Below are positions 1-64,000 of a stretch of DNA of 64,000 nucleotides, one piece after another (position 1 is the first letter of the stretch; every line of letters begins with the position of its first letter). The stretch is from Bremia lactucae (lineage: Eukaryota; Oomycota; Peronosporomycetes; Peronosporales; Peronosporaceae): positions 3,670,716 to 3,734,715 of the forward strand of contig NC_090614.1 of NCBI RefSeq assembly GCF_004359215.1, read 5' to 3'. The notes beneath the pieces are model-generated. The model was given only the letters and a program-made list of their open reading frames with translations, searched no databases and was not told where the DNA came from. Both the position numbers and the translations under genes were made by a program.

Positions 1-2437
1 CTTTTTCGTTTAATTCAAATACGAGCGCTTCAAGTTGGATGGTAGCTTGGGACCGATCCCGCATTTGGCGCACCGAGGCGACAAGCTTTGCTTGTAATGC
101 ACGCAACTCTTCTATTGCTGACAATGGTGTTAACAAAGGGCTTGACGATGCCATGATGTGGCGCACGTGAGCACCAACTTCTTCACTCGTAGGTCTCTCA
201 CTTGGGTCAATTGACGTCATGCGAAGGACAAGATCCATTTCCATAGGAAAGTGTTGCCGTGCCTTCTGAGGCACAACGCCATGGCGCACGCCTGTAAGCA
301 CCTGTGAACGCTCCATCATTGTGCTAAACGGGCAGCATAGCTCTAGTAAAATAACACCCAAGGCAAAAATATCCGACTTAATCGAGTACTTGGCACATTT
401 AAAGCGAGAAGCGGTTTTCAGTAAGGCATCACTGCGGTTATAGCGGTAGCCCAGTTGCTCAGGAGAAGCATACGTGAACGTTCCAAGCGCCGTTGTGTGG
501 TTACCATCATCAAACCCATACTGCTGCAGTCGTTCACGAGGTGAAAGAGCTTTATCTGACATGCTGTCCTCATAAACCGATTTCGACAAGCCAAAATCAC
601 CAATCTTCGCGAGATCGCCATGAAGAAAGATATTGTCCGGTTTTATGTCACGGTGAATCACGTCGTACGAATGCATATGGGCCACGCCTTGCACCGCGCC
701 AAGAAAATAATTAAGACCCACTTGATGAATTTCAGACGTGTGAGTCCATGCTGATCGCTCTTTCAAGGAAGATCGGAGCCACGCTCCCAAGTTCGAATGC
801 GTTTCGATTTCAAGCTGTTGTCGCTCTTGAAGGGGCGACATCAGCTGATTTAGAAACTGATGAACTGGTTTGTGGTCACCTGCCTCCGTCGCTGTCAAGG
901 GCACAGCGTTTGCAGCCGTCCCGCACAACTCCATTTGTATGTAAAGAATGATTTGTGGTTTCATGACCACTGGCTCCGCCGTGAGAAGAGGTGACACACG
1001 ATTATCATCATTGGTTCCTTCACTAGTGCGGCAACTCGAGTCCTGTCCTTCTCTTTCATCTTCAAAAACAAACCCTGGAACCGAATATTCGTCAAACGAC
1101 AACGAGTCCGATGAAAAGTCAAGTGAAAACGACAAGCTTTCAGCTTCCATGTTGCTCATGCGCAGCTCAGCCTCTTCATCGAGTAGCTCCAATTGCTGTC
1201 GCTGAAGATTTTGAGCACTACACTGACTATCAATCAGTGATACGACAGACCCACGTACGCTTTCACTCGATTTCAATGTTTGAGTACTACACGCGTCGAT
1301 CTCTGTCCACGCTGTGTGGTAGCGCACCACATTTGGATGTGGAACCATGGATGCCATTAAACGAACTTCACGTAACGCTTGGCGCTCAGCGCGCGTTCCA
1401 TCCACTTCCGTCGCACGAGGAAGAACGACTTTTTTGATTGCATAGTAGCACCCATCGACCTTGCTACGCACCTTTATTACAGCACCTTGACCACCTTGAC
1501 CCAAAGAACCCACAACCTCGAAATCTTGGTCTAATCGTGAGTGAAATGTACCATCCAAGTCAATACTCGGTATTGTTACGGTACTACCCACTTTGGAAGA
1601 TGTCGGGATAAATGGCGGAAGAGCTGTAACTGCTGCTTTCGCAGACATAGCAGCAGGAAGGGATACGGTGCGTTTAAATGGTTTAAGCTGCTTGTGTTCC
1701 TCCTGACAGTCATTCGTTGTGACGAAAGCTGCGTGTTTCCATTTTAAAGACTCTAAAAACGCTTTATGCGATAGCTTTTTGTCTTGTGGCTGTTGTTTCG
1801 AGTACTTGGACTCGTTCCGCTGATTCAAGAATGTCGGAAAGCAGCTCCCTCGTGCTTGCAGCCATTTCGTCATATTTTTCTGTGGTGTAAGAAGTGCTGA
1901 TAGAGACGAGAGCGTGGCACTGCTGTGAGTGCGAAGGGGTCCTCGATGTACTGAAGGTGGCAATGGCACAGGACAGACAGTTGGAGTGGCCTTGGCTGCA
2001 TGAATGTCGGCATCGTTCTCTTCCGTTCCAATTTGGAAGTACCCAATAAATGGATTTGTCTTGTCTACTAACGTTCCTCGCTTGCTTGGATAGACTTCAC
2101 TTTCGCTCTCGGAAGTAGTTGTCGTTAAATTCCTAATCTCGCTGTTCCCACGTGGTGTTGCTACCTGCTCACTACACAAGCCTGCGAACGCAATAGGTGA
2201 TGAAGCCACACGCGGAACGTCGACAGGTTTGACCGATTGCGAGGCCGGCGAACTTGTAGCGAACTCATTCAACACATCGTCGCTGCTCCAGCGGCTAGTC
2301 GCGCCATTTTCAGCGTGGAGAGGAGAGCTCGGTGACGATAGGCGTCCACCGACCTGAGCGGCTGTGGCCACCCGTCGTACGCTGGGTAATCCGTTTACAC
2401 GATTCTTGGCAAGGCCATAGGCAAAAGTGCTTTGCAT
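1..2437 (-). CDS. eIF2-alpha kinase-like protein kinase (PEK/GCN2 family), 3' end beyond window
   Basis: The frame is open for 812 codons from an ATG at 2437 to the left edge, so the C-terminus is missing. An in-frame TAG lies just upstream of this ATG, which supports the start. Residues 1-300 are Ser/Thr/Pro-rich without a recognised domain. The kinase domain starts near 306: glycine loop GQGGQGAVIKV, ATP-binding Lys335 (YAIKKV), an acidic Ser-rich insert at about 383-495, HRDIKPDN from 595, DFG at 614-616, YASPEQ in the activation segment, and SDIFALGVILLEL followed by PFSTMMER...L..VR. The N-lobe insert and the PF-T-MER stretch are typical of PERK/HRI/GCN2-type kinases, which phosphorylate eIF2-alpha to restrain translation under stress. 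No membrane segment or RWD domain is visible, so the activating signal is unknown. It could be a more distant relative, but the family call is firm. Confidence 0.85.
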   Translation of the reverse strand, partial: MQSTFAYGLAKNRVNGLPSVRRVATAAQVGGRLSSPSSPLHAENGATSRWSSDDVLNEFATSSPASQSVKPVDVPRVASSPIAFAGLCSEQVATPRGNSEIRNLTTTTSESESEVYPSKRGTLVDKTNPFIGYFQIGTEENDADIHAAKATPTVCPVPLPPSVHRGPLRTHSSATLSSLSALLTPQKNMTKWLQARGSCFPTFLNQRNESKYSKQQPQDKKLSHKAFLESLKWKHAAFVTTNDCQEEHKQLKPFKRTVSLPAAMSAKAAVTALPPFIPTSSKVGSTVTIPSIDLDGTFHSRLDQDFEVVGSLGQGGQGAVIKVRSKVDGCYYAIKKVVLPRATEVDGTRAERQALREVRLMASMVPHPNVVRYHTAWTEIDACSTQTLKSSESVRGSVVSLIDSQCSAQNLQRQQLELLDEEAELRMSNMEAESLSFSLDFSSDSLSFDEYSVPGFVFEDEREGQDSSCRTSEGTNDDNRVSPLLTAEPVVMKPQIILYIQMELCGTAANAVPLTATEAGDHKPVHQFLNQLMSPLQERQQLEIETHSNLGAWLRSSLKERSAWTHTSEIHQVGLNYFLGAVQGVAHMHSYDVIHRDIKPDNIFLHGDLAKIGDFGLSKSVYEDSMSDKALSPRERLQQYGFDDGNHTTALGTFTYASPEQLGYRYNRSDALLKTASRFKCAKYSIKSDIFALGVILLELCCPFSTMMERSQVLTGVRHGVVPQKARQHFPMEMDLVLRMTSIDPSERPTSEEVGAHVRHIMASSSPLLTPLSAIEELRALQAKLVASVRQMRDRSQATIQLEALVFELNEK

Positions 2438-3954
2438 TAGTCGACTTTTGCGCGTCTATGACTATAATTGAATCGACCACTGCAATGATTCCCAAGGTCG
2501 AGGCAAGGCGACGACAGGTAGACGGACACTTGTCCGCTTGGTAAGCCAGCTATGTTCGTGTTAGTCCCCGCACACGTTTCGCTCCAGCCCTGCCCTTAAG
2601 CTTCCTTCTCTTCACGGAGGCAGGAACGAGTGCGGACTAGTGAAATTGCGATTTGAAGAAGAGTGATTGTCAGCAAGGACCCCCTTAGAAAGCGATAACG
2701 AAAACTGTAACAAATGAGCACCAGACGATGGATTGTCACCACAACGTGGAAGACAATGCGAATTTTTGCGTCGAGATATCCTTTTAACGGGCAGCAAGCG
2801 ACGTTGCGTTTTCGTGAGGAGGACAAAACGATGCAATTACATGCAACCATGACAATCCAGCAAAAGATCTTAAGGTTTTCAAAGCATTGTCGCCGAGGCG
2901 CTGTGCATAATCTAACTTGATGTCACCTAGTAACCACATCATCACGTTGAATGATTCCCATAACCTGCATCGATCCTGTCACGACTCTTAATATGTTGGG
3001 CGAAGCACATGTTTTGCAACTGCATTGTTCCTGCAAACATTTCTTACAGGTAATGGCGTAGTCATTGATCCTTCGCACCTTTCATATCAAAATTGTCAGG
3101 TTTTGGCATCTCAAATCGCCGCTACATCTACTGTTACTGTATGTCATTTACTGCGTAGCCATCGTTTAATTTTTATTCGCTTTTATCGAGAAGCGTTTCC
3201 CATTCGGCCTAGTGGTTTCAATTTTGTCAGCACCAAACTCGAAACGCATGTTCGTGCGTAAAAAAAAAAATTGCTTAAAAGAGGGTTCGTTGCATAATGG
3301 CAGGACTTTGACTTTTAGAAAAATGTTGACTACTGCGATCAGCAAGACCCGTGATTTTCAAAGATCTTGTTTAAAATCTTAAAAAACCAATCTAGCCAAA
3401 CCCGAACTTCCTTGTTTTGCTTAGGATCATTTTAACTAGGCTTTGTTGCGACGACCACATTTGTTACCCATAATAAGTGGGATTTTAGGAATTAACTACT
3501 TTAATTAAAATAGAAGGGTATTTTACCCATAAAGTATATGTACCACTACAACGGTTCTCCAATCAATGTGTCCATTACAAGCGTTCCGTTTCTGTCGGTC
3601 CACGCATATTGCATGATCGAGCAACTTTCGACTCTGAGCTTAATGTTTCGCCAGGGTATGGCTTTTTATCGACAACGGAAATTGGCGTGCAGTATTAACT
3701 CTACCTAATTCCCATCCATTTTTCATGCATTTATTGTATAGGAAGTTTTTATTGATAAATCCTGCAATTGGTGGCAGTCCAATAATCGAAATCATAATAA
3801 TTCTTATAGTAATTTTCTTTTCCTTTTAAATCTCTATCAGGGCAATATCAATTTTAATGCAACCGTTAATAATTAAGAATTCAAGTTTAGTGTGAAATAT
3901 GTGGTGCATACAAACACACCAAAAAAGTGAGACAAAAAATGTACTTGAGCAATA
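2438..3954. other. Intergenic spacer between divergent genes
   Basis: No gene is supported here. Short open frames on both strands lack recognisable motifs and consistent composition. The right half is AT-rich, as expected for the promoter of the plus-strand gene beginning at 3955. The left end must hold the promoter of the minus-strand kinase gene. Confidence 0.5.
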
Positions 3955-5466
3955 ATGGAGTTGGACGTAGTCGTCTGCTCCACGTCGGGCAAGCCAATCC
4001 TGCGACACAGAGTGTTTACTCCGGATCCAAACAGCTCACTTGATGACGACGACTCATCCTCGAGCTCGTTTACAAGCTCGCTTCAGGGTCTCTTGTCTTT
4101 TGTGTCCTGTACGCAACACGAAGAGCTGCTGGAGCTAGTCACCGCGGGCTGTCGCTGTGTCTTTCAAAGCTCCGAGTGTCTAACATTCGCTGCAATCGTA
4201 AAAGAAGACACGCAGGATATACCAAACGTAGCCTCGCATTGTTTAAAGCATCTCGTGCAGCTGCTTCAGAATCAAATTCTATTTGTATTAAGTGATCGAG
4301 GACTAAATGTGTTGCGCCGACAGCCAGGCTACGATCTTCGTGAGCTTCTCAATGGTACTGAGCGCGTCACAAAATATTTAACAGAGCTATGGGCGTCCAC
4401 AGCACCTTTTCGGTTTAAAGACTGGGGTGTGCCCTTTGTTCGGCTTAAACCCGAGATACGACGGGAAGTCACGCGGGCCTTGGAGTTTGACGAATCGTCG
4501 GCCATGATTGGTGGCCTTTTAATCGCCGAGCAAAAAGTCGTGGCGATTACTCAATCGCACAAGAAACACTTTGAGATGCTTGTCGATGGTAAGTAAGTAA
4601 GTCTGGAAGAACGACGTTGAGTACTTATACGAGCTATATGTAGATGTATTATTGCTGATCAATTTTGTCTACCATACCCCATCACTCGTCAAAAGTGAGA
4701 CCTGGGTACCAATTTGCTTCCCAAATTTCAATTCAAGGTACGTTTTAAAGCACAAATAGGTACAGCTTGCCGTTGCATATATTGAAAATGGGTATATATT
4801 GTATTGTATGGTAGTGGTTTCTTACATGCGTACGTGGTCTTTTTGACCAATGACGTATGCTTGCTGCTGTTCAGTAGCGAGCAATCGCTCGACGAATTTC
4901 CGTTTTTTCAAGCGAAAAAAAAGACAATTGCTCGTCGTCTCGAAGAATGTGGTGCTTTGGAAGCAATTATTGCGTCCGTGAAGCACCACTCGGAGTGGCA
5001 ACTTCATTTTGATTTACCGCTTTTGCATCATTTTATTTACAAGAATGAACTCACTGGAGAATGTGCCGAGCCGGAGCTGACGTTTCCCTTTGATGGCAAA
5101 GATTTTGAAACACGTGTGCAATTGCTGAATCAATACGCCAAACTTCAGCATCTCATGTTTCCAGCCCCAAAGGACGGTCCAGCTCGTGAGTGTCAACGGT
5201 TTGGCAAACGATTAGCAACATTGCAAGAAACGACAGCTGCGCGTATGGTGTACGAACGTAGCGACACTGGGTTGTTTTTTGGCATGTGCAGTGCGGACTA
5301 TCGACTTTTTGTGTGGTTTGACTCGCTCTCTTCCATAACGGATGCACGTGAGCAAATCCAAGTTTTACTGAACCGATTGCGTCATGATGAAGAGCTCATG
5401 TCCGTGACTCTTTTTCGTTCGAACACTGGCTTTCCGTCCGTGAGAGCGTTTGGAATGTGGCCGTGA
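3955..5466 (+). CDS. MON1: Vacuolar fusion protein MON1 (SAND family), three exons
   Basis: I read three exons: 3955-4588, 4644-4737 and 4815-5466, with GT-AG introns of 55 and 77 bp. The joined frame is 460 codons including the stop (459 aa). The 94-nt middle exon encodes LLINFVYHTPSLVKSETWVP and is needed to link the conserved blocks SHKKHFEMLVDG and SGFLHAYVVFL, which confirms the splicing. MON1 forms a dimer with CCZ1 that acts as guanine-nucleotide exchange factor for Rab7 on late endosomes, vacuoles and autophagosomes. The protein has the longin-type folds of the family and no membrane segment. An acidic Ser-rich stretch sits near residues 25-45. The N-terminal region before the first longin block is shorter than in animals. 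The start is an ATG shortly after an AT-rich leader. Confidence 0.93.
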
Positions 5467-8271
5467 CCTTGTGAATGTTCAATACGGTACGGATGCTCTA
5501 ACTAAACAGTTGATTTGGCAAGCAGGTTTTACTTAAGTTTAGTATGTGAGTTAGTAAAGAATTGAGGAAAATATCTTACATGCAGAATAGACGATTATGT
5601 ATCATTGACACGTCCAAAATTACATTTAGTCGTGTCAATAATATAAAAGCGTCAAACAAAACATTCGTATTAGCGCCACGAATAAGTGTCGCTTTATGAA
5701 TAGTTTCTTGAGAATATTTGATACAAAATTGGCTAAGGATGTTTACTGAATTTTTTTTAAATGCCTTGTAGTATTAACTTTGAAAATCGAGAGCATGGAT
5801 CGATCAGGTGCTTGAAGCTTGCCTCTAATTCCTCCTACAAAAGCTCCATGTCTACAAGTCGTTAAAAGTCACCACAAATGATCATTACCTAGCAACACTC
5901 GCTCTTTCTCTAACGTAAACTGGCTTTGCGCGCTTCATGGCATCAAACTGAGCCTGTTCAAAAGGAACTTGTCATTTGTCATTTAGATAGAGAACTCGAA
6001 GCATACAAGTACGCTGCCTCGTTGCTTGACTGCGGCCATACCGAAACATGTAAGAGCTCTTTATAATTCAATCAATGCTGTAATTGTGAGTTCGTAGCAT
6101 TCATGACAGTTTTTTGGAATCAGTTCTGACTTCTTGCTGGCGATGTCGTACGGGTGCTCCCATCACAAAGATCCAGTCTCAGCATCATTAACGATATGGA
6201 GAATACATAATAAGTATCACTTACCAAGCATCGCACAACTTTGCTGTTGTTGCAGTAGCTATTGCTTTGATGTTTCAGAATTTCATTATCCCTCTGTAAC
6301 AACTTCGATTATTTCTGCAACAGGCCGTTTAAGGAGAATTTATCAGCATTGAATCTCGATTTGAAAGTTATGATGTCAGAGTGTGTTACCTACACGGATT
6401 AGTTTCATATCCACGAATAAGGCTCACGAATCCAGGATCTCTTTTAACTTTCTGAACTACTTCAACAAGCACAATTTTCTAAACACGATAGCAAGTTTCC
6501 CATTCCATATCGTCTCCGAAAATTTACACTTCGAAGCTGAGCGTAATTCTAGTAGCAAAGCGAGGTACTTTTAAATTTCTTAAGTTCGCTGGAGCGGTAT
6601 TTAATCTAGCAAGTCGCATGTCGAATCCATCTTATCGATCAAAAATGGTGTAAGAACAGCTGAACGGTGAATGGATGGCTATCTCCATTTGATGTTGCCG
6701 GGGCTATATCTTAGAAAAGTAAAATGCCATCTTTCTCAGTTGTGAGCAATATCTAGTTGATGAATGACACCAACTTTAAAGCACTGTATAGGAGTACGAT
6801 TTTCTTAAAACGTTTCTATCATCACCTTGCCGACCATACATAGTGCATGCCTTCGAGCTTATTGTGGCGCAAAATCGATTTGTGTAAGGTCTAACGCGTA
6901 AATACATACGATGTCTGATAAAACTTCAGATAGTTCACACCGTGTGGCCGTTCGAAGATCTTTTGAGACCACTGAGCTTTAAATTCTCGCAAGCGTGACG
7001 ATGCTGCGTTTTTATAGGAGCAGTCTGTCGAACCAATACTTTAAGCAAGCTCTATTTCAAAATTACGCAAAGGATTCCTAAAGGGGTCCTCTTGCTGCAC
7101 GTAGCGCTTCGTCGTGTTCGCCTTTAGTTAAGCTCTGATCGTCGTTTTCTTCATCTTGAGATGGATTAAAGAGCACACTTTACCAAGCATTTGGTAATGA
7201 CGAAACTCTATTGTGTCTTGAACAGTCTCAGAATGCCCGAATGCCAGATGATAATCTGAAGAATGATCGCCGTGGCGTTTAAGCACGCTTTTTAGATGCT
7301 GTAATTCAAGTTGAACTCAGTACGATGAGGTCGAAACGGCAATCTAACCAGCTGCGTACCAAAAATCTCAACATTTCCGCTTTTTCGACCAGATAAACTC
7401 AAGGTACGTACTGGACGATTGAATTAGCACCGTGCATCGACGTGTTCACTGCCTTGGCGCCATATTCGGTGAGGTGTATTTCTTAAAAGCGTGTTTTAAA
7501 ATGTATCACTGCGCCAAATGTGGCAAAATTAAGTCAGTCGTTCAATATCCCAAATAGTATTTATGATGATAGAAGCTTGCTGTGCTACTTGATCTTCAGA
7601 ACATTATTTTAATTTAAGACCTAAAGTGTTTTTGTACTGAGAGCTGTTTTAAAAATTGAGTTAACATTTGCGATAATACACCTGAAAACAATGGCAGCTG
7701 TTCGCATTTTAAAGCAGGAACTCACAAGCCAGAAGCTACAACAATCGGACTGTATGTAATAAGTCTTGTGCTGTCGTCGTTTGTAGGCTGACGCATCGTA
7801 TTCACGATCTCTGTAGCTGTGTCACTTGAGTCGTCCCATTTAGCCGTCTCACTATATAAGGATATTTATTGTCTCGACGTCTGTCGAATTTCACGCACGA
7901 GAATGCGTAGTAATCGTTGTGCATGCGAATAGAGCGAGCAAAGAATAGAGAAGCAGGCTGTTTCATCGCGATAGCGCCAGTATAAAAACAACATTACTGG
8001 GATGACGGCTGGAACGCCTTTTGTGATTTAGCTGAAAACTCTTTACTAGACATGCTCGTACGGCCTATCATTTGTCACGAACATCACTACGAAAATCACA
8101 TGAATATAAAACTTTTTGTCGACCTATTTGTGGCAAGTTATTTTGTTTGCTTTGATTTAACATGAAAATGGTTGCGACTGCAGGTTTAAGTGACAATACA
8201 ACAGCAGAAATACACCCTTCCGCCTTGGCCTCTTTTATATATATCGACAGCTGTAATGATCCTCCAACCCT
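5467..8271. other. Gene-poor spacer with possible decayed coding remnants
   Basis: Nearly 2.8 kb of AT-rich sequence without an intact gene. On the minus strand around 7090-7330 there are two abutting open stretches that look coding. One contains LKSVLKRHGDHSSDYHLAFG; the other is an acidic tail ending EALRAARGPL, shifted in frame. They may be a decayed or spliced gene, but I recognise no family. No retrotransposon motifs were seen here. Confidence 0.4.
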
Positions 8272-8749
8272 TTGGATCCTTGCGCGCATGTTCCGCACAT
8301 CCCTCCCTTGCGTCTTCCCTCGCGTCGCTATTTCTTTCGCGACGTGCGCTTCGACAGCAACGACTTTCGAGTCCGTCAAACTCCTACCTTGCCCCCCTCC
8401 AATCGACCCATACGTCCTAAACTACCACTAGACTACAAGAAACCTGCTTCGTTCTGACCGGACGATTCGTGGATTTTCTTCGGCGTCGAGAGCACGCCAG
8501 CAAATGTATCTTCCAGCCCCACACTGCCCCGTTTACGTCATTTCCTGTAGAAAGCCATACTTGGGATTCTCCTGACGAAGAGCCCTTGAATTCTCGCACT
8601 TATCTGCAGTATTTCGTGCCAAATAGTAGTATGGATAAGCTTGACGTATAGCACTGAAATTCTGACGTTCCGGCTACACGAGAACGGCTTGCGGTTTACG
8701 CTCAGAACGCAAAAGTGCCACTCTACGACCCGCTTCTCGGGCAGCTTTC
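8272..8749 (+). pseudogene. Broken open frames directly upstream of the 8750 gene
   Basis: Three protein-like plus-strand stretches follow one another in different frames. The first (8272-8457) contains RYFFRDVRFDSNDFRVRQTP. The second (8469-8651) contains MDFLRRREHASKCIFQ. After two stops, the same frame resumes with ERLAVYAQNAKVPLYDPLLG just before the ATG at 8750. Base composition matches the GC-richer gene that follows. They could be the frameshifted N-terminal part of the 8750 gene, missed short introns, or an unrelated decayed gene. I do not recognise a domain. Confidence 0.35.
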
Positions 8750-9496
8750 ATGAATACCTCGATGCCTAGCAGCGCCCCGAGCGCATGGCACAAACGGGTG
8801 GGGCGTCAGAAGCAACAGGCCCATAGCAAACTCGGGTCGTGGTTTGTGAGCAAATTCACGAGCAAAGGCAAGCTCTTGCGCGAACACGATGAGGAAACGG
8901 CACAGAATTTACGGCGTCGACCCGTGGGGAAGCTCAGTGCCGTCACGAACCAGCAACAAGCCAATGCTGCGCGACGGGAGGAGCTTGGAAACCCCAAGCC
9001 CATGCGTCAGAAGAGCTACTTGCGCTTACAGCTGCAAGAGATGAAGCGGCAGTCTGCCGAGACCTTACAGCGCGTTCAGAAGCGAATGGATGGCGAAGTC
9101 GTGAGAGAAGAACACGAATTGGAAGAGAAATCGTTATCGGACGAGGACGAAGATGGCCACGTTATTGACGGCCCCGAAGATGTTCAACGCGAGAGCGTGA
9201 GTAGTAATCCGGCGTCGTCTATGGGCTCCAGTACGTGTTTGCGACGCCGCAGTGCTGCCGAAGAGAAGCAAGAGCGGGAAGATGAGATTTTGGCCCACGA
9301 GACTCAGCGACACGAGTACTCGGAGGAAGTGAATCGACGCATGAGTCAAGCCACGCAGCTCTACGCCGAAGCGATTAGCGCATTGGATTACGCTCTACAT
9401 CCTGAGCGACAATCAGAGGTCGGAGGATCGTCCAAGCCGCTGTTTCTAGGCGTGAAGACTGGGAGCACTCAAATGCCCAAAAGTGAATGGATTTGA
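8750..9496 (+). CDS. Hypothetical protein, charged, predicted helical
   Basis: A single 248-codon frame from ATG to stop, GC-richer than the flanks. I do not recognise the family. The N-terminus is basic (WHKRVGRQKQ..., SKFTSKGKLL). The middle is Gln/Glu/Arg-rich and likely coiled coil (about residues 85-125), followed by an acidic patch (LSDEDEDG). A second helical Glu/Arg-rich stretch (EEKQEREDEILAHETQRHEY, near 170-190) leads to a short C-terminal tail with GVKTGSTQMPK. There is no signal peptide, membrane segment or catalytic motif. Protein-like frames just upstream suggest the true gene may begin further 5' or be damaged there. The length and uniform composition make a real gene likely. 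Confidence 0.6.
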   Translation: MNTSMPSSAPSAWHKRVGRQKQQAHSKLGSWFVSKFTSKGKLLREHDEETAQNLRRRPVGKLSAVTNQQQANAARREELGNPKPMRQKSYLRLQLQEMKRQSAETLQRVQKRMDGEVVREEHELEEKSLSDEDEDGHVIDGPEDVQRESVSSNPASSMGSSTCLRRRSAAEEKQEREDEILAHETQRHEYSEEVNRRMSQATQLYAEAISALDYALHPERQSEVGGSSKPLFLGVKTGSTQMPKSEWI

Positions 9497-11041
9497 TCCG
9501 GACTAAATCGACAATTTCTTTGAAAGGACGTTCGATTTTGGAGAAAGAGGTGAAGGGGGTGTATATCAAGATGTAGGTTGGTATAAATGTGACGGCGATA
9601 TTTTATTAGACATCAAGGACACAGTACGTAGGACGTGACAATAGTAGATGATAGTATAAACGGTTGATAATTAAAGCACTTGTGCAAAAGAGGAGTTTAG
9701 GTCTCTCGATGAGAATTAGGAATAAGCGATTGCTGCGACAAAGTGACCGCAACTCGATTGTAGCCATCAAACGCTGTCTTGATCCATCTCGGCCAAAACC
9801 TGGATGTGTTGGAAAATCGATACAGGATCGCTATTGAAAGTGCGGTCCAGTGATGGCGTCAGATCGAAGGCGTGAACGAGAGTATTCGCAAAGTTCCGAA
9901 ACAGTAATGAACGACGACAATCGTGTTGCAACGAACATCACTTGGTGTTTGCGTCAGAGAGGCTGCCTCTAGTATGCTCCTACTTTGTCATTTGAATCGC
10001 CAAGCAGCATTTCGGGTACCACTTTTGGTAGACTTGTTGTTAGAAAGGTCTCTGCAATTTTAAAGCTATGTGTGACATATCGTGACTCGTCGTCAATATC
10101 GTAAAAGAGAGTTGTGATGACGGGAACGTTGGTCCGTACTTCCTTTGATCTAGCAAAATAGCGCTTTCGCCAATGTCTTTAAATGTGCAAAGCGGTCGCA
10201 CGTAGTCAGAAGTGTACGAGAAATTAGCACGACCTCATCTAAGAAATTTGATTACAATGCTTTAACGTCGCGACGATTGGCGGGTACAAACGATTCAGCG
10301 GGGCAAAGGCATTTGTCTGGACTCATTTAGTGGACTATGCGCCTTGTTCCGGACACGTGACATGGCTGGCTGTTTCAATTGCTGAAATATTAGGTTCCAA
10401 AACGATAGCAATCTTTTAGCGGACATTAATTCGTGATGCAGATGCTGGTCCTGTAACCGCTGGCTACTTCGCACGCACCCTCCTTGTCGCAGAAACATGT
10501 ACTTTACACTGCCGTTCCGCGACATGGATCCATGTCAAGTCGTCTTCGTTATAACATACAAGAGCATTTTAACCACATTGAGAATTTTAGCTCATCAATC
10601 GCTTTTTTGGTGCTTGGCCCCCACTATTGGCAGTTGACGATACGAACACCTTGGTCATATTCCTTTAAGGCTGCTAAGAACCCAATGGAATCCTGTAAAT
10701 GGTGATCTTTGCTCGAAACGGCTGATGCTCGTAATCACATTTTGTGCAAGAAAGTCATCCTTGACATAATTAATTGCTACGCTTGAAGTCTTACCTATTG
10801 GCAGTCATCACGTACGACTAAAGTGCTATGACAACCATTCTTGTAAGTAACGTCTGTCCTATTGTCGTGCTCCTCACGGACCCGTCGCTTGTGTGGAATC
10901 ACTTCTTAGCTTGCCTTGGCATGACCGATGTGCAAGTGAGTTGGAACATGGTAGAGCAGCACGAAGCGCGTTCAACCCATTCGACTTTTTGCCGACCACA
11001 ACACAAGCACATACTTTGACAAATCTTATAGCGAAACAACA
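9497..11041. other. Intergenic spacer, nothing recognised
   Basis: About 1.5 kb with only short open frames in shifting phases. No conserved motifs, RNA gene or transposon sequence could be identified. It should contain the terminator of the 8750 gene and the promoter of the 11042 gene. Confidence 0.45.
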
Positions 11042-11533
11042 ATGCAACGTAAACAAGCTTTGTTCGAGTCTACTGTCGCTCATCCGGTTACCTACCTCTG
11101 GACAAATGCTTTTAAAGACTCTAGTCTAGTACATCGCAATCTTAGCGTCACGTGCTCTCAGGAAGATGATCAATGTGGGAGGACGTCCTGGAATGGCGTT
11201 CCTGCGTCAAGCGATTGCAATGATACCAACCACTTCCCACAACGTCTGCAGACCACGGAATTGCCCCCCTTGAACGCATCACCAAGCCGCCTTCGGCTCA
11301 TTTACGACGATGAAGATGCTAAAGATCGAGTGTGCAGCAATGTGCAGCGCCTGCTTAAAGTTGTCCAGCAAGACCCCGAGGCCAAGTCTGCAAACGCGCA
11401 ATTGGCGCGGAAGGTGCTGAAGTATCGGCGGGTTATGGAAAGACTGGGTGACGTGAACGTCGAAGACCCACATTTTGATGCGTCCGCATTTTTTGGCATC
11501 GAATGGCGCCGCGTCGGTAAATCCTCACGCTGA
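11042..11533 (+). CDS. Hypothetical small protein
   Basis: A 163-codon frame starting at an ATG. I do not recognise the family. The first 80 residues are Ser/Thr/Asn-rich and probably disordered. The C-terminal half is more ordered, with a helical stretch around residues 95-135 (NVQRLLKVVQQDPEAKSANA, then KVLKYRRVMERLGDV) and an aromatic end (ASAFFGIEWRRV). There is no signal peptide or membrane segment. Reading-frame length and the ordered second half support a real gene, but it stands alone in a gene-poor region and could be the last exon of something larger. Confidence 0.45.
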   Translation: MQRKQALFESTVAHPVTYLWTNAFKDSSLVHRNLSVTCSQEDDQCGRTSWNGVPASSDCNDTNHFPQRLQTTELPPLNASPSRLRLIYDDEDAKDRVCSNVQRLLKVVQQDPEAKSANAQLARKVLKYRRVMERLGDVNVEDPHFDASAFFGIEWRRVGKSSR

Positions 11534-12860
11534 TTTTGTCGAACTATCGACTGTTCACGTTGAAATGATAAGCGTTTTGAACCTCTTGCACATACTTAGA
11601 GCGAGGACAATTACATATTGGTGAGACTTGGCCATCTTTAGTTTTCAACACTTACGCCATGTTTTTCTGTCTATATATACTCGTCCATTTTAACTGAGGT
11701 ATTTTAATTGGCAACTTGTCGCTTGAAAAAAGAAACGTTAAATGTTCTATAGAGGCTAATACTCAGTGGGTCAAAAGTTGACTTCGAGCTAGAGCACGTC
11801 AGTCCTCATGCATGTAGTGGAATTAAATGCGTGCCCAATCAACCTTTTTAAAAACAGCCATTGAGTATTTGTGTGCTTAGAAGGCCTGCCAGCTAATTTG
11901 TAGTCCAATTTGAAAGATTTCTTAATACTACGAATCCGAAGTTATTACATGGATGTCCATTTTGATGCTTGTCAAATATTGGCTTTGAAGCTGGATTATT
12001 AACTCGAGAAATGGACGGGTTGAAGTTTTATCTAACAAAATGTAAGGTCGTAAACTTTTTATTTACTTAAACAAACTCGTGAGCTGCATATGCTCTTCAA
12101 CTGCTGCACGTCGCTACGACTATGATCAACAAGACCTGCTTATACATCATGACTCCGGGTCTCCTAGCGCGTCACTCTCTTTTGAAGGTGTTACAGGGGC
12201 TTAGTACATATGGTGGCAAATGAAGTTGCCAATCAATACGTTACAAGAAGACAAGTATTGGAGAGGATCCAAAATTTCTTGAAGAACTTAGCCTTCGATG
12301 AAAAAGATATGAAGCAATACGCATTCGACAAAAAAAGTAAGACAACCTCAGACTCGCAGCAAACATTCGCCCGCAATCAGTCGAGACATTTATAGAAAGA
12401 AACAAACGGCCGTGCGACTACACAGTCTCCTTTGGCCTATTGGTAAAAAAGCAAAGATGTCGAATGTCTTCCGTGTCGGAATGTATCCCGTTAACGTTTC
12501 ACGAATGTGTAGCTGTGGATTTGGTTTCTTTCATTTTGTAAAACTTCTGAATTGTGACGGAAGCAAACGTTGAGCAAAGCTAACTAACTTGTGCTCCCAT
12601 CACAAGCTCAGTAGGTTTCCAAACTTGTGAAACCATTTAGCAGCTACACATTCGTGTAACCTTAAAAGCATACATTCCAACACGAAGGTCACGTGTCACA
12701 GACGTGTCGCAAATCGCACGCATGACTGACCCTTTATAATACATATACTAATTATTAAAGGGAACTTTAGCAAGAAAAAGATAACTTCTCGAGTTTAAAA
12801 CTCAATGTGCCGATCCTTTCTAAACCCAAGCACAATACACTGACAATAAACATTGTTCAT
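11534..12860. other. Intergenic spacer with a possible acyl-carrier-protein remnant
   Basis: No intact gene. A 61-codon plus frame at 12210-12395 contains YVTRRQVLERIQNFLKNLAF, which resembles the helix before the phosphopantetheine motif of mitochondrial acyl carrier proteins. The D-S-L attachment motif is absent and the frame stops, so at most this is a relic. The rest is AT-rich. The last 130 bases lead into the 3' end of the minus-strand TIR gene. Confidence 0.3.
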
Positions 12861-15800
12861 TTACCTTTTTATAAAAACGTTTTCATTCGGCATCACGTCA
12901 AAGCTAATATTAATGGAATCACTCGATCCAGTCAGCTCCAGTATCGTAATTGACGAATCCGACGCTCCTTGGTGCGTGCTATGAGTGCTATCACTCGAAA
13001 GAGCGCCTCTCTTTAGCTGCTTGTGCTTGGCCTGCGCAACTCGAAGTGCTTCTTCATGCACCACATCCACCTTGTTAGTTCCATAAACATCAATCTCTTC
13101 ATCCGTATCAAAGTCCTCATCTTCCAGTCCTCCATACGTCAACCTTTCATCATCTTCATCAAACTCGTCCGTAATTCGTCCAAACGTTGAAAAATTGCCA
13201 ATCATCGAGTGCGATAGACTCAAATCCAACGCTTTATTGCGCGTCCGTCCACTCGTGACAGCAAATGTCTGCGAAAGCCGTAGTGGGGGTACTCCAAAGT
13301 TCGCTATATCACTATGTGAACTCGCATAGATACTTGACGAATGGCCAACGTGTCTTCGTACGCTTCGCTCTGTGGGATACAATGGATAAAAGGAATGTCG
13401 AGCCGACATGGCGCTTGGTCGTACTTCTCCAAACCTCCCATAGACTTGACTCTCTTTAGGAGGTCGCGCTTTGATCCGAAGACTAGAGACTTCTTCTCGA
13501 AGCGCATCAAGCAAGTGACGTAATGACTGACGAAAGCCCATCATATCACCTTTTGTAAAAAAATGAAAAAATTCACTCCGTGCGAGACTGTATTTCACCT
13601 CAAGACTCAACTCCATGCGATTAACCACAATAGGCAAGATTTTCTTCCCTTTATCTTCGGCAAAGGCCAATTGATCTTTCACCAATTCACTTGCAAGAGT
13701 CTTTTCTGAAAGAAGAATTACAAACACCGAGCACTTGAGAACCGCTTCTTTCGCTTGATGAATACGAACCGACAAATCTTCTTTCATCGGAATTGTAGAC
13801 TTCTTCCTCTCGTGCGCTTCCTCGTGATCCTCGGTACCAAAAGATGTCTCTTTCAGAGGCTTTCGGTCAACGTAACACCGTAACCCTCCTTCGCGGCACA
13901 ATTGAGCGCATAATTTCTGAACAAATCGTTGATGGTAGTCTCCATGACAAATAAACACAAACTCTTCGCCACTCGCAGTCGCTTTGTTTAAATCGTCAAG
14001 CGTTTCCACAATACTTTCATTCCCACCACGCGTGTCGAGACTCGTTGAATCAATCTCAACAATACGATCCCTCCGACCTCCACGCTTCGCAACGTCTTTA
14101 TTCATTGCTCGATAAAAGTAGTAGCCCCCCGTGTCAAGTACAATACTATCCGAAACGCCAGTATCATCCACAGAGCTACTCGCACTGCTTTCAATGCTCC
14201 CATTCGTCTTTACGTGGTCAAAATGACGTTGTTTTCCAGCAGACAATACGCCTTGTAACCCCATCGAACGCGAAGCCTTTTGACGATGATGATGATGATA
14301 CAACATCGATGGCATCATCAACTCTTCATCGTATTCATGAACGAACGAGCTATGCGAGTCCGACAAGTGGTCATTCATGGTATCATACGCTGATCCTGTC
14401 AGCATGTGCTCATCAAATCGCATTGAATCCATTCCATACGTGCTAATACCAGACATTCCGCAATGAAGACGTCGACTTGGATTCCCCTTCGCTCCAGGAT
14501 TAGAACACGTCAATGGCTTTGTCTCGGCACGTCGAATATTGCGCTGAATACTCTCCTCTTTGCGTTTTTCAATTTCATCGCGCATTCCATCTAACAGCAT
14601 GCGCAATTGAGTACGATACGCGTCTTCATCGTATTCATACACCACGTTATTGGCATCCACATGATTGATACGCACAATAGCACTTTCAAACGGGACAAGC
14701 TGTCGCGTATACAAATACACTTGCACTTCTTCCGAAATACTCGCCTGTTCCGTCGAAATGGCTAAAATTGGCGTTCCTACTTGTTTGGCCAAAGCCAATT
14801 CTTTTAAACACCATTCCGACAGTGCATAGTCTTCCGTAAGAATACAAAGCACCACCGCAGCATTCGTAATCCCTCGTGCAATCTCTTCTCGCCATACGGA
14901 GCCACCTCCAATGCCACTTGGATCCATTAAATCCAGCCATACGGTAATATGGGCCTCTTCAAGGGATTTCCGTACTTTCAATGCAAATTCAAGATGCGAG
15001 TGTGTATAACTAATCATAACATCCCGTGTCCCTGCGGCGCGTTTAATCTCAAATTGTAACCGCGTGGACGTCGTACAGTCAATAGGTCGAAATCCCTTGC
15101 CATTTGTCCGCATAATGTCGCCTCCCATACTCAATAACGCCAATGCCGTTTCCTGGTCGTCGCGTTTCACGGCGAAATGCAACGCCGTGTCACCAGTTAA
15201 TCCAACGTGGTGATTAATATCACCTCCACTTTCCACCAGAGCTTTAAACATCTCGACACTCGTGCCGCCGGCACAAGCAGCACACAAAATCGGCGTCATA
15301 TCACTCGCATCTACAATCGTTGGATCCGCACCGTGAGCTAACAGCACGTGCACGCTATCAACGCGATTCACACGCGCAGCCCAATGCAAAGCGGTACGTC
15401 CGTGTGCATCTTGAAAATTCGCATTTGCTTTTGCAGCAAGGAGAATCTCGAGGGCCTCCACCGCGCCAGTTACGGCAGCCCAATGCAATGGCGTACGTTT
15501 ATTTAGACCCACGTACCCCAACTCGCCCAAGACGTCCGGATGCACGTTTTTCCGTAATAACGTGCGAATCAATGCCACGTTATTCATTGCCGCGGCAGCG
15601 TGGAGTGGCGTCAACGCCACGTCACCACCCCAGTCTTCGAGCACTTGAGCAACCGCATAGTTTCCACGTAAATACGCCAATTGCAGCACGGTGATTGTAT
15701 TCATATGGCCAGGATCTGGAATTGCAAGATGATTCGCTCGTGCTCGAAGCAATTCGTGTACAATGTCTGGATGATCGGCCACAAAAAGAGGCGGTAAACG

Positions 15801-17378
15801 ACTTTCACATCGATGCGACGACTTGGAACAGAGATTCACGTTCGCGCCATGGGCAATGAGCCACTGGACTGCCGCCAAACGACCCGTACTCACGGCACAA
15901 TGAAGTGGTGTCACAAGGGTCGTTTTAAACACAGAACAACACAGTTCATCCGCTGGGACGACGGGTTTTGGGATCAAGAAACTTGCCAAGTACCAAAAGA
16001 GGTCCCCGGTACTAAAACGCACTCGGGAGACTTTATCCAATGCATTGACTTGAAAGTGCGCATGAACGAGTAATTCCATGGCTGCAATATTTCCTTGATA
16101 CGCTGCCACGTGCATGGGGTTTTTCGTTGCCAATCCAAAGATCCCAAATACCATCACGGGATCGGAATACAATTCATACGCAAATGCGTCACCAAGGTGA
16201 GTTTTCGCCATTCGAATGGAACGACGAAGGAGCTTTAAATCACCTAATTGAGCGCCTCGAAACAACCGCTTCCGGACGTCCGTGATAATCGTGGATCGTG
16301 CCATTTTCGAGCGTGTTGACTCGAGAGAAGACCCCCTTTTTTCGTGATGTTTTTTCTTTCGTTTCATCTTGGCACGCAACATATGCGCTTTCACGTCGCC
16401 AGTTTGATCACTTTCTTTAAAAGCGCCTAATTGCATTTTAATATGTTCTCGAAAACGCGCAAATGCACGCATGAGAACGAACAGGAGGTAAAACATTACG
16501 ACAGCCCCGCTACAAAAGAGAAACGCGAGGGCATTAAAATCGCATGCTTGAAAGAGTTTGCCACTGGCGACGTAGTAGATAAAAAAACCAAATACAAGAG
16601 CTTCGTAGACAAACATACCGACACTCACAAGCTCACAGATTTGAAGACAGATTGTTCGTTTGACCTTTTGCAAGCGACCACCTTCATCAATACGCTCTTC
16701 TCGTCGAAACGGTTCAAATAGTCGCCATCCAGACGCTGGGAGGCCTAGAATCAACACTGCCGGGAACAAATGATACACTAATGCTGCGAGTGCTAAGGAT
16801 TTGGAACAATTGGGTGCCGTACTTGAGAATAAAACTGTTAACGGCGAACCAATGTATAACGTGCTCTCTCGACTTCCGATTTCGTCTTCGAATTTGTAAA
16901 AATAGAAAAAACCCAGTGCAATTAAATCACCCAGGACAATGAAGTGGGACAATCGGAGTAACTTTCTTGCAAAGTACGAATTACTCTGAAATTGCCCAGT
17001 AAGGTATCGTTTGGGTAACTTTGACACCCCACGAAATTCGATGGAACTCATGCGCGTCGTGTGTTCTGTTGTATCGCCTTTGCTGCTTTGATCCGCGTCC
17101 GTGTTTTTGCGCAATCGAAGCGGTAAGTTGTGTTCTAGAGATCCGTGCTTGCTCGTGGAATGTATCGAATGCTGAACTTCCGTGTCGGACGTCTCGGCTG
17201 TTTGACTCCGACAGTAGGGCGATCTTCGTCCTCTTGGTGTGTCCGGATGAAACGTAGCTGAACACGAATACTCTTGAATGGGCGTCTCAATTTTGATATA
17301 TTGCGTCTCCGAGTTGCGCGAAGGCTGCGGCTCGGCGTGGTCGTCCGTGTGGATGGTCAGGTGAGTCTTGGGGTCCAT
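12861..17378 (-). CDS. Membrane-anchored ankyrin-TIR protein with second TIR-like domain (paralogue 1)
   Basis: One uninterrupted 1506-codon frame. I start it at the ATG at 17378 (MDPKTHL); the frame extends 13 codons upstream but only to a GTG. Four hydrophobic membrane segments lie at about 142-163, 192-213, 242-274 and 280-307, after a disordered Ser/Thr-rich N-terminus. A basic linker follows, then ankyrin repeats at about 420-775 (TPLHCAV, TPLHAAA, TPLHWAA, TALHWAA, TALHFAV). A TIR domain spans about 784-905 (RDVMISY, GGGSVWREEIARGI, SEWCLKELALA). Glu860 lies where plant TIR NADases carry the catalytic glutamate. After a His/Ser-rich linker, a TIR-like domain at about 1138-1290 (FVFICHGDYHQRF, ILLSEKT) has Gln1236 there. 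The tail is acidic. TIR domains act as NAD-consuming enzymes or signalling adaptors; the role here is inferred. A same-strand paralogue lies at 40468-45063. Confidence 0.85.
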   Translation of the reverse strand: MDPKTHLTIHTDDHAEPQPSRNSETQYIKIETPIQEYSCSATFHPDTPRGRRSPYCRSQTAETSDTEVQHSIHSTSKHGSLEHNLPLRLRKNTDADQSSKGDTTEHTTRMSSIEFRGVSKLPKRYLTGQFQSNSYFARKLLRLSHFIVLGDLIALGFFYFYKFEDEIGSRESTLYIGSPLTVLFSSTAPNCSKSLALAALVYHLFPAVLILGLPASGWRLFEPFRREERIDEGGRLQKVKRTICLQICELVSVGMFVYEALVFGFFIYYVASGKLFQACDFNALAFLFCSGAVVMFYLLFVLMRAFARFREHIKMQLGAFKESDQTGDVKAHMLRAKMKRKKKHHEKRGSSLESTRSKMARSTIITDVRKRLFRGAQLGDLKLLRRSIRMAKTHLGDAFAYELYSDPVMVFGIFGLATKNPMHVAAYQGNIAAMELLVHAHFQVNALDKVSRVRFSTGDLFWYLASFLIPKPVVPADELCCSVFKTTLVTPLHCAVSTGRLAAVQWLIAHGANVNLCSKSSHRCESRLPPLFVADHPDIVHELLRARANHLAIPDPGHMNTITVLQLAYLRGNYAVAQVLEDWGGDVALTPLHAAAAMNNVALIRTLLRKNVHPDVLGELGYVGLNKRTPLHWAAVTGAVEALEILLAAKANANFQDAHGRTALHWAARVNRVDSVHVLLAHGADPTIVDASDMTPILCAACAGGTSVEMFKALVESGGDINHHVGLTGDTALHFAVKRDDQETALALLSMGGDIMRTNGKGFRPIDCTTSTRLQFEIKRAAGTRDVMISYTHSHLEFALKVRKSLEEAHITVWLDLMDPSGIGGGSVWREEIARGITNAAVVLCILTEDYALSEWCLKELALAKQVGTPILAISTEQASISEEVQVYLYTRQLVPFESAIVRINHVDANNVVYEYDEDAYRTQLRMLLDGMRDEIEKRKEESIQRNIRRAETKPLTCSNPGAKGNPSRRLHCGMSGISTYGMDSMRFDEHMLTGSAYDTMNDHLSDSHSSFVHEYDEELMMPSMLYHHHHRQKASRSMGLQGVLSAGKQRHFDHVKTNGSIESSASSSVDDTGVSDSIVLDTGGYYFYRAMNKDVAKRGGRRDRIVEIDSTSLDTRGGNESIVETLDDLNKATASGEEFVFICHGDYHQRFVQKLCAQLCREGGLRCYVDRKPLKETSFGTEDHEEAHERKKSTIPMKEDLSVRIHQAKEAVLKCSVFVILLSEKTLASELVKDQLAFAEDKGKKILPIVVNRMELSLEVKYSLARSEFFHFFTKGDMMGFRQSLRHLLDALREEVSSLRIKARPPKESQVYGRFGEVRPSAMSARHSFYPLYPTERSVRRHVGHSSSIYASSHSDIANFGVPPLRLSQTFAVTSGRTRNKALDLSLSHSMIGNFSTFGRITDEFDEDDERLTYGGLEDEDFDTDEEIDVYGTNKVDVVHEEALRVAQAKHKQLKRGALSSDSTHSTHQGASDSSITILELTGSSDSINISFDVMPNENVFIKR

Positions 17379-18596
17379 AATACACTGAGAAATTGATAGA
17401 CATACGATATGGACCACATGACTTGATTAATATATGCTTGTATACAAACCGTATATCTTTCATCTCAAGAGCCGGAAGACATTGTGCACTCATTTTTATG
17501 GAATCGCAGACAGGTCGGGTCTTGGCATTTGTATGAGCAATCAAAATCGAAGGAATTAGATTTATTGAAGGCTGTGGCCAGTAATGACGTATACGGAAGG
17601 GATGACTCTTCCCCATCTGGATATGGGCAGTATTTGTGCTCATAAAAGGTCACGTAATACTTTAAAGAAAAGGAGACTTTGGTACTTTTTATGACCTTGG
17701 TAATGGCTGGGAATTGGGACTTATTATTCGCAAGGATGATGCCAACCGTACTTTTGATTTTGTAAGTCTACGTTAAGGCAATGGATACAATCATCGGAGA
17801 GGAACGAGTGCACCTGTCTGTACGATCGACTTTTATCGTGCGTGGTGGGTGATTGGACACCCTTGTAGCGCGTGTCTTCGCATATGTGCAGCAGTCAAAG
17901 TAGTGACGAGCTTATGAATATTCACCCGACTCTTTTCCCGCTCTCTTCCTTAAGTCAATAATCTTAAGTCGCAGTACTGTAATACTCGTCATCAAAGATT
18001 AGTTTAGCTAAATGACAACGCCTAGGCTGTGAATGCTCTGAACTTAGGCCATATGCGATATAACTACATAGGTTTTTCATTACTATCGTCCGACCTTGAG
18101 CAAGGGAATTCCAGCTGGCTACAGCCAAAAATATTTCAAATTTGACTTTTTAAATTGTGATGGGACGATTGTGAAGGAAGCTTGGCTTTCCGCCACGGCC
18201 TCACTCTGTCGAAAAGTCTGCCGTATCTGCTGCCTCCATGGGATAAGTGGCAAGTTGTACATATTCGTTGGACGCATTGCCATAACACCAAGCTGTAGCA
18301 TCTGTTAATGACTTGTTGTCTCGTAAAGAGCCTGCCAGTCACGGGAATGCTACTCTAGTTTGAATCCATAAGATCGAAAGCACGTTCTCAGTCGTACTGG
18401 ACCGATACTTTGTCGTTGAATCAGGCTTTGGTCAATTGTATGATTTAATGGTTGTCGCTTAGTTTATTATAAAACTTGCTTAGGCTTTCATTACCACGGA
18501 TTATTCATTCTTACAGTGCCCACCACAGAATACTAAAATATCAAGCCTTTTCTGAAATTTTAAGAAATCGGACCTAGCAAATTCGTCTTGTCCTTC
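17379..18596. other. Intergenic spacer between two minus-strand genes
   Basis: About 1.2 kb with no supported gene. Short frames on both strands overlap each other without recognisable motifs. It holds the promoter of the TIR gene at its left end and the 3' flank of cullin-3 at its right end. Confidence 0.5.
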
Positions 18597-20858
18597 TCAA
18601 GCTAAATAATTGTACATACGTCGATCCGTAACGCTACGTTGGAGGTACTCGCGCTCAATGAGACTTTCAATGCGTAGCTTAATGAGCTGAGGCGTTGGCG
18701 TGAAGCGACCGACCATCTGGCGCGTTACTTCGGCAATAAGCTGATTGTGTGGCATTTGCTTCCGTGTCTTCATAATTCGCACAATCGCGGCCTCAATGAG
18801 GTGTTTCCGATCTTCTGCGACCGTAGGTGGCAGCCCTTCCTTCGTGGCATGCAACGTCACCACTGGCAACAAGGACGTTTCTTTCTGCGATACAAGCGGG
18901 ATCCGTATACGCCGTAACTTAGACTTGTACAAGTCATTCACAATGAACGAATCACTCGCTTCATCAATACGCTTCCCTTTCGAGCTTTTGATTAAAATCT
19001 TATACTTTGGCGTACAGAGAGAAATGAGATGTCGTTTTAGATCGTTTACGTGAATTCTCGTGACATCCAATAGGTCGTTAAAACGCCATTTAGACCGCGA
19101 GTTAAAAAGCATTAAAATCACGGCTTGATACGTCGATACATTCAGTTCATGACGATGAAGAGCGTTGTCTGAAGGTGAAGCGAAGGTTGCACGAAGGTCG
19201 ACGGTCCCCATATTGGCCATCCACGCCAATTTGCGCCCATTATGTCGCGTGTAATAGAACGCTTCAAAGGTTCGAGTCAATTGAATCAATTCAAGTGGAA
19301 GCGCACATGTAGGAGCCATCTCTGTGGGCCAGAAACCACTTGTCAGCACATGAACGGACAAGACCATGGGAGGTACCGGTAGATCAATTTCAAGACCGGT
19401 ACTTCGGTCAGTATTTCCTGCCTTTTTAAACAATTCCATCAGGTCTTTCGAAATATTCATATCCTTAAACATTCCTTCGAGTTTCGACGTGAATTGATAC
19501 CCACACTCGGCTTTCAGCTTTGAAATCACGAGTTTTTCGGCCTCGTCCGATGTGCCACGACTGTTTAAAAGGCGTTTGGCCAGTAAAACTTTATAAAATT
19601 CTTCAAACACGTCTTTATCTTGCAAGTACCGAAACAGCGCAATGATTTGAGTGACACGAGTATCCATTTCTTCTTGAAATCGATTCTTGGATCGAAGTAA
19701 TTCATCGAGATAATGGGCTAAATACCCCGCACAGATTGTATTGGTATTCATAAAGGCCTCAAATCCTTGCTTCATGGATTTATAAAATTGCGTATCCTCC
19801 AAGAAACAATTCGACAAGAAATTCAAGAGTGTTTCACGCAACGTTAATAATTTGTCCACAAATTGAGACGCATCCAACGCCGTGTCAGCACACGATTGTG
19901 TCTTGACAAACTCATTTCCCTCACTAATAACATACTGCAATAAACACTCACTCATTCTTGGCAATGTACTCGGTACACGTCGAAATAATGCGTACATTCG
20001 ACGTAAAGCTTGCGTTTTATGATCTCGAAAGAGCGCATTACACCCCGATGCCTCCATTTCTACCAAAGCTTGGGCTTGATTCTTAATCAATTGAGTCTCT
20101 ACGATTGATTTTAATTTATGCTCCGTCGACGGATGCAAGTACTGCAACACCCGTGCGCTTTCTTCATTTAATCGTTGTTCGGCTTTTTCCAAATATTCGG
20201 GACAAGTGGCAACATCAAGCATCATTTGAGCTTCAGCTCGATAGAACTCTAGTGTCGTGTCTAGAAAACCTTTCTCAAATTCCATCTCGTATACTGTGTT
20301 GGAATGTACGCCAAGATCAACGAGCATTCGAAGGACGTTCTTTAAAAGGTCCCGATCCACGAGCTCGCCGTGACGTTCTCGCTCAATACTTCCAAGCAGG
20401 CAACCACGTAAGCGCTCACGGACGCTATTGTGACGGATAATAATGTCTCGAAAGAGATACAAACCATTATCATAGACTGGAAGCTTGCGCTTTTGCGTCA
20501 CGTACGTTCGATCCATGTACATGAGAATATCACGGACCATAGTCATAACGACTTGGTGGTCGACCCACTGGTCATTTAGCGCTCGAAGTAGCATCTCATC
20601 CGTGACACTAGATACAATCTGTGCAACTTCGTTCAAATGTTCCGTGATGACGCCAACGACACCGTTGTAGAGCAAGTCGCCGTGCTTGTGAAGCACGAGA
20701 TTATATGAATTGCGATAAAGTTCTTCAAACGAAAGCACGCTCGCGTTATGCGAGAAAATCTCGTAAATGGCCGTACGTAGTGATGCCCAGATTTCTTTGG
20801 CACGCGCTGGGTCCATGCCCATGTTCTGGCGATAGGGCTTGATCACCAACTTCTTCAT
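18597..20858 (-). CDS. CUL3: Cullin-3, scaffold of BTB-type ubiquitin ligases
   Basis: Intronless frame of 753 codons from the ATG at 20858 (MKKLVIKPYRQNMGMDP); a GTG five codons upstream also extends the frame but is not needed. The N-terminus carries the CUL3-type block LSFEELYRNSYNLVLHKHG, which in this family contacts BTB adaptors. The cullin-homology region follows, with FEEFYKVLLAKRLLN and ECGYQFTSKLEGMFKDM. The C-terminus has the Nedd8 winged-helix site IVRIMKTRKQMPHN, with acceptor Lys at about 697, and ends REYLQRSVTDRRMYNYLA. The length is close to animal CUL3 (768). CUL3 bridges BTB-domain substrate receptors and RBX1 and is switched on by neddylation. The usual acceptor lysine and cullin tail are both present, so it should be functional. 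Confidence 0.95.
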   Translation of the reverse strand: MKKLVIKPYRQNMGMDPARAKEIWASLRTAIYEIFSHNASVLSFEELYRNSYNLVLHKHGDLLYNGVVGVITEHLNEVAQIVSSVTDEMLLRALNDQWVDHQVVMTMVRDILMYMDRTYVTQKRKLPVYDNGLYLFRDIIIRHNSVRERLRGCLLGSIERERHGELVDRDLLKNVLRMLVDLGVHSNTVYEMEFEKGFLDTTLEFYRAEAQMMLDVATCPEYLEKAEQRLNEESARVLQYLHPSTEHKLKSIVETQLIKNQAQALVEMEASGCNALFRDHKTQALRRMYALFRRVPSTLPRMSECLLQYVISEGNEFVKTQSCADTALDASQFVDKLLTLRETLLNFLSNCFLEDTQFYKSMKQGFEAFMNTNTICAGYLAHYLDELLRSKNRFQEEMDTRVTQIIALFRYLQDKDVFEEFYKVLLAKRLLNSRGTSDEAEKLVISKLKAECGYQFTSKLEGMFKDMNISKDLMELFKKAGNTDRSTGLEIDLPVPPMVLSVHVLTSGFWPTEMAPTCALPLELIQLTRTFEAFYYTRHNGRKLAWMANMGTVDLRATFASPSDNALHRHELNVSTYQAVILMLFNSRSKWRFNDLLDVTRIHVNDLKRHLISLCTPKYKILIKSSKGKRIDEASDSFIVNDLYKSKLRRIRIPLVSQKETSLLPVVTLHATKEGLPPTVAEDRKHLIEAAIVRIMKTRKQMPHNQLIAEVTRQMVGRFTPTPQLIKLRIESLIEREYLQRSVTDRRMYNYLA

Positions 20859-21069
20859 ACCGAAGGCGTGCACGAAAGGTTTATGACGTGGTCGAGGTTG
20901 GTGAAGGAGTGGCTTGATTGGTCAAAAATACATGGAATCGAACAAACGATTTCCGATTGAAGAGCACTTGTTGATCTTTACGAGTCAGAAGTCGGTCATT
21001 TTATGAACTTTTACTGCAAGGATTGCTGTGTTTTAAGTGTGTTTTTTTACTATGAGAGAAGGCGACCGA

Positions 21070-21238
21070 TGTAACGGTGTGTACCGTTACATAAATTTTA
21101 TTTCCTATAAGAGGAATAACAATAATTATCTCCTATAATTTGGTATTATTAGAACTATTCTAGTCAAAATTAATAACGGTAATAATTTGTACGTTTTTGT
21201 CTATTTCCTCTTTTCGGTATTATCAATGCAAAAAGACA
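21070..21238 (+). repeat. 5' LTR fragment of copy A
   Basis: Begins TGTAACGG and matches the opening of the copy F LTR and the 26022-26480 repeat (shared TTTCCTATAAGAGGAA and GGTATTATT blocks). It breaks off after about 170 bp, where gag sequence begins. Confidence 0.75.
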
Positions 21239-21361
21239 TTAGTCTGGAACAGGCTTTTGTCCACTCGGGTGCATATCGTCCACCGAGACGACAAGAAAAC
21301 AGAGGTCTTCAGAACACATGAATTTCTCGTATGTAGAGAGCGAGAAACCTCGCTCTTCAAG

Positions 21362-22120
21362 TTACAAACGGTTACGAAAATGTAATCGTTGTCAAGAATG
21401 GGCCACTACGCCTATGAGTGTAGTGCCCACGGCCAGTGCCTCAAAGCACCTCGCAAAACGATCGACCTCTCGCTAGGAACAGCGGAGGATGCGGATCCGA
21501 CGATTTGCGAAATTGCAACGGCGAGGCGGATAGTCGAAAACCGGTCGGGGTCAGTAGGTGCGGAGAGCCCTACTGATCCAACAACGTCAAAAGAATTTGC
21601 AGGCCTTTGACGAAAGTTGCTCCTCACACACAAACATTGTGTGTAACTGTCCCAGCGGATGAGGTTAACCACATCATTCTGATAATAAGAGTTTCAAGTA
21701 AGTTGCCACTTACGTCCCTTGTCGATTGTAGGGCGTCGAATAATTTCATTACTTGCCAATTGCCAGAAGTCAAAAAAATGAGCGCGATACACCTCTAACA
21801 AGGATGACAGTGCGCCTAGCAACAGGTGCATTTGTAACGGTTAAGAAACGTGTAGATACACGTTAAAGGGTAAGCAATACGTTAATGATTTCATCGTACT
21901 AGATTGGATCACATATTGATGTCATCCTTGGACTACCTTGGCTCAATAAGAACGAACCATGTATGAACTGGCAGCATCAAGCCGTGACGATGCATGTCTC
22001 TTCTTCATCAGATCGCCAGCTAATGAACGTATCAAAGCGTCCACAAGCGTGTGGATGTTTTACAAGTGAGACGATGGCCTCACTTGTGGTTCAGTCGTTT
22101 GCACGACTGCACAAGACCTC
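21362..22120 (+). pseudogene. Gag zinc knuckle and aspartic protease remnant (copy A)
   Basis: A CCHC zinc knuckle is readable across a one-base shift: CNRC, then GHYAYEC. Downstream, protease sequence appears in several frames, including DCRASNNFI (active-site block with the usual Gly replaced by Arg) and DVILGLPWLNKNEPCMNWQ. Homologous blocks occur in copies C and F, which confirms the assignment. Confidence 0.75.
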
Positions 22121-22559
22121 AGCGTGAATACCCGTCACACTGTGGAGTTATAATCCGACGGCTGTGCACAAGCACAGGCAGCGTCGAAGTTTGACAACTC
22201 GAATAAGTTAAGTGGGACGAAACAAGGTTTCTTACTCGAAAACAACATCCAAGAAAATTTGAATTGCCTGTCTTTAAGTGACAGTGCAAAAGTCCTAGAT
22301 CAACTGGAGAGTCGATCGCAGAGGATCTCGATGTGGTAGCGCAACCACAGCAAGAGGCAGTTGGGGAGGATACCCCCCCCCCCAAATAATTTTTGTGGGA
22401 CTAAGTCCCCGAAAACCTGTGGTCAAAGGTTCTCAGGTACCTTTAGAAATAATTTCCAAAGAGGAAACTGAGATAATCAATGTCTTAGTGAACAATGAAT
22501 GAAGTGTAGGCGCTTTTACACTTGATATATTAGCGCCTCCGAAGTTAACTTCGGAGATT

Positions 22560-23700
22560 TCTCAATTGCCAACGCTTGAACCGAAACGTCTCTTGCGTGA
22601 TGATCTGCGTAGTGGCAAAGTCAAGCAGATGTGCGAACTTGTCACAGATGACAAGTACGTGGCCGATATTCGGTCGGCAATAGTATTTCCTTAGAACGAA
22701 CGGAATCTTAGTAGCCTATCGATAGACAAAAGTGGCCTCGATGAGAAGACTCGGATTGAACTTTTTATGTCCCAATCCTAGAAGCCTTTGAAGAAAAACT
22801 CTCTCTATATAGATTTAATAGAATTTAAGAATGTCTTTCTTGAATCATTACCGTGCGAGTTGCCTGAGGATAAAGGCACTCGACACGAGATCGACCTAAT
22901 CCCTGGCTCGAAATACTGTGTCATGAAAAATGGCCATTGCAATGTGAACAAGTAATAGCGATCGACATATTCTTTGCCGAGCGCTTAGCAGCGTGCCAGT
23001 GAGGTAATCAACTTCCCCAAATAGCTCTCTGACCTTCTGTGTGCGTAAAGCAACAGGAGGATGACAGATGGTGCATGCATTCAATAAAATGAACGCTGCA
23101 ACTGTACCGGCTAAAATGCCGATACCACGAAAAGACGTAATCACTGATCGTATGTCAAAAGGTACTATCAATTCATTAATGGATCTGATGGATGGATTTT
23201 ATCGGACCTTACACGTGAACAAGATATTTCGTTCACAGCAGTAAGCACCCCAAGCGGTATGCTATGGGACTGGCTAGTCATGCCACAGGGACTTCGTAAT
23301 ACCCCTGCGACATTTAACAGATGCGTAACCATTCGGTAAGATCGGTGTGGGATTTTCCACCGAGCTATTTTGATGACGTCTTCGTTCATAGTAGAGCCAT
23401 GAACGGAAAGTCGGATGTTAAAGTACATCGTACCCAAGTCCGAAATGTTCTTACACGTATGCGTAAACAAGTTGTATGCAATTCTCAAGAAGTGTATATT
23501 CGCTGCAAGCAAATGGGTTTGTCGTGGGCAAACGCGGTGTACGTTCGGATCTAAAAACGATCAAGGCCATCGTCGATTGGTCTGCGCCAGTCAATGTAAA
23601 GAAACGTAGAAAGTTCCTCGGTTTAGCGACGTACCTGCACAAGTACTCACGCAATTATGCCGAAATGACAGTACATCTTTCTTCTTTGTCGAAGAAAAAT
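22560..23700 (+). pseudogene. Reverse transcriptase remnant (copy A)
   Basis: Fragments in changing frames include LRSGKVKQMCELVTDDKYVA, LPCELPEDKGTRHEIDLIPG, MPQGLRNTPATFNRCVT and YFDDVFVHSRAMNGK, the last being the RT active-site block (FDD). FLGLATYLHKYSRNYAEM marks the connection to RNase H. Many stops and indels. Confidence 0.85.
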
Positions 23701-24480
23701 GTAAGGTGATCTCGAACGCTGTTTGTCAGCGTTCTTCTGCGAATATTAATCAAAGCTTGATGCAATCTCCCATCGTGGCGATTGCAGATCAATCCATGCC
23801 CGTTCGTGGTCTGTGACGTCAGCGATTTTATAATTGGCTGTGCATGAATGCAATATGACACAGACGGCGCAGAGCGCGTCGTCTGCTATCAGTCGCGTCA
23901 GCTTCAACCAACTGAGCGCAACTACACAGTGCCTGAAAAGGAACTCCTTGCATGACATATGCACTGGCTTTGCTTAAGCTCTATCTCTTGGGAGATAAAG
24001 CGCTCATTTTTAAAGGACAATGCGTCTTTGCCCACGGCCGTAAACAGTCCACATCTCTCGCAAAGACATGCGAGATGGTATTTTTTGCGGAGCATAACTT
24101 TTCCGTGAAAATATAATTCAGGGCGACTTAGTGTCGTCGCTAATGCCCATTTGCGCCGGCCCGATTTTGAGCCCACAGCGCAAATAACAGTGAGCATAAG
24201 GCCACTGTTGCAACAATAAGTGCTCGTCATCAACTTGTCTCGACGACTTACAAGAGCTGATCAAGAAGATAGGCTATAATTTTTCTGATAAATTTCCTTA
24301 GAAATCCATCCCAACAATCGTTAAATAGTTGTCGAAATTGTATCGATCCTCAACAGATCGATATATAACACGCAATGTTTTATTTTATTATACAGCCATT
24401 GCTGGTGACGCACCTCGTGTCGCAACCCTACCCAAAAAAGATCGGATTCGCCTCGTTTGACGAGCCCGAATATTTTAATT
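23701..24480 (+). pseudogene. RNase H region and integrase start remnant (copy A)
   Basis: Heavily broken. Pieces match the RNase H region of copies C, D and F, such as the stretch encoding SPIVAIADQ and the following QYDTDGAE/SRQLQP-like blocks. Near 24420 the sequence passes from integrase N-terminal linker straight toward the chromodomain, so the DDE core is deleted. Confidence 0.6.
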
Positions 24481-24489
24481 TCCCCCTCA

Positions 24490-24790
24490 ACATCCATTGA
24501 TGGTATCAAGTGGTGGGAAGCGCTTTCTTGTTGAAAGTTTATTGAACCACCGTGAGGCAAAGGGGGTTCGAACGAGTTATCTCGTTCGTTGGCGAAGGTA
24601 TCCATCCTTGCATGATAGTTGTGAACCTCATTTCCAACAGATGTTCGGGGTCTCCTCTTGCAGTTCGACGAGACCCATTTTCGTCAACAGAAGGTACATC
24701 GGAGAACGAGCGCTTCCCGCGCTTGTAAAAAGATTGGAGGTTCTCAATCCCTTGACGCATCTCGTAAAAGATGCGAGTCCTCCAATGTAG
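24490..24790 (+). pseudogene. Integrase C-terminal chromodomain (copy A)
   Basis: The frame reads GGKRFLVESLLNHREAKGVR, then TSYLVRWRRYPSLHDSCEP, the classic chromodomain fold of chromoviral integrases (normally ending SWEP; here SCEP). Chromodomains direct integration to particular chromatin. Confidence 0.8.
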
Positions 24791-24859
24791 ATCTTTGAGG
24801 GAATATGCTTCCTTAAGGGCATGCCCAGCACCCTTAAAGCAGCATGGGCAAGAGTCCCC

Positions 24860-25804
24860 CCCCGAGAGGCAAGAAAATACCTGCATCTCTCGACGAACGG
24901 TGCAACTTACAGCGTGCACCTTTAAGGTCCATTTTCATACTGTTCGTGGAAAGAATTTAAGCTTTCAAGCCAGACGCCACGGCCTGTGTTCTGTACATTA
25001 TGTACAAAGGCTGTCCAAGCTTGAAGCAATGGTTTGACATCCTTTGCTCGCTTGCAAGTGTACCACCGATGCCGGAAAAGGCATCGATAAAACAATTTTG
25101 TTTCATCCTCACCAGGCTACTGAAGCCTGGATGAGTCGAATAACGAGATATGATATTGATCATTGGTCATACCAAACCAACCAATGAGATGTCCCTTAGA
25201 GGGTAACTAAGGCATCTTTCAGGAGCGAACCGCAACGTATTGTGGTCCCTATCCTGGCGGCTCATGTTAACGTTAACGTAAACTTGGCCCTGGGAGCAAT
25301 ACCTAGAATATATCCTTTTCGTGTGATGCAAACTAGCAGCAGCACTCTATCCTTCGAAACACTTAATTCTGGTGACGCATACTACCGTCACCAGAGTGGT
25401 CATCGCTCACGAAGTCACCATTAGATGACTTCCCACCAAAGAGGTCCGACGAGTCGAACAACCTCGTCATCACCTCTCTGGGCGTCACGTTATAACGCAA
25501 AGGTTAAGCCGACTCGGCCCCAGGTCATCCGGCGGCTTTTACAGTAGATACTGATGCGGGCAATACAGGTGGCTTGGTCCAGTCACCTTCAATTAGTGTA
25601 GCAAATGACTTGCCACCGTCTCCTGCAATGTCATTACAGATGACATACTCCAGTCACCTCCATTGGGATAAGGAGGTGACATAACCCTAGCAGTAGACGC
25701 ATTAGCGTCTACTGAATATTTGCCTGACTGACAGCTACACTGATCCGTGCATCTACCAGCTTAGCGGCCTCTCGGCCCACGTGCACAGACTTATTCGTCG
25801 CCAT
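24860..25804 (-). pseudogene. Antisense ORF of copy A, opposite strand to pol
   Basis: Reading inward from the 3' LTR on the minus strand, a frame opens at an ATG at 25804 (MATNKSVHVGREAA). It continues in broken frames through RLFDSSDLFGGKSSNGDF and KQNCFIDAF to GARCKLHRSSRDAG. Copy C has M-V-N-K-S, KENCHIDAF and GARYKLHRLSREAG in the same order and place, which argues for a real antisense gene now dead in this copy. Function unknown; the protein is hydrophilic. Confidence 0.55.
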
Positions 25805-26021
25805 CTTGGTCTCGGTCAAAACCTACAACGCAAATAAAATCGGCGTTTTGCTTTGAAGCATTAATGCAAATTACAGGGAAATGCATTAGAATCTTTCCTG
25901 TCACCCTAAATTAGTTATTATAGTGACTGTTGGTTATGGGGGATGTAATGTGGTAGCCGATAATGAGGCTGTTAATGAACCGGCTAAGGTGCGCACGAAG
26001 GAAGCGGATTGGGGGGTCTCG

Positions 26022-26480
26022 TCATATAAGTATTATTTTCTACAAAAGGAATAACAATAATTATTTACTATAAGAGGAAATAAACAAAGAAGTACAAAAT
26101 TATTATCGTTTTTAATTTTGACTAAAATAGTTCCAATAATACCAAATTTGGTATTATTGATGCAATAAGACATTAGCTCTTTTGATTGGTTGATTTAAGT
26201 CTAAATCAACCCCGCCAACCGTTTCAAGACACGATTGTGCGGTGCGCACTGAGGCGCCATACTAGTTAAATATTAAAATAATGAGTTCAGCATTAGATAT
26301 AAGATCGTTAGAAAACTAAATATATAAATACAGTATCGCTTTTCCTAAATTCTAATCCTTTGAATTACTTTTGGTAGCTAAAGACCCTTGGCTACTTTGA
26401 AACCTTCCCCTTACCCCTGTGTACGTGAAGTTTTGAGGCACTTAGCCTCCACTGTAACCAGTGTAAGATCAACTAGTACT
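26022..26480 (+). repeat. 3' LTR of copy A, ends eroded
   Basis: Aligns by eye with the 474-bp LTR of copy F (reverse complement of 31407-31880). Shared blocks include ATAAGAGGAA, GAAGTACAAA, CAATAATACCAAAT-like, GCAATAAGACAT and GTGCGGTGC, then the GTGTACGTGAAG region. The terminal TGT and ACA are not clear. Confidence 0.7.
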
Positions 26481-26703
26481 TACCAGTACTTGCTTATTAA
26501 GTTAGAACAAGATTAAGCATGAAAGTGGCTATGTCTACATTAAGTGCAGTGAAGCCGGCTTTATCGACACGTCCGAGCTTTATAAGAAACGCTGAGCCTA
26601 TTGGTGCCCCACAGCTTCGTTGACCTACTTTGTTGGCGAATGTTTCTGTAGCGACCTCACACTACAACGCCCACACCTTCGGGCTTCGGGCACAGCGAGC
26701 TAG

Positions 26704-27047
26704 TTGGTGGGCGCCTATGGCGTCCAAACACAAAGAAATTAAATTCGTAGATGTCAAGATGCGTTTTCCTGTCTTCTCGTGCGCACTGTGTACTAAGAAC
26801 AAACTTAAAGGCTTGTCTATATTTGATAGGATTCATTTTAAAACCAGTTCTCTGTAGATGTGCATTTCTACTGGCGAGCGTTTGTATTCTAAATACATCA
26901 ACTCGCGGATGATGTCAGACGTCATCCCCTTTAATGTAAATGCACCTGTGTGTCATACACACTGGGGGCACTCCCCGAACCTCACCCGAGTGACAGGTTA
27001 AAAGCTTCACACGAATCGATTGATTTGAACCTTACAGGCGTGTAACA
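26704..27047 (+). repeat. LTR-like repeat of the second family, copy 1
   Basis: Related in direct orientation to 32321-32745 and 45453-45881. Shared blocks are GGTGGGCGCC, CTCGTGCGCACT, CTCGCGGATGA/CTCGCGTAACGGATGA, GTCATCCC, AATGCACCT and ACCCGAGTG. It ends against the truncated integrase of copy F. No internal element sequence in this family adjoins it, so it is probably solo or truncated. Confidence 0.6.
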
Positions 27048-27055
27048 CAAGGTAG

Positions 27056-27610
27056 TTGGCCTATCCGTTCAGAAGGATTTTTTATAATGTAATATCGTCG
27101 ATTATAAGGGTCTCGATCTCCAGAGTAACCTCTGGAGTCGAGATATCGTGTCAACAAAGACACGAGCACGCGTTGGCTGTGATTGACTCCGGGACGGCAG
27201 CAAGATATACCATCTTGTCAAAACGATCAGCAAAAACAAGAATACCATTATTCTTGTGATCGTCTTTGAAAAACCGAAGACAAAGTCCATAGATACGGAC
27301 TGCCAACACTCTGCCGTAATAGCAGAAGTTGTAACGGAGCACGGGATGAAACACTGGATTTCACTCGTTGCCAAACTTCGCAAGCACGTATGCTCCTGCG
27401 GACGACCTCATTCTGGTGTGACCAGTAAAAGGCGCGACTTATAATGTTATAGGTCTTCTCACGTCCACGATGCCAATTTATTGGAGCATCGTGACACTCG
27501 TACATGAGGCGTAAACGTAAATTATTGTGGGTGGGGATGACGACACGAGGTGTGTCGCCAGCTATGGCTGTGAAATACAGTAAAATATTGCGTTTTGTGT
27601 ATCAATCCGT
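27056..27610 (-). pseudogene. Integrase zinc-finger and core remnant, truncated (copy F)
   Basis: The frame 27505-27248 reads MYECHDAPINWHRGREKTYN and IRACEVWQRVKSS (zinc-binding region; the second Cys of C-x2-C is Trp). Core pieces follow, including VSMDFVFGF with the first catalytic Asp. The remainder is cut off next to the 26704-27047 repeat. Confidence 0.8.
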
Positions 27611-27779
27611 TTAGGATTGATATAATTTTGACAATTCCTTCCAGGAATGTTGTGATGATTTTTTCGATGATCCATCAACTCTTTTAGAGCCTTATCTTGA
27701 GCTTCTTAAGCGTCGCCAAGTAATCTTGACGACGGAACAATAATTGTTCCAACAGTGCGCTTATGCACACTGTTGTTTT

Positions 27780-28310
27780 GCGCTGTCGGCTCAAAATCGG
27801 GCCGGCGCGTATGGACATCAGCGACGACATTAAGTCACCCTGGTTTATATTTCACGGAAACGTTATGCTTCGCATAAAAGAACAACCATCTCACATGTCT
27901 TTGCGAGAGATGTGGACTGTTTACGGCTGTGCGTAAAGACATATGGTCCTTATAAACAATGAACGGTCTATCTCCCAAAAGATAGACCCTAAGCGTAGCA
28001 AGTGCTTATTTCATGGAAGGCATTCCTTTTCATGCACAAAGAAATTGCGTTCAGTTGGTTGAAGCTGACGCGACTGATAACAGACGACGCGCTCTGCGCC
28101 GTCTGTGTCATATTGCTTAAATGCACAGCCGATTGCAAAATCGCTGGCGTCACAATGGAATGGCTTGCCTTGGTCTGCAATCGCCAGGATTGGCGATTGC
28201 ATAAAGCTTTGCTTGATATCCATAAGGAACGCCGACAATCAGCGTTCGATGACCACTTTACATTTATCTTTATTAAAGAGGAAATATGTACTGTCATTTT
28301 GGCATAACAA
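27780..28310 (-). pseudogene. RNase H remnant (copy F)
   Basis: The frame 28238-28011 reads SPILAIADQGKPFHCDASDF, AIGCAFKQYDTDGAERVVCY, then RNFFVHEKECL, an RNase H-like domain whose DASDFAIG strand resembles intact Ty3 elements. Sequence beyond is shifted. Confidence 0.8.
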
Positions 28311-28359
28311 CGGAAGTACTTGTGTGAGTACGCCTATAATCCGAGGAAATTTCAAAGTC

Positions 28360-29200
28360 CCTTTACATCGAATAGCATAGGCCAGTCGGTGATTGCCTTG
28401 ATCTTTTCCCGAAATGGCTTACACCGTGTTTACCCAAAACATGTATTTCACTTGCAGCGAATATGCACTTCTTGAAATTTACATACAGCTTATGCTTACG
28501 CATAAGTGTAAGATTCTTTTGGACAAGGGTACGATGTACTTCAACGTCCGACTTTCCGTTCATGGCTCTTCTCTGAACAAAGACGTCATCAGAAAGAACT
28601 CAGTGTGAAATCCCGCACCGATCTAAACAGATTTGTCGCACATCTGCTCAAGGTTGCAGGGGCATTACTAAGCCCATGCACAATCTGAACCCTCCTGTTG
28701 CTTTACACACAGAGAAGGTCGAAGAGCTATGTGGGAAGGTGGGCTCCGTCACGTGGCTCGCTGCCAACCGATCGGCGAAGAATATGTCGATCGCAAATAC
28801 TTGTTCATGACGCAATGTCCACTGCTTCATGACACAGTAATTCAAACCTGGTATCAGGTCGATTTCGTGTCGAGTGCTTTTATCCTTTGGCAACTCGCAC
28901 GATAATGATTCAGGGAGTACATCCTTGAATTTGATCAAAATTTTATACAAAGGATCTGTCTTCAAAGACTCCCAATATTGCGACGTAAATCGTTCAACCC
29001 GAATCTTCTCATCGAGGCCACTTTTGTCGATCGATGAGCTACTGAATATCCGTTCGTTGTCAGGAAATACTATTGCCGACCGAATATCGGCCACGTACTT
29101 GTCATCTGTGACAAGTACGCAGATCTGCTTGACTTTGCCACTACGCAGATCACGCAAGAACCGTTTTGCTTCTACCGTTGGCGATTGAGATATCCCGAAG
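28360..29200 (-). pseudogene. Reverse transcriptase remnant (copy F)
   Basis: The frame 29157-28648 reads LRSGKVKQICVLVTDDKYVA, then DKSTRHEIDLIPGLNYCVMK, the RT N-terminal region. After gaps, RT thumb sequence appears (MNGKSDVEVHRTLVQ, LYVNFKKCIFAASEIHVLGK) to about 28363. The FDD block is lost between them. Confidence 0.8.
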
Positions 29201-29486
29201 TTAAATTCGAAGGTGCTACCAGATCAAGTGTATAAGCGTCTACACGTGATCCGTTGTTAACTAAGACAGTTAATGTCTCACTTACCTCTTTGGGACTTTT
29301 TTTTAAAAAGGTTACTGGGAACCTTTGACCAAAGGTTTCGGGAGACTTAATTCCGCAGATTCTTGAGGACTTGTTACCTCAAGGTTTTTGCGAAATATCC
29401 TCCGCAACTGACTCTAGCTGTGGAGCGCAACCATAGCGAGATCCCTACGATCGACTGTCCAGTCGATCTAGGACTTACGATGTTCC

Positions 29487-30441
29487 TTAAAGACAGGGGT
29501 TGAATATTTTCTTGGATGTTGCTTTCCAAGCAAGCATCCTTGTTTCGAACCACTCAACATATCCGAGTTGTCGAACTCCGACGGCTGTGCTTGTGCGCAG
29601 CTGTCGGACTCTAACTCCATAGTATTCCATAGTATGATGAATATTCCTACTGAGGTCTAATGAAGTCGTGAAAGCAACTAAATCAAAAGGAAGGCGACCA
29701 CTCTCACTCGTAGGACACCCACAGCTTGTGGACGCTTGAACACGTTCATCAGATGGCCAACTATTAAACGTGACGCAGGCATCGTCACGGCTTGATGCTG
29801 CCAATTGATGCATGGCTCGTACTTTTTAAGCCATGGTTATCGTTGGATGACATCGAATTTGTACTCCAAATTTGTCATCCATATTCAGTACGAGAAATAA
29901 TCATCGTACGGTTTACCCTCAACGTGTATTGGAATTAAACTACGCGTTTCTTTACTGTTATAGATGCGCCTGTTGCATGGCGCACTGTCATCCTTGTCAG
30001 AGGTATATCGCGCTCATATTTTTTGAGTCTGCGATCTTCTTGCGATTGGCGTGTAATAAATTTTTTTGAGCCCCTTCAATCAACTAGGGGCAACTTAATT
30101 GAAACTCTTATTATCAGAATGATGACGTTGACCTCATCCCCTGGGACAGTTACACACAATGTTTGTGTGTGAGGACTTTCGTCAAAGGCCTGCAAATTCT
30201 TTTGACGTTGCTGGATCAGAAGGGTACTGACCCCGACCATAGTTTGACGATTCACCTCGCCGTTGCGAATTTGCAAATCTTCGGATCCACGCCCTCCGCT
30301 GTTTCTAGCGAAAGTTCGATCATTTTGCTCAGTGTTTCTAGGCACTTGGCGTGGGGGCAGGCGTTCTGGCCCGTCTTTTGACAACGATTGCAGTTTTGCA
30401 ATCGTTTGCGCTTGAAGAGCGAGGTTTCTCGCTCTCCACAT
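29487..30441 (-). pseudogene. Late gag and aspartic protease remnant (copy F)
   Basis: The frame at 30441-30076 carries the Pro/Arg-rich region after the knuckle and THTQTLCVTVPGDEVNVIIL, found again in copies A and C. Protease pieces follow to 29487, including MHQLAASSRDDACVTF, homologous to NWQHQAVTMH-adjacent sequence in copy A. The active-site block is not intact. Confidence 0.6.
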
Positions 30442-30799
30442 ACGAGAGGTCTATAGGTTCGGAAACTCCGTTTCTTGTCGTCTCGGAGGACGATAAGTTT
30501 CAGAGTGGACGAAACCCTGTTTAAGGCTGAAGTCCTCCTATTTTGCTATAGAGATCGCTTGGGCGAGCGACTAGAGTTTAAGCTGAAAACAGGTGATTCT
30601 TAACCGGACCGCCTGCAAGGTCTTCAATAAACACAGTTACCTGTGTTTGTTCATCAATTAGATGACTTAGCAAAGAAACAACTAACCAGGTATCGTGTAT
30701 GCTGGGCATACGAGTGAAGGCAACGCTTGGTCTACTTCAATCCAGGAGCTCGGCTCGAGCTCTCAATTTGGCACGTGGTGGCTTAAATGTTTGTCTGAG

Positions 30800-31274
30800 C
30801 CGGTTTGTAAAGACCTAAAAACCAATAGGTCGTGAAGCTTGCGCCTTAAGGCTCAAGATTTGGCACGTTTGGCTGAGTTGGACATGCCAAATTTCACTTT
30901 TGTCGCATCAATGATGATGCAACAATCTTTAATGGCGTCATCTAATTCGACGAACCGTCTTAAAAGGGAGTCGCTTTCGACTGCCTTAAACTCAAAGATT
31001 ACGATCTTTACGCTTCCGAAAGCGTCGACCCGCTAGCAGCATGTAAATGCTGCTGTCTCAACAGCTCTAACTGTTGATCACACTGTTTTCTCAACATCTC
31101 CGCGCATTGGGAGCCTTGCTGGTGAAGCAAGGCTACCGTTTCCTGGGCCCCGTCGAGTTCATATTGTATGAACTCAGCTATGGCCGCATGTGGTTCATCT
31201 AAGTTCAGAGTGACAGCATAGCGCCAACGGTTGGCTCGCTTACGACCGAACTCATACGTTCGATCGCTCTGCAT
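30800..31274 (-). pseudogene. Gag N-terminal and capsid remnant (copy F)
   Basis: The frame from ATG 31274 reads MQSDRTYEFGRKRAN, then a helical Gln-rich stretch (IQYELDGAQETVALLHQQGS) also present in copy C gag. Past a stop, the next segment (ESDSLLRRFVELDDAI) looks like the capsid region of the family. Confidence 0.65.
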
Positions 31275-31406
31275 TCATTATCACAAATAAGGAGTAATCC
31301 TTTCACGCGTTGCGTGATGGCTATCTTGAGTGGGCTTAAAATCTCCCTCCATCATCCATGAATGAAATGTGCGTGGGCCGTTGAACAAACTACGAAGGCT
31401 ACCAGG

Positions 31407-31880
31407 TGTTACGGGGCATACTGATAACAATACTACTGACTACAGTGAAGTTGGGGCGCCTCGACTACTTCACGTACACGTCGTGCAGAAGAAGGATCTA
31501 AGTAGCTAAGAAATCTTAGCTACTAAAGGTAATGTCTAAGGCTTTAAATCGAGAAAAAAATCAACTGTATCAATATATTAAGTTCCTACGTAATGAATTT
31601 TGTATCGACTACTATTTTATTAGACTATGTATGGCGCCTACTTGAGCACCGCACATTAGTATCTTGTTACAATTGGTGGCGTTGATTCAAACTTGAATTA
31701 CCGAATCAATAAAACCGATGTCTTATTGCGTCACTATGACTAAATTTGGTAATATTGGAACTAATAAAACAAAATTACGATCAAAATTTGTACTTCTTGC
31801 TTGTCTGTTCTCATAATATAGTATTAATTGTTCCTCTTATAGGAAATATATTTAACGTAACGGGACACCTCGTTACGACA
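31407..31880 (-). repeat. 5' LTR of copy F (474 bp)
   Basis: Read on the minus strand it starts TGTCGTAACGAGG and ends GCCCCGTAACA, followed by CC and TGGTAGC. The TG...CA ends and the adjoining candidate primer-binding site (complementary to a tRNA 3' end, possibly initiator Met) define the borders. Confidence 0.75.
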
Positions 31881-32320
31881 CCTAGAGAAATATAAAACTG
31901 AACAGCCTACATCTCCAAATAGACTTATTAAAAATGAAAGTGGGAGCGATGCACCGCTTTCGGCGCATGAATGCCCTCTGTACTACAAAAGATTATACTC
32001 CCAGCATTAAAGCACCTTTTCAGTGCTGTTGGGGGCTAAAGGCCAACCTTTTGACCGACCTCTAAATTGGTGGTTACCTACTCGTTCAAAAGATCAACAG
32101 ACATAGCATTATGGCTAGCGGGATCAGATCTGAAAGGAGTACATTAACTCTCACATATTTGACTTTTGGCTATAGGGGCACCCAATGTGACCACATGATG
32201 ATTTTAGCGCCTGAGATGCAGGCGGACACGCCGTAAATGCGGCCACGCTCTACTTAGACACACACCCTAGCACAGCGAGGAAGTGGTTAAAACAGCTTCT
32301 CTTGCGTGCAGTGAGGTAGT
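31881..32320. other. Spacer between copy F and an LTR-like repeat
   Basis: About 440 bp without a recognisable gene. It may be eroded internal sequence of the second element family, but no motif proves it. Confidence 0.35.
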
Positions 32321-32745
32321 TGTGGTGGGCGCCTTAGCGATCTCACCCAACGCACTAAGTACTCAAAGTGTCGTCACGGGAGCGGTAATCCGGCTCCTCG
32401 TGCGCACTTAATAAGTAGAAAGTATTTTTCAGACTGATTTATATTTAATCGTTTTAAATAATTACCTTTTTTACCAATCAAAAATGTCATCTCTATAGAT
32501 AACACTTAATATGTATTGCGAGCATATCTTTCAAGATATCTCGCGTAACGGATGACGCTAGGCGTCATCCCTCCTAATGTGAATGCACCTATCTGCATAT
32601 CATACACAAGGATTGGTCACAATGTGAGCCACACCCGAGTGCTGGGTCTAATTACTATCATTTAGTAATTGACCATCACCTGTAAAGTTTACCAAGTGTA
32701 CTTAATGGGGACTGTGTAAAATTAGGGCAACTTTAGCCCGTTACA
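32321..32745 (+). repeat. LTR-like repeat of the second family, copy 2 (probably solo)
   Basis: Starts TGTGGTGGGCGCC and ends CCCGTTACA; closely matches 45453-45881 in direct orientation. No element interior follows; host DNA leading to SMC1 begins within 550 bp. It contains two strong inverted repeats: 32518-32544 (12 paired bases, one bulge) and 32550-32570 (9 bp, loop 3). A solo LTR left by LTR-LTR recombination is the simplest reading. Confidence 0.65.
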
Positions 32746-33286
32746 TGAAATGCTGTTTATCTTATGCTGTACCTTACTTCGGTTAGGGTGCTTTTTCATG
32801 TCAGACTTCATGGTGAGTTAAAATGTGAGGCTAGAGGATTTAGTCCGTTCGACTTGCAAAGGTCGCGGAAGAAATACAAACATGCAATTTGATCTGAGGA
32901 GGCCTTACAGCACTAAGCACGAATGAATCGTGCAATACAAGTTTTACTTGTTCTTTACCATCTGCTGGCATTAAGGTACTAACTCGATAACGATAAAGTT
33001 CTTAGGGACCTCAAAAAACAATCACTTGTATCGTACATAATTTTCAGAGAGTGGTGGCTTCGAACCAGGAGATCGCAGACTCAAACTTATTGAGCTCATA
33101 GAATTACGAAATAGGTGCATTTTAACCTTTTTATTTGTGAAAATTACATTCTCGAGCCACCAAACGTTTTTAGCGAATAGGGAGTTTTCGCTTAAAACTG
33201 TGTAAACCACTTTATCGCACATGCATATCCGCACCAGTAGACCACCAAACGGCAACGAGCGTTGATCCCTCGGTTACCTCTCTATC
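32746..33286. other. Upstream region of SMC1
   Basis: About 540 bp between the LTR-like repeat and the SMC1 start codon. No gene seen. The SMC1 promoter must lie here, close to inserted LTR sequence. I could not identify a specific promoter motif. Confidence 0.4.
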
Positions 33287-36200
33287 ATGGGCCGCATCGC
33301 GCGACTCGAGCTGGAAAATTTCAAGTCCTACGGCGAATACCACGTCATTGGACCGTTTCACCGCTTTACAGCCGTTGTCGGTCCCAATGGAAGCGGCAAG
33401 AGCAACCTCATGGATGCCATCTCGTTTGTCTTGGGCGTTCACTCGCGTCAGCTGCGTTCGATCCAATTACGCGACTTGATCCACCGTGCACCCCACGATG
33501 TGGATACAAACGAACGCTCCGCCTTTGTGACGCTCGTATACGAGCTTGGTGCGGACGAAAAGCCTCCTTCCAAGTCCCAAGCCGCACAAACTCTACAAAA
33601 AGAGGTCAAATTTACACGTTTAATTTCGGAAAAAGGAGTTGGTTCGTACCGACTTGACGGCCACGACGTGAGTTCCGAGACGTATCAGAATCAGCTCAAA
33701 GAGATTGGTATTTTAGTTAAAGCACGCAATTTTCTTGTCTTTCAAGGCGACGTCGAGTCCATTGCAAGCAAAAGCCCGTTAGAGCTCACGAAATTGTTTG
33801 AGCAAATTTCCATGTCGGATGAATACAAGAGTTCGTATGAAAAGCTCGCTATTGAAAAGGATACTGCAGAAGAAAACACGATCTTTGCGTACAAGCGAAA
33901 GAAGGGCCTTGTGGCGGAAAAGCGGCTCGTGAAGGAGCAAAAGGAAGAAGCCGAGCAGTTTCGACTAAAGTTGCAGGCCATGGTAGGTTGGAATTAAAGT
34001 TGCTTGAAGAGTTGGTTATCTGTTGCTGAAAAAGTGCTTATGTTGCTTGTAGAATGACTTGCGTGTGGAACACTATTTATGGCAATTGTTTCAAGTGTAT
34101 GATGATATGAAACAACGGCAGGAAACAGTGCGGCAATATCAAGAGACTGGACGTGAATGTGTGGAAAAGGAAGCGGTTGTGGCCGAGATGTACCAAGCGA
34201 AGAAGAAAGAGCTGATTACGACTCTACGCGATGTAAAAGGGAATCGCAAAGTGCTACAAGATCTTCAAAGTGAGATGGAAGACATGCAACCACAAGTCAT
34301 TCGTCTTCGTGAACAAATGCAGTATGTTCAACGAAAACAAACCGAGTCAAAAGCCACCGAGGAGACGATGAAGCAACGTTTTGAAGGCAAATCGGCCGAA
34401 ATTGAAGCGCTAAAGAAAGATTTACAAGAGCTTGAGCAAGCAAAAGCAGAGCTCGATGCTAATCAAATGCGTGAGAGCAACAAACGCGAAGCTCAGGGCG
34501 CGCTTGTATTGGAAGGATCGCGACTTGAAGAGTATCATCGGATTAAAGAATCAGTGCAGATCAAGACAGCATTGCTTCGAAATGAATTGGAATCGATCGT
34601 ACGCCAGCAGAATGCCGATCAGAGTCAAGTTGAGACCCTTGGTCAAGAACGTCTGGAGAATACCAAGATGATTGACATGCTTACAGACGATTTAAAGCAA
34701 GCGGACGAGCGTATACAAAGCATGCAGCGAGTCATTGCAGAGACTGAACGCGACATTGCAGAAGCCGAGGCGAGTGTACAGACAGCAGACGTGGAAAAAC
34801 AGACTGAAGTCGTGAAGAAAGAAAAGCTTACCAAGCAATTGGACCACGTGAGCAATAAGTTGCGGGATTTAAATGACAATAAGCGACAGTCACAGGCAGA
34901 AGCGAAACGAGCGGATACACTCGAGACACTCAAGCGGTTGTACCCTGGAGTTCGTGGTCGTCTCGTCGAACTATGCAAGCCCATTCAACGTAAATACAAT
35001 ATGGCTGTAACTGTCGCAACAGGAAAACACATGGAGGCTATTGTCGTGAATGATTATCGAACTGGTCAAGACTGTATCCAGTACCTTCGGGATTCGCGGG
35101 CTGGGAGTGCGCAGTTTATTCCGTTGGACAAGATTCGTGTTAAACCGATTAACGAACGTTTCCGTGGCTTAGGACACAATATTAAAATGGTCGTGGATGT
35201 GATTGAGTGCGACGCCGAGATTGAACCTGCGCTACACTATGCGGTTGGCGATACCGTTGTTTGTGACTCGATTGACGTGGCTCGGGACATTTGTTTTCGT
35301 CAGAATGAAAAGGTCAAAGCCGTCACGTTAAATGGCATGGTTGTGAGTAAGAATGGAAGTATGACGGGAGGAAAAACCCAGAACGATCTGCGTCGAGCGG
35401 GGCGATGGGACGAGAAGGAGGTCGTAGCTTTACAACAAGAAAAAGAGGAATTAATCGATACGATTCGCGCCATGGAGCGCCATGGTGCTTCGTACGCAAA
35501 GCAACAGACGCTACGCACGCATTTGGAAGGACTAACGAGTCGATTGACGCATGCTAAAGCGGATTTGGTGATTACGGAGACCAAGAGGCCGAAGATACAA
35601 GTTCGCATGGAGAATGCTACAAAACGGGTCAATGAAGTCATTGAGCCCGAGCTTAGCAAATATGAGGCGGCTGTGGCTTCTCGCAAGATTAAGATTGATG
35701 CGTTGCAGGATCAAATTCACAGCGTGGAAGACGAAATGTTTGCCGAATTTAGCGAAGAAGTTGGCGTTGACAGTATTCGTGTGTATGAGGAACGCGTGCT
35801 GAAAAGACATCATAAAGCCATTGAGATGCGACGCAAAATTACGGAACATGAAGCAAAACTACGTGCCCAGGTGAGCATGAACTGTTTGAATGAATGTGGC
35901 TATATGTTGGGTATTGCTTACGCATCGTGTGTGTAATTGGAGCACTTTAGGTTGATTATTTGCAGTCGCAAGACTTTCAGAAGCCGATGCTTGCAGCAAA
36001 GGATCGAGCACTTCAAGAAGCGCAGCATTTAAAGCAGCTCGGTGAAGAAGAAGCTGGTTTAATGAAGAGAATTGCGGCTTTACGCAAGGAACGGAGTGCG
36101 CAAGAGGAAGTGCGTCAACACGTTTCGACGAAAGTAAACGAGCTTGAAAAAGAATTGCAAGAGATCAATTTGAAAAAAACAAAGTACGAGGAGCGATTAG

Positions 36201-37147
36201 GCAAGATTAAGCGACGCATAGCAGCTGAAGAAGCGGTGCTTGAGCGCTTAAAAGACCACAAGAAGGAAGTTTTCAAACGTGCAGCGCTCGACCACGTCAA
36301 ACTGCCGACGATTGCGAGCGATTCCGGCACCAAGGATGTGGAAATGGAAGACGTGAGTGAATCAACAAGTCTCGAGAATTCCGACCTATTACTTGGCAAT
36401 GAAGCTGCAAATCAAGAAGTGGATTTTTCATCCCTTCCGGACGCGCATGTCGTGGTCGATGATAAGGAATTTGACACGATGAATGCCGCGTATGAAAAGC
36501 GAATTGCAGCGTTAGTGTCCGAGCTCGAACAGATGCAACCAAACATGCGCGCGCTGGACAAGTTTGATGCGATACAAAGTCGTATTGGTAAAGAAGAAGA
36601 AGAACTCGATCGGATCAAGCAACAGGCTTTGGCTACAGCCACTAAGTTTGAAGAAGTCAAACAAGCTCGACACAATCGTTTCATGGAAGCATTTAATCAC
36701 ATTTCTGGCGTAATTAATGCCACGTACAAGCAGCTGACGATGAGTACGAAACACCCGCTAGGAGGCACAGCGTATTTAAATCTAGAAAATACGGAAGAGC
36801 CGTATTTGACCGGCATGAAGTACAATGCCATGCCTCCAATGAAGCGATTTCGTGAGATGGAAGAATTGTCTGGGGGGGAGAAAACTGTGGCCGCTCTTGC
36901 GCTCTTATTTGCCATTCACAATTATCGACCGTCTCCTTTTTTCGTGCTTGATGAAGTCGATGCAGCTCTTGACAATGTCAATGTGAACAAAGTGTCGACG
37001 TACATTGCCAAGTGCAATTTCCAATGCCTTGTGATTTCTTTGAAAGATTCGTTTTATGAGAAAGCAGACGCATTGGTGGGGATTTGCAAGGACATTCACT
37101 TGCAGCAATCCAAGTCCATGACGCTTGATCTGACGACGTTTAACTAA
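33287..37147 (+). CDS. SMC1: Cohesin subunit SMC1, three exons
   Basis: Exons 33287-33982, 34053-35870 and 35966-37147, with GT-AG introns of 70 and 95 bp, give 1231 residues, almost the length of human SMC1A (1233). The N-terminus has MGRIARLELENFKSYGEYHV and the Walker A motif GPNGSGKSN. Long coiled coils flank a hinge around 515-650 (LYPGVRGRLVELCKPIQRKY ... SMTGGKTQNDL). The C-terminal head carries the ABC signature LSGGEKTVAALALLFAIHNY and Walker B FFVLDEVDAALDN. SMC1 pairs with SMC3 and a kleisin to hold sister chromatids together and extrude loops. All ATPase motifs are intact. The first intron falls just after the N-terminal head. The pairing of exon ends keeps the coiled-coil frame open without a stop. 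Confidence 0.95.
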
Positions 37148-37315
37148 CTGTGACTTTTTATTGCGTTTATTTTAGTGACTTTGTGTGTTATTTTGATCGA
37201 GGATTGCATTTCTTTTAATGTAGCCATCTTCTTTAGCTTACAGTTATAGAGCATATTTGGTTTTAATGATTTAGAACGTATGTTATTCAAGCGAAAATTA
37301 TATAAAACTACGTAA

Positions 37316-38424
37316 TTATTTGCGTTGCTTCGAGGCTCGGCGTCGAATTTCATCCCACGTCGTGGATTTCGCGGGAGCATCTGGTTCGGCAGAACTGCCA
37401 AAGAAATAATCATCTTCTTCATGAAGTATAGGGGGCATTTCTTGATCGGATCGTGGGCGGCCAGACTCGTGCGAGAATTGCGTGTACGAATCACGAGATA
37501 GAGGAGCATCACGGTCGTGGTATTCCGAATTATCATCTGAAGGCGACTTTGCACCAAAGAAAAATGGTGAGCGAGTTCCCGAGTCTTGATGCTCTTTTAA
37601 ATTGTCGTGGTCTTGACCACTGGAATCTTTTGCTTTTCGAGGTAAGTCCAGCCCAATAATTGGAGGTACACTACTAGGAGTCGCATTATCAAATTGACGA
37701 GGAGTAGATGAAATAGTCTTTGCTGTTTTGGAGTCAAACCCCGTAGGTGCGTTTGAGTCCTGCTCCCACGTATCACTGCAAATTATGAAATATTAGTAAT
37801 CGTGTCAGCTATTAAATTATTATTTTTTTAAACGTACGCGTGAGCTGCTGAACGCTCAAATTTCTCATTTAATTCCTTCACAAATGAATTGTTTGGAATT
37901 TTTGTCTGCAAACTAGCAATATTCAAAACAATTGCTAATCTTTCTACAATTTCCGGTTTCTCTTATAATTTTGCTTACATGGTCCGTGCTCGAGCTGCAA
38001 ATGGTGACTTGTCCGTTGGGAGCATTAAAAGGTCCGAGAATAAGTTTTGACGGATGCTTATGATGCCGTAGGAAGCGCCAAATACGCCACCAGCTACCAA
38101 AGCAACGATTCAGTGAATACTTTACTTTATAAAAATTATCTCTGCTTACACATCATAGCGAAGATACAGGCCACTCTTTTCTGATTTTTCGAAATTTTCC
38201 AAAGCCCCGCCATTATCGAGGAGCCACAAATCATACCAACCGCGGCGCGGCGACGGCCCATTTTTGCGTAGTGAGCCAAAATCTCCAGCTCTGCCTCCGT
38301 CCTAAAAAGTGGCAGCGTAAAGAAGATGTCATGATGAAGGCATTTGAGCTACGTACTTGCCGATAAAGGATGCATCCTTATCGTTAGCCATCTCAATGCT
38401 TAGCGTGCGGATGGCATCGTCCAT
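37316..38424 (-). CDS. Five-exon gene for a small protein with two hydrophobic segments (OCIA-like layout)
   Basis: I assemble five exons on the minus strand: 38424-38357, 38301-38150, 38093-37979, 37912-37838 and 37775-37316. All introns are GT-AG, 55-63 bp, and the joined frame is 289 residues. The N-terminus is short ([17 protein letters not shown]). Two hydrophobic, Gly-rich segments lie at about 42-58 ([16 protein letters not shown]) and 65-88 ([18 protein letters not shown]), followed by a Ser/Asp-rich disordered half and a basic end ([15 protein letters not shown]). The paired membrane segments, the later [10 protein letters not shown] stretch and a C-terminal DEIRRR resemble OCIA-domain proteins of mitochondria and endosomes, but the match is weak and the family is uncertain. 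Phase-consistent splicing in five steps makes a real gene very likely. Confidence 0.75.
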
Positions 38425-38542
38425 GATCACCGTGTACAATAATATCTTAGCTAATTTCGTCGATTGATTGGACTAAATGGGAACGTATCGACGAATCAAT
38501 GATCGAGAAGAATATATATTTTCTTGTTCAAATAAAACTTTA

Positions 38543-38980
38543 TTACTTATTGCAAGTCAATATTCCTTCGTCCGTCAACCGTTTGATAATTTGCTTTTCA
38601 ACAAATGCCGAGAGCTCCGGGATGTGATCTGGCAATTGACAGGACACGAAGCACTGCCGTCCCGTTCGTCTCGCGAGCCGTTGTGCAATCTGTTGCTCCT
38701 CCATCTCCGGGGCCCCCAAAATAGATGTGACGAGTGGCATTGGGCTATAGCGCGTACTGATAGCCGTTGATAGCGACCTGCACTATCACGCTTAGAATAG
38801 TAAGAATACTACAGACCGATACAGTACGCACCCAAGGCAAGGCTTGTCTGTGGCCGATCCCATCCATACGAAGATGCAATTGCTAAGCAGCCAGAGCTGC
38901 ACCACATAATCTTGGTCCAATAGCGTCCCAGGCATGTCGATTATTCGCATCTCCGCGACGTCATGCTCATGCAGTTCCAT
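38543..38980 (-). CDS. PSMG4: Proteasome assembly chaperone 4, two exons
   Basis: Exon 1 is 38980-38832 and exon 2 is 38777-38543, with a 54-bp GT-AG intron, giving 127 residues (human PSMG4 is 123). Conserved blocks are NCIFVWMGSATDKPCLGSLS, AISTRYSPMPLVTSILG, QQIAQRLARRTGRQCFVSCQ and FVEKQIIKRL. The start is the ATG at 38980; upstream the frame extends only to a TTG. In animals PSMG4 acts with PSMG3 as a chaperone for early alpha-ring assembly of the 20S proteasome. It is divergent from SMNDC1 with 149 bp between start codons. The small size and sequence drift of the family leave a little doubt, but the VWMG and LAR-TG-Q-FVS blocks fit well. Confidence 0.85.
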
Positions 38981-39129
38981 ATTTTTGTCTGTGGTAATCA
39001 ATGAAAATTTACATAATTTGTGTGACGATAGTACTTAAATAGCGTACTTATCCGATTTGTTTTGATTAAGTATTCGTTTTATCCAATCAGAACGAGTACA
39101 CGTCAGTCGAGGGTTTCTTAGTTTTCCAC
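38981..39129. promoter_or_regulatory. Bidirectional promoter between PSMG4 and SMNDC1
   Basis: The start codons of two divergent genes are 149 bp apart. The interval is AT-rich and has a CCAAT box at 39083-39087 on the plus strand (context ATCCAATCAG), a classical NF-Y-type element. No TATA box is clear on either side. Shared control of both genes is an inference from spacing. Confidence 0.55.
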
Positions 39130-40317
39130 ATGTCTGCCGACGCAAGTCTAGAAGAGCTCGAGGCGCGACTCGTGACGTTCACGGAGCAGCTGCAGAACAT
39201 CCACGAGCTCCTACAGAGTGAACCAGATAATGCTGAGTATCTAGGCATCGCCAAGGACCTCGTAGAAGTGATTCAGCTTACCAAGGAGACGGTGCGGCAA
39301 TTGCGGTGTAACTAATGCCTAATGGAATTACATATATAGCTAATTTGTAGCATGTTATATAATTTGTAGATCGATTTAAAATTACACGCTGCGTCCTTCC
39401 CCAAGGTAGTTCAGGAACCTCAAGAGCCAATTCCACTCGGTACGACCAATTATGCTATTAATTACGCAAAAAGAAAACATTTATCAAAATTATCGTATGA
39501 TTTAGAGCTAAAGTACGAACCGGGCTCCATGGTCGAAGCTCTTCAGCAAGGAGTATGGTATCCAGCTTACATCGACTCGGTGACACGCAATGGCAGCTAC
39601 AATCTAAAGTTTCTCGGCTTTCACACCACCGCAGAATTAAACGAAAATGCGCTGCGAGCAATTGAAATCGACCAAGTTGTCGAGCTACCGGTTAAAGAAG
39701 CAATTACAGAAGGTTTTCACTGCCAGGCCAAATACTATGTAGATACCGTGGTGTACCCTTGCTCGATCACAAAAGTCACGGAATTGGGCTTTCAAGTGCT
39801 TTTTGATACCTACGGCAACTCGGAGGAGGTGCCGTATGAATATTTGAGACCAGCAGCTTCATCGCTGGATGCAGAGGTAGGCACTGGTGATCCACAAGCT
39901 AGCACGACTAACGCAGATGATGGTGCTAGCGCAAGTAATAGTACTGAAGCTGCACCGAAAGTCGCCCCTGCGGTACTTTTCAAGCCCATTAAAATCCCCG
40001 AAAATCTTCAAATCTTGCCTTCTGATACAGAAGCCGAGAAAGAGCGGAAGCGCAAACGCTTGCGTGCGATCAAGAGCCTCAATCGCCATAAAAATATTGA
40101 CAATGAACGCAATCTCAAGCAACACGGCTGGAAATCGTTTCAATTTAAAGCCAAGAAAAAAGGCTTGAAACAAGGCGTCAGTGGCGTGCTATCGAAGCGC
40201 GGCTCGAGCATGTTTGCGTCACCGGATACTGTGCAAGGACGTGTAGGCGTCGTGGGGAGTGGTCAAGGCATGACAAGCTTCCAGGACACACGGAGTAAGA
40301 AGCCCAAGCCGAGTTAA
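39130..40317 (+). CDS. SMNDC1: Survival-motor-neuron domain protein, splicing factor SPF30
   Basis: Three exons, 39130-39291, 39406-39439 and 39506-40317, give 335 residues. The 34-nt second exon (VVQEPQEPIPL) is required to join the N-terminal helix LGIAKDLVEVIQLTKET to LKYEPGSMVEALQQGVWYPA in frame. A donor used 4 codons further on would meet a stop. A Tudor domain is split over two similar halves, VWYPAYIDSVTRNGSYNLKF and CQAKYYVDTVVYPCSITKV...FDTYGNSEEVPYEYL. The C-terminal region has the SPF30 pattern: basic KERKRKRLRAIKSLNRHK, GWKSFQ, and SMFASPDTVQGRVGVVGSGQ. SPF30 binds symmetrically dimethylated arginine on Sm proteins and is needed to assemble the mature spliceosome. Nuclear location is expected. 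Confidence 0.9.
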
Positions 40318-40467
40318 CGAGACCAAAGGTAGGCGAGATGGCCATATTGCGCCTTGGTACCATTTACCAGTCATTCTTATAATGATGCACGTAAACGTGA
40401 GCTGTGTCAAAAGTCTTTCAAGTATTTTGTCAATTCGTTCGTGTGTTCCGTTGTAGTGCGCTTAGTT

Positions 40468-43400
40468 TCATTGACATTCTCGGCCATGTTGTGAGTACTG
40501 CCTTGCTGGTGAAGTCAAACTGCTTTCTCTACTTGGGCTGCTGGCTATGGAAGCATTCGATCCAGTACGTAACTTCTTGGTTCTCGCGTTATCCGCTGTC
40601 TCGAGAGGTTCTAATTCACTCCACCCGTGACCTCCTGAGCTCCCACTTGTCACCCTTCCTCCACGAGATGCAGTCAGAATCGTTTTCACAGGCAGCGTCG
40701 GCAGCAATTGCGACGCATTGAGTGGCAAGACTTCATCATCAAATGGCAGCTGCATCTCGGTGGTATCCGAGTTTGTACCTAACATTGAAGCCGAGGAACC
40801 GGAAGACATGAGAGCGATAGCACTAAGATTACTGTGGTCTTGGCATCGACGCTTTTGGCGCCGTTCTCGAGCTTCTTCCTCTTGTTGCGCTCTCAAGTGG
40901 TTGGTCAATTGCTCCATGCTCTGCTCGTAGCCCAACGTGACGTTAAAGTGGTGCACCATACTCCGTGAAAACGTATAGCGCTTGGCAAGATCGACTTTAT
41001 GAAGCGACAATAGAATCGGGACTAAAAGTTTGCCACGATCTTCAGCAAATGCGATTTGATCAGCTAGCAAGTCGCAATTCGCTGATAGAGGTGACAGCAC
41101 GACAATCACCGCCGAGCAGGCTAGAATGGCATCTTTCGCAGCAAGTTGTCGCATCTGAACAGGAAGGGGAAGCACGGGGTGCTCTAGGCCACTACACTCT
41201 ATGCTTTCACCTGAAGTCTCGATCTTCCCGTGCTCTTGAGGAAAATGCGTCTGTTGTACTGCTGGCACGGTCTCGTCCACGACACAGCGGATTCCTTCCT
41301 TCCGCATAGTCTTAAGCAAGCGTCGACAGAACGACAGATGAAAATCGCCATGGATAATGAATACAAACGAGTCCGTGGCTGTCGAGATAAAAGACGAAGC
41401 CAGCGACTCAATTCGGTCCTGTATCGGTGAATTCAGCAATCTTTGCGCCTCATTCACGTCTTCGGTGTGTTTCACGCCTGCGACGATTCGATTCATTTCT
41501 TTATCGTCGTCCGGAAAACACTCGCTGTCGTTGAAACAACTTCCTCGTCCATCCGTGTCATTCCCAGGTAGTTGAACTTGTTCTTGTTGCTGTGCTTGAC
41601 GCCGAGCGAGTCGCGCCCGATGTAATTCAATTTGATCTTGAATGCCATCTAGAAGCATCCGTAGACACTGGGAAAAGACCTCGTCGTCGTCGTGATCCAA
41701 CTTCATTTCGCCGGACGTGTTAATCACTTGGCTATTAAAATCGTGCTTTCCACTTGCGCCATCTTCATACGACTCGGTATCCTCGACTGTATGCGAACTA
41801 TTGCGATCCATCATCAACTCCTTGGCCCTGTCGTGCTCTCCTTCATCTCCTCCACAAGACTTTCGTGCACACTTTTCCATGTGCTTCACTGCGGGCCTGA
41901 AATCAATCACTTGACGAGTCCAGAGATAAACTTGTAATTCTTCCGAAATGTCCATGTCTTCGCATTGGATCGCCACGACAGGGATGTTTTGCATCTTTGC
42001 AAACGCAAGTTCTTTCATGCACCATTGCGATTCAGGGTAATCTTTTGTGAGCAAAGCCACGACAAGCGCACTGCTTTGGATTCCACGTGCAATCTCTTGA
42101 CGCCATACGGAACCGCCTGTGATACCCGTTGGACCCATCGTATCGATCCACGTCGTGATCCGCTGTTGTTCTAATGCATCGCGGAGTTTACGTGCTAATG
42201 GTGCATGCGCGTGGCTGTAGCTAATCATGACGTCACGCTGCCCTGCCTCTTTCTTCACTGCGAACCGCAGAGCGGGGGATTGAGCGCAGTCAATTGCTCG
42301 CTGCCCTAGGAAATTCACAGCCGTCAGACTTAATCCAGCACGTACAAACAATATTGCTGCAGTTTGATGGCGTCGGCGTAAAGCCACGTGAAGCGCCGAA
42401 TCGCCATTACTCGCACGTGTCGCGTGTAAATCGACTCCGTGAGTCAGCAAGAGCTGGAAAATACACGGATCTAACTCACGTGCAAGGGCCTTTTGTCCAC
42501 TCAACGTCGCGCCCAGATCGCCTCCTTCGTCCGCCGTCTCTTCCCAATCAACTTCGTCCACACATTCATCTCCAAACTTATTCTGCTTCCCTGCAACGGT
42601 CTTGCTGCCTCGCTTGATTGATGCACACGCACCAGCTGCACAGATACAAAGCAATGGATCTCCCTGCGCGTCCCGCAAATTCACGTCCGCGTTACTTGCT
42701 AACAGCGCTTCAACCGCACGCGTTCGGTTTAGCACACACGCCCACGCTAACGGCGTGCGTCCAAACACGTCCCGTGCATTCACATTCACCCCGTAGCGTA
42801 CAAGAAGTCGAATGATACGCGCATGGCCTCGCATTGCAGCCCAATGAAGTGGCGATCGTCGAAAACATCCAATGACTTGCTCCCCGAGAGTATCGGGATC
42901 AGCCCCGTGTTCCAGCAGAAATAAGACGTCGTGATGACGTCCCCCTGCACACGCATCATGCAAAGGAGTAAGCGCGACGTCGCCGCCGTATTTCTCCATC
43001 TGTCGTGCCACTGCCGCGTTTCCTGCGATTCGTGCGACTTCAAAAGCCGTAAGCAACAATCCATTCGCGTCTCCTGGCAAAGCAAGTGGATTCCCACCAG
43101 CATCAAGTAATAGCCGTGTACACTCTTTATTCACAGCCCAGTAGAGAGGTGGTGTCGCAAAACGAGGGTGCGTGGACACGGCCGACGCATCTGGTTGTGC
43201 CCCGTAGCGAAGCAATAGTAACGTGAGCTCCACGTGACCTAAAGTCACCGCGACATGAAGAGGAGATAACAACGTCGCTTGAAAGAGCCCCACTGGACCA
43301 AATGGATGCGACGCACTGGCTAATCCCGGTGCGACACCGCCATTACCAGTCCCACCTCCTAAAGACGCATTTGCAACTACCCCAGCACTTGATCGACGTA

Positions 43401-45063
43401 GCACGAAGAAAAGTACTCGAAACAGGACTCGATAGAGCCACGCTACATCTAACCGCAAGAGCTCGAGTTTGTCCAATTGTTGCACGTCAAAATGACCATT
43501 TGCAAGCAGTTCATGAACAACGTCAACGTGATGAAACGCAATGGCCACATGCAATGGATTTCGCTGACCACGTGCAAGAAGCACGACTCCACCGAGATTC
43601 CATACGTACGGTTCATACCACTCCGTGGCAAAGTCCGGACCCGAGAGATCAATGGCAATGTCCAAGAGCACGCGAATTTGATCCACGTCGCCTCGTTTCG
43701 CAGCGCGATAAAGACCGATTTTAACGTCATGAATCTGTTTCGTCAAGCCTTTCGCATTCCTGCCAGTGTGACGAGGCGATCCGTCTTGGGCTGCTGCAGT
43801 GCATTGTCGCTGAAGTCGTTGCCAGCACGCCCAGAGTGGAGCAGGAAGCCACGCATACACTGGCGTTGCAAACGATTGTTCGACATACTCAAAACGAGTG
43901 TGGCCAGGGACGTACCCGCGTTGAAAAAGAAAATGTTGATGCAGTCGATGAAACAGAAGAATCTGTTTCCATCGTAGAATATACGCGTACACTGCCACGA
44001 GTTCGACAGACACCAAGAGTACGAAAAACCCAGTTGCAAGCTGTTGATTGCACGCGGTGATCATCTTGGAGAGACTGCCATCTTGTGTCGGGATAAAGAT
44101 AATCACGAGAATATAGAGAAGATACGGGATTTCAAGCACCACAATGAGTTCACAGAGCGTGAATAAATAGGTTTTTTCAAGCCGCAATGGCTCGTTTGAT
44201 TGTGCTTCACGAGACGACCGTAGAGCCGAGGGTATTGGGACGTGCTGGTACAATCGACACGCTTTGAAATCCAGTGCTGGGAGACATAAGAGCACAATGG
44301 CTATTAACGTGTAGACGTACATGTCAAAGAATTGAAGCGAATGATCGTGACACTGTGTCGCAGCTCCATCTGCTGCGCCATCGTCTTTATGAGCTAAAAT
44401 CGCAGGCACAACGCCATAATTTAATAGTTTTCGAATCACGTAAACTACAAGAATAAGCGTCGAATTCGCGACCATGGATGCACTCAAGAACGTATTGCTA
44501 TCGCGCTTGAGCCATGGAAATACATACCATAATATGCGTCGGAGTCTCCTGTAACACCACCAGAGCTTCCTTAAACGGAGCTGTCCATTCTCCGCCACGT
44601 AATAATGCGTGGACCGAAGTGGATTACTGTCGAGATACTGTCCGCCAAGTTCAGGGATTTCAGAATTGCAATTGATAAATGCCAATTGCTCTTGTGTCTT
44701 GGAGCTCGAGGAATTATTAATGGAACGCGTAAGGGGTTGCGGCCACTGATTTGTACGTTCGGATGGAAATTCCGACACTTGAGAGCTGTGTGTACGACCT
44801 GTTAAGTTCACAGAGACATCGCGTAGCCGATACGATGGTGTCTCGGTGGAATTTACGAGTAAAAGGTCATGGCGAAGCGGTGGTGGAGGACTCTGCCGTT
44901 CGGTGCCTTCACGCGTGATTGAAGCCTGCCGCGCTCGTCGTCGATGGCGATAAGGCGAGCGCATTGCGTGGAAAGAGGTAGGGACGTCTACTGGATGCTG
45001 AATCGAGTCATTCACAGCCACAGGAGTCAAGGAAACGGTGGCGTCACTTGCAGGGGCGTCCAT
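40468..45063 (-). CDS. Membrane-anchored ankyrin-TIR protein with second TIR-like domain (paralogue 2)
   Basis: An intronless 1531-residue frame from the ATG at 45063 (MDAPASD). Layout matches paralogue 1 at 12861-17378. Membrane segments lie at about 195-215, 246-263, 298-326 and 344-364. Ankyrin repeats span about 500-935 (NPLHVAI, SPLHVAV, TPLHDAC, SPLHWAA, TPLAWAC, SALHVAL). The TIR domain runs about 943-1060 (RDVMISYSHAHAPLARKLR, GGSVWRQEIARGI, SQWCMKELAFA), with Glu1018 where the catalytic glutamate would sit. After an acidic linker and a Gln-rich stretch, a TIR-like domain at about 1231-1395 (FVFIIHGDFHLSF, ADQIAFAEDRGK) has Gln1336 at that site. Sequence identity between paralogues is high in TIR and low in linkers. 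The ankyrin region carries a Gly/Ala loop and a long insert absent from paralogue 1. It converges on SMNDC1 with 150 bp between ends. Confidence 0.85.
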   Translation of the reverse strand: MDAPASDATVSLTPVAVNDSIQHPVDVPTSFHAMRSPYRHRRRARQASITREGTERQSPPPPLRHDLLLVNSTETPSYRLRDVSVNLTGRTHSSQVSEFPSERTNQWPQPLTRSINNSSSSKTQEQLAFINCNSEIPELGGQYLDSNPLRSTHYYVAENGQLRLRKLWWCYRRLRRILWYVFPWLKRDSNTFLSASMVANSTLILVVYVIRKLLNYGVVPAILAHKDDGAADGAATQCHDHSLQFFDMYVYTLIAIVLLCLPALDFKACRLYQHVPIPSALRSSREAQSNEPLRLEKTYLFTLCELIVVLEIPYLLYILVIIFIPTQDGSLSKMITACNQQLATGFFVLLVSVELVAVYAYILRWKQILLFHRLHQHFLFQRGYVPGHTRFEYVEQSFATPVYAWLPAPLWACWQRLQRQCTAAAQDGSPRHTGRNAKGLTKQIHDVKIGLYRAAKRGDVDQIRVLLDIAIDLSGPDFATEWYEPYVWNLGGVVLLARGQRNPLHVAIAFHHVDVVHELLANGHFDVQQLDKLELLRLDVAWLYRVLFRVLFFVLRRSSAGVVANASLGGGTGNGGVAPGLASASHPFGPVGLFQATLLSPLHVAVTLGHVELTLLLLRYGAQPDASAVSTHPRFATPPLYWAVNKECTRLLLDAGGNPLALPGDANGLLLTAFEVARIAGNAAVARQMEKYGGDVALTPLHDACAGGRHHDVLFLLEHGADPDTLGEQVIGCFRRSPLHWAAMRGHARIIRLLVRYGVNVNARDVFGRTPLAWACVLNRTRAVEALLASNADVNLRDAQGDPLLCICAAGACASIKRGSKTVAGKQNKFGDECVDEVDWEETADEGGDLGATLSGQKALARELDPCIFQLLLTHGVDLHATRASNGDSALHVALRRRHQTAAILFVRAGLSLTAVNFLGQRAIDCAQSPALRFAVKKEAGQRDVMISYSHAHAPLARKLRDALEQQRITTWIDTMGPTGITGGSVWRQEIARGIQSSALVVALLTKDYPESQWCMKELAFAKMQNIPVVAIQCEDMDISEELQVYLWTRQVIDFRPAVKHMEKCARKSCGGDEGEHDRAKELMMDRNSSHTVEDTESYEDGASGKHDFNSQVINTSGEMKLDHDDDEVFSQCLRMLLDGIQDQIELHRARLARRQAQQQEQVQLPGNDTDGRGSCFNDSECFPDDDKEMNRIVAGVKHTEDVNEAQRLLNSPIQDRIESLASSFISTATDSFVFIIHGDFHLSFCRRLLKTMRKEGIRCVVDETVPAVQQTHFPQEHGKIETSGESIECSGLEHPVLPLPVQMRQLAAKDAILACSAVIVVLSPLSANCDLLADQIAFAEDRGKLLVPILLSLHKVDLAKRYTFSRSMVHHFNVTLGYEQSMEQLTNHLRAQQEEEARERRQKRRCQDHSNLSAIALMSSGSSASMLGTNSDTTEMQLPFDDEVLPLNASQLLPTLPVKTILTASRGGRVTSGSSGGHGWSELEPLETADNARTKKLRTGSNASIASSPSRESSLTSPARQYSQHGRECQ

Positions 45064-45452
45064 CAATCACTCCGTGCGGGCAAGTCAAACTGAATGTTTG
45101 GACGAGCTATCAGATTTCACAGTTATCGCTGCAAGGCAAGAGGACCTAATCTGTGACAGATTGCTTGCTATATTTTGCACACGTTCAAGTTTTACGAATG
45201 GGTGTGTCAGAAAATTCCCACAGAAGTTTGTATGCTATTAGAAACGAATTGTTACTGATATTAACGGAATGTGAAACGAAAGAATTATACAGACTAAACA
45301 AATTTGGCATGTCATATGATACACTTAAAATGTAGAAAATTGTATTTTGGGTGTATAAGAGTGGGGCATAGGAGATACATACCGTGTCATACTAGGATAA
45401 TTACAACACTTTTTGATTTGCTTAACAATGGTTAAGGTGACGCTTACACATA
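45064..45452. other. Upstream region of TIR paralogue 2
   Basis: About 390 bp of AT-rich DNA between the TIR start codon and the 5' LTR of element B. No gene seen. The TIR promoter should be here, with the retrotransposon inserted close behind it. Confidence 0.4.
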
Positions 45453-45881
45453 TTAATTTGGGCGCCTTTACGACCTCACCCAACGCACTAAGTACTTAAG
45501 TTAAGTGTCGTCACGGGAGCGGTAATCCGGCTCCTCGTGCGCACTTACCAAGTAGGAAGTAGTTTTCAGACTGATTTGTATTTAATTGCATTAAATATAA
45601 CTACCTGATTTTACCAATCAAAAATGTCATCTCTGTAGATAACACTATTATGTGTTGCGAGCGTATCAATCTAGTTACCTCGCGTAACGGATGACGCTAG
45701 CCGTCGTCCCTCCTGATGTGAATGCACCTATGTGCATCACATACACAAGGGTTAGTCACAAATGTGAACACACCGGAGTGGTGGGTCTAATTACTCTATT
45801 TAAGTAATTGACCGTCCCGTTAAGTACAATTGGTGTACTTAACGGAGACTGTGTAATATTACGCAGTGTAAGCCTGTTACA
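45453..45881 (+). repeat. 5' LTR of element B (second family, copy 3)
   Basis: Direct match to 32321-32745 over its length, including GAGCGGTAATCCGGCTCC, ACCAATCAAAAATGTCATC, CTCGCGTAACGGATGACG and the ending GTTACA. The left border is set only by alignment with copy 2. Confidence 0.65.
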
Positions 45882-46287
45882 CAGGGCATTAGAACCGTTG
45901 TTGTGGTACATTTAATATAGGGTAAAAACTCTCTTATTCTATAAGAAATGTTAGCCACTAAAATTCCATTTTTACGGGTAAAATATGTGGATATGAATGT
46001 GGCGGCCGATTTTTTTTTTAATTTAGCTCGGGTAAGATTTTGGATAAAACCATTTTAATAAAGTTCAGTTCCCTTTTTATCTAAAGCGTCTAGTGCCTTC
46101 CTAAGACTTGCTTATTGATCTGTGAAAAGTAGAAGCCTTTCTTAGGTATATAGAGCCCTCGTGCAGCACGTCTATAAACGACGCTTTTCCCACATGGGGT
46201 TCGCCGAAACAGCAAATGACTAGTATGTTTGTACCGCCTAGCTAGGCTTTTTATGCGATCCCGGCTTGTAGCGACTCGTCAGGGTAA

Positions 46288-46700
46288 ATGAGCCCTAGAG
46301 GCCTAGGTCCAGGAGTTGAGAACTCTCATTGCCGCTATGCATCAAGACCCGGTGCAAGAAGCAATTATAGTAACTGTCTTTATGGGGTTTTCAATGAGGG
46401 CGTTGCCCGGATGGAATTGCTCCGATCCCATCCTTCTATTTTCGAAAAGGCAATTGCCAAATCGCTACGCGCTGAGTTCGACTTCAATTCCGCTCGTGTT
46501 AGCACCCCCGTTTGCCCTACTAGCTCTTCGAGTCCATCGGAAGCGTCTATTAAACGAGAGCCCATGGATCAAAGCCTCGTTGAGGAGGGAGAAGAAGCCC
46601 CTTAGGCTGTGGAACTGCATAAATACATCCGCAGATGAGATATGTGCGGAAACACAAAACACTTACACCCGGCTTGTACCCTACGCAATGCGCGCAAAGC
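46288..46700 (+). pseudogene. Gag remnant with zinc knuckle (element B)
   Basis: Capsid sequence crosses frames: LIAAMHQDPVQEAIIVTVFM in one, then NEGVARMELLRSHPSIFEKA and LRAEFDFNSARV in the frame at 46288-46605, ending with a Ser-rich, EPMDQSLVEE segment. Just downstream, half of a CCHC knuckle (CGNTKHLHPAC) is readable across an indel. Confidence 0.75.
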
Positions 46701-46859
46701 TCAAAAGAGCAGCAATTCCGACTTATACCAGGAGTCTGGCACGGTGCGGGAAAACGTCGATACCCAGTATGTGCGAGCGCCCTACTGGGAAGGACCTACG
46801 CTTTGTTGAACCTCTAGAGGCGAGGGTACACATAATTCAGCCCAATTAGCTCGGTGCGC

Positions 46860-47230
46860 AATGGCATGGGCCGTGAGTACAAGCCTGACTTGTTAGTCGC
46901 TCAGGCGACTGTGAAGGGCTTTGATAAGTCATGGTCAATTCTAATTGACTCAGGGGCGTCTTGCAATTATACTTGACGTCTTTCTCTATAAGGGAATCGG
47001 CAATATGTTGAGGCACTTAAAGCGCATGAAAGTGATGCAATCACTGTTCGATAAGCAACTGGGACTGGTGTCACTATTCTTAAAGTTCCGTTGAACTTAA
47101 GTATTAAATTTCTAGACTTTTACAGTGTGGAACGCTGTCTCGTCCTTAATTCGAATTCGAGATATGATCTCATCCTTGGTATGGCCTGGCTTAAACGCCA
47201 TGAGCTATGGATCGATTAAAGATCTAAGAC
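46860..47230 (+). pseudogene. Aspartic protease remnant (element B)
   Basis: REYKPDLLVAQATVKGFDKS, then ILIDSGASCNYT with the active-site D-S-G intact, then stops. Further on, RYDLILGMAWLKRHELWID matches the C-terminal strand of retropepsins. Confidence 0.8.
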
Positions 47231-47999
47231 CTTAGGCGCAACTAGCAATGTTCTAAGCACAACTTTGGAGAGTCACTACCCACCTTTGCTTGGCAACAAA
47301 AGCGCTATTGACGCGAGCCACTGACCGAATCTGTCAGTGTTTTAATTATTGGAATGTCTCTCCAATGTTGAAATCACTAATACCGAGCCCGACTCATATA
47401 AAAGGGGGTGGAAGTGCACGTACTCCGTCGAGTGACACTCGTCGCGATAATGATTTACTGAATACTGGAAGCATTGTAGGCCTAGAGCCAAGTCATCAAG
47501 GGTGTAATATTCTTGATACAGGTGGAGTGGCACGTCTAAATTCAGCGATTATGGTTGGCCGAGGTAGCACCATACTGAATTTCAGTCCTGACATTATTGG
47601 CAGGTTGCCAGGGCATTGTTAGACCCTTCTAATGCACGTGAAGTGACCCGTAAACGGTCACCGGACAAGGAATTCGAGTTATATAACTTTTCGTTGGATG
47701 TCGAATTGGACACCAGATTTAGTACAGAGCAGTAAAGGTTGCAAAACCTGTGGAGCTTGGGAACATGGATGTTCCGTCCTATAAGATGCGTATTGTCTCG
47801 ACACCGAGACAGCGACCACAGCGAAGACGCGAAGCGTCAATAACGTCACAAAGTGATACTGGCGACCAGCTGCATACGATTCTAAGGTATGACTACAAAA
47901 ATCGAGGGAGAAGTTAGCATCAAGGCAATTCCTTGGTTACACGCTCTCTTAGGGCTAGACGAAATGTCTTCTAATCAGTTCGACTGAGCCTTAAAGACT

Positions 48000-48840
48000 G
48001 GTAATTTATTTGAAATGGTGGTCATTCGACCAGATATTGAGTTTATCTCATCATCGCATCTTGATGAAGTCGTCCTGGAGGACACAAAAGCGGCACTTAG
48101 TGCGCGGAGTGGATCATCGATTCTAAACGATCCCACGGAACCATTCTTTTCCTTAGTTTATGAATTTCGAGATATGGAGTGTATCAACCCACCATCTGTT
48201 TTACCTCCTAATAAAGGTGTCCGTCAAAAACTTGACTTGGTTCCTGGAATCAAATACTGGTTTACTTGACGGTGGCCTTTACCAAAAGAATAGCGTGCCG
48301 TCATTGACGATTTCTGCCGTGGTAAGCACGAGGCTGGAAAAGTACGTGAGAGTAAATCTCCTCATTCTATACCGACATTGTGTGTAAAAAAATTCGAACG
48401 GCAAATGTAGCATTGTACAAGCATAATGCAGACACTATACCTGCATAGACTCCTAATTTAGAAAGAATGATCCTCAGAACAATATGGTGAAATGCACGAT
48501 GTACAGTGCGCTTGACGTAGTCGATGGCTATTACCAGCTGATCATGAGAGCTAGCAATATTCCGCTTACAGCGGTTATTACCCCAAGCAGTCTGCTGTGG
48601 GAGTGGTTTGTCACACCACAAGGGCTTTTCGATACCCGGCTTCTTTTACCCATCTAGTGACGCAACTGTATCGTACTGATCGAGTTTACGGACAGACTTA
48701 TTTTAATGATTTTTTTCCACAGTCGTGCGGGACAGGTTTTCGGTTGGATGTGGAGAGCCACTCAAACCATTTGCGAGCAGTGATCGAGTGCATGCGCACA
48801 AATAAATGTATGCCGATGCCTCTAAGTGCATTTTAAGCGC
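48000..48840 (+). pseudogene. Reverse transcriptase remnant (element B)
   Basis: The frame 48015-48269 ends [17 protein letters not shown], typical of the segment before the RT fingers. After several shifts, VYGQTYFNDFFPQSCG stands at the active site, with FNDFF replacing the expected FDD-type block. Downstream thumb sequence is broken. Confidence 0.75.
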
Positions 48841-49019
48841 AAAATAAATTCTCTTTTTAGGGTGCTTCATTGGGAAGCGAGGACTAATAGCGGGTCTCGC
48901 TAAGGTAAAAGCCATAGTTGATTGGCCGGTCCCTATGAAGCAATAGAATTTACGTAAGTGATTTGGCCTCGCCAGCTACTTGCACAAATATAGCGAGAAT
49001 TGCGCTGATATGCTAAGTC

Positions 49020-49500
49020 ATTCATTACAATATGTCCTTTAAAGGATACGGGCTGGTGCTGGACTAGCACCGAGAATGGTGCGCTTAAGGCAATTAAGGA
49101 TTATCTTATACATGCCCCGATTATAGTGCTCTGTTACACACAGATAATGATGGGCGCGAACTTTAATTGCGTTCGAGTCTATACAGCTTAAAACTGCGGG
49201 AAAGAAATGTTCATTTCATGACAGGAGTTGATTGCATTGAAGCATACTCTTGTCAAATTCAGAATTCATCTGCTTGGCTATAAGCCATTTGTGATATTTA
49301 CAGATCACGCAACTTCACGCACTGCGACTAAGTCGCCCCATCTATTACAGAGAATGGCTCGATGGCTTTAACTTTTTGTCGAATACAATTTTAAAGTAAA
49401 CTAGAAGCCTGTAAGTAGAATGCTTTGGCTGATGCATTACTCTTAGATCAGATTATGAGCTCTTTCATTTAACGACTGTAACGTCACCTATCACTAAATT
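49020..49500 (+). pseudogene. RNase H remnant (element B)
   Basis: Fragments such as FTDHATSRTATKSPHLLQRM followed by ARWL and a VEYNFKVN-like stretch match RNase H ends in Ty3 elements. Many stops. Confidence 0.6.
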
Positions 49501-49619
49501 AATTCGTTCCGCCTACGACAAGGATAAATAGTGTGTAGCTCTGCTACGAGCTCTAAGGAGCATTGAGTCGGACGATAAATTGTTGGCGCGAGGTTACATT
49601 GATAATTTATTAATAACGA

Positions 49620-50480
49620 CCTGTTGATTTATTGCACGGATGCTACAGATTCTCCGCGCATTGTTAGATTCTCCGCGCATCGTTGTTCTTCATGACGAGA
49701 GTTTATACTATCGAATATTTTATGAGGCACATAATACCGTTATTGGTGGTCATCACGGTCGAGAAAATATGTAAGCCAGATTTACTGGTGGCCCAAGCAT
49801 TACAAATAGGTAAGCATATACGTTCGCACATGCGAAACTTGCCAACGAATTCAAATCTCGGCACATTCTGCTGGGCCACTGGCCTGTCTGCCGTGTTAGG
49901 TGTCCATTAGTATGAATTTTGTGTTTGGTCTACCAAAAGATTCGGCCGGTAACACGGGCATCGTGGTATTTGTTGACCTATTGAGCAAAATGGCTCATTT
50001 AGCGGCTGTGCCAGATACCAAGGTTGGTGAAGGTATAGCAAGACTATTTATAGATCGCATGTTTCGACAAAAGGGTTTGCCTGTGGCAATTATCTCGGAT
50101 CGAGACGCCCTTTTTACAAGTCGATTCAAGAAATTGACTTTTAGAGTGCATGGCACCAGATTGAACACGTCCATCGCGGACCATCCGCAGACCGGTAGTC
50201 AGAGTGAACGTGCCCATCGCGTCATCGAAGGCGTTTTTTGCAGTGTGTGTGCTGAGACACCAAAGCGCTGAAGCTCCATGCTCCCGGAAGTGGAGTATGT
50301 GTTATAACGCTACAGGCTACACTCTATTCTATGTCAATGGATTCACCCATCCACGAGTTCCGTTAACGATACCCCTATGTGATTCAGGGCTTGGTGTGAG
50401 AGAATTAGCCGATAGGCTTGCTGATATCAGCTTTGTTATCGTTTGGGAGCAAGTAAGCGAGTTTCTCGCTGCGCAATAAG
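49620..50480 (+). pseudogene. Integrase remnant, 5' part (element B)
   Basis: Zinc-binding remnants (YEAHNTVIGGHHGRE across frames) precede a core of 123 codons at 49900-50271. The core reads SMNFVFGLPKD (first catalytic Asp changed to Asn), ISDRDALFTSRF and an exact D-x35-E to QSE. A shifted frame continues NGFTHPRVPLTIPL to VSEFLAAQ, where element C begins. A 19-bp direct duplication (GATTCTCCGCGCAT core) lies near 49649-49686. Confidence 0.85.
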
Positions 50481-50902
50481 TGTAACGGGGCACTGCCAAA
50501 TTGTACTGCTTTAGTACAAGTCCACTTCGCACTGCTTCAGTGCGAGTGGCGCCTCACGTCACTTCACATACACAAGTACTCTTTAATATACTTGCTACAA
50601 AGAGGGTTAAAAGTAAACTGTATTTAATATAATTGAGCTCTTCCGTTACCATCTATTGATACTAACTTAATTATTAACTAATACAGAATATTTAATAAAA
50701 GTCTTATCTGTCTCTCCTTTGCGCGCGTCTAGCGCTGACGTGACCGCGGAGCAAGCAGATACAATGGTCTATATCTATCAATGGATAATCTTTCCTAATA
50801 TTACCATGTAAGTAATATTCTCCAAATATTATCTACCTTTTAGATAACATATTAATTAACAACCTTTGAGTGTCAATTCATGTAACTATACACCTCGTTA
50901 CA
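50481..50902 (-). repeat. 3' LTR of element C (422 bp)
   Basis: Matches the 57646-58081 LTR end to end. Just inside it, on the minus strand, a purine run AAGGGAAGGG (plus 50906-50915) sits three bases before the LTR start and fits a polypurine tract. Confidence 0.85.
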
Positions 50903-50980
50903 ATACCCTTCCCTTAAACGAAAATTACTTTGACTGTCAGTGGATATAGTGGTCACTATAAGTCCATTTTTTAAAAAACG

Positions 50981-51941
50981 ATGTTGATTGGTCAGAACCA
51001 TCTTTTTCAATTCTATCGCATGGTTAACAAGTCCATGCGGTGTGCGAAAAGTGCAGCGCCTTCGGCTGCGGTTCATGCAGCTGCGGGCGACGCATTATTG
51101 TCTCTTGCGGAAGACGTTTTGTCTGCTGTAGTATCATATTCTCCCAGAACACTAGATAATGCGCGTGCACATGGTGAGTCACCACGTGAGTGCGAATTCT
51201 CTTTGAAGGTCGACTACGAATGCGAGATGGACGAAATGGCCGACTCTGGGAGAGTGGAACAGTCGCCTAATAGTTGTCAGGCGACTGACTATGAGCCTTT
51301 GAATGAGACGGCTCAATCGGATAGACGTGCTGATAGCGTTCGCTATAGCATGTTTGATTCCGACGATGAGGATGATTCCTCATCGCCAGCACCGTCTCCC
51401 GTACCGTCACCCGCACTTATTTCTGTGCGTGGCGATGACGATGGCGTAAGCCATCGTTATTAAAGTTCTTCTGGTACCCCTGCTTCAGTGGGTACCACTT
51501 AAAAGAGTGCAGACAATAAAGTGTCGCGTCTTGCCCCTGAGGAGAAGCCATGGCTTCTGCCCGAAAGGCTAGATAATGGCTTGTCTGGAGAGACTACTCC
51601 TCACAATAAATATCCCTATTTTTGCGACAAAGCTACATGGCCTTGATCATAGCGCGAATGTTCTTCGCGCAAAGGAAAATTGTCATATCGATGCTTTTCT
51701 TAAGCATCGATATTATAGTGGCAACAACAAACGAGATAATATCTCGTTGATGTATGCCTAGAGCGCATTCATTCGCAATGTCAAAGACATTGGACACGAA
51801 GACTGACTTCGAAGACTTAAAGTGATTCGCGTTAAGTTTGAAAGACGAACTTTAAGCGGTGCAAGGTATAAATTGCATCGGTTGTCACGTGAGGCTGGGC
51901 TTCCATGCCTCACGTGGGGTGATCCCTATCCGGTTGTGTAG
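50981..51941 (+). pseudogene. Antisense ORF of element C, opposite strand to pol
   Basis: Just inside the 3' LTR, a 160-codon plus-strand frame opens (50981-51463; an internal ATG at 51020 gives MVNKSMRCAKSAAPSAAVHA). It is Ala-rich, then acidic (MFDSDDEDDSSSPAPSP). Past stops, related coding resumes with KENCHIDAFLKHRYYSG and GARYKLHRLSREAGLPC, ending at the stop at 51939-51941, just before the chromodomain end. Copies A and D hold the same motifs in the same place. No known domain; no membrane segment. Confidence 0.6.
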
Positions 51942-51999
51942 ACAACTCGAAGAGGGTAAAAGAGGATGTCTATTCTCTTTCGTCGCCCTGGGGGGGGGC

Positions 52000-52727
52000 T
52001 CGCATCTCTATAGAGATGCGCGATGCGATTGACGTTTTGCGATCGATTTACAAGCGCCAGTGGCGCGTGTTTTCCGATGGACCTTCTGATCCATCGGATG
52101 GGTATCGTCATACTGACGGACGAGGCCCTCAACGTCAACCACCAGATGAAAACAAGGCTCCCAGCTGTCATGCAAAGGTGGATGACCACGCCAGCGAACC
52201 AGATAACTCGTTCGATGCCCCTTCACCTCATGGTGGTTTAAATATGTTCCACCAGGAAACGTTGACCAACGTGGGAATCCACCAATGGTTGTGGTGGAAG
52301 AGGAAAAATTAGATCCAAACCGTGTGTCGTATCTAGAGTCAAAGATCGACAGACTCGACCGCTACCTCCATTTAAAGGACGTTGGAGCAGATGGTGCAGG
52401 CTCATTAAATCGAACGGTTAAAAAACCGTTCGAAGAGTGCGTACTCAATGTTGGAGTACGAGCGGAAGTATCACGCTCTTTGTGACGAACTGTCGTCAGC
52501 CCATCGCAATTTTGAAAAACTTCGAATTCGGCATGAAAACTTCCAGACTCAACTTGAGAGTCTAGTTCGTGATTACAATTTGTTTTTCGGAATTCTTGAG
52601 AGGGGTGGTCAGTTCCGCCCGCAGAAGAAACCGCGTACTGATGGTAGGGCGGAGCTGACCAACCTAAATCGTAGGATACGTTCGCATCCTTCGTGGCAAT
52701 TTTATTGTGTACGCATTGCCTCTGCAA
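52000..52727 (-). pseudogene. Pol linker and chromodomain (element C)
   Basis: The frame 52727-52362 is the Ser/Glu-rich linker found after integrase in this lineage. The chromodomain frame (52226-52008) reads GHRTSYLVRWRGHPPLHDSW followed by EP. Plus-strand open frames over the same bases are shadows. Confidence 0.75.
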
Positions 52728-52753
52728 TGCAGCACACGGAATGGGTCTATGAA

Positions 52754-53942
52754 CTAGGGTGATAGTTTACTGCTTCCCATATTAGTGACTACAGCTCTAG
52801 GTAAGTTTGCCGTAGATAGTAGTACTAGGTCATCAATTATTAATGAAAGGACATTTGTTTTTCCATGTTTGTCTGAGTTCCGTTTCTGATGGTCCACTGC
52901 GTAAGCAATGGAATCCTTTACGTAACGGACTACTGATTCTCGAGCCAGGAGAAATTCATCTGCTGACTCATTTGTTTTGTTTTTCTCACTGCGCTTTGTG
53001 CGCACTGCCATGAGATCTTTCTCATCTTCGAAGTCGATTCCTTTGACATCGATATCATTCGCGTCGTAGGTAACTTTAACGCGCGATGAGCATGAGCCAG
53101 AAATGGCTTTGCTTGTGCGAGTCCACCCCAATCAAACTTGAGGATCCATCTTACTGGGCGGGTATGCGTAAGTGGCGTAAGCCATTCACGAAGAAGTGTG
53201 TATTCGTTGTAGACGCATGCACCGAATTGTTGATGGCGAATTTGACCATCGGTAAAATCTCGCTCTAACTCGGATACGATTTGACGTAACCTTGAAGTAT
53301 CTCTTCAAGGCCGCGATTTTCGTGTTCCGTCTGAACATCTATCTCCGGATGATCAGAAGTTGACATAGTAAGCCGTGTTCGGATCTATCGGAACACGGAT
53401 TGCCAAAACCCCGCCGTAAACCGTGGATATCTATCCGAGACCAATTCACGGGGTAAATTGTGGAGTTTGAATACCGTGTCGATAAAGACACAAGCACAAC
53501 CCGGATCCGTAATCGACTCTGGTGCCGCAGCAAGATGTACCATCTTGCCGAATCTGTCTAGAAAAACGGTGATCCCATTGTTTTTGTGATCGTCTTCGGG
53601 AACTCAGAAGATGAAGTCCATGGATACGGTCTGCCAACATTCTGCCGGAAGTGGTAGAGGTTTGAGAGGTGCACAGGATGCAGTGCTAGGCTCCACCCGT
53701 TGACATACCACGCAAGCACGAATGTACTAGCCCACAAACTGATACTGGCGGGGCCAGTTAAAGTCGCGATTTACTGTTAGGTAAGTTCTCTTACGTCCAC
53801 GATGCTCACTTGTTGGTGCATTATGACACTCATACATGATGCGCAAGCGCACATCATTGTGAGTTGGGACGACGACATGTGGAGTATCGCCGTCAACGGC
53901 TGCGTAAAACAGTGTGTTGTGTATCGATCGGATGACGATCAA
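52754..53942 (-). pseudogene. Integrase remnant (element C)
   Basis: The zinc-binding frame (53942-53727) reads RIMYECHNAPTSEHRGRKRT. Core pieces in two frames follow around 53339-53640. The C-terminal frame (53131-52754) reads FLLARESVVRYVKDSIAYAV ... DDLVLLSTANLPRAVVTN. Frameshifts separate them. Confidence 0.8.
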
Positions 53943-53953
53943 TATAAAATTGG

Positions 53954-54560
53954 TTAATCTGTAAAATATTTATTGGATGGATTCATCCGAGTGATCATTA
54001 AGCGCGGTAGGTCTTTATCTTCTGCGTAGGCTTTCTTTATGTCATCAAACAAGGTTGATGATGGAACACTTGTAATAAGTATTGCAACAGTGATATTATT
54101 ACCACTCTTGGAGTGCGCAACCGGCTCGGAATCGCGTCGGCGTGATACAATCCATCGATGACATTCATTACGTCGTCTAGGTTTATGTTCCAAGGAGAGA
54201 CTATACTTCGCGAAGAAGGATAGCCACCTCGCCATTCTTTGCGAGAGGTGTAGGCTGTTTATGGCCGTGCGGAATGACGCAAGGTCCGTATATACGATGA
54301 ACTGCGTATCTCCTCGGAGATAGACCCTAAAATTAGCCAGTGCATATTTCATGGCTATGAGTACCTTGTCATGCACTGGGCAATTGCGTTCTGCTGGTTG
54401 CAGCTGACGCGATTGGTTTCAGACGACGCGCTCCACGCGTCTGTATCGTACTGCATTAACGCACAGCCGATTGCAAAATCGCTAGCGCAACAGACCACAT
54501 GGAATTGTCTGTCTTGATTTGCTATTGCCAAGATGGGCGATTTTATCAAGCTTCACTTGA
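53954..54560 (-). pseudogene. RNase H remnant (element C)
   Basis: Two abutting frames. Upstream is SPILAIANQDRQFHVVCCAS followed by DFAIGCALMQYDTDA; then 54376-53954 gives LRGDTQFIVYTDLASFRTA, LSQRMARWLSFFAKYSLSLE and the linker LFDDIKKAYAEDKDLPRLM. The order matches the intact neighbour E. Confidence 0.85.
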
Positions 54561-54847
54561 TACCTTTAAAGGAACGCTGACAATCAACGTTTCATAACCA
54601 TTTCTCGTCTTTTTTCAAGAGGCGAGAGAGATGAACTGTCATCTCGGCATAATTGTGGGCGTGCTTGTGCAAGTACGCCGCTAATCCAAGGAACTTTCTA
54701 AGTCCCTTGACATCGACTGGAATTCGTCAGTCGGTAATTGCCTTAATATTTTCGGGATCAGGACGCACGCCATGTTTACCGTCGGTGCACCCAACAAACG
54801 ATATTCCGCTTGCAGCGGATATACACTTCTTAAGTTTTGCGTACAAG

Positions 54848-55763
54848 TTATGCTTTCGCATAAGTGTAAGAACCTGACGGGGGAACGTGAGTTTTATGAA
54901 ATTTTACGTCCATCTTTCCGTCCATAGCCCGGCTATGGACAAATACATCGTCAAAATAACTCGGTGCGAAGTCTCGCTCCGGTCTCATCAGATTTGTTAC
55001 GCATCTATTGAATGTTGCAGGGGTGTTCCTAAACCCCTGTGGCATCTAGCCATTCCTAGATTATCCCACTGAGAGCGCTCACTTATGTGTATGGGATGTC
55101 CCATTCACGCATAAGGATCTAAAAGATTCATCTATCAGATCCATATGACGAATAGATGGACTCTTAGACATATTATCTATGATATCGTCTTGTGTAGGTA
55201 TCGGCGTTTGAGCCGGTACCGTTGCAGTACCGTTGCAGTACCGTTGCAGCTATCAATTTATTGATCCGCCACCCTCCTGTAGCCTTTCCCACACTGAAGG
55301 TCGGTGAGCTGTGTGCTGATGTTGACTCTCTTGCATGGCGCGCTTTTAGTCGATCAGTAAAGAATTTATCGATCGCAAGTACTTGCTCACGAGGCAGTGG
55401 CCGCTGCTTCATGAAACAGTACTTCGAGCCCGGTTTGAGCTCGATTTCATGTCGAGTGCCTTTACCCTTAGACAACTCGCATGGAACTGTTTCAGGGAAT
55501 ACATCCCTGAATTCAATCAAATCCTTATATAAAGAATTTGTCTTTAGTGACTTCCAGGATTGAGTAGCATATCTCTCGATCCAAGTTTTCACATCGAGGA
55601 CACTTTCGTCCATCGGTGAGCTGCTGAGAATCCGTTCGATCTCTGCAAAAATTACCGCTGACCGAATATCGGATACGTTTTCCTCCTCTGTGACGAGTAC
55701 GCAGATCTGCTTGAGTCTACCACTATGCAGAATTATAAAATACCGATTGGGTTCTAGGGCCAA
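54848..55763 (-). pseudogene. Reverse transcriptase remnant (element C)
   Basis: The frame 55763-55173 carries GRLKQICVLVTEEENVSDIR, LPREQVLAIDKFFTDRL and FSVGKATGGWRI. It breaks near 55200, where a 12-base unit is repeated three times. A second frame (55045-54848) gives MPQGFRNTPATFNRCVTNLM and SYFDDVFVHSRAMDGK, the RT catalytic block, intact. Confidence 0.85.
55212..55250. repeat. Short tandem repeat, 12-base unit, three copies
   Basis: AGTACCGTTGC-type unit repeated head to tail inside the reverse transcriptase remnant of element C, at the point where the frame breaks. Probably slippage after the element died. Confidence 0.7.
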
Positions 55764-56457
55764 GAAATTAAGTTATCTCTGAAGTTAACTTCGGAGGCGC
55801 ATACAGATCAAGAGTGTAAGTGCCTACTCTTGATCCGTCATTAACCAAGACATTCGATGTCTCGGTTTCTTCCTGGGATTTACCCAGAGGCTGCCGAGGG
55901 ATCAATCCATCGGGATGCTGAAGTCAAGTCACTTCAGCATTAACTATTTGAGGGGATTTCTTCTCAAGTACATGGGGACTTATTCCTCAACGTCTTCCGA
56001 CTGTAAACGCGCTATCACATTCGGGTCCTCTACGGTTGACTCTCTACTCGACCTAGGATCATCGTGTTGTCCCTTTTGGACAACCGGTATTTTCCTTATT
56101 TGTCGCCCACTAGGCGTACATTAATGTCTTAATCCACTCGACTTCTTCGAGTGGTGGACCTTCGGCGCTGCCTGTGCAGTAGCACAGCCGCAGGCAGCTG
56201 ATTCCACAGTGGGATTAGTAATCACTCTGTTATCTTGTGCAGTCGTACTAACGACCGTACCACAAGTGACGCCATTGCACTACATTTACACGCTTGTAGG
56301 TGCTCCAAAACGTTCATCAGATGGCCATTTGATGAACAAGTAACAGGCATTTTTACGGGTCGATGCTGATTCTTGGCTCATACTTTCTGAGCCAAGAGAC
56401 ACCTAGGTTGACATCAAATTTGTCATCCAAATCTACTACGAAGAAATCATCATCATA

Positions 56458-56990
56458 CTATAAATCTTTTAACATGTAGTGAAACCTTACTACGCATTTC
56501 AACACTGTTATCGATGCGCCTGTCGCTAGACGCACCGTCATCCTCGTTAGGGGGATGTCGCGCTCAACATATTTGGGCCTACAATCCTCTAGCGACTGGC
56601 GACGAATAAAGTAATTCGACGCCCCGCAGTCCGCTAGAGCTCTAAGTGATAAATCATTTGTCACTTTTAACTTCAAGGTGGTGAGGGATACTTCATCACC
56701 AGGTGCAGACACATAATGATTATGTGTCTGAAGCAACTTTAGTCAAGAGATTTGCAAATTCTCTTGAGGTGGCTGGATCAGTAGGGCGTTGCGCCCCTAC
56801 TGACCCCGACCGTTTTTGGCGGTCCGTCCCGCTGTTGCGATTTAGTTTTCATAAAATCTCTTGGTTCGAAGTTTTAAACAACGTCGGAGCCGTGACCATT
56901 GCTCTTTTTGACAATCGGTTTATACTTACGTTCAGTACTTCTCGGTACTGGGCGTGCGCCACTGCGCTCATGAGCGTATGGTCCTAACTT
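56458..56990 (-). pseudogene. Aspartic protease remnant (element C)
   Basis: The frame 56736-56458 reads NHYVSAPGDEVSLTTLKLKV, LRALADCGASNYFIRRQSLE, then TVRLATGASITVLKCVV. DCGAS stands at the usual D-S/T-G active site; in this lineage DCGAS-like blocks recur. Confidence 0.8.
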
Positions 56991-57049
56991 TTGACAGCGA
57001 TTGCATTTCTGCAATGAACTCAGCCCTAGGCGGTTCAAAGGTCTGTTTG

Positions 57050-57595
57050 AGCCGAGCTTAAAAAGCCTCTAGCGACCCAAAGACATATGAATCGCGCAAT
57101 ATAAGGCCTAGATCCAAATTCCAAGTTTTGGCACGACCTGCCAAATTCGAAAGAGCAAATGCGACTTGCATTTGCTCGTTGACGATGTAACGAGCCCTGA
57201 TGGCATCGTCCGACTCGACAAACCATTTTAAGAAGGAGTCTTCTTCGACAGCTCTATACTTAGAGATTCAATCTTTAAGGTTCGGGACGATGCGTGTGTG
57301 TCATACCAGGTACAAGGATCTGTACCTATTGCAACTTCAACAGTTCTGTCTGTTGAGAGCCTTGCTGATCAAGCAAGGCTACCCTCTTCTTCGCCTTGTC
57401 AAGCTCATGTTGTATGAACTTGGCGATGGCTGAATTGAGGGCATCTCTGTCCAAACAGGACAGCATGGCCAAGATGGCATCAATCCCTACGGTTGGACTC
57501 ATTCGTTCGACCGCACTCCTTTCTCTGTCACCTAGAAAGGAGTAGCTGTCACGCGAAATGTGGTGCGTCATTCCCTTATCATCTATCATGTCCAT
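57050..57595 (-). pseudogene. Gag remnant (element C)
   Basis: The frame from ATG 57595 reads MDMIDDKGMTHHISRDSYSF and then a helical stretch ending KKRVALLDQQGSQQTELLKL, homologous to copy F gag. Capsid-like pieces continue to about 57050 in other frames. Confidence 0.65.
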
Positions 57596-57633
57596 GGTAG
57601 ATGATAGAACTGTGGTCTCAAGACTGACTACAA

Positions 57634-57645
57634 AGTGCTACCAGG
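57634..57645 (-). other. Putative primer-binding site of element C
   Basis: Read on the minus strand, TGGTAGCA begins two bases after the 5' LTR. Its first 7-8 bases fit the complement of an initiator Met tRNA 3' end. Copy F has TGGTAGC at the same spot. Confidence 0.45.
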
Positions 57646-58081
57646 TGTACCGGGGCACTGCCGACTTGTACTGCTACAAGTCCACTTCGCACTGATTTAG
57701 TGCGAGTGGTGCCTCACGTCACTTCACGTACACAAGTACGTGCAGAAGAAGACTCTCTTTAGAAAAAATCCTTTGAAGAGGGTTAAAAGCAAGCTGTATT
57801 ACACAGAATTAAGTTCTTCTCTTTCTATCTATTTAATACTAACTTAATCTTATATTAATATATAACATGTAAAATAGTCGTATATGTCTCTCTATTTTCG
57901 CACGTCCAGCGCTGACTGGACCGCGGAAAAAGTATATATAATGGCCTATATGTACTAATGGATAAACTTTCTGAATATTACTACGTAAGGAAATATTGTC
58001 CAAATATTCTCTCCCTTTTAGATAATGTATCAATTAGCAACCTGTAAGTATTAATTTCATGTAAAGTTACACCCCGTTACA
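57646..58081 (-). repeat. 5' LTR of element C (436 bp)
   Basis: On the minus strand it opens TGTAACGGGGTG and closes CCCCGGTACA. A TATATATAC stretch inside (plus 57930-57945) is a plausible TATA region. The inner side is followed after CC by TGGTAGCA, a putative primer-binding site. Confidence 0.85.
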
Positions 58082-58380
58082 ATGACATGTACGTGACACA
58101 ATGGCTGAAAGACAAGACAAAAGAAAGAACAAGCTGATGCCAAAGGCAGAAGATGTATTAATTCAAATGCGGTCGGAGGCCGAATTTTGTAAACCGCATT
58201 AAAGGCTTTCACCGAGATTTCGGCTCGTCCGCGTTGCTTGATGAGCTAGGAATCCTTAAGTTTCACGTGTAGAAGCCTTTTAAGCGACGTCGTTACAAGA
58301 ACCAATATGAGTATCTGGTGAAGTAGCTTGGGTACCCCCTCCTCTTCGGAAAACCCTTGCAAATTTGAGTTACCTTTTCA
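58082..58380 (+). pseudogene. Integrase 3' part and chromodomain of element B, after element C
   Basis: VRDTMAERQDKRKNKLMPKA directly continues the VSEFLAAQ of 50480 in the pattern of family integrases. Further on, a chromodomain reads FHV-stop-KPFKRRRYKNQYEYLVK-stop-LGYP, where the second stop (TAG) replaces the expected Trp (TGG). Confidence 0.8.
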
Positions 58381-58964
58381 ACAAGATTGCCCGAACGCCG
58401 TTGGCATTTTTGAGCGCCACACTCAGGTTCAACTTGCGTCCAATGACGCTTCACACTAATCGAAGAGGGTATAGACGGATATTTAGCTTCAGTGCGGCTT
58501 CGATCCATGGTTGCGGGGGCAACTGAAACACTGAAGTGTTGGCTAGGCCTATCCTCGTTTTGAGAGATAAAAGCACAGCGTAACTGGCCTTTGGCATTCA
58601 ACTTGGTGAAATCGAAGCGAAGCTTCCGTTCCAAGTGAATTTCAGCCACATCTGCATACTCTCGTATACACCAGATGTTGCGGAGGTGGGGTCACCGATG
58701 GACAAAGTCAAACGAAGTGTTATTTTTGCTTTTTGATTTGCCTGGAAATAGAACGATCAGGATTTCCCTCATTGCACTTAGTGTGAAAGAGAGCGTCAAA
58801 GAGGTATTGCTGTGAACTTTTGCTTCCGCAAGGTCTACAGCTTGACGACGAGCTTGTTCCTTCATAAAGATTGCCTGCTTTTGCTCTTCATCGAGCGGGT
58901 TCGTGATAATGTTGGACTCCGGGTCCGGTGTCCTGCGCAATGCAGCTGACACTTGCGGCACCAC
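58293..58964 (-). other. Minus-strand open frames beyond the element B chromodomain
   Basis: Two minus frames follow each other: 58964-58692 (Glu/Gln-rich, EEQKQAIFMKEQARRQAVDL) and 58649-58293 (HLERKLRFDFTKLNAKGQLR). Position and strand match the antisense ORF of the other family, but sequence is unrelated by eye. It could be a B-specific antisense gene or a host fragment. Confidence 0.35.
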
Positions 58965-59080
58965 GTTCTAGGAACGGATTTGGGGCCCACCGAGAGAGGT
59001 CCATACGACAAGGCGTGTAGGAGCCACGCTCGTTATCTTCATTCTTCGTTGGAGTGTGACATTTATAGTCCACCATCATT

Positions 59081-60282
59081 TATTATTAAGGAAGGTGCTA
59101 AGGGTCTGTTACGCACGCTTACTTGTCATCAGACAAAGGAAAGCACAACACAACCAAACGGTTAGCTGTTGAACTTGTTAGTTTTATAAAGCCAAGTGGC
59201 TCTCTGAGTTAATAAGTCCTTCTCTGACTTAAGGAGCGAGGTAGCTCCGATGCATACACCCTCTACTACGTCCGCGGTCCCACCACTTTAAGGAGTTCCA
59301 AGTAAAGCCATAATGATGAACTTTTGCGAAGCGAAAGTAGCATACTCTAAAGAGAGCATGTTAGATGTTTAAGAGCTTCCCTTTAGTTTTCATTTTTTAA
59401 GGTTCCCCACTTCTAAATTTCTTCTGGTGCCAGTGGGCAAGCATTCCATCGATGAAGAACAAATTGGCCACTATTGTCTTCAATTTATTCAAATATTTTT
59501 TTTTATTTTAACGATGCTTTCTGTCAAGCCTCCAGTTGATGCAAAACTTTTTGGCTCGAAACACCTGAGCTGTGGTACACCTCCCTCGATAAGCCCCCCC
59601 CTTATGTAGCTTCACAAACGTAATAGGATGCAAAACTCCGCAGGAGTTGCCATACATTTGCTTTATGCAATTTGCAATGCTCGCCTAGAACTGATGGACA
59701 GGGGACAGGAGGTCTGAGCAGATAAAATTGGGTGGGTCCCAAAATTTTAAATTTTTAAGAAGTATTTACTGAAAGTTTCACGAAGGTATAGGGTAAAAAC
59801 AGTCATTCCAAAATTGCTTAGTAATTATTAATTAAAAAAATATTTACAATTATTTTAAAATATGATAACTTAAAAATCGTTATGACAATTAAAATAAAAC
59901 CAAAAAAAGTTTACAAGCAACTGTTATTGTTTTTTTCAATGAGTGGTGTTATTGCCAGATGTATTGTATGGTGTAACGAAGATTCAAGCTGAAGAAACAG
60001 GAGAAAGATCAATCAACGGAGTCTCGGACAAGATATTGCTACTAGACTAGCTTTGCTGACCTATAAGGGCTTCAAACTCATTTCAGAACAAGTAAACGCT
60101 TCGCGAGAAGGTAAAGTTTTGAGATGATCGATGTCAAAGCAGAAGTGGCTCTGTCGAGCTTAATAGCATACGTGTCTATTATAATCAAAGACAGTCAACG
60201 AGATGTAAACGGCTGAATAAATGCGCACGCGGATCAAAATTTATAACACCAGTCAATATCTACATTCCAATGTGATTCGAGC
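59081..60282. other. AT-rich spacer between elements B and D
   Basis: About 1.2 kb, very AT-rich around 59740-59990. No gene or LTR end could be assigned. The missing 3' LTRs of B and D may be here in eroded form. Confidence 0.35.
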
Positions 60283-60510
60283 TTGGATGCTGTTGTACAC
60301 ATTGTACTTAGCGTTGGCCGCGAGGCCTGGCTAGACATAAAGATTACGGTATGTTGCCAATTTAAGAGAAGATATGTTGTCGGTGCATGCTTTAGGCTGC
60401 AACAGTTGTCGAAAGAGGCGGAATTATTTTGGCTCTCGTTGGAAGACCCATGTCCCTGCTGTATCAAGAGCGCAATTCCTGTATCGGGGAAGGGAATTTT
60501 CACAAGATAA
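60283..60510 (+). pseudogene. Antisense ORF remnant of element D
   Basis: A plus-strand frame opposite to D pol reads LDIKITVCCQFKRRYVVGAC, then FRLQQLSKEAELFWLSLEDP. It aligns with the end of the element C antisense ORF (LRRLKVIRVKFERRTLSGAR, YKLHRLSREAGLPCLTWGDP). Only the C-terminal part survives. Confidence 0.5.
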
Positions 60511-62960
60511 TTTCTATTGGAGGGCGCGCCTTTCAAGGCATTAATTTATTTGCAATCTCTTTACTAGCGCGCCAAACGCTCTAAGCCCGATGGTCGCTGT
60601 GGACCAAGGTACGGGCTTTGTCGTACTGATCAACGAGACCCGAAAAGTCATTCTCCAATAAGAAGCGAGGCTTTCAAATATCGTCACACGTATGGTGTTA
60701 AAGATGCGCTTCTCACCACCTGAGCCTATCATCGGATGTGAGGAGAAGAATAAACGAGGTCCGACTTATTTGTTGGATCTGCTTGCTAGATGACATGTTC
60801 GCAATCGCGTCCTACGCAATTCAGGGTTAGGGAGGTTGTAAAACATGAGCTTAATATCGACGGTGCAATGCCCTTCATTCGGATGACCGAGCGGTGTTTG
60901 CGATTACTCAACTGGCGCGAAAGACCGTTTAAGCCCCTTCGCATCGGGATAGCGACGGCTCGTCACAAGAGATTAAATTCGTTGAGGATCGAATTTTTCG
61001 TCAAAGTCGGTAACATCAGCTTCTCGCTGATTTTTTGGAGCGCGAGGGCTATATTCGCCCCTAAAAGAAGCTTTCGTACTGGTAGTACTGACGAAAGGTT
61101 TAATATTAGATGTAGAATGCGTGCGCATCTACGAGGCAGCTCGATCGTGTATGCCTTTCCTTGGCGCTGCACACCAAACCAGCCGATATACTTGGGCAGC
61201 GTATTGTTACTGCCAACATTCGTCAACCAAGTTTAGGTAAATTTATGTAGACAGTGGGAATAGGTCTTAACCTTAAAAAAAGCATTTATTCTTCCATATT
61301 TGTCAGCGAATTGTTTCTGTCGATCCATTGCATCATCGATGGAATTCTGTATACAACATACCACTGCTTCTCAAGCCAACAGGATTTCACCTGCGGACTT
61401 GTTTTGTTTGTTTCAGTGCGCCCGGTGGAACTGCGTAGAGTTTATTCGCCTCATCAGTAGGAGATTTATTCTCTCACTTGTAATGCAATTGTCGATGCTG
61501 GGTGTATCAGCATCTTCAATATCAAAGTCAGCAGCAGTCTCTATGCTATTGCTGACTTTTTTGTCTTCTTCGATGTTGATTAGATTAACATGGGTAGCTT
61601 ACGCATTCACTACTGAGTCAATATGTGATGAAAAAGATCCAGATCCAGCTTTGCTTGAGGGAGCTAACCGCCTTAAACTAGAGGTATACTACTAGACGAT
61701 GAGTATGCTTGGTAACGATAGCCATTCACGATAAATGGTTTATGCTTTGTCGATGCATGCACCGAGCTGCCGATAGTAAATTCAGCCATCGGCAAGAATT
61801 TGCTCCGACTCATAATCGAGCGGACGCATCGTTGAATTATCTTAGTGGGGACATGACTTGCATGTCTGTCCGAAAATCTTTCGGGATGATCAGAAGCTAA
61901 CATCTCTAACCGTGTTCCAACAAACTAGAACAGAAATTGCCAAAACTCCGCCGTGAACTGGAATTTCTGATTCGGAACCATTACGGGGTATGTCATAAAG
62001 TCGAACTATTATTTCTATGTGAGGAGTACAGCCTTCGGCTGACTGCAATAAAACATACCATCTTGCGTAATGGTTTTACAAACATCAAGACACAAAATGC
62101 CTGCACTTTGCCGGAGTTAGCAGAGGCTGTATAGAAGCACGGGATGATTAGATAATCTGCACAGATCGACAAACTATGCAATTAAGTATGTATTTGCGCA
62201 CAAATTATTTTGGCGAGGACAGCAAAAATCGCGACTTACTCTTCTCGCCTCCACGATGCCTACTTATTCGTGCATCGTGATACTCATACATGATGCGCAC
62301 GTACAAATCATTGTGACTGAGAACGACGACACGAGGTTTCGCCGGCAATGACTGTGTGATACAGCTACCCGTTGCGTGTTGTGTATCGATTCGATGAGGT
62401 CCAATCCAATGTCGAATAACCTTTTAAAAATGGTTGTGATAGAATTATGAGGTGACCGATCAAACCTTCAAAAACCTTGTTCTCTCTAAAGGCTATTTCA
62501 AATTCGTCAAGTGATGCTGACGACGGAACACTTGAAACTTGTGTTGCAACAGTGGGCTTATTCGTTGTTATCGGCGCAGCCCGCTCAAAATTAAATAGGC
62601 GCGAAAGTGCATCAGCGGCAACATTACGTCGCTGATATATCACGGAAAAGTTATGTTTCGCGAGGATGGATAACCACATCGTTATTCTTTGCGAGATCTG
62701 TGGAATGTTTACGTCAGGGCATAAAGACTCATTGTCCGTAAACACAATGAATGGTCTTTCTGATTAGAGATAGACACAAAATTATCCGGTGCATATTTCA
62801 AGCAAACAGTTCGTGGAATGCACTAAGTGACTAATTACGCTAAGCTGGTTACAGGACTACTGGTAGAGAGCGCTATCTAAGCCATCAGTGTAAGACTGCA
62901 TCAATTGCCAATCTTGGCAATTGCATCAAGCTTTGCTTAATACCTTCAAATAAACGCTTA
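60283..62960 (-). mobile_element. Strongly decayed Ty3/gypsy element D (minus)
   Basis: Pieces of pol lie in order on the minus strand. RNase H is at 62745-62365 (FTDNESLCPD, ISQRITMWLSILAKHNFSVI). Integrase core end is at 61903-61673 (SRSKFLPMAEFTIGSSVHAS). Integrase C-terminus is at 61226-60963 (LPKYIGWFGVQRQGKAYTIE). A chromodomain remnant lies near 60720-60541. Bits of reverse transcriptase reach about 63100. No LTR recognised. Confidence 0.75.
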
Positions 62961-63086
62961 CAAGTGGCGTGAATGAAAGCTTGAGTAAACTTGAAAATGT
63001 ACTGTCATTTCGGCATAGTTGCGCGAGTAACGCCGCTAGAAACTTTCACAGTCCTTTGCTATCGTATGACACAGGCCAGTCGGTAA

Positions 63087-64000
63087 TCGCCTCAGTCTTT
63101 TGAATATCAAGGCCTGGGCCGTGATGCCTCACAAGCCACAAGAAGTGGTGATCTTACTGTTGCAACACTCACTACGAGTGGTTCGTCATCAACCTTAGTT
63201 GATGACATAAAGAAAGCCTACAGAGAAGATAAGGACCTTCTATGTTTGATGGATCATTTAATGAATCCATCCGATAAATCTTTTAAAGATCTACCGGCTT
63301 TATATCGATCGTCATCCGATCGATACACAACACGCAACATCGTACTGTACTTAACAGCCGATGCCGGCGACACTTCACGTGTCGTCGTCCCTACTCACAA
63401 TGATTTGCGCTTGCGCATCATGTATGAGTGTCACGATGCTCCAACAAGTGGAAATCGTGGACGTGAGAAGACTTACCTCACGGTAAGTCGATACTTTTAC
63501 TGGCCCCGCCAGTATCAGTTTGTGCGCAAGTACATTCGTGCTTGCGAGGTTTGTCAACGGGTGAAGCCTAGCCCTTCATCCCGTGCACCTCTTCAACCTC
63601 TACCACTTCCGGCAGAGTGTTGGCAGTCCGTATCTATGGACTTCGTCTTCGGATTTCCCGAAGACGAACACAAAAACAATGGAATCCTTGTTTTTGTAGA
63701 CAGATTCAGCAAGATGGTACACCTTGCTGCGGTACCAGAGTCGATTACGGCTCCGGGTTGTGCCCGTGTCTTTATCGACACGGTATTCAAACTCCATGGG
63801 TTACCCCGTGAATTAGTCTCGGATAGAGATCCGAGATTCACGGCGGCGTTCTGGCAATCCGTGTTCCGATCTCTCGGAACACGGCTGACTATGTCAACAT
63901 CTGATCACCCGGAAACGGATGGTCAAACAGAACGCGTAAATCGCGTCCTCGAAGAGATACTTCGAGGTTACGTCCAATCGTATCCGAATTGGAGCGAGTT
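63087..64000 (+). CDS. Open integrase frame of a Ty3/gypsy element (E), runs off the window
   Basis: 304 codons without a stop, open at both sides of what is visible; homology begins near 63111, so the first codons may be junction sequence. It reads linker STLVDDIKKAYREDKDLLCL, zinc-binding RIMYECHDAPTSGNRGREKT and IRACEVCQRVKPS, then the DDE core: VSMDFVFGFPEDE (first Asp), LVSDRDPRFTAAFWQS (second Asp), exact D-x35-E to DGQTER. Closest to copies C and F. All three catalytic residues are present, but the second zinc-finger His (His in C, F and B) is Asn here. Integrase inserts retrotransposon DNA in the nucleus. It abuts RT sequence of element D in opposite orientation near 63108, so its 5' half is missing. 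Confidence 0.85.

Follow-up and report, generated by a model that had tools for sequence, protein, structure and literature searches.

Why should the coding sequence of an ordinary retrotransposon integrase be crowded with hairpins? The question arises at the right-hand end of the window, the 64,000-nucleotide stretch of Bremia lactucae DNA analysed here. An open frame for a Ty3/gypsy integrase of the family that we call A runs there on the forward strand from 63087 to 63998, truncated by the window end. As originally predicted from the letters alone, its protein is a normal integrase, with an H2C2 zinc finger and an rve core (PF17921, E 7.4e-19, and PF00665, E 2.4e-9, in a Pfam search), and the frame shares 97.4% identity over 851 nt with a set of nearly identical copies at other places in the genome. 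Hairpins were counted as perfect stems with loops of 3-8. The frame contains 11, 10, 8 and 5 hairpins with stems of at least 6, 7, 8 and 9 bp, compared with means of 1.33, 0.52, 0.19 and 0.05 in 5000 codon-permuting synonymous shuffles, none of which reached the observed numbers; for stems of at least 8 bp, the shuffled maximum was four against the real eight. The hairpin-rich frame of the original prediction is thereby borne out. It survives the first refuting test named with it, similar numbers in synonymous shuffles, and its claim that the signal is carried by synonymous choice holds. Its figures need correction: about 18 inverted repeats become 11 when only perfect stems of at least 6 bp are counted, seven perfect stems of at least 8 bp become eight, and the expectation of 0.06 for such stems was too low.

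Nine of the ten hairpins listed at the outset are perfect stems in the places given for them: 63185..63206 (stem 9, loop 4), 63303..63325 (9, 5), 63470..63489 (8, 4, not 7, 6 as listed), 63642..63668 (11, 5), 63670..63697 (10, 8), 63764..63783 (7, 6), 63817..63836 (8, 4), 63859..63884 (11, 4) and 63947..63967 (8, 5). The tenth, 63557..63584, is bulged as described, with 10 pairs and one bulge, and the identical sequence folds in this way in copy L002. The list had lacked a perfect stem of 7 with loop 3 at 63498..63514 and a stem of 6 with loop 5 at 63368-63384. Each of 50 aligned integrase copies has at least four perfect stems of at least 7 bp.

The focus on the integrase proved too narrow, as elements are folded over their whole length, out to the LTR-like ends, and the folding recurs in several Ty3 families. 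The window was mapped in 160 bins of 400 nt, with DNA energies compared to 40 dinucleotide shuffles. Values of z at or below -4 occur in 37 of the 52 bins within A-related elements and in 1 of the 108 other bins, six more of which have z between -3 and -3.5. The strongly folded bins within the elements comprise 20 of 31 at 20.8-33.2 kb, where two copies lie head-to-head, 15 of 19 at 50.4-58.0 kb, and both bins from 63.2 kb. The borders of the folded stretches are sharp and coincide with the ends of A-related elements, inside which the weak bins include 26401 (z -0.5), 53601 (z -0.4) and 21601 (z -1.4). An old element on the reverse strand at 50515..57840 (ends approximate) carries LTR-like direct repeats at 50515-50657 and 57675-57833 and is 82.7% (51797-54775) and 83.4% (55390-56230) identical to a family A copy; z is -3.0 or lower in 18 of its 19 bins, the exception being bin 53601. 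Two older elements with approximate borders, at 21000..26000 on the forward strand (aligned parts 64-76% identical) and at 26000..33200 on the reverse strand (67-78%), are folded too, so that the signal persists in elements that have diverged to 64-83% identity with a family A copy over their aligned parts. The most diverged piece, a remote A-related fragment on the reverse strand at 61532..63101 (62.6-70% identical), is weakly folded, apart from a single surviving hairpin at 62902-62923 in which a pair is compensated. Folding also covers the LTR-like repeats and stretches beyond the recognised pol frame, with an RNA folding excess of 24-35% in two such stretches; these copies have decayed, and some of the stretches may have been coding in a live element. 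An integrase-specific function is ruled out by the folding of whole elements. Composition or codon usage is rejected as the cause, since the excess survives synonymous as well as dinucleotide shuffles.

Host genes of the same window served as a control. Nine open frames (19,329 nt) hold 30, 5 and 2 hairpins of at least 6, 7 and 8 bp against 26.0, 7.3 and 2.0 expected, which is no excess. In Pfam searches, seven of them gave a kinase, a longin/MON1 piece, two ankyrin-TIR proteins, a cullin, an SMC hinge piece and one frame without a match, and the remaining two flank the SMC hinge frame on either side. The observation survives the second refuting test named at the outset, an equal density in host genes, and the remark that SMC1, MON1 and CUL3 show no similar density holds for these frames.

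By its domains, family A is a Ty3/gypsy retrotransposon, a chromovirus. In copy L019, RNase H (PF17917, PF17919) precedes PF17921 and PF00665 in one frame, and a chromodomain (PF00385; E 1.2e-6, 28.8 bits against a cut-off of 25.1, model positions 2-32 of 53) lies downstream of the integrase; the window copy ends at the window border before any chromodomain position. Long terminal repeats are probable for the family, given the direct repeats that flank the related element at 50.5-57.8 kb. In integrase, RNase H, chromodomain and the LTR-like ends of its window relative, the family resembles other Ty3/gypsy chromoviruses. To our knowledge, end-to-end folding is not a known trait of that group, and no report of it was found among titles and abstract openings of the open-licence literature.

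To place the window copy among its relatives, loci were sampled by an H2C2 model and by reverse transcriptase matches, with the best 150 of 6202 and the best 150 of 5625 candidates scored. They were grouped by eye into families A to F from translations and pairwise identities, in a single genome that may contain further Ty3 families. Folding excess was predicted with DNA parameters as the mean of both strands over 30 synonymous shuffles per frame. It is 106% in A, the family of the window (90-117% per copy, n=6), 79% in D (76-82%, n=3), 46% in F (38-51%, n=5), 35% in C (n=1), 25% in B (23-27%, n=3) and 20% in E (17-24%, n=4). The controls have means of 7-12%, with Copia elements at 4-20% (n=5, mean 12%), LINEs at -8 to 20% (n=5, mean 7%) and host frames at 2-20% (n=8); LINE L069 (20%, z -4.6) and host frame 35951 (20%, z -3.2) stand somewhat above the rest. 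The LINE and Copia means rule out folding as a general trait of reverse-transcribed elements, and the values of 20-25% in B and E rule it out as a trait of all Ty3 elements. Families A, B and C are rich in perfect hairpins of 8 bp or more, which are rare in D, E and F. Family D has no perfect stem of 8 bp; to take it for unfolded on that ground is wrong, as its longer, bulged stems give the second strongest folding of all. In A (one copy) the excess no longer grows beyond a pair span of 30 nt, and in D (two copies) beyond about 60 nt; in both families the folding is local and mostly Watson-Crick.

Abundance was gauged with a 36-base integrase tag at up to 3 mismatches, which counts tags and not elements. 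The tag occurs 1062 times in the genome for A, 842 for D, 478 for F, 18 for E, 16 for B and 15 for C. The three families with the most tag copies are the three most folded of the six sampled (Spearman 0.77, p 0.07), and more rounds of copying could be the cause of the folding rather than its effect.

The two strands fold alike in the strongest families. With DNA energies, z is -17.6 for the sense and -17.8 for the antisense strand in A, and -15.1 and -16.4 in D. By an RNA measure modelled on that applied to viruses (RNA energies of 350-nt pieces against dinucleotide shuffles), the sense and antisense excesses are 47-50% and 45-47% in A (three sequences), 33-35% and 36% in D (two), 15-23% and 7-30% in F (two), 17% and 14% in C, 10% and 10% in E, and 6% and 9% in B, compared with 4% and 3% in one Copia element, 4% and 0% in one LINE, and -4 to 4% in SMC1 and CUL3. 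The symmetry breaks in C (RNA z -8.5 sense, -5.7 antisense), and F copy L060 leans to the sense strand (RNA excess 15% against 7%). Of the five families A, B, C, D and F, all but C show a larger z with DNA than with RNA parameters on the sense strand; on the antisense strand the exception is D. G-U pairs are depleted: they make up 4.7% of the sense RNA pairs in A, compared with 11.8% in shuffles, and 3.4% in D, compared with 13.3%. The minimum-free-energy pairs of L002 and L092 together include 41 G-U on the sense and 54 on the antisense strand. Where a stem has just one mismatch, it is A-C, G-U or other in 23, 18 and 22 of 63 unique cases; the numbers are 7, 3 and 5 for 11 frames drawn from A, B, C and F, with duplicates between related copies included. 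Among the stem variant states that two or more of 40 distinct A integrase copies have in common, 30 are A-C, 16 G-U, 21 other and 4 an alternative Watson-Crick pair, and A-C is the commonest state at 5 of those A-C variant pairs. Singleton states (A-C 37, G-U 34, other 75, alternative Watson-Crick 8) are expected to be mostly decay. In families A and D, then, the process makes no distinction between G-U and A-C: its substrate is either DNA or RNA of both polarities.

The integrase copies also preserve steps in the formation of individual stems. At 63817-63836, the 3' arm reads CCACGG, CCACGA, CCAAGG, CCAAGA or CCGAGA across the 50 copies, all of which encode Pro-Arg. The CCGAGA arm pairs fully, and the partial arms, which differ by synonymous changes, keep a mismatch next to the loop with the distal pairs formed; the exception is copy L087 (TCGCGG), apart from private changes in other single copies. 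The stem at 63470-63489 exists in 6-, 7- and 8-pair forms through synonymous changes on both arms, and in three other A stems the main young group has one pair fewer than other copies have, young and old being judged by divergence only and not from a rooted tree. Against the diverged relatives in the window, pairing-preserving double changes occupy 28 of 611 pair cells, compared with 15.0 (sd 4.2) in matched controls (28 or more in 11 of 2000), and 71.5% of pairs are kept, compared with 62.8% (reached by 0 of 2000 control sets); the hairpin at 63303..63325, for instance, is compensated in the relative at 27600-27622. Sixteen loops have changed, 13 of them to a sequence nearer the direct form and none to one nearer the inverted form, with 3 ties; spacer inversion, a mark of template switching, was thus not found among them. 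Shared variants at third positions number 6 of 75 in stems and 31 of 211 outside (p 0.16), which is no significant constraint on stems. Stem identity is 0.849, against 0.843 elsewhere, in the 82.7% relative, and it is lower than elsewhere in 2 of 8 comparisons; much of the divergence at stem and other sites is probably decay after insertion. A scan of 727 clusters of changes found 40 reverse-complement matches, compared with 5, 3 and 2 in three control modes, mostly decay of existing stems. The scan is unpolarised, and multi-base changes of one arm are not separable in it from decay; the two stems that could be traced are stepwise. Direct repeats within 100 nt are also in excess in five frames chosen as hairpin-rich (15 of length 8 or more against 8.7, sd 2.6; 7 of length 9 or more against 1.9, sd 1.5). 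They were rejected as the driver, since the excess is milder than that of hairpins in the same frames (25 against 0.7).

These results bear on a mutational origin, in which the growing strand would fold back during reverse transcription and copy its own other arm (quasi-palindrome correction), the most-replicating families gathering the most hairpins. Such a process would account for stems that are short and perfect and enclose short loops (4 nt in 37 of the 98 hairpins left after removal of same-length hairpins at least 75% alike), for Watson-Crick, strand-symmetric stems in A and D, for the inclusion of LTR-like ends, and for stronger folding in families with more tag copies; the mild direct-repeat excess might hint at copying slips. 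The homogenisation of the arms of imperfect repeats in coding DNA, described for template switching between inverted repeats in yeast genes in the accessible part of PMC8604942, offers a likeness, from which the 0 of 16 spacer inversions here depart. Copying of a whole arm also sits poorly with partial stems that differ by single synonymous steps, with the distal pairs formed and the loop-proximal one unformed at 63817-63836 (L087 excepted), with the bulged stems of D, and with the low mean excess of LINEs, which are reverse transcribed too. The stepwise forms, the compensation and the lack of inverted loops together fit selection for pairing better than template switching. The two causes originally proposed are therefore only partly supported: template switching is disfavoured, and we regard a mutational origin as rather unlikely, though a serious contender; selection for folding is favoured, with the proviso that plain selection on the sense RNA does not fit.

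Selection on the sense genomic RNA alone, for packaging, stability or reverse transcriptase pausing, would be the usual virus-like case. The sense RNA excess of A and D, the folding of the whole element, and the sense bias of C and of copy L060 suit it. It misfits because the antisense strand folds as well in A and D and because G-U, which does no harm in RNA, is no commoner than A-C, either among single-mismatch stems, among shared variants or in the sense pairs of L002 and L092; this explanation is already strained and seems to us improbable. Selection or tolerance at the level of DNA would place the hairpins in single-stranded minus-strand cDNA or in cruciforms of the integrated element. 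The larger z from DNA energies in 4 of 5 families on either strand, stems of 8-12 bp with loops mostly of 3-6, and the like treatment of G-T and A-C are consistent with it. We know of no stage of the Ty3 cycle for which the entire cDNA would have to be tiled with hairpins, and we hold this explanation to be improbable to a similar degree. Chance, composition or an assembly artefact is refuted and retains next to no probability, given stems in 50 of 50 integrase copies, a family tag at 1062 places, an excess that survives two types of shuffle, and host frames without the signal.

The hairpins are real, a strong and as yet unexplained property of abundant Ty3 families in one genome. They are best described as GORS-like local folding that is strand-symmetric in the two strongest families, A and D. 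To selection for local self-pairing on both strands, with small-RNA silencing as its likeliest agent, we give an even chance of being the cause. Its points are the excess over synonymous and dinucleotide shuffles, the sharp borders, the strand symmetry, the shortage of G-U, the partial stems, the compensation and the stronger folding of the families with more tag copies. Against it weigh stem sites that are not clearly better conserved than the rest, the three A stems that are shorter in the main young group, the raised controls L069 and 35951, the sense bias of C and of copy L060, and a link to copy number that comes from six families. While the elements were active, changes that placed more of the sequence in short self-paired stems, synonymous ones in the coding parts, would have been favoured, with pairing itself the target rather than particular structures, as in the genome-scale ordered RNA structure (GORS) of viruses. 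The most likely pressure, we infer, would be host small-RNA silencing acting through transcripts and guides of both polarities: a self-folded stretch would be a poor target, and a guide cut from it would fold on itself too. Only Watson-Crick pairs protect both polarities, since a G-U on one strand is an A-C on the other. The scale of 30 nt in A suits the small-RNA idea better than the 60 nt of D. The main counter-argument to silencing evasion comes from maize, where, according to the part of PMC10760457 available to us, structured transposon regions map more small RNAs. A bolder form, in which the elements would carry a sequence-wide anti-silencing code, with slices of 20-60 nt self-complementary on both strands so that transcripts, antisense and small RNAs all fold on themselves, and in which three families would thereby have reached hundreds to a thousand copies, is a speculation that we rate as doubtful.

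The resemblance to GORS can be drawn closely. As described in the accessible text of PMC7642675, GORS consists of several hundred consecutive local stem-loops through coding sequence, in excess over shuffles and poorly conserved in position. Here, too, the folding energy of coding regions exceeds that of sequence-order shuffles, and folding is conserved rather than pairs: A, B and C pair at mostly different columns, with some pair positions in common and compensated. A hairpin that family B copy L042 has in common with older A copies lies in the motif FSKMVHF and uses the same codons; a G-C to A-T compensation in it accompanies a Leu to Phe change in the protein. The system works like GORS and is denied strict membership, because it is a chromosomal LTR retrotransposon and no positive-strand RNA virus. 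It differs further in the equal antisense folding of A and D, in the inclusion of LTR-like ends, in the depletion of G-U (the terms antisense, minus strand and G-U are absent from the accessible text of PMC7642675), and in strength. The RNA excess of A (45-50%) compares with 7-9% in HCV, 15% in SARS-CoV-2 and 23-24% at the highest among vertebrate RNA viruses in that text, a comparison that is approximate because the shuffling algorithm differs.

Structured LTR retrotransposons are also on record in maize. The LTR palindromes of Sireviruses (Bousios et al. 2016, as cited in the accessible part of PMC10760457) likewise link LTR retrotransposon hairpins to silencing. They are clusters of palindromic motifs in a cis-region of Copia LTRs, whereas the 98 hairpins here are dissimilar and spread along whole Ty3 elements, coding sequence included. 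The miRNA-like structures of maize, in the available text of PMC10760457, share with our data that LTR elements are structured and LINEs hardly so, and a trade-off with small RNAs is discussed there. Those regions resemble pre-miRNAs, whereas ours are stems of 8-12 bp, for which synonymous controls were included and strand symmetry was tested.

If the folding is selected, a chromosomal retrotransposon can devote much of its synonymous freedom to self-pairing, with, by the same approximate comparison, about double the folding strength of the most structured vertebrate RNA viruses in the accessible text of PMC7642675, and the most abundant sampled families fold most. An old question would then become testable, namely whether transposons can evade small-RNA silencing by sequence structure alone. 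Should reverse transcription instead have generated it by mutation, palindrome correction would here have shaped coding sequence to an extreme degree. Under either cause, the less folded families B, C and E are natural controls in the same genome.

Several observations concern the surroundings and relatives of these elements. Among 120 listed of 1553 protein relatives of the integrase, the nearest three are 82-86% identical, a Peronospora sequence is 72% identical (94% coverage), and Phytophthora sequences are about 50-63% identical. A 64% identical integrase filed under Aeromonas veronii (P0068) is most likely eukaryotic contamination of a bacterial record. A scan of viral contigs gave 10 pattern matches and no relatives. 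In L014, two tandem family A integrase pieces at 1511-2361 and 2561-3411 are 97.4% and 93.8% identical to the window copy. Within the window, a forward-strand fragment at 48200-50480 is 75% identical to family F (L060) and weakly folded (z -0.5 to -3.2). Outside the A-related elements, bin 45601-46000 is strongly folded in isolation (z -7.5), with a 12-bp stem at 45817-45845, and is perhaps a solo LTR or a small non-autonomous element. The head-to-head elements at 21000-33200 form an imperfect inverted pair with arms 76-93% complementary. They are flanked, one on each side, by the two ankyrin-TIR frames (12864-17426 and 40471-45066, both on the reverse strand), large open frames in which TIR domains come after ankyrin repeats; the two are apparently paralogues.
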